Positions 1-34,218 of a DNA stretch of 34,218 nucleotides are shown piece after piece (the stretch's first letter is position 1; the number at the start of each line of letters is the position of its first letter). The DNA comes from a virus. The DNA lies in IMG/VR virus record IMGVR_UViG_3300043313_003968, positions 1-34,218 of that record. One strand, given 5' to 3'. Both the position numbers and the translations under genes were made by a program. A model generated the notes under the pieces. It worked only from the letters and a program-made list of their open reading frames with translations. It was not told the origin of the DNA and searched no databases.

Positions 1-1724
1 CAGGCATCCTCCGAGATGTGCGTGTCGTCAGTCAGCTCCAACGTGATGGTCTCGTTGCTGTAGTCAGACTCCTGTTCCTGGTCGATGGCGACGCTGTAGC
101 CGACGATGCGTCGCTGCAGGTACATCTTGCCGCCGTAGAAGGGGTCCTCGATCGCGAACGTGGCCCAGTCGCCGAGACCGAACTCGGGGAACGGGATGCT
201 GGGGTCGGTGTGCAGGGTGACGGCCAAGTCGGTGGCCCGCTTGGAGGTGTGTGGGCCTGCCTGGGTGGTGCCCAGATCGCTGAGCTGAGCCGCCAGCGGT
301 GGGTGAGCTATCTGCAGCAGCCGTTGCCCACGCTCACGCATGACCTTCTGGTCGTGGTTGTCGTAGGCCCGGACCCGGTCGTAGAGCCGCCAGCCTTGGG
401 TGCCTCGGGTGGCTTTGCCTGCGGCGGAGGTGTCGTTCGGTACCAGCAGCAGGGCGTCGTTCGTCACATACTCGGCGTGCTTGAGTGCGGCGTCTTCCTG
501 GTCCATCACGATTATCCGGGTCGCACACTCCTCCATCGACTCGGTCAGCGACCAGCTGGCGATGTGGCCGGGATAGTCGAAGGTCAGGTTGTTCTCACTG
601 TCCACCGTCTCGATGGTGTTGCGTCCAATACGTCCGCGCAGGATCCCGGTCGGCTTGTAGGGATCGTTGGGGTCGGTGAACGCCATCTCGCCGAACAGCC
701 AGCGCTGCCGGAAGATCTGCTGCGTGGTGTCGAACCAGGACATCACCCGGTACTCGAAGCGGCGGAAGGCACCGCTCTCGCTGCTGGAGGCCACTGTCTC
801 GGTGTCGGCCCAGGTCTGCAGGGTGTTACCGACCATGTTCATGTCGTAGCCACGGAAGGTCTCGTTCACCGTGGTCTTGATCTCGACACCGTCGACCTTC
901 CACTTGAAGGTCGGGCTGTCCTCGGGCATCTCGATGTTCGGGCTGTTCTTCGGCCATCCTTCGTAGGCAGCTTGGGCGTCGCCATCGGTGTAGCGGAGGT
1001 CGGCGTTGGACTGGGTCCACTGTGGGACTCTCGTCGTCCTCGCGAAGGTTCTGGTGATCCCGGTCCAGAGCACGGCCACCGAGGTCTTGGCGTTGCCGTT
1101 GGGGTAACGCTTGGCCTCGTTCTTGTGGGTGGCACCGTGGGTTGCGTCATCGAACTTGAAGTCGTTCATGGTCTGGTGGATCAGTGCCCACCAGATGTTG
1201 TAGGCATTGTTCTTCACCAGGAACACCACCGACCGACGTAGCGCCCGGTAGTAGAGGTAGCCCTCCCAGGACATAGCGTTGATCGCCAACGTGGCGTTGC
1301 CACTGGTGTAGCTGCGTGACCACAAGATGCCGCCCCAGACCACCTTCTCGTTGCGCATGATGTAGATCGCCCGGTTGCCACACTCGAACACCGCACCGAC
1401 GGGGATACCAGATCGGTCCGGGTGCGGACGACGCTGGAAGACATTGGCAGGGGGATGAGCCATCAGGTCGATGTAGAAGTCAGGCAGATAGATGTTGCCG
1501 GACATGTCTGTCCCGGCGTACAGCCCCAGTGAGTAGTTCACCCCGGTCATCGGCAGCATGTACATCACCTCACCGGCCTTGTGCACCACGCCGGTGACCG
1601 GGTCCTTCTCGTCGTGCAGGTAGGCCATCACGTAGCGGTAGCGGACCGGCTTGAAGTTGGCGTACGTCTCGTTAGGGTCGGGCGCGGTGCCCTGCAGGAT
1701 CGGGTTGACACCAGAGATCGTCAT
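1..1724 (-). CDS. Minor tail protein, Gp37-like (partial, runs off left edge)
   Basis: An open frame of 574 codons starts at ATG 1724 (MTISGVNPILQG), four bases after the distal tail gene stops, and is still open at base 1. Its C-terminus is therefore missing. The region around residues 115-160 (AIYIMRNEKVVWGGILWS, then a stretch ending SWEGYLYYRAL) resembles the ReqiPepy6 Gp37-like family of siphovirus tail proteins. These sit at the tail tip after Dit and resemble tail-hub or Tal-type proteins. The protein is rich in aromatic residues with no membrane segment. Gene position, directly after tape measure and Dit, supports a tail-tip role. Family assignment is by eye from the W-G-I-L pattern and context; receptor binding or enzymatic activity cannot be judged because the rest is outside the window. 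Confidence 0.8.
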   Translation of the reverse strand, partial: MTISGVNPILQGTAPDPNETYANFKPVRYRYVMAYLHDEKDPVTGVVHKAGEVMYMLPMTGVNYSLGLYAGTDMSGNIYLPDFYIDLMAHPPANVFQRRPHPDRSGIPVGAVFECGNRAIYIMRNEKVVWGGILWSRSYTSGNATLAINAMSWEGYLYYRALRRSVVFLVKNNAYNIWWALIHQTMNDFKFDDATHGATHKNEAKRYPNGNAKTSVAVLWTGITRTFARTTRVPQWTQSNADLRYTDGDAQAAYEGWPKNSPNIEMPEDSPTFKWKVDGVEIKTTVNETFRGYDMNMVGNTLQTWADTETVASSSESGAFRRFEYRVMSWFDTTQQIFRQRWLFGEMAFTDPNDPYKPTGILRGRIGRNTIETVDSENNLTFDYPGHIASWSLTESMEECATRIIVMDQEDAALKHAEYVTNDALLLVPNDTSAAGKATRGTQGWRLYDRVRAYDNHDQKVMRERGQRLLQIAHPPLAAQLSDLGTTQAGPHTSKRATDLAVTLHTDPSIPFPEFGLGDWATFAIEDPFYGGKMYLQRRIVGYSVAIDQEQESDYSNETITLELTDDTHISEDA

Positions 1725-1728
1725 CGAC

Positions 1729-3027
1729 TCACCCGATCCACGTGTCGCGCCAGTACACCCGCGGCAAGGCGCTGGTCTTGGTGACAGCGGTGTCCATCGA
1801 CACCAGCACCGTGTTGGGACCTGGTGCCAGTGTGATCCACTGCGAAGCCAAGGTCAGGTAGTTGCGATCGTCGAACTTCCACGACGGTGCGTCGGCGTTG
1901 GGGTCGACCTCGCCCACCCGGCGCATGCCGCAGTCGACCACCAACTGATGTCCAGCACTCACATTCATCTGGATCTGCATCGACTCGTTGGTGGTGATGT
2001 TCCGGATGGTGATCGGCTTGGTGGTGCTGGCGCCGGTGATGGTGTCGAACACGAAGGTGGGGAAGGCGAAGTAGTTGCCGGTGTTGTGGAGCGTCACCGT
2101 GTTGCTTGAGGTGGCCGTCTGGTAGGACGCAGGGTCGAAGTTGCCGGTGGTGTACAGCTCCTCGTCTTCGATCGGAGCATCGACCTTCATGGAGAGGACG
2201 TCGGGGTAGTGACGTTGCTGGTCGGTGTCTCTGATCCGCAGAACCTCGGCGTACTCAGTGGTGAGACCGCCACCTTGTCCGGCACCCAAGGAGAACGCGT
2301 GGTACTTGCGGGTGCGCACGACCCCGTTGTTCTCGTACGGGATGGACACCTTCTTCTCGTAGACCGAGACCTTGGCCGGGTTCACGCACCTGAACGACAT
2401 CGAGAACCGGGTGTCACCCCTGGTGTTGTAGGTCTCGACCAGGGGCACGTCGTTGGTCTGGATGATCGCCATCTTCGGCTGGTCGAGGAACGGATCGGTG
2501 GGGGTCTCCAGCAGGTTGAGGTCAGGATTCTCGTTGCCACACATAGCCAGCAGGCCGATGCCGCGGACCACCCCGGCGACTCGAAGAATCGCGTCGCGGT
2601 TGTACCAGACCAGCTCAGGGTGCGGTGGTAGGAAGAGGCCACTGATCGTGATGGTCCGGGTCAGGTATCGCCCGGTGGTCATCAGCGAGCCGTCCCATGT
2701 TGGCTTGGGGACGTCTGGAATCTCCGCGGGCGGCAGTGTCCACCAGCCTTCGATGTCGGTGCAGACCCAGATGGTGTTGTTGAGGTCGCGGTGGTTGAGC
2801 AACAGCCCGTTGACGTTGATGTCCTCGCTCAGCACAATGCCGCCACCGGCCCGAGGGCTGCGTCCGCTGTACTTGGTCAGGGGATCGTCATAGGTGGCAC
2901 CCGGCTGGTCCATGATGAACTCGTCGGACGGGTTATTCCCGCAGTGCCAGGACCAGCCTTCGTCTTTCGGCTCCAGGCCGATCCGGCGCTGCAGCCCGTC
3001 GTAGTCGACCAGCTCGTACATGCTCAT
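1729..3027 (-). CDS. Distal tail protein (Dit-like) / minor tail protein
   Basis: This 432-aa protein begins MSMYELVDYDGLQRRIG and its ATG overlaps the tape measure stop (TGATG). A GAGGAG ribosome site lies about ten bases upstream. The N-terminal half has the look of the siphovirus tail component family: a beta-rich opening, a segment reading TGRYLTRTITISGLF (about residues 116-130), then WYNRDAILRVAG. The C-terminal half is beta-rich (NTGNYFAFPTFVF, PITIRNITTNESMQIQ), as in the carbohydrate-binding-like or galectin-like domains of larger Dit proteins. Dit forms the ring joining tail tube to tail tip. It sits between tape measure and the Gp37-like protein, the standard order. Role is well supported by position and moderately by sequence. 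Confidence 0.8.
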   Translation of the reverse strand: MSMYELVDYDGLQRRIGLEPKDEGWSWHCGNNPSDEFIMDQPGATYDDPLTKYSGRSPRAGGGIVLSEDINVNGLLLNHRDLNNTIWVCTDIEGWWTLPPAEIPDVPKPTWDGSLMTTGRYLTRTITISGLFLPPHPELVWYNRDAILRVAGVVRGIGLLAMCGNENPDLNLLETPTDPFLDQPKMAIIQTNDVPLVETYNTRGDTRFSMSFRCVNPAKVSVYEKKVSIPYENNGVVRTRKYHAFSLGAGQGGGLTTEYAEVLRIRDTDQQRHYPDVLSMKVDAPIEDEELYTTGNFDPASYQTATSSNTVTLHNTGNYFAFPTFVFDTITGASTTKPITIRNITTNESMQIQMNVSAGHQLVVDCGMRRVGEVDPNADAPSWKFDDRNYLTLASQWITLAPGPNTVLVSMDTAVTKTSALPRVYWRDTWIG

Positions 3028-6000
3028 CAGGTCCCAGCTCCTCGACGTCGGTTCCAGGACACTCGCCGGGCCACCATGTCGGCCAGCTGGGCCTCGTTCA
3101 TGCCGCGCGAGGGGTGCACGTTGTAGGTGTCACCGCCACCACCGAGCCGAGCTTCCAACGTCTCCAGCATCTGACGCTCAGCGGGTGTGAACCCCTGGGC
3201 GTCAAGCGGAGTGACCCGCTCGTGCTGTCCGGCTTCTGCGATCAGTGCGAGGGTGCCTGTAGGCGATGGCGCGACCACACCACCCTTGGCGAGACCCCAC
3301 GCAGACGTCGGGGACTGACTCGCGCCGCCCATCGCCATGTACGAGGCCCACTGCCCAGGTGCAGACCCTCGTCCGTAGCCAGCCGCAGGTCCAGGAACCG
3401 CGTGGATGTGAGGTCCCCAGGGACCCTTGCCCGTGCGGTCACCAGCCGCGATGCCCACCCGCCGCAGGGCACGCAACAGCGCGTAGTTCACGGCGATGTC
3501 GATCGCATCACCCCAGTGGCTTGTCCCAGACGCCGCGACGCCACCAGGGTTCCAGCCGCCCTGCATGATGTGCATCGTGGTGTGGGCCAGCTGCTGGGCC
3601 TTCTTCAGGTGCGCGATGAACCGGTTGGAGAACTTGTGACCGCCCCAGATGCTGATGGCTGCCGGGTTGCTGGGGTCGTTGACAACGACGCTGGCACCCG
3701 CTGCCCTAGCACGTGCAGCAGCACGTGCCCTGTCTCTCGCCGCGCCCCAGTCGTTGAGCCTGCCAGCGGCAAGCTTCACCATGCCGTACGCGAGCCTGCC
3801 CATGATGCTGTTGTTCAAGCTCTTCGTGGTCTTGTTGGTGACCCAGCTCATGGCTGCCTTCACACCCTTCTTGAAGACATCAGTGATCGAGTGGAACGCG
3901 TTCCCGATCGAACTGAAGATCCCGGCACCGTCACCGGCCGGTAGCTTGCCGGTCCTGCGCATCTCCTCCAGTGCGCGATACCCGACACCGCGTACTGCGT
4001 GGGCAGGCAGCACGTACTCACCGTTGGAGAGCAGCGTGGGGATCCGATCAGCCTTCGGTCCTCCCGGCCCTCTGACCGGGCCACCTTCGGCCATCTTGCT
4101 CCACGCTGGCATGCTGACCGAGATGCCTCTGAGGTGGAGCTTGCCGAGGATGTTGTTGATGCCACCGATGAGCTTGTTGTTGACGACGCCGCGCATGGTG
4201 TCGTAGGCACTGTGCAGGCCGCTGGTCAGGCCGCCCCAGATCCCGGAAAGCTTGCTACCCAGCTGGCGAGGCCACAGTGCGACCGTGTCCTTGATGTCCT
4301 TCCACTTCCGCTTGACCGCATTCCAGGCGTCACCCAGCGCACTGGTGAACTTGCTCCAGATGTTGCCGATCTTGCCGCTCAGCTGACCCTTCCAGTACAC
4401 GACGGCGTTCTTGATGCGAGCCCATGTGCGCCCGACCGCGGCCCAGGCGTCGCCTAGTGCTGAGGTGAACTTGCTCCAGATGTTGCCGATCTTCTTGGCG
4501 AGCTGGTCCTTCCACCGACCCACGGCATCCTTGATGCCAGTCCACTTGCGCCCGATCCAGTTCCAGGCAGACGACAGTGAGCTGGTGAACTTGCCCCAGA
4601 TGTTGCCGATCTTCGCGCCGAGCTGTCGCCCCCAGCCCTTGACGACAGCCTTGATGGCCTCCCACTTCTGCAACACCCACGACCACGCATTGGATAGTCC
4701 AGTGGTGAGCCTGGTCCACATGCCACCGAGGAAGCCCTTGATCGCACCGACGGCGCCCGAGACGATCCCCTTGATCGTCTCCCAGTTCCTGGTGATCAGC
4801 AGCACCGCGATCCCGATCGGTCCGGTGAGGATCGCCAGCAGTGTGGGCCAGTTGGTCTTGACCCAGTTGAAGACGTCGACGATCTTGTCCCACAGCCACC
4901 CGAAGGCGTCACCCACCGCGCTCAGGACACCCTTCGAGTCCTCGAAGGTGCTCACGATGTCTTCCCAGATCTGGATCGCGACGTCCGCGATCCAGTTGAA
5001 CATCGGTTCCAGGGCGTGCTCCCACAGCCAGCTGACGGTGTCGGTCAGAATCTCCAGAGCCGAGGAGAAGATGCCGGTCTTCTCCTCCAGCTTCACCAGC
5101 AGCGGCCACATCAGCGGCAGCAGCACCATGATGAGCATCCCCCAGGGACCCATCGCAAACCTCATGGCTGCACCGATGCCGCGGATGCCCAACGAGAGCG
5201 GCTTCATCAGCTTGGTAGCTGGGCCGAGCGCCTTGCCGAGCTTGCCTGCCACGCCAGCGAACTTGCCGACCTTGGCCGTGTCGCCAGCGATCGCACCGAC
5301 ACCGCTTGCTGCACCCACCGCGCCCGCCGCGCCTGATCCGACCTTCGGTGCAGCGCTGAGAATGCCGCCACCACGACCAGCAGCACCAGCAGCACCGCCA
5401 GCGCCACCGAGAGCCATCCGTTCGATGGCCAGGGTCATCTTGGTGCAGCACGCCTCGATCGCCAGGACGATCCTGCCCGCGGAACTCTCGATGACCGACA
5501 TCATCTTGGCGTCGTCGGCCGACCCGGCCACCGCACCCCCGGCGCTGGTCGGACCCTTGCCGATGCTGCCGAAGATCGAGGCTCCGAGACCCTTGCCGCT
5601 CTTCTTCGCCTTGCTGATGTTGCTCATGAAGGTGCCGAAGCCCTGCGACATCCTTACGAACGGTGAGGTGCCGATCTTGGTCACGGCCCAGAGCAGCTTC
5701 ATCGCCGCCATGGCACCGGTGATGTAGCCGGTCCACTTCAAGATGCCGGTGTCCTTGAGGAACCCGGAGAAATCCGCCAGCTTGTCGGTGACCTGGATCA
5801 AGATGTCCAGGAAGTGCTCGATGGCCTTCGACTCCGAGATGTCGGCCAGGAAGTCAGCGAGGTTGACCACGACGGTGGCCAGCTTCGGGACCGCACCACC
5901 GGCACTGTCGCCGAGACGGTCGAACGCGTCGGACTTGGAGATGGTGTCGAATGCCTGACCGATCTGCGGATTCGACCCCAGGTCGATGAAGGGCTGGAAC

Positions 6001-8177
6001 ACGGTCTTGATCGCGCGTCCGGCAGCACTCATGTTCTCCAGCGCCGCGGTGAACCGTCCGACCAGCGTGGGGTTCTTCTCCAGCTTGTCATTGAACTTCG
6101 TCAGACTGTCGGTCAGCGTCGGGATGTAGCCCTTGGCCTTGCCGCTCTTCTTGTCGATCTCCCCGAAGCCGTTGGCCGCATCGTTGGCCGCACGCCCCAG
6201 GATCATCAGCGTGCGCCACAGCTGCTTGGTCAGGCCCCAGAACTCCCTGATCCTGGTCTCGGCGTTCTTCATGGTCTCGGCGAGCTTGCGTGTGCCCTCT
6301 TCGCTGTTGCGGGTGGCGCGCCAACTTGCCGTCACGTTTTCAGTCCACCTGGCGAAGTGCAGCACCAGCGGCCGGGCAGCATCGGCGATGGCGAGCAGGA
6401 CGTCGGCCATGTTGCCGCCTGCTCGCCCGAAGATCCTGATCGCGTCGTTGTTGGTGGCCATGACTCGCCCGAGACGAGCGTTGAACAAGGGCGTGCTCGC
6501 CACATTTGCTGCGTTGATCGCCACGTCACCGAGTGCACTGGCGGTGCCGGTGAGCCCCGTTCGCAGGGTGCCCACCAGCGGACCCTTGGCCACGATGTCG
6601 ATGGCCGTGATGAGCTTGTTGAACAGCGGCGCGGTGACATCGTTGCGGAAGTCGTTGAACTCGTCCTGCATGCCGAGGATCTTGTTGACGAAGCGCCTCT
6701 GTGCGGGACCCAGCTTGTCCATGGCGGTGGCAAAGTTGGTGATCGCAGCAGGGGCCTTCGCCACCTCGGCGTTGACACCTCTCTGGACGTCGGCCATTCC
6801 TCGCATGGCGTCGGCCAACGCCTGCTGTGCATCAGCGATCCGACGGGCGTTGTCCTGGGCAGTCTCGGCCTGCTGGCGACGGGCGTCGGCAAGATCACGC
6901 GCGGCGTCAGCCTCGGCCTCCTGGGCGTCGGCCACCGCGTTGTGCGCGTCGATCATCGCGTCGGTGCCCTCGACGCCGGACTTGGCAGCCTTCTTCTGGT
7001 CCTTGTCGGCCTGCTCGCGACGGTTGATCGCCTGTCGCATGTTCAGGTCGGCCTCCTTGAAGGCCAGCTCAGCCTCGACCCGCATCCGGTCGTCCGGGGC
7101 CAGCTCGGAGACCGATGCCAGCTCGGCCTGGGCGTCACCCAGCGCCAGTGCCGCTCGGTCCTCGGCCAGGGCCGCGTCCTCGGCCGCGAACCCGATCTCC
7201 TTGAGCTGCTGCAACCCTTCCAGACGTGCTGCGTTCAGTGCGCGTTGCGCGACCGCGCTGTCTCGTTGTGCGGCGGCCAGTGACCGCTCAGCCTCCTGCA
7301 CCCGCCGAGTGGCGTCAGCGGCAGCACGCGCAGCGTCTTGGTACGCCCGCGTCAGGTTCTGCTTGGCGTCCCGCACCGCGGTCGAGGCAGCCTTGGTCGC
7401 CTTGGCCATCCCACCGCTGGACTTCCCAGCCGCTTTCGCCGAGGTGTCGACGGCCTTGAACCCAGCGGTGAGCGCCTTGCCAACACCACTCGTGGCCAGG
7501 GCTGCCACGCCACCCACCTGGGCCAGTCCGATCACTGCGTTGATCAGCCCACCCAAAGCTGGTGTCGCTGCGGCAGCGTTCGCGCCGACGGCGAAGACGC
7601 CTTGCGCTACTGCGGAGAGCCCACCCACCGCGCCAGCCAAGGCCGTGCCACCGAACGCCGCGGTCTGGAACAGGCTGTTCAAGAGCGCCGTGCCACGTGG
7701 CGCTTCGCTGACCAGCTCGTTCAGCTTGCTGCTGAAGAACCCTGCGTCACCGCCAGCTCGGCGCAGTCCACCACCACCGTCGCCCATGCCGCGCATCGAG
7801 CCGGACAGCCTGCGCGCCGAGCCGCTGGCTTCCTTCATGTCACGACTGGCATGGGTGGCTGCGCCGCTGGCGTCACCCATCGCGTTGGAGATCTCGCGCG
7901 CTGACTCACCGATGTTTTGGGCGCTGTCGTCCCAGGCGTCCGAGGACTTCTTGGCGCTGTCCGACATCGACCTCTGGGCCTTGTCGGCCGCGTTGACGGC
8001 GGGCTGGAACGCGGAGTCGAAGTTGGCCTTCTTCACACCGCGCTCGAAGTCCTTGCCGAGCTTGGTGCCTTGCGCCTCCATCTTGGTGGAGAGCCGCTTC
8101 ATCAGACTGTCGAGGGATGCCTCGAAGCCGGTCGTGTTGACCCGGATGTTGACGTACGCGGTACCAACGCTAGGCAT
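3027..8177 (-). CDS. Tape measure protein with M15-like peptidase domain
   Basis: At 1716 aa this is the tail-length ruler, also expected to help DNA entry. It starts MPSVGTAYVNIRVNT, the usual opening of actinophage tape measures, seven bases after the chaperone stop. Residues 260-480 are Ala/Gln/Asp-rich helices typical of coiled coil. Hydrophobic segments occur near residues 160-235 (LLNSLFQTAAFGGTALAG) and near 1005-1030 (GMLIMVLLPLMWPLLV), with another near 1105 (LAILTGPIGIAVLLI). Five Trp-rich 40-residue repeats follow. Near the C-terminus, GTSHWGDAIDIAV (His1554, Asp1560) and GPHIHAVP (His1590, His1592) resemble the zinc ligands of M15-type peptidoglycan peptidases, although the first motif is one residue shorter than the usual H-x6-D. 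By the usual rule of about 1.5 angstrom per residue, the tail would be near 250 nm (inference). Confidence 0.93.
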   Translation of the reverse strand: MPSVGTAYVNIRVNTTGFEASLDSLMKRLSTKMEAQGTKLGKDFERGVKKANFDSAFQPAVNAADKAQRSMSDSAKKSSDAWDDSAQNIGESAREISNAMGDASGAATHASRDMKEASGSARRLSGSMRGMGDGGGGLRRAGGDAGFFSSKLNELVSEAPRGTALLNSLFQTAAFGGTALAGAVGGLSAVAQGVFAVGANAAAATPALGGLINAVIGLAQVGGVAALATSGVGKALTAGFKAVDTSAKAAGKSSGGMAKATKAASTAVRDAKQNLTRAYQDAARAAADATRRVQEAERSLAAAQRDSAVAQRALNAARLEGLQQLKEIGFAAEDAALAEDRAALALGDAQAELASVSELAPDDRMRVEAELAFKEADLNMRQAINRREQADKDQKKAAKSGVEGTDAMIDAHNAVADAQEAEADAARDLADARRQQAETAQDNARRIADAQQALADAMRGMADVQRGVNAEVAKAPAAITNFATAMDKLGPAQRRFVNKILGMQDEFNDFRNDVTAPLFNKLITAIDIVAKGPLVGTLRTGLTGTASALGDVAINAANVASTPLFNARLGRVMATNNDAIRIFGRAGGNMADVLLAIADAARPLVLHFARWTENVTASWRATRNSEEGTRKLAETMKNAETRIREFWGLTKQLWRTLMILGRAANDAANGFGEIDKKSGKAKGYIPTLTDSLTKFNDKLEKNPTLVGRFTAALENMSAAGRAIKTVFQPFIDLGSNPQIGQAFDTISKSDAFDRLGDSAGGAVPKLATVVVNLADFLADISESKAIEHFLDILIQVTDKLADFSGFLKDTGILKWTGYITGAMAAMKLLWAVTKIGTSPFVRMSQGFGTFMSNISKAKKSGKGLGASIFGSIGKGPTSAGGAVAGSADDAKMMSVIESSAGRIVLAIEACCTKMTLAIERMALGGAGGAAGAAGRGGGILSAAPKVGSGAAGAVGAASGVGAIAGDTAKVGKFAGVAGKLGKALGPATKLMKPLSLGIRGIGAAMRFAMGPWGMLIMVLLPLMWPLLVKLEEKTGIFSSALEILTDTVSWLWEHALEPMFNWIADVAIQIWEDIVSTFEDSKGVLSAVGDAFGWLWDKIVDVFNWVKTNWPTLLAILTGPIGIAVLLITRNWETIKGIVSGAVGAIKGFLGGMWTRLTTGLSNAWSWVLQKWEAIKAVVKGWGRQLGAKIGNIWGKFTSSLSSAWNWIGRKWTGIKDAVGRWKDQLAKKIGNIWSKFTSALGDAWAAVGRTWARIKNAVVYWKGQLSGKIGNIWSKFTSALGDAWNAVKRKWKDIKDTVALWPRQLGSKLSGIWGGLTSGLHSAYDTMRGVVNNKLIGGINNILGKLHLRGISVSMPAWSKMAEGGPVRGPGGPKADRIPTLLSNGEYVLPAHAVRGVGYRALEEMRRTGKLPAGDGAGIFSSIGNAFHSITDVFKKGVKAAMSWVTNKTTKSLNNSIMGRLAYGMVKLAAGRLNDWGAARDRARAAARARAAGASVVVNDPSNPAAISIWGGHKFSNRFIAHLKKAQQLAHTTMHIMQGGWNPGGVAASGTSHWGDAIDIAVNYALLRALRRVGIAAGDRTGKGPWGPHIHAVPGPAAGYGRGSAPGQWASYMAMGGASQSPTSAWGLAKGGVVAPSPTGTLALIAEAGQHERVTPLDAQGFTPAERQMLETLEARLGGGGDTYNVHPSRGMNEAQLADMVARRVSWNRRRGAGT
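4201..4800 (-). repeat. Five tandem 120-bp Trp-rich repeats in the tape measure
   Basis: Units start near 4201, 4321, 4441, 4561 and 4681. The three middle units share near-identical stretches such as gaacttgctccagatgttgc at the same offset exactly 120 bases apart, while the outer units are more diverged. Each encodes 40 residues with the pattern KIGNIWSKFTSALGDAW then a W-x(2,3)-I-K segment. The exact 40-residue period matches helical tape measure repeats that match tail-tube periodicity in other phages; in-frame unit gain or loss would change tail length by whole steps. Confidence 0.85.
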
Positions 8178-8183
8178 GACTCA

Positions 8184-8623
8184 TCACCCGATCGGTGGAT
8201 CCAGCACGTTGCCGAACGGCTTCGCTGAAGTCGGATCGACCGGGGTGGGTGGGATGTAGGGCTTGTGGGTCAGCTTCGGTGCCCCAGAGGGCTCCGTGGC
8301 TGCTGAGGCCGACTGACCGTCGTAGAAGTGACCGCTCGCCGTCTCCTGAGTGCCGAACTCGCGCCCGCCGCTGCCGCTGTCGCTGCCCCAGGTGTACGGG
8401 CGGTCGTAGAGCTGGGTGTAGAGGGTGCCGCGCATCTTGCGCTTGGCGTCCTGGGTCTCCTTCTCGCCCAGGCTGTCGGACTCGAAGAGGTAGTGCAGCA
8501 CGTCGAGCATGTCCTGGGCAGGCAGACGCTCCAGGCGGAGACCGGTCTGAACAAGACACCATCCACGGAGGTACGGCCAGTGCTGGTCCGCCCAGCTCAG
8601 GAGACCGAGGATGGCTGCGTAGG
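8184..8623 (-). CDS. Tail assembly chaperone, frameshift extension (T part of GT)
   Basis: This frame encodes LSWADQHWPYLRGWCLVQTG, then LRLERLPAQDMLDVLHYLF and a tail ending GNVLDPPIG. It ends at TGA 8184, seven bases before the tape measure. No ATG, GTG or TTG with a ribosome site precedes the LSWADQHW segment. The only ATG (8510) lies inside the domain and has AGGA only one base upstream. The frame is offset by -1 from the preceding chaperone and overlaps its end, the standard lambda G/GT arrangement in long-tailed phages. The product should be a GT fusion that helps load the tape measure during tail assembly. The left limit is certain; the upstream limit is approximate because the slip site was not resolved. 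Confidence 0.75.
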
Positions 8624-8977
8624 GCGGTCGGTGTACTCCTCGATCAACCAGGACATGATCTCCGAGAGGGTGTCCATCGGGACGATCCGCTTCGGGTCCT
8701 CCATCAGCTTGCTGAACCGCTCGTGCTCCTCGGGCGGCATCACCTTCTCGAAGAAGTCGAGCACCGAGACCGCCATCAGCACGCCGCGGGTGTCTTCGTC
8801 GCCTTCGGCCGCAGCCCGCATGATGTCCAGGATGGTCTTGCCCTGCACCTCGGGGTAACAGACGAAGTTCTCGCCGCCGAGATCGAAGTCCAGGGGCTCC
8901 GCGTCGTCGAGGTTCTTGACCTCGAACGACTTGTGTCGCTTCTTCCCGTTCGCCTTGCCACTTGCCTTCGTAGGCAT
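8597..8977 (-). CDS. Tail assembly chaperone (G-like)
   Basis: The 126-aa protein begins MPTKASGKANGKKRHKSFEV at ATG 8977, with GAAGGGA about eight bases upstream; the frame is open further upstream but that part lies in the structured intergenic region. Key features are FEVKNLDDAEPLDFDLGGE, then EVQGKTILDIM, VLDFFEKVMPPEEHERF and a closing SEIMSWLIEEYTDRPTQPSS. This matches the actinophage tail assembly chaperone family, equivalent to lambda gpG. It binds the tape measure before tail tube polymerisation and is not in the mature virion. It is followed by the -1 frame extension. A hairpin lies just upstream of its ribosome site, so expression may be tuned by RNA structure. Confidence 0.85.
   Translation of the reverse strand: MPTKASGKANGKKRHKSFEVKNLDDAEPLDFDLGGENFVCYPEVQGKTILDIMRAAAEGDEDTRGVLMAVSVLDFFEKVMPPEEHERFSKLMEDPKRIVPMDTLSEIMSWLIEEYTDRPTQPSSVS
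8600..8630 (-). other. Candidate -1 frameshift zone for tail chaperones
   Basis: The two chaperone frames overlap here; slippage must happen before the TGA at 8599-8597. No textbook X-XXY-YYZ heptamer is visible. On the coding strand one possibility is GACCGCCCTAC, where a CCT codon could re-pair as CCC one base back, giving the junction P-YAAILGLLSW. This is a guess; slippage closer to the stop is also possible. Confidence 0.3.
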
Positions 8978-8994
8978 GTCTTCGGTCCCTTCGT

Positions 8995-9041
8995 GGTCCG
9001 TCGTCTGTCGCTGTCTTGATAAACAGTAGCGACGACGGACC
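8995..9041 (-). promoter_or_regulatory. Hairpin in the leader of the tail chaperone gene
   Basis: The plus-strand arms ggtccgtcgtc (8995-9005) and gacgacggacc (9031-9041) are perfect 11-bp complements. An inner ctgt/acag pairing (9011-9014 with 9023-9026) extends the fold. In the transcript the hairpin ends six or seven bases before the AAGGGA ribosome site. The CGGTCC at the 5' arm can instead pair with GGACCG overlapping that site, so two exclusive folds are possible. Regulatory function is inferred. Confidence 0.5.
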
Positions 9042-9067
9042 GGAACGTCAGTCCTGAAGGGCGGTTC

Positions 9068-9098
9068 TATCAACGTTGGTTTATTTAGGTTTAGCAAG
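9068..9098 (-). promoter_or_regulatory. A/T-rich segment between terminator-like hairpin and chaperone leader
   Basis: This short stretch (coding strand CTAAACCTAAATAAACC, then AACGTTGATA) is strikingly A/T-rich in a GC-rich window. It lies just after the terminator-like hairpin and before the chaperone leader, where a late promoter would be useful. No convincing -35/-10 pair with proper spacing is visible, so this is only a location to test. Confidence 0.2.
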
Positions 9099-9135
9099 AC
9101 AGAACCCGCGCCGTGGTGATCGGCGCGGGTTCTGT
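9099..9135 (-). terminator. Strong 14-bp hairpin, probable terminator
   Basis: Positions 9099-9112 (acagaacccgcgcc) and 9122-9135 (ggcgcgggttctgt) are perfect 14-bp complements with a 9-base loop, starting 11 bases after the stop of the SRPBCC gene. On the minus strand the stem ends GGTTCTGT and continues CTTGCT, a modest U-rich run rather than a classic tract. Such U-poor terminators are common in high-GC actinobacteria. It would end or attenuate head-gene transcription before the chaperone and tape measure. Confidence 0.7.
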
Positions 9136-9145
9136 GGTCTTCGGG

Positions 9146-10216
9146 TCAGGCGACGGGTGCCCTCCTACGGGGTCGTGCCCGTCGAGCCGGGGCTGGTTCG
9201 GGCTCCTCTTCGGGCTCGGGCTCGGGCTCTTCCTCGGCGTCCTCGGTCTCGTCGACTGGCTCCTCCTCGTCGACCTCTTCGGGCTCCACGTCGGGGTCCT
9301 CGACCTCGTCGGTCTCGTCGACCTCGTCGACCTCGTCCGTCGGCTCCTCGGACTCCTCGCCCTCGGCTGGTTGCTCCTCCGGCTGCTCGGTCTCGATGTC
9401 CTCGTTGTCCTCGGCCATCTCCTCCAGCTCTTCGGGCTCGGTGCGCATCACGTACCGGCGGAAGTGCTTCATGTCGAGCCGGACCCGCTTGCCCACCGTG
9501 TGCCAGCGCTGGCCCATCCACTCGACCGGACCCTTGCTCCAGTACTCGATCTCGACCGCCATCAGGGTGGCATTGTCACCGATCGGGGTGAGCGTGATCG
9601 TCCCGTCGACGGTGCCCTTGGCACCCTCGGACTTCCAGGACACCCGGTGCGGCGGATCGAAGTCGACCGTGGTCGCCTTCCAGGAGCGCTTGGACAGGAA
9701 GATCTTGGCCGACCAGTTGGTCTGCTCGCCCTCCAGCGGGTGCTCGCCCTCCTCCAGCTCCTCCTCGTCCTTCTCCTCGCCGCGAGCGACGTTGATCGGA
9801 CCCTTCATGAACGAGGGGAACTCCTCCCACTGCACGAACGCGGCCCAGCAGATGTCCGGGGTGACCCCGACGATGATCTCCTCGACGATGTTGTGCGGAC
9901 GCTTGGAGCCGGACTTGCGCTTGAACAGCCCGGTGAAGCCCTCCTTGATGGTGGAGCCCAGCCCCTTGACGGCGGCACCGACGGGAGAGGCGCCCTCACC
10001 GAGCTTCTGCGCGGTGTTGCCGAGGAAGCCCTTCTTGTCGTCCCCGTCGTCACCGGAGTCGCCGTTGTCTCCGTTGCTGTTGTCGTCGCTGCCGTTGCTG
10101 CTGGACTTCCCGGACGCACGGTCACCGATGTTGCTGATGATCTGCCCGGCCTTGGCGGTGGCGAACTCGGTTGCCGCCTTGGTCAGCAGATCGGTGGTCT
10201 TGGGTGTGTCAGCCAT
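9146..10216 (-). CDS. SRPBCC-domain protein related to gas-vesicle cluster accessory proteins
   Basis: This 356-aa protein starts MADTPKTTDLLTKAATEF, its ATG overlapping the previous stop (TGATG), with AAGGGGA about eight bases upstream. Residues 1-105 are low-complexity (Gly/Asp/Asn/Ser). Residues about 108-245 form an SRPBCC/polyketide-cyclase-like domain: HNIVEEIIVGVTPDICWAAF, then WEEFPSFMKG, SKRSWKATTVDFDPPHRVSW, GTVDGTITL and LDMKHFRRYVM. This order and wording closely match the SRPBCC protein found in Streptomyces gas-vesicle gene clusters (GvpZ-type; name from memory). The last 110 residues are extremely acidic (Glu/Asp/Pro) and end in the basic ARRARPRRRAPVA. Its role in a phage is unknown. 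It lies between tail completion and chaperone genes, so a virion or assembly role is plausible. Domain call is strong, function is not. Confidence 0.75.
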   Translation of the reverse strand: MADTPKTTDLLTKAATEFATAKAGQIISNIGDRASGKSSSNGSDDNSNGDNGDSGDDGDDKKGFLGNTAQKLGEGASPVGAAVKGLGSTIKEGFTGLFKRKSGSKRPHNIVEEIIVGVTPDICWAAFVQWEEFPSFMKGPINVARGEEKDEEELEEGEHPLEGEQTNWSAKIFLSKRSWKATTVDFDPPHRVSWKSEGAKGTVDGTITLTPIGDNATLMAVEIEYWSKGPVEWMGQRWHTVGKRVRLDMKHFRRYVMRTEPEELEEMAEDNEDIETEQPEEQPAEGEESEEPTDEVDEVDETDEVEDPDVEPEEVDEEEPVDETEDAEEEPEPEPEEEPEPAPARRARPRRRAPVA

Positions 10217-11220
10217 CAGCGGGTCCCCTTCCGGGCCGTCGTCTTCTTCGCGGTCTTCTTGGCCGGTGCCTTCTTGGCCGGTGCCTTCTTGGCGGTCTTC
10301 TTGGCCGTCTTCTTGACGGGCTTCGGCTCCTCGGGCTCCTCGGGCTCTTCCGGCGCCTCGGGCTCCTCCTCCGGCTCGTCGGCCTCGTCGGCCTCGTCCT
10401 CGGCAGCGTCCTCGGCCTCGGCTTCGGCAACCAGCCGGGCCAGCTCGGACTTCTCGGTGTCCTTGATGTCGTCGGGCTCGTAGCGCAGCTGCTTGGCCAT
10501 CCGGCGCAGCGAGGTGATCCGCTTGCCCATCAGCTCCTCGACACGCTCGGCGAGTTCGTCGTCCTCAGGCTCGTCCTCGTCGTCTACGGCGTCCTCCTCG
10601 GACGCCTCATCGGCCTCGTCCTGGGCGTCGGCGTCGGCGTCGGCGTCGTCTTCTTCCCCCTCTTCTGCTCCTTCGTCTTCGCCTTCAGCTCCTTCGTCTG
10701 CGCCTTCAGCTTGGTCTTCAGCTTCTTGATCTTCTGCTTCGCCCTGCTCATCGTCCTCATCCTCCGTCTCGTTGTCGTTGCTCCCCTTGATGGCGTCGGT
10801 GGCGCCGGTGACCTTCTCGGTGATGACGTCGACGTCGTCCGGCGTGACGTCGTCGGTGACCCCGGAGACCGTGTCGCTCGCCTGACCGGCAGCGTCGGTG
10901 GCCGCGCCCGTGGCCTTGTCGGCCGGAGCCTTGATCGCCTCGGTCCGATCGGTGAGCTTCTGGGCCATCCCCTGCACCCGCGCATCGACTGCAGCGGTGG
11001 CAGCCGCCATCAGCTGGGCACGCAGTCCTTCGAGGATCTTCTGCGTCTCCGGCGACTGCACCAACTGCATCGCGTTGGTGCGCACCAGCTCCTTGGGGTC
11101 CGCCGCACTCCCGCTCAGCATCATCCGGCTGGCCAGCCGGATCGCTGTGCCGCCCTTCTTGGTCCTGCCCAGCAGGTAGCCGCCGATGAGCACAGCACCC
11201 AGCTTCATCTGATCGTCCAT
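10216..11220 (-). CDS. Acidic protein with histone-H1-like Lys/Ala tail, paired with the SRPBCC gene
   Basis: This 334-aa protein begins MDDQMKLGAVLIGGYLLGRT followed by KKGGTAIRLASRMM, an opening that resembles the partner protein encoded beside the SRPBCC gene in actinobacterial gas-vesicle clusters (often mislabelled DNA primase or histone protein). Residues about 50-130 are helical (LEGLRAQLMAAATAAVDARV). Residues 145-215 are a long Asp/Glu/Ala run. A short folded segment follows near 220-260 (RVEELMGKRITSLRRMAKQL), then a Glu/Pro run and a tail of AKKAPAKK-type units like the C-terminus of bacterial histone-H1-like proteins. The tail could bind nucleic acid; the rest is highly negative. 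AGAGGGA lies just upstream of the ATG, next to a structured leader. Function is unknown; co-occurrence with the next gene is the best clue. Confidence 0.65.
   Translation of the reverse strand: MDDQMKLGAVLIGGYLLGRTKKGGTAIRLASRMMLSGSAADPKELVRTNAMQLVQSPETQKILEGLRAQLMAAATAAVDARVQGMAQKLTDRTEAIKAPADKATGAATDAAGQASDTVSGVTDDVTPDDVDVITEKVTGATDAIKGSNDNETEDEDDEQGEAEDQEAEDQAEGADEGAEGEDEGAEEGEEDDADADADAQDEADEASEEDAVDDEDEPEDDELAERVEELMGKRITSLRRMAKQLRYEPDDIKDTEKSELARLVAEAEAEDAAEDEADEADEPEEEPEAPEEPEEPEEPKPVKKTAKKTAKKAPAKKAPAKKTAKKTTARKGTR
10255..10299 (-). repeat. 15-bp tandem repeats encoding Lys/Ala/Pro units
   Basis: The unit cttcttggccggtgc occurs at 10255-10269 and 10270-10284, with a degenerate third copy from 10285. 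It encodes APAKK steps in the basic tail of the acidic protein. Repeats of this type expand and contract easily, so tail length may vary among relatives. Confidence 0.8.
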
Positions 11221-11235
11221 GGTTCCCTCTCAGTG

Positions 11236-11318
11236 GTGTCCGAGCCCATCAGCAAGACGGGCTGAGGCGCGGTGTACCCAAAAACAGTTGATACCAACCG
11301 CGCGTCATCCTCGGACAC
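11236..11318 (-). promoter_or_regulatory. Structured intergenic leader, possible three-way junction
   Basis: Within the 116-base gap, plus-strand gtgtccgag (11236-11244) is complementary to ctcggacac (11310-11318). Inside it, gcgcggt (11267-11273) pairs with accgcgc (11297-11303), extended after a small bulge by gta/tac (11274-11276 with 11292-11294). A short agccc/gggct stem (11243-11247 with 11259-11263) adjoins the outer stem. Together these give a three-armed fold in the transcript, ending a few bases before the ribosome site of the acidic protein gene. It may be a leader controlling the gas-vesicle-like pair, a processing site, or a weak terminator for the gene before. Pairing is seen directly; function is inferred. 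Confidence 0.5.
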
Positions 11319-11336
11319 TAGCGGAAACTGGACCGT

Positions 11337-11756
11337 TCAGGGACGTAGCGACGTGACATTTCCCAACCCCATAAACGCCGGGAGCGCGTTGCGCAGGAAC
11401 GGGTTCCCTCGGGTGCCAGGGTGGTGCACCAAGCGTGGATGGATCATCCGTCCACCGCTGCGGAAGGACAGATGTCCCTCGATCACGTGCGGCTTGGTGC
11501 CCTGGTGGTGCCAGTAGGCGTAGCGGGTGTTGCCCTCGACCTGGAACCACCAGTACGGCGGCGCGGAGCGGGAGGTCAACGTGATCCGAGAAGCGAGCCG
11601 CCCGGAGTCCTTGCCGACCAACACCTTCGCCTCACGCTGAACGGCCTTGGCCCGCCGATTGAGGTCGTGGTAGATCGGAATGAAGCCGGGCTCGACGGCC
11701 TTGCCGAACAGCAGCTTGGTGACCGCCGCGTGGTTGATGTCGTAGGACCCGGCCAT
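11337..11756 (-). CDS. Tail completion / HK97 gp10-like protein
   Basis: The 139-aa protein starts MAGSYDINHAAVTKLLF at ATG 11756, overlapping the previous stop (TGATG); a GTG one codon upstream is an alternative. Features typical of the HK97 gp10-like family are the helix DLNRRAKAVQREAKVLVGKD, then SGRLASRITL (residues about 51-60), and the aromatic HHQGTKPHVIEGH followed by PFLRNALPA near the C-terminus. Members sit at the head-tail joint or help complete the tail. Its place among connector genes fits. The order relative to the neighbouring terminator candidate is swapped compared with some phages, so the precise role is uncertain. Confidence 0.7.
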   Translation of the reverse strand: MAGSYDINHAAVTKLLFGKAVEPGFIPIYHDLNRRAKAVQREAKVLVGKDSGRLASRITLTSRSAPPYWWFQVEGNTRYAYWHHQGTKPHVIEGHLSFRSGGRMIHPRLVHHPGTRGNPFLRNALPAFMGLGNVTSLRP

Positions 11757-12262
11757 CACAGCGTCACGGTGTAGGTGGCGATCGCTCCGTGATAGCCACC
11801 GTCAGCGGGGATCGGGTCGACGTTGACGATCACGCCGGTCAGGAACGGGTCGAAGTACGCGGCCAGGTCGAGCATGATCTCCATGTCGATCACCGGATGG
11901 ACCGAGGCCAGCTCGATCGCCTCGCCGCTGGGAGGCTTGCCGCGGTTGTCCAGCGTTGGCACGCAGCGCACCACCTCGACGGTGAACGTCAGCCCGCGCG
12001 GACCGTTGCACTGGGTGGTCTCCAGTGGGACCGAGGCGGTGCCGATGAACATCTGCTGGACCGCCAGCACACATTGCTCGCAGTCGCGTGCGGTGGTGCC
12101 GATGGTCCAGTAGCGACGTGCCGGGAGCGGCACGCCGACCTTGACGTCGTAGTGGTAGGCGATGTCCTGCATCGCCTTGTCGACGAACGTAGGGATCTGG
12201 AAGTCAGCCGCCTCCGGAGGCCACTCCGGGGGAGGTGTCCAGGGGTCTTGCGTGTCGGTCAT
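11756..12262 (-). CDS. Head-tail joining protein, possible tail terminator or stopper
   Basis: This 168-aa protein starts MTDTQDPWTPPPEWPPEA with GGAG about seven bases upstream. The fold appears mixed alpha/beta: an N-terminal helix (FVDKAMQDIAYHYD), a Cys pair (CEQCVLAVQQMF), and beta segments RGLTFTVEVVRCVPTLDNRG and HGAIATYTVTL at the very end. The VRCVPT-x-DNRG phrase recurs in actinophage proteins of the connector region. Size and position between adaptor and tail completion genes suggest the tail terminator or head stopper. I cannot separate these two by sequence. Confidence 0.5.
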   Translation of the reverse strand: MTDTQDPWTPPPEWPPEAADFQIPTFVDKAMQDIAYHYDVKVGVPLPARRYWTIGTTARDCEQCVLAVQQMFIGTASVPLETTQCNGPRGLTFTVEVVRCVPTLDNRGKPPSGEAIELASVHPVIDMEIMLDLAAYFDPFLTGVIVNVDPIPADGGYHGAIATYTVTL

Positions 12263-12266
12263 GGGC

Positions 12267-12680
12267 TCACTCCAAGACCCTCTTCAGCTCACCGGTGAGT
12301 CCGGCGCGCGGCCGGTCGTCGGCCTGCTCCTTGTCCAGGGCAGCCTGCGCACGCTTCTTGTCACCGCCGACCCAACGCAGGATCTCAGCGGTGGTGCCGT
12401 CCGGGACGGGCTCGGATGGCTCCGCGGAATCATCGTCTTCGTCGTCTGAGGACGGCTGGTCGCTGGATTGCTGCTCGTTGGTCTGTGCCGGGGGCTGGCC
12501 GGACTCCTGTCCTGCCTGCTGGCCGGTGGTCTGCTGCGTGGCTGCCTGCCCCGAGGACTGGTCCTTGCCCGACTGCTGCTGTGCGCCCTTGCTGCCCTTG
12601 GCGTGCACGATGTCCACGTCGTCTCCTTCCGGATTCGCCTGCTGGCTCTTCCTCTTCTTGTCCTTGTTCCTGAAGCTCAT
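12267..12680 (-). CDS. Gln/Ser-rich structural-region protein with C-terminal helical module
   Basis: The 137-aa protein starts MSFRNKDKKRKSQQANPEGD at ATG 12680, with GGAGAG a few bases upstream. The same frame is open further upstream but that part is antisense-like coding noise over the adaptor gene end, so it was dropped. After a basic start come about 70 residues of Gln/Ser/Gly/Asp low complexity. The end, AEILRWVGGDKKRAQAALDK followed by PRAGLTGELKRVLE, resembles a short helical module found at the C-terminus of several actinophage head-region proteins. Function is unknown; a small accessory protein of the connector is possible. Confidence 0.65.
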   Translation of the reverse strand: MSFRNKDKKRKSQQANPEGDDVDIVHAKGSKGAQQQSGKDQSSGQAATQQTTGQQAGQESGQPPAQTNEQQSSDQPSSDDEDDDSAEPSEPVPDGTTAEILRWVGGDKKRAQAALDKEQADDRPRAGLTGELKRVLE

Positions 12681-12717
12681 GATGCTCTCCGTTCGAGTAG
12701 GTGGCTGGTCCTGGGCT

Positions 12718-13485
12718 TCATCCGCGTCGCGTGCGCGCGCGAGGGATGTCTGGGCTGAATACGCGCGGTCGCAACCGAGCGCCGTCCGGGTTGATCGCAG
12801 CCAGGAACAGGTCAACCTGGTAGATCCCGGTACGTCCCTTGTCCAGGAACTCCTGCGGGTCCAGCAACGTCCAGGACACACCCTGGCGCGAGACCTGGGT
12901 GACCCGCTGGGGCAGCTCGCACTCCTCGCTGTCGGTCATCGCCAGGACGTACTGATCAGCCAGGGCCTTGGCCGCCATCTGGCCCAGCACTGGCGCCTCA
13001 GTGCCGTAGCGGTAGGTCACCTCGACGTCGTCGCAGGTGCTCCAGCACTCGTTCGGCGAGGCGATGAAGCTGTAGTCGTAGATCGCGTACGCCGCCGGGT
13101 CCAGCTCGCCGCCGCCGACCTTGACCGAGGTGACCTGTCGCACCGGCGCACCGCGCAGCCGCAGCAGGTGGGTGCAGCCACAGCTGCTGCACATGCCGCC
13201 GATCCGGTTGGTGATCACGCCGTGACTCAGCTCGGGGTACATCAGCGTGTACCCGCTGGGGCCAGGCAGCGGCGGACGCCCCTGCGGACCGTAGTAGCTG
13301 CTCAGCCCGATCTGGTCGAGACCGACCTGGCAGTACTCCTCGGTGGTCTCGCGAACGCCGCCGTACTTGCGCCCAGAGAGGTGGAACAGCACGAACGACG
13401 CCGCGTCGATCGCGTCCTGAGCGAGAGAAGGGTCGAGCGTGGCACCGTCAGTCAGCTGATCGGGTGTGATCCACGCGGCGACCAT
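12718..13485 (-). CDS. Head-to-tail connector (adaptor) protein
   Basis: The start is ATG 13485 (MVAAWITPDQLTDGATLDPS) with a near-perfect AGGAGG seven bases upstream; 19 further codons open upstream overlap the hairpin and lack support. The 255-aa product shows the connector pattern: an N-terminal helix (DAIDAASFVLFHLSGRKYGG), a central core with VTSVKVGGGELDPAAYAIYD, then VEVTYRYGTEAPVLGQMAAK and a helix used for binding portal. A CSSCGC cluster near residue 118 may be a metal or disulphide site. Adaptor proteins of the HK97 gp6/SPP1 gp15 type bind under the portal after packaging. Position after capsid and tail-tube-like genes is consistent. Confidence 0.75.
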   Translation of the reverse strand: MVAAWITPDQLTDGATLDPSLAQDAIDAASFVLFHLSGRKYGGVRETTEEYCQVGLDQIGLSSYYGPQGRPPLPGPSGYTLMYPELSHGVITNRIGGMCSSCGCTHLLRLRGAPVRQVTSVKVGGGELDPAAYAIYDYSFIASPNECWSTCDDVEVTYRYGTEAPVLGQMAAKALADQYVLAMTDSEECELPQRVTQVSRQGVSWTLLDPQEFLDKGRTGIYQVDLFLAAINPDGARLRPRVFSPDIPRARTRRG

Positions 13486-13507
13486 GCTCCATCCTCCTAG
13501 TTGGCCC

Positions 13508-13543
13508 CGTGGGGCGGCGGTTGCGCGGCACGCCGCCCCCACG
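13508..13543 (-). terminator. GC-rich hairpin after the tail-tube-like gene
   Basis: Arms 13508-13519 (cgtggggcggcg) and 13531-13543 pair over 12 bp with one bulged C and an 11-base loop. It lies 14 bases past the stop of the upstream gene and ends before the adaptor ribosome site. There is no U-tract, so it may be an attenuator or RNA-stability element rather than a full terminator. Confidence 0.45.
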
Positions 13544-13556
13544 AAGTTGATGAGGA

Positions 13557-14312
13557 CTACGCGGTGTCGCCCTCGGCGATGATGTCGTCCGAGTCACCGG
13601 CCGCGTCGGCGAAGGCCACCTTGCTGGGCGCGGCTCCGGTGCTCCAGTTCCACATGCCGCGCTCGACCGTCGGAGCCCCGTCGGTGCGGGCGTACATGTA
13701 CGGACGGTCGGTGACGCTCGGCCAGGACCAGGTGGTGTTCGGAGTGGCGGTCGTCTGGTCCGGGCCTTCGCCGAACTGGGAGTTGCCCACGCCGAAGCCC
13801 TCGTAGGTGTTGGCCAGCAGCCCGTTCTCGATCACCCGGTCGCCACTGAGGCGGGTCTTCACGTACGGGAAGACCCAGTGGAAGTACGGGTTCGGGTTGG
13901 CGGGCTTGCCGTCGACGATGGCACGCGACCAGACCTCGACCGCGACACCGTTGCCGGACGGGTCCTCGCCGACCTGGGCCGAGGCCCAGCCGAGCGGTGC
14001 GACACTGCCACCGGAGTCACCGGCCAGGATCACGCCACCGGACAGCATCTGGGACAGGATGGGGTCGGGGTCGCAGACCGCGACCTCCATCGTGACGCGC
14101 TTGAGGGTGTCGGGAGCCTTGAAGGTCACGCAGACGGTGCCGTCCGCGTTCTTCTCGGTGATCTCGTCGCCCTCTTCGTACTCGGGCGTGAACGAAACTC
14201 GGATGAACGACTTCGAGGTGTAGGACTCAGCTGCTACGAGCCCACCTGAATCGTTCAGTCGCGTCACGCGAATGGCCACACCCTGCACTGATGCGGCGTA
14301 GTCCTCTGCCAT
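13557..14312 (-). CDS. Probable major tail (tube) protein
   Basis: The 251-aa protein starts MAEDYAASVQGVAIRVTRLN with GAGGAG eight bases upstream. It shows a pattern I associate with actinophage major tail proteins: SFIRVSFTPEYEEGDEITEK, then NADGTVCVTFKAPDTLKRVT, VAVCDPDPILSQMLSGG, and later YFHWVFPYVKTRLSGD followed by VIENGLL and a glycine-rich GFGVGN. Strong expression sites fit a highly made structural protein. It is located before the connector genes rather than just before the chaperones, which is unusual. A capsid decoration role is the alternative. Mass spectrometry of virions would place it. Confidence 0.6.
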   Translation of the reverse strand: MAEDYAASVQGVAIRVTRLNDSGGLVAAESYTSKSFIRVSFTPEYEEGDEITEKNADGTVCVTFKAPDTLKRVTMEVAVCDPDPILSQMLSGGVILAGDSGGSVAPLGWASAQVGEDPSGNGVAVEVWSRAIVDGKPANPNPYFHWVFPYVKTRLSGDRVIENGLLANTYEGFGVGNSQFGEGPDQTTATPNTTWSWPSVTDRPYMYARTDGAPTVERGMWNWSTGAAPSKVAFADAAGDSDDIIAEGDTA

Positions 14313-14328
14313 TTTTCTAGCTCCTCAG

Positions 14329-15198
14329 CTATGTCAGTGAGACCGTGGCTCCGACGTGGCAGCAGCCGTCGAACGTGACCGCTACCAGCCGCTCGGCTCG
14401 CAGGTGGAACTCGTTGTGGCGGACGTTGGCCATCTGGGCGAGTTCGTCGGTGATCATCGACGTCGGGCCGAGGTGCACGACCACTGGTCCGGTGCCGTAG
14501 ATCGCGGACTCCGTCGGGTCAGAAGACTGGCCCGCGTAGCCCGCGCCGACGACGACTCGTGAACCGGCGAACGTCCACAGCTCGCCGTTGACGTCTTGCA
14601 GGCTGGCGTCGAGCAGGGACGCCACCGCGGGGGCGATGTGGATGGTGCCCTGGACACCCGGCAGACAGGCTGCCATCGCGTCCTCGACCATCCCCAGTGC
14701 CGCCTTGGCAGACACGCCCTGGTTGCCCGTCACCATCTCGGCGTCCCGGTTCAGTGCCTTGGACTCCTGATTCGAGCCGCCGACCCACAGCTCCCGCTCA
14801 GCGCCCTTGATGGAGAGGAACTCCAGGACGTTGAGCAGGTGCTGCTTGGACTCCGGCCGCTTCGCGTGCAGCGTGTTCGTGCACGTGTCTTCGGCCTGCA
14901 CCAGGAACGGGTAGACCTGCTCCCAGCGGTCGGCCATGTCCTCGGCACCATCAGTCAGCTCGGTGACACCCTGCTGGGCGTCGGAGTCGACTGGTAGTGG
15001 AGGGTTCCCGTTGGCGTTGGCCACGATCCCGCACCACACCCAGGTCTCACCCCGGATGCCGCACAGTCCGTTCTCCTGCTCGAACCCGGCACCCCAGGTC
15101 TGCTCGTTCTCGCCGTGCCGGATGACCGTGGCCCCAGCCTCCAAGCCGTAGCGAGGCGCGACGAGGTCCACTGCGGGCATTACTCCGGTGAACGCCAT
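14329..15198 (-). CDS. Capsid-module structural protein, function uncertain
   Basis: I place the start at ATG 15198 (MAFTGVMPAVDLVAPRYGLE), because GGGAGG sits about four to five bases upstream. A GTG one codon earlier would leave almost no spacing. The 289-aa protein has Cys residues around GLCGIRGETWVWCGI, a helical centre (HLLNVLEFLSIKGAERELWV), then TIHIAPAVASLLDASL and VVVGAGYAG. The last features recall the P-domain region of HK97-fold proteins, where beta strands flank such a helix. It directly follows the major capsid gene. It could be a second capsid-type or vertex/decoration protein. The similarity is weak and based on pattern alone. Confidence 0.5.
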   Translation of the reverse strand: MAFTGVMPAVDLVAPRYGLEAGATVIRHGENEQTWGAGFEQENGLCGIRGETWVWCGIVANANGNPPLPVDSDAQQGVTELTDGAEDMADRWEQVYPFLVQAEDTCTNTLHAKRPESKQHLLNVLEFLSIKGAERELWVGGSNQESKALNRDAEMVTGNQGVSAKAALGMVEDAMAACLPGVQGTIHIAPAVASLLDASLQDVNGELWTFAGSRVVVGAGYAGQSSDPTESAIYGTGPVVVHLGPTSMITDELAQMANVRHNEFHLRAERLVAVTFDGCCHVGATVSLT

Positions 15199-15248
15199 CA
15201 CGCCTCCCTTCGACTTGCTCGACTCGTCACGTCAGCTCGCAGCGCGGG

Positions 15249-17297
15249 CTACGGCGTGACCTCGGTCAGGTCGGATGCCGATCCGGTCGGGACCAGCTCG
15301 GAGGTGACGTGCACCGACTCCCCGCCGACGTGCGCGAGGTTGTAGAACGACTCGGTGAACTCGCAGTAGGTGTTGTTCGCGACGTGAGCGCTGTCGCGGA
15401 TGACACCGAGATCGAGCGTGCCCCCGTCGAGCACCAGCCAGGTGCCCTCCGCGAACATGTCCCACTCGACCGTCTCGGGGAACCCGGTCGTGGTGGTCAG
15501 CTCCCACTCGTTGGCGCCACCTGCCGTGGTGTCGCCCCACTCGGGGAACGGCGAGCCCCAGGCGGACTCCATCGACCACGTGATGTTGATGTTCCGAGCG
15601 CTGAACCACTGGTTCAGCTTCGCGTCGGACAGCGCCATCACGTCGTTGAGACCGTCGCCGGGCATCTGGTAGGAGATGTCGGCGCGGATCAGGTCGTGGA
15701 TCCAGTAGGGCATGACCACCCGGAAGGACTGGGTCGGCGAGATGCGGTTGCGGTACCGGAGCACCGACGCCACCTTGTCGACCTGACCCAGGATCTCCCG
15801 AGCTGCACCCAGCGTCTGGGTGGCCGTGACGTTCTGCGTCGCGCCCGCCTTCAGCTTGGACAGGAAGAACTGCTCGGTGGACCGAGCGTGCTGTACCAGC
15901 GCCAGCTCGTTGTGCGCCCGCACCAGCTCGGGGAAGACCCGGCCGGTGAGGTTGTCGAAGCACAGGCAGACCGAGACCGCTTCGAGCACGGCCTCCTCGA
16001 ACGGCAGGCACTGGACCGGGAGGCAGGGCTTCTCGCCTCGGGGGTTGCCGCCGTCCAGATCGGTGACGTTCGACGCGGGGTCCCCCAGGGGGTCCCAGAC
16101 ACCGATGGCGCCGTCGTAGTCGGCCTCGGGAAGCAGCGGGCTCGGGTAGAACCGGATGCCACCTCGGTCTGCGGTGAACCGCGGGAGGGAGTCCTGCACC
16201 GGGGTGTCGGTGGAGCCGATGCCGTCGATGTCGTAGCGGATCTCCAGCGGGATGCAGGCCCCAGCCGCGGCCGTGATGGCCTCGACTCCGGCGACCTTCT
16301 GGATCTTGTCCCAGTTCCCCTCGGTGTCTCCCATCTGGAGGACGCGGTCCTCCGGGAAGCTCGCCGTGAGCGTCGCAACGGTGTACTGCTGGCCGTTGGG
16401 GGACGAGACACGGGAGAGGTTCTGCAGACGCTTCATGAAAGCGTTGGTGACCTGTGATGCGTTGGTCAGCTCGGTACCGGCACTGATGCCGGGGATGTCA
16501 GCCCCTGCCGTGATGGCCACGCTCGCGTGTTCGCGCGGAACAGGCCGATTGTCGGCGGGCGGCGTGACGACCACGTCGGATGCGGAGGCTGCCACTGGGA
16601 TCTCCTCGGTCTGGGCAGGTGGGTTGGTGGACACTGCTGCGGGCTCGGCTGCCACTTCGGCCGGAGGTGCCTCCGGAGTCGCTTCGGCCGTGGCCGTGTT
16701 GCTGGGCGGATCGGGCACATTGCTGGGTCCGGTCGGCTCGTTGTCCGGCGTCGTCGGCTCGTTCTCCGGCGTCGTCGGCTCGTTCTCGGGCGCAGGAGTC
16801 GGGGTTGAGGACGAGTCCTCCACCTCGGCGAAGGTTCCGGCCGGTACGGCCTTCTTCTTCTTCTCCTCCTCCGTCTCCTTGTCGCCCGCGGGGTCGGGGT
16901 CGGGAGTAGGTGGAGCGCCCTCGGGGGGCGGGACGTCCGTGGGTGCCTCGGCCGGGACGTCGGCGGGATCCGCAGTCGGCTCGGCGTCGACAGGGGCGCT
17001 GTCGTCGGAAGGCGCAGTCTCCCCGTCGGCGGGGTCCTCGTCCTGCTTGGGCTTGACGCGGGAGGCGGCCTCGGCGGCACGCTGCTCCAGATCCTTCGCT
17101 GCGGCGACCCTGTTGTGCTGCTCGCCGCGAACCGCGTCGAGAGCATCGGCCAGAGCCGTCATGGAATCGACTACTTGAGCCGTTGGCTCCTGCTTCTCGA
17201 CCGTCTCGAACTCGGAGATGATCTTGCTTTCCAGATCGGAAAGCTGCCCCTCGTCGAGGTCGGAGAGTCGGTCGAGCATCTCCTTGATGCCATCCAC
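15249..17297 (-). CDS. Major capsid protein with N-terminal scaffold-like region
   Basis: The gene starts at GTG 17297 (VDGIKEMLDRLSDLDEGQ, first residue Met) with GGAG six bases upstream. Residues 1-100 are charged helices (LESKIISEFETVEKQEP), like the delta/scaffold domain of HK97-type capsids. Residues 100-245 are a Pro/Glu/Thr linker with short repeats. From about 255 the capsid shell domain begins: ACIPLEIRYDIDGIG, RFTADRGGIRFYPSPLL, IGVWDPLGDP, a long helix around FPELVRAHNELALVQHARST, and RNRISPTQSFRVVMPYWIHD. This matches actinophage HK97-fold major capsid proteins. At 682 aa it is long, because scaffold and linker are fused. The protease upstream presumably removes the N-terminal part; no cleavage site is assigned. 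Confidence 0.88.
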   Translation of the reverse strand: MDGIKEMLDRLSDLDEGQLSDLESKIISEFETVEKQEPTAQVVDSMTALADALDAVRGEQHNRVAAAKDLEQRAAEAASRVKPKQDEDPADGETAPSDDSAPVDAEPTADPADVPAEAPTDVPPPEGAPPTPDPDPAGDKETEEEKKKKAVPAGTFAEVEDSSSTPTPAPENEPTTPENEPTTPDNEPTGPSNVPDPPSNTATAEATPEAPPAEVAAEPAAVSTNPPAQTEEIPVAASASDVVVTPPADNRPVPREHASVAITAGADIPGISAGTELTNASQVTNAFMKRLQNLSRVSSPNGQQYTVATLTASFPEDRVLQMGDTEGNWDKIQKVAGVEAITAAAGACIPLEIRYDIDGIGSTDTPVQDSLPRFTADRGGIRFYPSPLLPEADYDGAIGVWDPLGDPASNVTDLDGGNPRGEKPCLPVQCLPFEEAVLEAVSVCLCFDNLTGRVFPELVRAHNELALVQHARSTEQFFLSKLKAGATQNVTATQTLGAAREILGQVDKVASVLRYRNRISPTQSFRVVMPYWIHDLIRADISYQMPGDGLNDVMALSDAKLNQWFSARNINITWSMESAWGSPFPEWGDTTAGGANEWELTTTTGFPETVEWDMFAEGTWLVLDGGTLDLGVIRDSAHVANNTYCEFTESFYNLAHVGGESVHVTSELVPTGSASDLTEVTP
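16744..16785 (-). repeat. Two perfect 21-bp repeats in the capsid linker
   Basis: The unit tccggcgtcgtcggctcgtt plus c occurs at 16744-16764 and 16765-16785, preceded by a partial copy. It encodes repeated ENEPTTP steps in the linker between scaffold and shell domains. The linker is presumably discarded on maturation, so length change should be tolerated. Confidence 0.85.
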
Positions 17298-17385
17298 TGC
17301 TGACTCCAGGGTCAGATGGGGACTCTCATGACGGTCATGCGACGTGGGCTCTCAACCGGCCCCAGTGGGTGTTGGGACTGTACCA

Positions 17386-17550
17386 CTAAACACTGGGCGT
17401 GCCGCTGGGTGGCGGAGGCTCCTGCAAGGAAGGCGATTGAGGAGGCGGGGGCGTCATGTTTCGCAGACCACGCATCTTGATCCAGGCGATCGCGATGGTG
17501 GACAGCGTCGTGATTGCCAGGATCAGCACCTCTCGGGTGTTGTCGTCCAT
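17386..17550 (-). CDS. Small single-pass membrane protein
   Basis: This 54-aa gene starts MDDNTREVLILAITTLSTIA, overlapping the upstream stop (TGATG), with AAGGAG eight bases ahead. One membrane segment spans about residues 8-24 (VLILAITTLSTIAIAWI). The tail is basic (KMRGLRN) and then Pro-rich. The acidic start and basic residues after the helix suggest an outside-in or positive-inside topology. It forms a tight pair with the four-helix membrane protein. Function is unknown; a holin-like or membrane-anchoring role is possible. The frame stays open upstream inside the neighbouring gene, but only this start has a ribosome site. Confidence 0.7.
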   Translation of the reverse strand: MDDNTREVLILAITTLSTIAIAWIKMRGLRNMTPPPPQSPSLQEPPPPSGTPSV

Positions 17551-17906
17551 CAGCGCCGCTCCTTGGTCTGGTCCTGGACCAGGAACGCGCCGTAGCCGGT
17601 GAACATCCCGGCCAACAGGAACAGCGCGATCCCCGCGCGCCGGGTCGGGTCGTCCGCGGTGTCGATCAGGTAGAACAGCAGCGTCGTGAACCCGGACCAG
17701 CCGACGAGCAGGAAGGCGAACTCCTCGCCAGGGACCTGCACGCTCGGCAAGCTGTAGACGATCAGGCCGAGTATCGCCATGCTCGCGACCACGACCAAGA
17801 ACCACTCGCCCCACATGATGGTGTCAGTCGGGTACACGGCGAAGAAGATGATCCCGGCGCAGTAGAGAAAAGACGCAACCGTCAGCACCGTCCGCCATTT
17901 CGTCAT
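17550..17906 (-). CDS. Four-helix membrane protein
   Basis: The 118-aa protein starts MTKWRTVLTVASFLYCAGII with GGGGGAG four bases upstream. Four hydrophobic stretches are clear: residues about 6-24, 35-53 (WFLVVVASMAILGLIVYSL), 63-83 (FAFLLVGWSGFTTLLFYLI) and 92-110 (GIALFLLAGMFTGYGAFLV). It ends in a charged QDQTKERR. It resembles no enzyme family I can name. Pairing with a one-helix protein recalls holin/antiholin sets, but the location between the protease and capsid genes is unlike a lysis cassette. A virion membrane-contact or host-takeover role is equally open. Confidence 0.7.
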   Translation of the reverse strand: MTKWRTVLTVASFLYCAGIIFFAVYPTDTIMWGEWFLVVVASMAILGLIVYSLPSVQVPGEEFAFLLVGWSGFTTLLFYLIDTADDPTRRAGIALFLLAGMFTGYGAFLVQDQTKERR

Positions 17907-17921
17907 GGTTCTCCCCCACTC

Positions 17922-20900
17922 CTAGATCAGGAACCGCAGAATGCGCGACAGCTCGGCCGAGATCTGGGGCTGGGAGAGGACGTCACCTCCGGCCATGAAC
18001 TCGGAGATCTTGCCACCGGCCTCGTTCAGGTGCTCAGGGTCGAGGCGCTGCTCGGCGCGCTTGTACAGGTCTTGCATCAGGCCCTGCAGGTCAGGTGGCA
18101 GATCGGAGAACTTGTACTTCTCGTTGAGGTCACCGAAGACCAGCGGCAGGTTGGCCACCGCCTCGGCGAGGTTGCTGTAGCCCTCACGGAGCGTCTTGAC
18201 CGCACCCTCGTCCTCGGTGTTCTTCGCGATCTGGTCGACCAGGTCGAGCACGCCCTTGGCGGCCTGTTGGGCAGCCTCGGTGTCGCCCTGGTTGGCCGCC
18301 TGCTGGATCTCGTCCAGTCCTTCGACCGCCTGCTGGGTCCCGGCCTCGCCCTGCAGATCCTTCTTCAGCTCCGCGATCACCATCCGGAACCGGCCCTTCT
18401 CATCGCGCGGGTGGTTCGAGGGGTTCCACGGCGAGCCGTCGGGGTAGCGGCCTCCAGCGGCCAGCAGACTGATCCCGTCCAGGGTCTCGTCCGAAGCGCG
18501 CAGGATCAGCGGGATGCAGGCGCCACCAGCGATCAGCGCCATCCGCGCGGCGAGATCCTCGACCTCACCGGCGACGTCTTGGACCGGGGTGGTCATCGAC
18601 GCCCACGACTCCGGGATCAGGTCGGTCTTGCCGAGAGCCCGTGCCCGCTTGCGGATGTGGCGACGGACCTTCGGCTTGTCGCTGTCCTTGGCCCGGCCGT
18701 AGGCCCGGATGGCGTTCTTCAGGTCACCCACCGTGGCGATCGGGTAGGAACCGTCCGGCAGCGCCTGGCCCTTCTTGGACATCTCCTTGCGCTTGTCGGT
18801 GCCGATGTCGCGGAACAGCTCCTCGCCACCGCTCATCAGTGCCGCCATCCGCTCACGCGCGGCAGCAGCCTCCGGCGAGCGCACCGTGGTGAACCTGTTC
18901 AGTGCCGCCTCGCGGGCCGCGGCCATCCGGGCACGGTGCTCCGCGCGGACCGGGTCCATCCGGGCCAGCACCGACTCGCGAGCCTGAGCCAGCGCCTCAC
19001 GCTGCGGGGTCTCCAACGCGTCGACCCGCTCGATCAGCTTGTCCAGCGGTGCCGCATCGGCATCGGCCCGGATCCGGCTGAGCACGGCGGTGCCCGCCGC
19101 GACCAAGGCGTAGACGTGCCCGGAGGCAACCCGTGCGCGGGTGACCGGGAAGCCCGGCACGTTCACCTGGCAGACCGCGACCAGCTCCAGCCGCCCGTGG
19201 ATCGGGCGCCAGTCGCCGGACGGTGCCGCTGCCCGGATCGCTCGGACCTGGGAGGCGGTGACGTCGGGACGCAAGGCTCCGGCCACCCAGATGCCGTAGG
19301 CGTCCTCACCGGCGTGCACGTCGCACATCGCCGAAGCGGTGTCGTCGTAGTGCTTGACGGCCGCCGCGGCGTTGGCTTCCAGTGGTGCGTGCCCTCCGGC
19401 CAGGGTGATCTGGCCGACGGGGACGTCCTTGCCCTCTTCGGTGCGCAGCAGCCCGGTGTGGAAGTAGGCATAGTTCGACCGGCTCCGGGGCGGCCGGGTG
19501 GAGAACGGGAGTCCGATGTGCTCGGAGTCCCAGGTCGCCACGTGCCCGAAGACGCGACCGTCATCGAGGATGGTCAGCGGTGTCTCCTGCTTGAGCCCTG
19601 GGTCGTCGAACCAATCCAGGGGTGGGTGGATGGGGATGCCCGCTGCGGTCAACGCCGTGCGAACCATCTCCTCGGTCTCGGCCTCCGTGTTCGGAGTGCC
19701 GATGTAGGTCCCGTCGGCAACCATGGGCTCTTCCTCCTCCTGGCCTTCCTCTAGCTCGATGCGGACTTCCTGGAATGCGGGCTTGGCGACGAGCGTCGCG
19801 CCCATCACCCGCCCGTTGGTGACGACCATGTCGTCGGCGACGATGCGCACGATGTCGTCGCTGGTGCCCTCGCCGTGCTCGCGCTCGACCGTCTCGGGGC
19901 TGCGCGCCTCGGCCTCGAAGTTGTCGAGGTCCACCGAGACACCGCGCAGGAACTTGTGCCGGACCAGCCGCTCGGCCTCCTGGCCGTACGGCCCGACGTC
20001 GAAGACACCGCGGGCGTTGACCAGGGAGCCGTCCTCGCTGCGCTCCATCGAGTCGATCCGGCCCACGATCACCGAGTCGTCGTGGCCCTCGGCGGTCTTG
20101 ATCTGCCACATCAACGGCAGCGGCAGGTCGCGGGTGGTCAACGAGAGCGGCGCGAAGCTGCGCCCGTCACCGGACTTGACTCCGATCGGGGCCAGCACCG
20201 GGATCACGAACGGCGAGCCGGACAGCTCGGTGGGGACCTGGTCAGCTCGCTCGGGTGCCTCGACACCGGCGACCAGGCTGCTCGCACCGGCCAGCAGCGC
20301 GGAGTAGGCGATCACGTCATCGGTGCTCAGCAGGTGCACGTCGAAGAGCTGGCCACGCTCGGCGGCCGAACCACGACGTCCGACGTTGCGCCGGTCACCG
20401 GGCCACTCACCGGTCATCTCATGATGCAGCTCGGCGCAGTAGCCCTCGCTCATTCCCGGCTTGGGCATGTACTTCTTCAGGTGCCGGTTGCACCGGGTCC
20501 AGTCACCGGGAGTGTTCCAGCGGATCTTGGCGGTGCCCCCGGTGCCGGTGGTCCAGTACCGCTTGAGCCGCTCGACGTTGGCGACGTCGCTGGGTGTGTC
20601 GGCGATGCCGGGGATGCCTGCGGCGAGGATCTCGACGACCTCGCCATACTCGCCCCAGATGGCGGCGGCTGACGCTGCCACCGTGGCAGCCGCGTCCTTG
20701 GCCTCCTGCTCGGCTTCGGCCTTGCCCTCCGGCGTCTGGTAGAACGCCTGCACCTGGGTCATCGTGTCGTTGAAGGTGGCCTCGTCGAGAGAGACGATCG
20801 CGGGTGGCGAGCTGGACTGCAGCTGACGCAGCACCTTGGGATCGTTGACCCAGCCGGTGGCGGTGTAGCGCAGCACCTGCGCCTGGGTGCCGGTGGTGCT

Positions 20901-23402
20901 GGCCGGGACCATCGCCAGCAACTCCAGCACTGCCTGCTGGTTGGCCTCGTCCACCTCTGCCATGTAGACCGGCGCGACGTCGGACTGGGCAGGGTCGGTG
21001 ATCGGCTGCCCGGTGCCTCCGGCATCCGGCAGCACCGGCACCTCGGCCGGTTCGTCCTTCTTCTTGGCCGCAGCCGTCAGCCCGCGTCGATAGCGCGCGG
21101 GCAGGATCTTGCGGTAGATCCGGTCGATCGCGTCACGGGCGCTCTTGCCACCAGCGTGGATCTTCTCCAGCCGACGCTTGTAGTCGGCCTCGGCCTTGGC
21201 CTGCTCACGCTCCCAGCGCGCCTTGGACTCTGCGTCGAGCGCCTTCTGGGCCTGGTCGCGCGCCTTCTTCCCGGCGCGCTCCTTCTCGATGAAGTTGGGG
21301 TAGTTCGCGGCGACCGCCTTGAGCGCCTCGGCGTCCATCGGCGGCAGCATCGACTTCAGCAGCGCCTTGGGGGTGTTCGCGGTGGCGCGTGGCTTGCCCT
21401 CGATCTTGCTGACGTCGACGACCGGCGCCTTGTCGTAGTCCGCCGCGGGTGCAGCGGTGACCCTGGTGCTCTTGGCCGGGACCCACTCGCTGGTGCCGTC
21501 GTCGTCGTAGGTGACCTGGACCTGCTGGGTGGCCGGGTCGATCTTGGCCACCGTGCCGGTGCGGGCCTGGGGGCCGACGGCGATCTTGGAGCCGGACTTG
21601 GCGAACCGGCCACCGGCGTCACGGACCTGCTTCTTGGCGTTCTCCGCGCGCTCCTCGGGGGTGTACCCGTCGTCCTCGGCAAAGACGTAGGCGTGCGTAA
21701 CACCAGAGGCGGTGACGATCGCGACCCGGTTCAGCATCTCCTCGTCGAGGCCGGGGATGGCCTCGGCCATCACCAGCGCCTCGCCGGGGTCGACCTCGCG
21801 CAGGTCGACCTGTTGGTCGGGGTAGACCGAGAGCGCTCGGACCACCTCGCGGGCGGTGTCGTCGTCCAGCTCGATGATCTGCTCCGGCGAGCCGAGGTGA
21901 GCCTGCTCCCAGGTGCGGGTCCGCGGCTCGTAGCGGTAGAACATCGCGCCGTCGCTGACGTAGAGCTGGTCCACGCTCAGCGAGTCATCGCCGGTGTAGG
22001 CGGCGTAGTAGGTCAGCGGGTCGTCGGCCTCGGTGCCGCGCCGCTCCCAGAACACCGTCTTGAGGTCGTCGTCGGCACTGATCGCCTGCTCCACCGGGTC
22101 GTCGGCGTCGAACTCCTCCCAGTCCACCCCGTGGATGTCGGCCGCTGCCTTGATCGGCTGCGCAGGTTGCGCTGGCTGCCCCTCCTGCTCCCCCTCTCCG
22201 GCCTTGCCGTCCCAGTACTGCTGGGTCTCGGCGACCTTCTTGTCGACGTCGTCCTTGTGCAGGTAGTAGGCCGCCAGCGCCGCCTGCTTGTGCAGCGTGT
22301 CGTCGACCCCCTTTCCGCAGACCTCACACTTGTCGGGGTCCTGGACCGTCTCGGAGAAGTAGTGCGCGTCCTCCGGGGTGGTGTCGGCTTGGGTGTAGTC
22401 GACCGCGTCACCTTGATGACGCTCGTCCATCTCGCCCGTACCGCAAAACATGCAGAAATCTGGGTTCTCCAACACCGGAGCGAACACGTGCGGAGCGTCG
22501 CCGTCGAAGCTCTCCGCGTCGGCGACCTCCTCCTCGGCCACTACCGCGGCGTCGGCGTCGTAGCCGGTGGCCAGCAGCGCCTCGGACTCCACCCGGCGGA
22601 TGGTTCGGCGCGCCCAGTCACGTCCGGCGTCGCCACCCAGGGCCAGGTAGGTCAGGGCGCGGGAGGAGGGGTAGCGGGCCGAGGACTTCGAGCCGCCGCA
22701 GCTGCACGAGCCGTTGCCGTCGCACGCGGAGGTGTGCGGACCGTTGAGCACGGTGAACGCGCGCGGCAGCAGTCGCAGCGTGTCGTAGTCGATCTCCTGG
22801 TCGTCAGCCAGCTTCTGGCTGATCGTGCCGGTGACGCTGTCCTCGGCACCGGCCACTCGCGCGGCCCAGACCCGACCGGAGTTGCCACCCCAGGACAGCC
22901 ACTCAGCCGGGTCCACCTTGGTCTGCTCGTGCCGGTCGAAGTAGGCGTTCATCTGCTGGACCAGCCGGGGCGGGACGATGCTGCCCTCGGAGAGTCGTTC
23001 GGCGCGGGCGCGGGCGGTCTCGTTCAGACCGAGGTCGAGTGCGCTCTGGGCGACCACCTGGACCGAGAGCGGTGGCACCAGGCTGGCTCCGGCGGTGATC
23101 GCTGGCAGCTCGATCGGGCGGGCGTAGACCTGGGTCCAGTACTGGGCCTGACGGGCGTTGGCGCGCACGGGCTCGGGGACGGCGAAGGTGCGCAACGGGT
23201 CGGGGCTGGCCAGCACCGAGCGGGCCAGCAAGGCGGCGCGGCGCTCCTCGGAGCTGTGTCCGGGCGGCACGAAGCCGCCGTGGTGATCCAGCTCGGCGGC
23301 GCTGAAAACGTCGGTGACGTCACCGGACTTCAGGTCAACAGCGACCGCCGATCCGGCGTGCTCGAAGAACATCCAGCCGCTGCTGGCACCGAGTGTCCGC
23401 AT
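17922..23402 (-). CDS. Giant capsid maturation protease fusion
   Basis: This 1826-aa protein contains several modules. Residues 1-310 are an uncharacterised N-region with a CDGNGSCSCGG cluster. Two CxxC-x-H motifs follow (CMFCGTGEMDERH near 315, CEVCGKGVDDTLH near 357). An SH3-like segment lies near 605 (ARTGTVAKIDPATQQVQV). A conserved actinophage block is near 945 (RYWTTGTGGTAKIRW with paired Cys). The HK97 prohead protease domain covers about 1060-1200, with His1107 (AEGHDDSVIVGRID) and Ser1156 (FLRGVSVDLD) as likely catalytic residues. A second domain near 1265-1420 (DGRVFGHVATW, PSGDWRPIHGRLELVAV) is common beside these proteases. The end has WNPSNHPRDEKGRF and helices. Typical prohead proteases are about 200-300 aa, so this is far larger. 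It should process scaffold and capsid. The start is weakly supported (only G-rich sequence upstream). Confidence 0.82.
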   Translation of the reverse strand: MRTLGASSGWMFFEHAGSAVAVDLKSGDVTDVFSAAELDHHGGFVPPGHSSEERRAALLARSVLASPDPLRTFAVPEPVRANARQAQYWTQVYARPIELPAITAGASLVPPLSVQVVAQSALDLGLNETARARAERLSEGSIVPPRLVQQMNAYFDRHEQTKVDPAEWLSWGGNSGRVWAARVAGAEDSVTGTISQKLADDQEIDYDTLRLLPRAFTVLNGPHTSACDGNGSCSCGGSKSSARYPSSRALTYLALGGDAGRDWARRTIRRVESEALLATGYDADAAVVAEEEVADAESFDGDAPHVFAPVLENPDFCMFCGTGEMDERHQGDAVDYTQADTTPEDAHYFSETVQDPDKCEVCGKGVDDTLHKQAALAAYYLHKDDVDKKVAETQQYWDGKAGEGEQEGQPAQPAQPIKAAADIHGVDWEEFDADDPVEQAISADDDLKTVFWERRGTEADDPLTYYAAYTGDDSLSVDQLYVSDGAMFYRYEPRTRTWEQAHLGSPEQIIELDDDTAREVVRALSVYPDQQVDLREVDPGEALVMAEAIPGLDEEMLNRVAIVTASGVTHAYVFAEDDGYTPEERAENAKKQVRDAGGRFAKSGSKIAVGPQARTGTVAKIDPATQQVQVTYDDDGTSEWVPAKSTRVTAAPAADYDKAPVVDVSKIEGKPRATANTPKALLKSMLPPMDAEALKAVAANYPNFIEKERAGKKARDQAQKALDAESKARWEREQAKAEADYKRRLEKIHAGGKSARDAIDRIYRKILPARYRRGLTAAAKKKDEPAEVPVLPDAGGTGQPITDPAQSDVAPVYMAEVDEANQQAVLELLAMVPASTTGTQAQVLRYTATGWVNDPKVLRQLQSSSPPAIVSLDEATFNDTMTQVQAFYQTPEGKAEAEQEAKDAAATVAASAAAIWGEYGEVVEILAAGIPGIADTPSDVANVERLKRYWTTGTGGTAKIRWNTPGDWTRCNRHLKKYMPKPGMSEGYCAELHHEMTGEWPGDRRNVGRRGSAAERGQLFDVHLLSTDDVIAYSALLAGASSLVAGVEAPERADQVPTELSGSPFVIPVLAPIGVKSGDGRSFAPLSLTTRDLPLPLMWQIKTAEGHDDSVIVGRIDSMERSEDGSLVNARGVFDVGPYGQEAERLVRHKFLRGVSVDLDNFEAEARSPETVEREHGEGTSDDIVRIVADDMVVTNGRVMGATLVAKPAFQEVRIELEEGQEEEEPMVADGTYIGTPNTEAETEEMVRTALTAAGIPIHPPLDWFDDPGLKQETPLTILDDGRVFGHVATWDSEHIGLPFSTRPPRSRSNYAYFHTGLLRTEEGKDVPVGQITLAGGHAPLEANAAAAVKHYDDTASAMCDVHAGEDAYGIWVAGALRPDVTASQVRAIRAAAPSGDWRPIHGRLELVAVCQVNVPGFPVTRARVASGHVYALVAAGTAVLSRIRADADAAPLDKLIERVDALETPQREALAQARESVLARMDPVRAEHRARMAAAREAALNRFTTVRSPEAAAARERMAALMSGGEELFRDIGTDKRKEMSKKGQALPDGSYPIATVGDLKNAIRAYGRAKDSDKPKVRRHIRKRARALGKTDLIPESWASMTTPVQDVAGEVEDLAARMALIAGGACIPLILRASDETLDGISLLAAGGRYPDGSPWNPSNHPRDEKGRFRMVIAELKKDLQGEAGTQQAVEGLDEIQQAANQGDTEAAQQAAKGVLDLVDQIAKNTEDEGAVKTLREGYSNLAEAVANLPLVFGDLNEKYKFSDLPPDLQGLMQDLYKRAEQRLDPEHLNEAGGKISEFMAGGDVLSQPQISAELSRILRFLI

Positions 23403-23422
23403 CCCCCGAGTTTAGATGTACA

Positions 23423-23602
23423 TCAGCCAGATGGAGCTGGCTCCTTCGCGGGGGCTGCGGAAACGTCAGTGGGCTCGGCGTCGGGCTCGGGTGCAGGCTT
23501 CGTGGACTCGTTGAAGAACGAGTCCACCTGTCCTGAGATCCGCTCGGCGAACTGCTCGGGCGACTCGTCAGGCTTCTGCGTCAGCGTCAGTACGCGCGGC
23601 AT
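23423..23602 (-). CDS. Small acidic hypothetical protein
   Basis: I start it at ATG 23602 (MPRVLTLTQKPDESPEQFAE), with GGAG seven bases upstream, overlapping the end of the previous gene by 35 bases. The 59-aa product has a short amphipathic helix (FAERISGQVDSFFNE) and an Ala/Pro/Glu tail. No family recognised. It is wedged between two other small genes and the giant protease, so translational coupling is likely. Confidence 0.55.
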   Translation of the reverse strand: MPRVLTLTQKPDESPEQFAERISGQVDSFFNESTKPAPEPDAEPTDVSAAPAKEPAPSG

Positions 23603-23888
23603 CGGGCATCTCCAATCCTGAGTAGTCGAAGTGCGGCAGCAGGTCGCCGACGTAGCGACGGTAGTTCTTGTCACCAGGCGGGATCGCTACCCGTGAGTCC
23701 ACCAGACCGATCGGCGGTGCCATGTCGGCGGGCATCCACTCCAGGTAGAGAGTGCCGTCGGTGGCACGCCAGGTAGTCGGTGACTCACCGGCCAGGTACT
23801 CCATGTAGGCGGCGTACCGCTCGTCGGTCATGTGGTCCGGCTTGGGAATGTCAGACCGGGGCGGTGGCGGGCTGGGAATGTCCGGCAT
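23568..23888 (-). CDS. Hypothetical 106-aa protein
   Basis: It begins MPDIPSPPPPRSDIPKPDHM, a Pro-rich start, then DERYAAYMEYLAGESPTTWR, TLYLEWMPADMAPPIGLVDS and NYRRYVGDLLPHFDYSGL. It overlaps the preceding gene by 38 bases and the following one by 35. An internal ATG at residue 20 (MTDERYAAYMEYLAGE) is an alternative start that would drop the Pro-rich part. The aromatic, charged middle looks like a folded small domain. No function can be assigned. Confidence 0.6.
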   Translation of the reverse strand: MPDIPSPPPPRSDIPKPDHMTDERYAAYMEYLAGESPTTWRATDGTLYLEWMPADMAPPIGLVDSRVAIPPGDKNYRRYVGDLLPHFDYSGLEMPDAARTDADAEA

Positions 23889-24078
23889 CGCGCTCTCCTC
23901 CCTCGGTGGTGGGTTCTGCGGTGGGTTCCTCGTGCTGCACCGCGCCAGGGAACAGTGCAGTCCATTCTTGCGGCGTCATCCGGATGGCGTCGAACTCGGA
24001 TCCAGGGGGTGGGTTGCCCTCGTAGCGCAGCAGCGCCAGGAAGTCCGGCATGCTCAGCTTCTCGATGTCGACAGTCAT
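23851..24078 (-). CDS. Hypothetical 75-aa protein
   Basis: It starts MTVDIEKLSMPDFLALLRYE, its ATG overlapping the giant protein's stop (TGATG), so it is probably translated by reinitiation. The middle reads FDAIRMTPQEWTALFPGAVQ and the end is Thr/Glu/Pro-rich. No family recognised. First of three small overlapping genes between the two giant proteins. Confidence 0.6.
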   Translation of the reverse strand: MTVDIEKLSMPDFLALLRYEGNPPPGSEFDAIRMTPQEWTALFPGAVQHEEPTAEPTTEGGERDAGHSQPATAPV

Positions 24079-27000
24079 CAGGTCACCTCTTCGGTCTCCG
24101 CTTCGTCGGGCTGCTCGGTCGCAGCAGGTTCGTCATCGCCGTCCTCGACGGAGAAGGTGGTGTCCGGCTCGGCCACGATCGGCGGATCCGGCCAGACGTA
24201 GGAGCCGTACCAGTAGGCGCGCTCGGCGACGCCCTCCGGGCTGTGGTCCAGGGAGTAACCGACCTCTTCGTCCTCGGGCTCTGGTTCAGCAGAAGCAACC
24301 AGGTGGCCAAGCCGCGCGGAGCCGTCGCCGCTGATCCGCCACTCCCCGTTCTGCGATTCGAGAGCAGCGGCCACCGGGGCCTCCGGGGCGTCCCCGTCCA
24401 CGGCGGCCGGACCACCGGTGACCGGCGCTCCGCCGATCGACTGCACCACGTCACCCTCGACCAGCCCGTAGGGCGGGGAGTCGTCGAAGGAGTGCGGCAC
24501 ACCGGCGCTGTCCTCGAACCGCTCCCACACGGCCGGGGAGATGTAGGAGTCGCGGGCCACCGTCCAGGTGTCGTTGATCGCGGCGCCGACCTTCTTGGAG
24601 ACCTCGGTGCGGGCCTTCTTCAGCGACGCCTCGTTCTTGGGCAGCCGGGACTTCGGCCACTTCGCGACCAGCTCGCGGCCCATGTTGGTGGCGAACCGGG
24701 TCCGGGTGTCGTGGTTGATGATGTCCTCGATGCCAGTCGCCTCGCGCAGGTAGTCGATCGTCCGGCCCGAGTTCGTGGTCGCGAAGACCTGGTCCGAGGG
24801 CTTCTTGCCCTCCAGCAGTTGCTGCACCGCCGCGCGCAGCACCGGGTTGCGGGACTCGTAGACGTTCGGAGTGCCCGCCTTGCCGGGGAACTTGAACCGC
24901 ATCAGCGTGTCGCTGGGGAAGAACACATGCTTGGCCTGCATCGTGGCGCCACCGAAGGTGGGCACCTTCTTGCCGGTCTTCCGGTCGGTGCTGCCCGCCT
25001 TCTCCGAGGAGCCGACCCGCATCCCGGTCTCGATCATGGCCAGCACCAGGGCGGCGGTCTCGTCGTACATCGCCTCGGCCTCGGCCTTAGCGTGCGCGGT
25101 CTCCAGAGCGCTGTTCACCCGCTGCTGGCGCTGGAACTTCGCGGCCAGCTGGGTGGCCTTGTGCTGGTCGGTGTACTCCACGGTGTACTTCGGGTGCCCG
25201 GCCATCACCGCCTTCCAGATCACCGAGCTGCCCTGCTCGGCGAAGGCCGGGTTCCAGGTCACGTGGATCGCGGTCGGCGGCGGCAGGGTGGCACCGGGGC
25301 TGGCCTGCTTGACCGCGGTCTCCATCGCCTGCCACTCCGGGGAGCCGCGTTCGATCGGTTGCATCTGGATCAGGCCGTGCTGCTTGGACAGGTGCGTGGC
25401 CGACTTCTGCTTCTGCTCCGCGGTGGCCCGCTTCTGCAGCGGTGTCTTGGCGGTGGCCCCCAGCTCCATCCCCATCACCGCGCTGCGCAGCTCCGAGCGC
25501 ACCGGCATCGGCCGTGGCTGGGACATCAGCTTCGGCAGCCGGTTCTTCTCCAGGTCGTCGAAGAAGGCGTAGATGGCCTGGCCCGCCTCGTACTCGCGGC
25601 GCCGGATCTCCTTGTGGTCCAGGTCCCCGGCCCACTCGACGAGCTGGCCGCGGTCCTTGGTCAGCTCGCGCGCGATCAGCACGTAGGCGGTCTGCTTGCT
25701 GAGCGGGCCGGAGCCCTCGGGCAGCTCGGCCAGCCGCTGCAATCCCCTGGCGTACGCCGCGTAGCCCTCGGCGAACATCTCCTTCTTGCCCGAGAAGCCG
25801 TTGTGGTTGAGCGCGCCCTCGTCGGCGTTGCGGAAGTACCAGTACAGCAGCGACTGCTCCGGGCTGCGCCCGTACTGCAGGGTCTGCTTGATGCTGGTGT
25901 GGAACTTCGCGAACTCGGCGTCGTGGTCGGTGAAGAAGCTGCCTTCGACGCTCAGCTCGCCCAGCATCGAGTCCAGCGCGTGGCCCAGCTCGTGCACGAT
26001 CACGTGCGAGCCGGTGCCGGTGTCGGTGATCGCTCGGCTGTCGGCGATGATCACCGTGTTGCTGTCCTTGAGGTAGGCGCCCTCGACCTGGTCGGCGGTG
26101 CGCCGGTCGGAGCCGGAGCGCTGCTGCCAGCCCTGCAGCAGCTCGCTGCCGGGGATGTCGGCCTCGGTGATGTCGTTCTGCACCCGGTGCAGCCCGCCGC
26201 CCATCGAGGTGAACATCGAGTTCAGCGCCGAGGCGACGTTGGGGGTCAGCTGCTCCAGCCCGTCGCGCCAGGCCATGTCGGCCTCGACGCTGCCATTGCC
26301 CTCGGGCCGGTCGTCGCTGACCAGATCAGTGGAGAACTGCGGCTCCGGGACCCAGTCCACCGTGGTGTAGCGGCCGTTGGTGGCCTCGGCGATGTCGACG
26401 TCGCCGGAGGCGACCAGGTCTTCGAGGTCGGCGCGCTGCAGCACGCTGCTGAAGGCACCGAACCGCTGGAAGGCCGGGTCCTGCAGGATCTCGCGCATCG
26501 GGTCGGGGATGGAGCCGCCGTTGGCGGCGATCTGGTCGGTGACCAGCTTGTTCACCGCAGCGGCCAGGGTCCGGTGCAGGAACGGTGTCGGGGACTGTTG
26601 CACCAGCTCACGGATGCCGCTCAGCCACTCCACGCCGCTGTCCAGTCCCGACTCTCCAGCGTCGCGCTCACGGCGGTACTTCATCCCGGCGCGGTTGGCG
26701 GCCACCATCGTGGCTTCTTCCCAGGCCGGGTCCGGGTCGAGCAGGTCGGCCGCACCGAACTTGTCCAGCTGCTCGCGCAGCACCCCGTCGAGCGCGGTGG
26801 TGTCGAAGCCCTGCTCCTTCAGCTCGCCCAGGAAGTTGCGGGCCTGGTTGGTGTCGGCCTCCAGCCGCTGCACCAAGGTGGCGATGTCCTTGACCTGCAT
26901 CGGGTGCAGCCCAACCCGAGCCTCCGGGTCGCGCAGCGCTTGAGCCAGGCTGAGGATCGAGGACATCTCGGTGACCAGCTGCTGGTACTCGCCCAGGTTG

Positions 27001-30000
27001 CGGACCCGGTCGTTCTCCATCCGGTTGGCTGCCTCGACCGATCCGGTCTCCATCAGGGACCGGGCGAACCGGAGGTCGGACGGAGCGTCCTCGCGCGATG
27101 CTCCGTCCGCCTCCTCACGTGTGGTTGCCACATACCCATCCACACGCTGCTTGAGGAAGTCCGCCTGATTCTCGGCGGACAGGGTGGTGTCGGCGGTGCC
27201 GTTCCAGATGTCGAGGATCGACTGGGCATCGTCGCCGTAGCGGTCCAGTTCGGTGGCCACGTCATCAGCGGTCAGCTCGCTCGTGGACCACGTCGGATCG
27301 AGGTTCTTCCGGATGGCCGCCGCGGCGTTGACCCGGCGCATCATCTCGAACTTGGCGACGTTGACCTCGGCGTTGGCCAGCGAGCCCTCCTCGACCTGGT
27401 CGAGCAAGGAGGAGTAGCCGCTCAGCTGGGCTTGTAGGTAATCGTCCTCAATGCGTTCAAGCTCCGCACGGCGTTCGGGGTCAGTGAGGACTTCTCGGAG
27501 CGACTCGGGGTCGTCGCCGCGAAAGGGCGCGCCACCACCTTCCTCTCCAGGGGTTCCACCCTGGGGACCGTTGGCCGGTCCGGCGCCACCGTCGAGTTCG
27601 TCGGCGACACGGCGCAGCTCGTCGACGGCTGCACTGGGGTCACTCAGGCCGAAGTTGCCTTCGAGGTAGTCGGCCAGGTCCCGCAGATCCTTCGACAGCT
27701 CGGTGTAGGGACCCTCGCTGGTGACCCGGCCGCGGATCAGGCCGAGCTGGGCATTGGCCTCGTCGGTCAGCTCGGTCCAGCCGACCGGGCCGTTGTCGCC
27801 CTCGGTCTCGTTCTCGGTCTCGATCGCGCTCTCCACGTCGGAGAGCGCGCTGGTGACCTCGGCTACTTGGGCCGCTTCGCCCCCGCCGCCTGCTGGGGCT
27901 TCACCTTCGGCTTCGCCCACCCCTGGTGGGGCTTCTCCTTCGCCTTCGCCTGGGCGTGCCACTGCGCCTGGCTCTGCTTCTCCTTCTCGGCCACCTGCTT
28001 CACCTTCCGCGATGTACGGCGGCCAGTATCCCAGGCCATCCGCGAAGTTGTAGGCGCCCCCGACTGCGCCGGTGTACGCGCCGATCTGCTCGACGTCATC
28101 CTCGTTGTCGACCACCAGCACCGGGTCGATCTCGATGTTGCCGGTGTCCTCGTTGCGGAAGACGCCGAGGTGGGCGCCCTCCATCGACAGCGGCCCGTCC
28201 TCGCCGCCGTACCGGGTCGCCGCCTCGTCCATGGCGGTGTTGAACTCGTCCTGGCTGGCTCCGATCGGCACGCTCACCGACTCCATGCCGGGCGGGCGCA
28301 CGGTCATCGCGAAGCCCTCGGTCGGGCTGACGATCTGGGACTCGTGGGCATCGACGGTGATGCCGCCCCACTCCTCCTGGACCGAGTCCCAGGCGTCGGA
28401 CTTCAGCGTCTCCAGGGTCTCGCCCTGGGTCACCGTGGGTGCCGAGGAGTTCTCCCAGCGGCCCTCCAGCTTGGACTTGCCCTGCACCGCGAGCGCCGCG
28501 AACTCCACCGGGTCGACCGGCCGGGTCCGCTCGGTCTCGGGGTTGGTCAGCGAGTCCTGGGTGATCGGGGTGACCTCGCCGACACCGGCGTTGGTCAGCG
28601 CTTCCTGCGCGGACGGGGCGCCACCTTGCGGCGCGGCGGGCGCCTGCTCGGGTGCCCCCTGGGCGGCCGGGGCGGTGGTCCCACCCATCGCCTCAAGCCG
28701 ATCGGCGTGCTCACGGGCGCGGGTGGCGGGTGCATCGGTCGGGGTGTCAAGCGCGTCGTAGGCGTCCGCGGCGTCGCGGAACTTGGCCGCGGCTGCCGCG
28801 TTGTCGCCGTTCTTGACGTCGGTCCGGGCGCCGTCGACCAGGCTGCGGACGTCGTCGCTCTGGGAGAGTCCGCTCAGGAGATTGCCGACGTCGCTGGTCC
28901 GCCGGAGCGCGGTGTTCTGGCTGGAGTACCCGCGTGCCCCTTCCTCTCCGGCTGCCCGCGCCAAACGATGAGCCATCTGCGCTGCGACGCCCTTGTCCGA
29001 AGGCTTGTCGAACTCGCTGACGTCCAGTGCATCGACGGCGTCCGCCAACCGTGAGGCGTCCGCACCACCAATCACCTCTCCGCTCTTGAGCTTCTGCAGG
29101 AACTCCTCCATGGCCTGACGCTGGGGCGCCGCGTTGGCCCCGCCGGTGTAGAGGTTCTCGTTGGCCGAGAGCTGGTCGACGAGCTTCTTCTGCTTGGCGG
29201 TGAGCCTCGCACTGACCTGCCCGGACCCGGCCACGCGGACCGCGCGCTCCTCGGAGCGGGGGTCTTCGACTGCTTCGGTGGGAGCGTCCGGATCACCGCC
29301 GAGAGCGACGTTCATCAGCGCGCCGTCGCTGATGTTCACGTACTGGTTGGCGTCGGTGTTGGCCGCGGCGTCGCTGGCGTCCTGCTCGTTGTCGAAGACA
29401 CCGACCCGCGCCATCCGGTAGCGGCCGTCGTCCTCGTCGTGCCAGACCGAGACCCCGTCGAGGTCGCTGCCCTGGGTCTCGTTGAGGAAGTCGGTGATGT
29501 CGGCGGTGGTCGGCTCGGCGTCGAACTCGGTGACGGTGGCCGGGTCGACCACGTAGAAGCCCTCGTCCACCTGCTGGTCGCCCTGCATGACCAAGGTGGA
29601 GCCGTCGTCCATCAGCAGCGCCTCGGAGACCGCGTCGTCGAGCTTGTCGACCTTCGGGTCCACGCCCTCCGGCGTCTCGTCGGGACGCTCGGCCGGACGG
29701 TCCGGCCGGGAGACCGGCTCGGGGGCACCGAAGATGTTCTCGCCCGCGTCCAGCTTCTGCTGGACGAAGTCGGCCATCGGCACGTTGTCGGTGGCGCGGC
29801 CGTTGAGCACCGCGGCCAGCCGGGACCGGCGCAGGTTGCCGTTGACCTGGGAGTTGGTGACCCGTGCCAGGCCGCGCAGCGAGTCGACCACAGCGTCACC
29901 GTCCTGGGCCTCGACGGCAGCAGCCAGCTCACCGTGCCACTTGTCGAGCTGCATCCGCTGGACGTTGCTGCCGGTGCTGTCCTGCTTGGCCTCGTCCACC

Positions 30001-32237
30001 AGGCGGCCGAGGTCGCTGACCAGCTTGCTCGCCAGGGCCTGGGCCGGGGGCTCCTCGGGCGGCTGCTCCTGGGTACCGGCGGCGTCGGCCACGGCCTGGT
30101 CGATGGCGGCCTGATCGTTGGCCGGGATCGGGTCCTCGGTGTTGTCGTCCACGATCACGTTGCCGTCTTCCTCACGGACGGTGACGCCACCTTCGGTGAC
30201 CTTCTCCTCGGGGTTGGCGGGGTTGGTCGGGTCCTCCCCGCTGGCCTCGGTCTCGGGTGCGTGCGGTGCCTCCGGCGGCTGCTCGGGAGCCTCGCGGAAC
30301 TGTCCGGCCGAGGCAGCCGCCAGCCGGTCCCACTTCGCCAGCTCGTCGCGGTCCTCGGTGGCCACTTCCTGTCCGGCGGACAGGCTCTGGTCGCGCCGGT
30401 TGTAGAGGGCGTCGACGTCGTCGAGGCCCTGCTGGAACTTGGCGTCGGTGACCATCGCGGCCTGGATGGCGCCGAAGTCACTGCCGTCGCGGATCACCTG
30501 GGCCACCGAGTCGGCGCCCATCGCCTCGGCGTCGGCTGCGGCCTCGTCACGGGTCGGCACGTAGTTGTTGTCGCCGTAGCCGGACTCACCGGGGTAGACG
30601 TCGGAGGAGGGACCGTGCAGCCGGGTCAGTCGACGCGAGCTGACTCGCGCCGCCTTCTGGCCGTTCGGGTACTGCACCTTGGTGGTGTTCTCGTGGGGGT
30701 CGATGTAGGTGACCACCCCGACCTCGCCGTTGGGTCCCATCACCGAGTCGCCGACCCGGACTGCCTCGCCGTTGCTGTCCTGCCGGACCCGGTCCTGGAC
30801 CGGGGCGACGTCGAAGAAGCCGCCGGTCGGGGAGATCCGCTTGGCGTCGGGACTGGCGTACCGGCGCGACATCGTGTCGATGTAGTCGGCGGTGAAGGAG
30901 TTCACCAGGCTCTTGGCCGACTCCGAGGCGCCCATCAGCGCGAGCTGGGAGAAGACCTGAGACTGCTCGTCGTCCCCGGCCAGCTCGATCGAGCCGCCCT
31001 GGACCGAGTGGTCCTTGTACTTCTTGGTGTAGCCCTTGTCCCCGGAGGGGTCGAAGTCGCGGACGTAGACGTGCTTCTTGCCGTCCTTGTCGGTGTAGAT
31101 CCGGGTGACCATCCCGGTGAAGCCCTCACGGGACTTGGTCGGGTCGGTGTGCACGATCGAGCCGACCACCACCTCGTCGCCGTTCTTGTCGGCGTGGAAC
31201 CGGTCACCGGGGGCGACCTGGGCAGCCTGCTTGTAGCCCGACAGCCGGGACAGCCCGGTCTTCAGCCTCTGGTAGGTGGAGCGCTGCAGCTCGGGCAGCA
31301 CCTTCTGGCCCTGCTGCTCGCGCACGTCGTCGCGGACCTCGGCCTTGACCGGCTGTTCCAGGCGGCCCTCGGTCAGGGTGCCGGAGGTGGCGTCCCAGAC
31401 CTTGGCGTCGGCGTCGTAGTCCTTGCGCAGCTCCTGCTCGGCGGTCTGGATCCGGACCTCACCGGCCTTGGCCTTGACCGGGCCTTCGTCGTTCTCGGCG
31501 TCGATGGTCTTGTCACCGAGGCTGTGCCGGGCGGTGAAGGTGGTGCCCATCACCGCGTCCAGGGTCTGCAGCCGGGCCTTCTCCTCCGAGGTCAGCGAGT
31601 CCTTGACGTCCTCGTAGTCGGTGCCCTCGTCGAAGCCCTTGCCGCGCTCGGCGCCCAGCTCCTCGGCCACCTCGCGCATCAGGTCGATGGCACGCTGCTT
31701 GTTCGCCGCCGACGCCGGGTCGCGCGGATTGGGGGTGGCCACCGCGAGCTGCCGGGCCTCTTCGAGCTTGTCGGCCTGCTCGTCCATGCCGAGCCGGTGC
31801 AGGTTCGCCACGCCGGTCTCGACGCTGGCGTTCTCCTGCTTGTTCAGCACACCGGCCGCGCCGCGGCCCCCGAGCTGGGCCTTGACGGTGCGGACCTGGA
31901 CCTGGTCGTGCGGGACCTTGACGTAGTCGCCCTCGCTGACGCCGGGGGGCGCCCCTGGCCCGACGCCTTGGACCTTGATCAGCAGGTTGCCGTCCCTGTC
32001 GATGCCGGAGACGCGACCGGAGACCGAGCCACCGGCACCGCCCGGAGTGCTGGCGCCGCCAGGGAGGTCGAAGGTGACGAAGGAGAAGGTCCGGATGAAC
32101 CGGCCGTTCTCGTCACGGGGGTGCTTGAGCGGGTTCCAGCGGCGGCCCAGGGCGTCGATGACGACGATGAACTCGTCGCGGTGCCCGATGTTCATGAACT
32201 CGGTGTTGGCGTAGCGATGGACCTGCGGAGCGCTCAT
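24078..32237 (-). CDS. Giant polyvalent-type protein with metallopeptidase and topoisomerase IB-like domains
   Basis: This 2719-aa protein overlaps the previous gene by four bases (ATGA). Near the start is WNPLKHPRDENGRF (34-47). SH3-like beta segments lie near 345-405 and 495-535. Long acidic helical linkers and a Gly/Glu run near 1410-1450 follow. A zinc peptidase region has HVIVHELGHALDSML (His2082, His2086) and, about 70 residues on, KKEMFAEGYAAYARG with Glu2153/Glu2157 as third-ligand candidates. The C-terminal region about 2270-2580 resembles a full type IB topoisomerase: GHPKYTVEYTDQHKATQLAA, IETGMRVGSS (Arg2407), QAKHVFFPSD (Lys2436), NHDTRTRFATNMG (Arg2512) and VARDSYISPAVWE (Tyr2565). 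The position usually held by a catalytic His (or Asn) carries Asp2556. Placement after portal and before protease suggests an internal head protein injected with DNA (inference). Confidence 0.85.
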   Translation of the reverse strand: MSAPQVHRYANTEFMNIGHRDEFIVVIDALGRRWNPLKHPRDENGRFIRTFSFVTFDLPGGASTPGGAGGSVSGRVSGIDRDGNLLIKVQGVGPGAPPGVSEGDYVKVPHDQVQVRTVKAQLGGRGAAGVLNKQENASVETGVANLHRLGMDEQADKLEEARQLAVATPNPRDPASAANKQRAIDLMREVAEELGAERGKGFDEGTDYEDVKDSLTSEEKARLQTLDAVMGTTFTARHSLGDKTIDAENDEGPVKAKAGEVRIQTAEQELRKDYDADAKVWDATSGTLTEGRLEQPVKAEVRDDVREQQGQKVLPELQRSTYQRLKTGLSRLSGYKQAAQVAPGDRFHADKNGDEVVVGSIVHTDPTKSREGFTGMVTRIYTDKDGKKHVYVRDFDPSGDKGYTKKYKDHSVQGGSIELAGDDEQSQVFSQLALMGASESAKSLVNSFTADYIDTMSRRYASPDAKRISPTGGFFDVAPVQDRVRQDSNGEAVRVGDSVMGPNGEVGVVTYIDPHENTTKVQYPNGQKAARVSSRRLTRLHGPSSDVYPGESGYGDNNYVPTRDEAAADAEAMGADSVAQVIRDGSDFGAIQAAMVTDAKFQQGLDDVDALYNRRDQSLSAGQEVATEDRDELAKWDRLAAASAGQFREAPEQPPEAPHAPETEASGEDPTNPANPEEKVTEGGVTVREEDGNVIVDDNTEDPIPANDQAAIDQAVADAAGTQEQPPEEPPAQALASKLVSDLGRLVDEAKQDSTGSNVQRMQLDKWHGELAAAVEAQDGDAVVDSLRGLARVTNSQVNGNLRRSRLAAVLNGRATDNVPMADFVQQKLDAGENIFGAPEPVSRPDRPAERPDETPEGVDPKVDKLDDAVSEALLMDDGSTLVMQGDQQVDEGFYVVDPATVTEFDAEPTTADITDFLNETQGSDLDGVSVWHDEDDGRYRMARVGVFDNEQDASDAAANTDANQYVNISDGALMNVALGGDPDAPTEAVEDPRSEERAVRVAGSGQVSARLTAKQKKLVDQLSANENLYTGGANAAPQRQAMEEFLQKLKSGEVIGGADASRLADAVDALDVSEFDKPSDKGVAAQMAHRLARAAGEEGARGYSSQNTALRRTSDVGNLLSGLSQSDDVRSLVDGARTDVKNGDNAAAAAKFRDAADAYDALDTPTDAPATRAREHADRLEAMGGTTAPAAQGAPEQAPAAPQGGAPSAQEALTNAGVGEVTPITQDSLTNPETERTRPVDPVEFAALAVQGKSKLEGRWENSSAPTVTQGETLETLKSDAWDSVQEEWGGITVDAHESQIVSPTEGFAMTVRPPGMESVSVPIGASQDEFNTAMDEAATRYGGEDGPLSMEGAHLGVFRNEDTGNIEIDPVLVVDNEDDVEQIGAYTGAVGGAYNFADGLGYWPPYIAEGEAGGREGEAEPGAVARPGEGEGEAPPGVGEAEGEAPAGGGGEAAQVAEVTSALSDVESAIETENETEGDNGPVGWTELTDEANAQLGLIRGRVTSEGPYTELSKDLRDLADYLEGNFGLSDPSAAVDELRRVADELDGGAGPANGPQGGTPGEEGGGAPFRGDDPESLREVLTDPERRAELERIEDDYLQAQLSGYSSLLDQVEEGSLANAEVNVAKFEMMRRVNAAAAIRKNLDPTWSTSELTADDVATELDRYGDDAQSILDIWNGTADTTLSAENQADFLKQRVDGYVATTREEADGASREDAPSDLRFARSLMETGSVEAANRMENDRVRNLGEYQQLVTEMSSILSLAQALRDPEARVGLHPMQVKDIATLVQRLEADTNQARNFLGELKEQGFDTTALDGVLREQLDKFGAADLLDPDPAWEEATMVAANRAGMKYRRERDAGESGLDSGVEWLSGIRELVQQSPTPFLHRTLAAAVNKLVTDQIAANGGSIPDPMREILQDPAFQRFGAFSSVLQRADLEDLVASGDVDIAEATNGRYTTVDWVPEPQFSTDLVSDDRPEGNGSVEADMAWRDGLEQLTPNVASALNSMFTSMGGGLHRVQNDITEADIPGSELLQGWQQRSGSDRRTADQVEGAYLKDSNTVIIADSRAITDTGTGSHVIVHELGHALDSMLGELSVEGSFFTDHDAEFAKFHTSIKQTLQYGRSPEQSLLYWYFRNADEGALNHNGFSGKKEMFAEGYAAYARGLQRLAELPEGSGPLSKQTAYVLIARELTKDRGQLVEWAGDLDHKEIRRREYEAGQAIYAFFDDLEKNRLPKLMSQPRPMPVRSELRSAVMGMELGATAKTPLQKRATAEQKQKSATHLSKQHGLIQMQPIERGSPEWQAMETAVKQASPGATLPPPTAIHVTWNPAFAEQGSSVIWKAVMAGHPKYTVEYTDQHKATQLAAKFQRQQRVNSALETAHAKAEAEAMYDETAALVLAMIETGMRVGSSEKAGSTDRKTGKKVPTFGGATMQAKHVFFPSDTLMRFKFPGKAGTPNVYESRNPVLRAAVQQLLEGKKPSDQVFATTNSGRTIDYLREATGIEDIINHDTRTRFATNMGRELVAKWPKSRLPKNEASLKKARTEVSKKVGAAINDTWTVARDSYISPAVWERFEDSAGVPHSFDDSPPYGLVEGDVVQSIGGAPVTGGPAAVDGDAPEAPVAAALESQNGEWRISGDGSARLGHLVASAEPEPEDEEVGYSLDHSPEGVAERAYWYGSYVWPDPPIVAEPDTTFSVEDGDDEPAATEQPDEAETEEVT

Positions 32238-33391
32238 GACAGCAGGTCCCGGTCGTCGGTACGGGCCGACAGGTCACCCTGGGCCAGCCGGATCAGACTG
32301 TTCACCCGCGCCTGGGCGATCACGTCGCGCGGCAGTGGAGGGCGGCTCTGCGGCGCGGTCATCGTGTACTCCCGGACCCCGCGCATGTAGGCCGCGCGCA
32401 GGGCAGTGTCGGAGATCGTGGAGAGCTGGGTCTTGAGGACGAACAGGTCCGGAACGTCAGTGCCGTTCTGGGCTGGTACCGCAGTGACGTCTTGAGCTGC
32501 CTGAGCTGCTTGAGCTGGCGCTGCAGCGGGGGCGGGCGTCGGCTGGCGCAGCCAGTGCTGCGGGATCAGGTGCTGCAGGCTCAGCTCGCGGGCGCGCTTG
32601 GCCAGGCGGCGCCGGGTGAAGACCCGTGACAGCTCGGCCTCGATCTGGTCGGCCGCCGTGCAGGCGGCGGCCAGCGACTCGGCGTCGTCGACCGCGAGCT
32701 TGGGCACGGCGCCGAAGACGTCGATGAGCAGGTTGTCGCCTTCCATCGGAGTGTCCGCGATCGCCTCGGTCATCGCCTCGATCAGCTGCTTCTCGAACTC
32801 GGTGGCGTCCTCCCCGAACAGGACGTCGCGCTCGGTGGGGCCGGGGGCAGGGTCGGTGTTCTCCTCGGTGGAGGCCGAGGGGCCGAGCGGGTACTCGGTG
32901 TGCTCGTCGCCGTCCCAGACGCCCAGCCGGTCGAAGATGATCTCCTCGGGGCTGTCGTCAGGGGCGAGCGGCTCGTCCATGTCGTAGCCCGCGGTGACGT
33001 GCGGAGTGAACTCGGGGAACTGCTCGACCGCACCGGCGCCGTCGGCGATCGCGGGCTGGGCCAGCAGGGCGTCGCGGGTCGGGGTGACACCGTCACCGTT
33101 GACGAACCAGACGGTGGCGTTCTCGTCGCCGAGCTGGCCGGTCTCCTTGACCTGCTCGGTCAGTGGCCCGTCCGCCTGGGCGGCGACCTGCTCGACCTGG
33201 TCGCGGACCTGGTCCATGTCGAGGTCGGGGTTCTCCTCGGGCTTGCCCAGCCAGAGCATCGTCATGTGCTTGGGCTCGGAGACGTCGCCCAGGTGATGGA
33301 CGGGCTCGGTGGCCGTGGGGATCGCCACGATGCAGCGCCCGGAGTTGGTGCGCTCCTCACCGGGGTCGGGTGCGATGGGCGTCTCGGTCAT
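32234..33391 (-). CDS. 2H-phosphoesterase-domain protein in the head module
   Basis: The 385-aa protein overlaps the portal gene by four bases (ATGA). Residues about 15-145 show both signature motifs of the 2H phosphoesterase superfamily: KHMTMLWLG (His42-x-Thr44) and FTPHVTAGYD (His131-x-Thr133), 89 residues apart, with strands before each (CIVAIP and ATVWFVNG). Such enzymes open 2',3'-cyclic phosphates or cleave 2'-5' and related linkages; phage members include Acb1, which destroys CBASS cyclic nucleotides. The rest is helical (FEKQLIEAMTEAIADTPMEG, ELSRVFTRRRLAKRARELS) with an Ala/Pro/Gln linker and a closing LRAAYMRGVREYTM segment. Placement between portal and giant protein suggests it is a virion protein. 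The substrate is unknown; the enzyme motifs are clearly visible. Confidence 0.75.
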   Translation of the reverse strand: MTETPIAPDPGEERTNSGRCIVAIPTATEPVHHLGDVSEPKHMTMLWLGKPEENPDLDMDQVRDQVEQVAAQADGPLTEQVKETGQLGDENATVWFVNGDGVTPTRDALLAQPAIADGAGAVEQFPEFTPHVTAGYDMDEPLAPDDSPEEIIFDRLGVWDGDEHTEYPLGPSASTEENTDPAPGPTERDVLFGEDATEFEKQLIEAMTEAIADTPMEGDNLLIDVFGAVPKLAVDDAESLAAACTAADQIEAELSRVFTRRRLAKRARELSLQHLIPQHWLRQPTPAPAAAPAQAAQAAQDVTAVPAQNGTDVPDLFVLKTQLSTISDTALRAAYMRGVREYTMTAPQSRPPLPRDVIAQARVNSLIRLAQGDLSARTDDRDLLS

Positions 33392-34218
33392 GCCGTGGCC
33401 TGCTCAGGGGGAGGGGGAGGCGCGGCGCCGGGTGCGGGTGCGGGGGGCGGCGGGGCCGGTGGTGTCGTCGGGGTGGAGGACGGAAGTCCGCCACCAGGGG
33501 GAGGGGGAGGGGCGGCGTCGCTGGGCGGCACACCGAGGGCCTGCTGCACCTCAGGCGGCAGCGGGGACCCGGTCTGCTGCTGGTGGGCAGCGCGCATGGT
33601 GCCGAACAGCTCGGGGGCGATCTGCTGCAGCACCGCCTCGGTCAGCTCGGGGGAGAGCACGCCCTTCTCCACCACCATCCGGCGGGCCAGCTCCTCGCCC
33701 TCGGGCTTGTCGTCCTCGGTGAAGCCGTGCGCCCGGCGCCAGGCAGCGGCCGAGATCAGGTTCCGGTCGAAGCCGTTGTCGGCCAGCGTCTCGGGGTCGG
33801 CCTGGATGACGATGTCGGAGGGGTCGTACCAGATCGTGGTTCGGCGGATCAGCTCCTCGTCCTGCCCCATCGCCATCAGGGCCTGGCGGAAGTAGACCAT
33901 CGTCATCGCGTCGACGATCATCAGCAGCAGCGGCTCGACGTGCGCCTTGTAGAGGCTCTTGTCGATCTGCACCGCGTTGGAGTACTTCACGTTCGCCAGC
34001 CCGGTGACCACGTCCTTGGGGACGTCGATGCCCTGCATGATCCGATCCAGGGCGCGATCGGCCCGCTCGGCGAGGGCGGGGTCGAAGGAACGCTCAAACT
34101 TGAAGAGCTTAATCGCCTCCCCCAGCTCCTTGGGACCCCGGATCAGCAGTGGCACCACGGCGGCAGCGGAATCCTGGTCGGAGATGGGAGTAGTCATCGC
34201 CGCGATCAGTTCTTCCTC
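33388..34218 (-). CDS. Portal protein, C-terminal part (truncated by right edge)
   Basis: The frame is open through base 34218, so the start is outside; an internal ATG at 34197 is not the real start because the open frame continues upstream (EEELIAAMTTPISDQDSAAA). The visible 276 residues match the stem and wing end of actinophage portals: SAAAVVPLLIRGPKELGEAI, KFERSFDPALAERADRALDR, QGIDVPKDVVTGLANVKYSN, VQIDKSLYKAHVEPLLLMIV, then WYDPSDIVIQADPETLADNG. The tail is Pro/Ala-rich and ends EQATA. Portal forms the dodecameric ring through which DNA is packaged and ejected. The helical end with VLSPELTEAVLQQIAPELF is typical of portal proteins that carry a C-terminal extension. Confidence 0.85.
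   Translation of the reverse strand, partial: EEELIAAMTTPISDQDSAAAVVPLLIRGPKELGEAIKLFKFERSFDPALAERADRALDRIMQGIDVPKDVVTGLANVKYSNAVQIDKSLYKAHVEPLLLMIVDAMTMVYFRQALMAMGQDEELIRRTTIWYDPSDIVIQADPETLADNGFDRNLISAAAWRRAHGFTEDDKPEGEELARRMVVEKGVLSPELTEAVLQQIAPELFGTMRAAHQQQTGSPLPPEVQQALGVPPSDAAPPPPPGGGLPSSTPTTPPAPPPPAPAPGAAPPPPPEQATA

What the first reader, a model, noticed from the sequence alone, without database searches (positions are those of the whole stretch)
24078..26000. Type IB topoisomerase domain fused to a giant phage head-module protein
The C-terminal region reads like a complete topoisomerase IB: GHPKYTVEYTDQHK, GMRVGSS, QAKHVFF, HDTRTRFATNMG and RDSYISPAVWE, giving Arg2407, Lys2436, Arg2512 and Tyr2565 in the right order. 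Topoisomerase IB usually stands alone, so its fusion to a 2719-aa protein encoded between portal and protease is striking. If packaged, it could relax or reseal DNA inside the head or just after injection. The catalytic His position holds Asp2556, which may mean altered activity.
Basis: partly seen in the sequence, partly recalled or inferred. Interest (0 to 1): 0.87.

Follow-up and report, generated by a model that had tools for sequence, protein, structure and literature searches.

The report
Phage head-cargo protein carrying topoisomerase IB
A large virus of (probably) actinobacteria encodes, among its head-building genes, a giant multi-part protein ending in a protein-cutting domain followed by a complete DNA-untwisting enzyme (topoisomerase IB), and a second virus carries the same arrangement; it is probably cargo delivered with the viral DNA, but delivery and enzyme activity are untested.

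Summary
ORF 24078-32237(-), 2719 aa, ends in a full-length type IB topoisomerase (TopIB) domain (aa ~2280-2590). Pfam (1.5e-9), Deinococcus TopIB (1.4e-7) and Foldseek on a usable AlphaFold model agree: all 22 PDB hits at E<=1e-3 are TopIB; the best tyrosine recombinase is 1.6e-2. Arg2407, Arg2512 and Tyr2565 are correctly placed. Asp2556 does sit at the His/Asn position. An independent 177-kb phage contig carries an ortholog at the same locus with all six active-site residues kept, although the domain is only 38% identical.

Across related actinophages the portal-to-protease slot holds giant proteins of 1,000-3,300 aa, some with UvrD helicase, ADP-ribosyltransferase, acetyltransferase or zincin signatures. 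Several share only an RDxxGRF motif, which also recurs in the head-protease gene. This fits the 'polyvalent protein' class of co-injected effectors. TopIB is not mentioned in the main text of the paper defining that class. Best reading: a head-packaged cargo protein, perhaps self-cleaved to free TopIB, that relaxes incoming DNA. Packaging, cleavage and relaxation are inferred.

The parts
24078..32237 (-). Giant head-module protein, 2719 aa, net charge -203; overlaps the upstream ORF by 4 nt (coupled operon)
   Evidence: ortholog of 2723 aa in G001
24468..25400 (-). Topoisomerase IB domain, aa 2280-2590 (N-terminal part about 2280-2375, catalytic core about 2376-2580)
   Evidence: PF01028, PDB sequence, AF2 pLDDT 76.6 with core blocks above 90, Foldseek
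25017..25019 (-). Arg2407 (vaccinia R130 position)
   Evidence: invariant in 11/11 TopIBs
24879..24881 (-).
   Evidence: invariant in 11/11
24711..24713 (-). His2509, at the vaccinia K220 position; His is the tyrosine-recombinase state, shared here with jumbo-phage TopIBs
   Evidence: PMC2666729
24702..24704 (-). Arg2512 (vaccinia R223 position)
   Evidence: invariant in 11/11
24570..24572 (-). Asp2556, at the His265/Asn280 position
   Evidence: Asp only in window and G001; His or Asn elsewhere
24543..24545 (-). Tyr2565, nucleophile
   Evidence: invariant in 11/11
25518..26360 (-). Probable zincin-like metallopeptidase domain, aa 1960-2240 (HELGHALD at 2082, EMFAEGYAAY at 2153)
   Evidence: phrog_4415 peptidase 8.2e-9, Pfam ATLF 4.2e-4, below cut-off, tblastn to phage metalloproteases, ortholog keeps the motifs; AF2 failed
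32097..32123 (-). N-terminal HPRDENGRF motif, aa 39-47, proposed head-targeting tag, followed by a possible small SH3-like barrel
32234..33391 (-). 2H-phosphoesterase-like ORF (weak Acb1-like match), related to the N-terminal part of MuF/protease fusion proteins
33388..34218 (-). Portal protein, C-terminal part (runs off the contig)
   Evidence: phrog_776 5.5e-50
17922..23402 (-). MuF/capsid maturation protease protein, 1826 aa, with two RDxxGRF motifs (aa 594, 1666)
15249..17297 (-). Major capsid protein
   Evidence: phrog_777 6.6e-83

Best explanation
The giant ORF is a polyvalent-type head cargo protein. It is translated from the late head operon, taken into the procapsid (probably through its N-terminal RDxxGRF module) and ejected into the host with the DNA. 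Its zincin domain probably processes the polypeptide and frees the adjoining C-terminal TopIB. TopIB then nicks and reseals the incoming or newly circularised genome, relaxing torsion before new topoisomerase can be made and so helping early transcription or replication. Shown by sequence and structure prediction: the TopIB domain with an intact R-K-R-Y active site, the zincin signature, the head-slot position, an orthologous locus, and other cargo in the same slot of relatives. Inferred: packaging, cleavage, relaxation activity and the target DNA.
For: TopIB identity. Selection for catalysis: R2407, K2453, H2509, R2512, D2556, Y2565 all kept in an ortholog only 38% identical over the domain. 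Slot: portal (phrog_776) - 2H - giant - protease - capsid, with 4-nt overlaps portal/2H/giant. Same slot elsewhere: Talia1610 gp77 UvrD + HEFGHSLD, Atuin gp71 UvrD + ADP-ribosyltransferase, Forza gp80 ADP-ribosyltransferase, L013 acetyltransferase hit + two HEXXH. Tag: RD-x-x-G-R/K-F/W in several giants that share no significant BLASTP similarity with this one, and in the protease gene; in shuffles of four giants it falls in the first 60 aa in 0.05% or fewer. Zincin matches the published polyvalent MPTase signature (HEXXH, downstream Glu, Asp three residues on; PMC5512222). T4 internal proteins likewise share only an N-terminal leader (PMC12373910). Vaccinia TopIB is a known virion enzyme (PMC1540416).
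Against: No virion proteomics of these phages was found. The RDxxGRF motif also occurs in one non-head gene of Talia1610, is absent from Forza gp80, and lies at aa ~209 in two giants. The zincin domain rests on sequence only (AF2 pLDDT 39). Asp at the His position is untested in any TopIB I could find. A late-expressed TopIB could simply act in the producer cell.
Confidence: 0.6

Rival explanations
1. Producer-cell enzyme: TopIB acts late in infection, on concatemers or DNA being packaged at the portal, as part of the packaging or assembly machinery, and is not delivered to the next host.
For: Gene coupled to the portal in the late operon; the extended acidic protein could be a scaffold-like component.
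Against: Slot mates carry ADP-ribosyltransferase, acetyltransferase and helicase domains that make more sense as injected effectors; relatives with the same slot but no TopIB evidently package DNA.
Confidence: 0.2
2. Catalytically dead or altered domain: with Asp at the His position, TopIB only binds DNA (tethering cargo to the packaged genome) or makes nicks without efficient resealing.
For: Asp2556 is unique to this pair among 11 TopIBs; the domain evolves fast (38% identity against 86% for the protease).
Against: All other catalytic residues including Tyr are retained in both phages; Asn at this site is compatible with activity (PMC2666729).
Confidence: 0.15
3. The domain is a tyrosine recombinase or integrase rather than a topoisomerase.
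For: TGMR and HDxR motifs resemble recombinase boxes I and II (from general knowledge); His2509 is the recombinase state; weak Phage_integrase hit E 0.075.
Against: 22 of 22 PDB hits at E<=1e-3 are TopIB, best recombinase 1.6e-2; TopIB-like N-terminal part present; jumbo-phage TopIBs also have His here.
Confidence: 0.03
4. The injected TopIB targets host DNA (nucleoid relaxation to disturb host transcription), as a weapon rather than a helper.
For: Polyvalent proteins are conflict-associated (PMC5512222); the C-terminal module diverges fast, as effectors do.
Against: No sequence feature points to the host rather than the phage chromosome; few copies per virion would meet a large host genome with its own gyrase (inference).
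Confidence: 0.12

Closest known systems
Polyvalent proteins (Iyer, Burroughs, Anand, de Souza, Aravind 2017; PMC5512222)
   Same: Giant multidomain protein in a portal-terminase phage head module, zincin MPTase with HEXXH, downstream Glu and Asp +3, enzymatic domains of unrelated activity, 2H-phosphoesterase neighbour
   Different: Carries TopIB; 'topoisomerase' occurs in that paper's main text only in a cited reference title; its supplementary domain table was not available
Standalone phage TopIB of jumbo phages Motura and PaBG (PMC7824862)
   Same: Top Foldseek hits among viral models; same R-K-R-Y and the same HxxR histidine
   Different: Separate gene among DNA-metabolism genes; His, not Asp, at the fifth catalytic position; tree does not resolve a specific sister relation
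Deinococcus radiodurans / Pseudomonas aeruginosa TopIB
   Same: Same compact domain order; in Deinococcus too the Tyr lies 9 residues after the His-position residue
   Different: Asn at that position and Lys at the HxxR position (PMC2666729); standalone chromosomal enzyme
Phage N4 virion RNA polymerase
   Same: Giant protein combining a nucleic-acid enzyme with a zincin domain, encoded with late genes and injected (described in PMC5512222)
   Different: Polymerase instead of TopIB; packaging there is experimentally shown
T4 internal proteins Ip1-3 (PMC12373910)
   Same: Unrelated cargo sharing only an N-terminal capsid-targeting leader
   Different: Small proteins; their leader is established, this motif's role is not

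Membership tests
DNA topoisomerase IB | TopIB fold (N-terminal part plus catalytic core) | tested here: met
   AF2 pLDDT 76.6, pTM 0.70; Foldseek best 22 PDB hits all TopIB. The N-terminal part is modelled at lower confidence (blocks of about 53-80)
DNA topoisomerase IB | Arg, Lys, Arg and Tyr of the active site | tested here: met
   R2407, K2453, R2512, Y2565 invariant in 11 aligned TopIBs
DNA topoisomerase IB | His or Asn at the fifth catalytic position | tested here: not met
   Asp2556, also Asp in the ortholog. The position varies within the family (His or Asn, PMC2666729), so I treat Asp as a variant state and file the domain as TopIB by fold and by R-K-R-Y, with activity unproven
DNA topoisomerase IB | ATP-independent relaxation via a 3'-phosphotyrosyl adduct | not testable with these tools
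   needs an assay
Tyrosine recombinase / integrase | Best structural and profile match to recombinases | tested here: not met
   Phage_integrase E 0.075; best recombinase in PDB 1.6e-2
Polyvalent protein (phage type) | Several disparate domains in one large polypeptide | tested here: met
   zincin signature plus TopIB plus N-terminal module in one 2719-aa ORF
Polyvalent protein (phage type) | Encoded among head genes of a portal-terminase phage | tested here: met
   portal, protease, major capsid around it; conserved slot
Polyvalent protein (phage type) | Packaged in the virion and injected | not testable with these tools
   only indirect: shared N-terminal motif
Zincin-like MPTase of polyvalent proteins | HEXXH, Glu in the following helix, Asp three residues after HEXXH | tested here: met
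   HELGHALD and EM(F/W)A(E/Q)GYAAY, conserved in the ortholog
Zincin-like MPTase of polyvalent proteins | Zincin fold | tested here: inconclusive
   AF2 mean pLDDT 39 with two sequences

The most novel reading that the evidence does not exclude
Some tailed phages carry a topoisomerase IB inside the virion as an auto-released domain of a giant head protein, so that the genome arrives with its own untwisting enzyme; this would be a bacteriophage counterpart of the poxvirus virion topoisomerase, with a variant Asp-containing active site.
Probability: 0.45. Interest if true: 0.8.

Novelty: new variant of a known kind. Interest (0 to 1): 0.62.

Why it matters
If true, DNA topology is something a phage sets up from the virion rather than only through newly made or host enzymes, adding a new activity to the known set of injected effectors. 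The slot comparison also gives a simple rule (gene between portal and head protease, RDxxGRF near the start) for finding head cargo in actinophages, testable by virion mass spectrometry on isolates already in culture (Talia1610, Atuin, Cece, Forza). The Asp variant is a natural test of what the fifth catalytic residue of TopIB must do.

Tried and rejected
Tyrosine recombinase reading: rejected by profile and fold comparison. Chance or antisense ORF: rejected; the opposite-strand 1201-aa ORF is a high-GC artefact, and the minus-strand ORF has an ortholog. dN/dS as evidence of selection: not used, since GC3 of about 0.9 compresses dS and ratios near 1 in the domain are uninterpretable. Zincin structure: AF2 failed (pLDDT 39), so no fold search was run. 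More TopIB-bearing slot proteins: none by tblastn in 50,697 phage records, none in genome contigs, only G001 in IMG/VR; these contig scans use short exact patterns, so distant members could be missed. Plasmids: where annotated, only bacterial 'DNA topoisomerase IB' genes. BLASTP between the window giant and three other slot giants: no significant similarity. Tree of 11 TopIBs: window and G001 group at 100/100, but the link to jumbo-phage TopIBs is unsupported.

Full report
WHAT WAS CLAIMED AND WHAT IS THERE. The finding describes a topoisomerase IB at the C-terminus of a 2719-aa head-module protein. The ORF (24078-32237, minus strand) is real and uninterrupted. The window is a complete IMG/VR record of 34,218 bases, probably a genome fragment since the portal gene runs off its end. 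Pfam Topoisom_I matches aa 2363-2559 above its curated cut-off (1.5e-9 on the C-terminal piece). The best solved relative is Deinococcus TopIB, aligned through the tyrosine (RDSYISP with RGSYICP).

ACTIVE SITE. Eleven TopIBs (this phage, its ortholog, jumbo phages, a eukaryote-like viral one and bacterial ones) were aligned. R2407, K2453, R2512 and Y2565 are invariant. The residue at the vaccinia His265 position is Asp2556; it is Asn in the active Deinococcus and Pseudomonas enzymes (PMC2666729) and His in the eukaryote-like and jumbo-phage ones. Asp was seen only in this phage and its ortholog. At the vaccinia Lys220 position there is His2509, the state typical of tyrosine recombinases (PMC2666729) and shared with Motura, L019 and PaBG TopIB.

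FOLD. AlphaFold2 with five sequences gave mean pLDDT 76.6, pTM 0.70, with most core blocks near or above 90. Foldseek against the PDB: all 22 matches at E<=1e-3 are TopIB (archaeal, Deinococcus, human, Leishmania, poxvirus); the best tyrosine recombinase (XerH) is 1.6e-2. Against viral models the top two are the Motura and PaBG topoisomerases. TM-scores are moderate (0.4-0.6), as expected from the loosely modelled N-terminal part.

ORTHOLOG. A 176,996-bp IMG/VR contig (G001, L010/L015) carries the same order: portal, 2H-like ORF, a 2723-aa giant, then the protease protein. The protease proteins are 86% identical; the giants are 52% overall. Identity along the giant falls from 55-86% in most of the first ~1570 residues to 26-45% afterwards, so the C-terminal module (helical region, zincin, TopIB) is exchanged or evolves separately. 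Within the TopIB domain (38%) all six active-site residues named above are kept, and Pfam finds the ortholog's domain independently (3.5e-14).

SECOND DOMAIN. Just before TopIB lies a probable zincin metallopeptidase: HELGHALD at 2082 and EMFAEGYAAY at 2153, conserved in the ortholog, with phrog_4415 'peptidase' 8.2e-9 and weak tblastn matches to mycobacteriophage metalloproteases. It has the Asp three residues after HEXXH described for phage-type polyvalent-protein peptidases (PMC5512222). The structure prediction failed, so this rests on sequence.

THE SLOT. In isolated actinophages the interval between portal and capsid maturation protease holds a giant protein whose content changes: DSL-LC01 3289 aa, Cece 1654 aa, Talia1610 2709 aa with UvrD helicase and HEFGHSLD, Atuin 3113 aa with UvrD and ADP-ribosyltransferase, Forza 1017 aa ADP-ribosyltransferase, IMG/VR L013 with an acetyltransferase hit and two HEXXH motifs. 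The three giants compared with the window's share no significant BLASTP similarity with it. Of the ten related phage records searched only G001 has TopIB.

A SHARED TAG. Many of these giants carry R-D-x-x-G-R/K-F/W, usually near the N-terminus (aa 19-41; ~209 in two). The same motif recurs in the protease proteins, including HPRDEKGRF near aa 1666 of the window's protease against HPRDENGRF at aa 39-47 of the giant. Profile comparison links the window pair to the protease C-terminal copy (94.9%) and to the other giants' N-termini (86.5%). In G001 the RD-type motif occurs only in the giant and the protease; Talia1610 has it in two slot proteins and one unrelated gene. I propose a head-targeting element, by analogy with T4 internal proteins that share only an N-terminal leader (PMC12373910). 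This is inference.

MECHANISM. The best-supported reading is a polyvalent cargo protein: co-expressed with the portal (4-nt overlaps), loaded into the procapsid, injected, possibly self-cleaved, releasing TopIB to relax incoming DNA. Precedents are the phage N4 virion polymerase (PMC5512222) and the poxvirus virion topoisomerase (listed as a known virion enzyme, PMC1540416). Every step after 'encoded in the head operon' is inferred.

NOVELTY. Polyvalent proteins and standalone phage TopIB are both known. Their combination was not found in the main text of the defining paper or by search in 50,697 phage records. It is a new variant of a known kind. An absence in a text search is weak evidence, and the paper's supplementary domain list could not be read.

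Noticed in passing
window 32234-33391 (-); L015:14170-15759 (-): 2H-phosphoesterase-like ORF between portal and giant with a weak Acb1 (anti-CBASS) match (0.012; 6e-4 in the ortholog); in smaller actinophages its relative is part of the MuF/protease fusion protein.
   Followed up: partly
L020:5422-6948: In a 485-kb uncultured phage (LR745208) a TopIB is fused to an N-terminal domain containing FFDFDGTL, which looks like a HAD/polynucleotide-kinase-type phosphatase.
   Followed up: no
L044:1060-10401: Arthrobacter phage Atuin gp71 (annotated DNA helicase, 3113 aa) also has an ADP-ribosyltransferase domain.
   Followed up: partly
L013:3-7409: Slot giant (2468+ aa) with an acetyltransferase hit and two separate HEXXH motifs.
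   Followed up: partly
window about 27530 (aa about 1570 of the giant): Sharp drop in identity to the ortholog (69% to 26%), suggesting a recombination or module-exchange boundary.
   Followed up: partly
window 9146-10216 (-): ORF with a Polyketide_cyc (START-like) match just above the Pfam cut-off (4.4e-5), next to tail genes.
   Followed up: no
L022 (PaBG), L018 and L019 (Motura and relative): Jumbo-phage TopIBs have the recombinase-type HxxR histidine, an intermediate active-site state between TopIB and tyrosine recombinases.
   Followed up: partly
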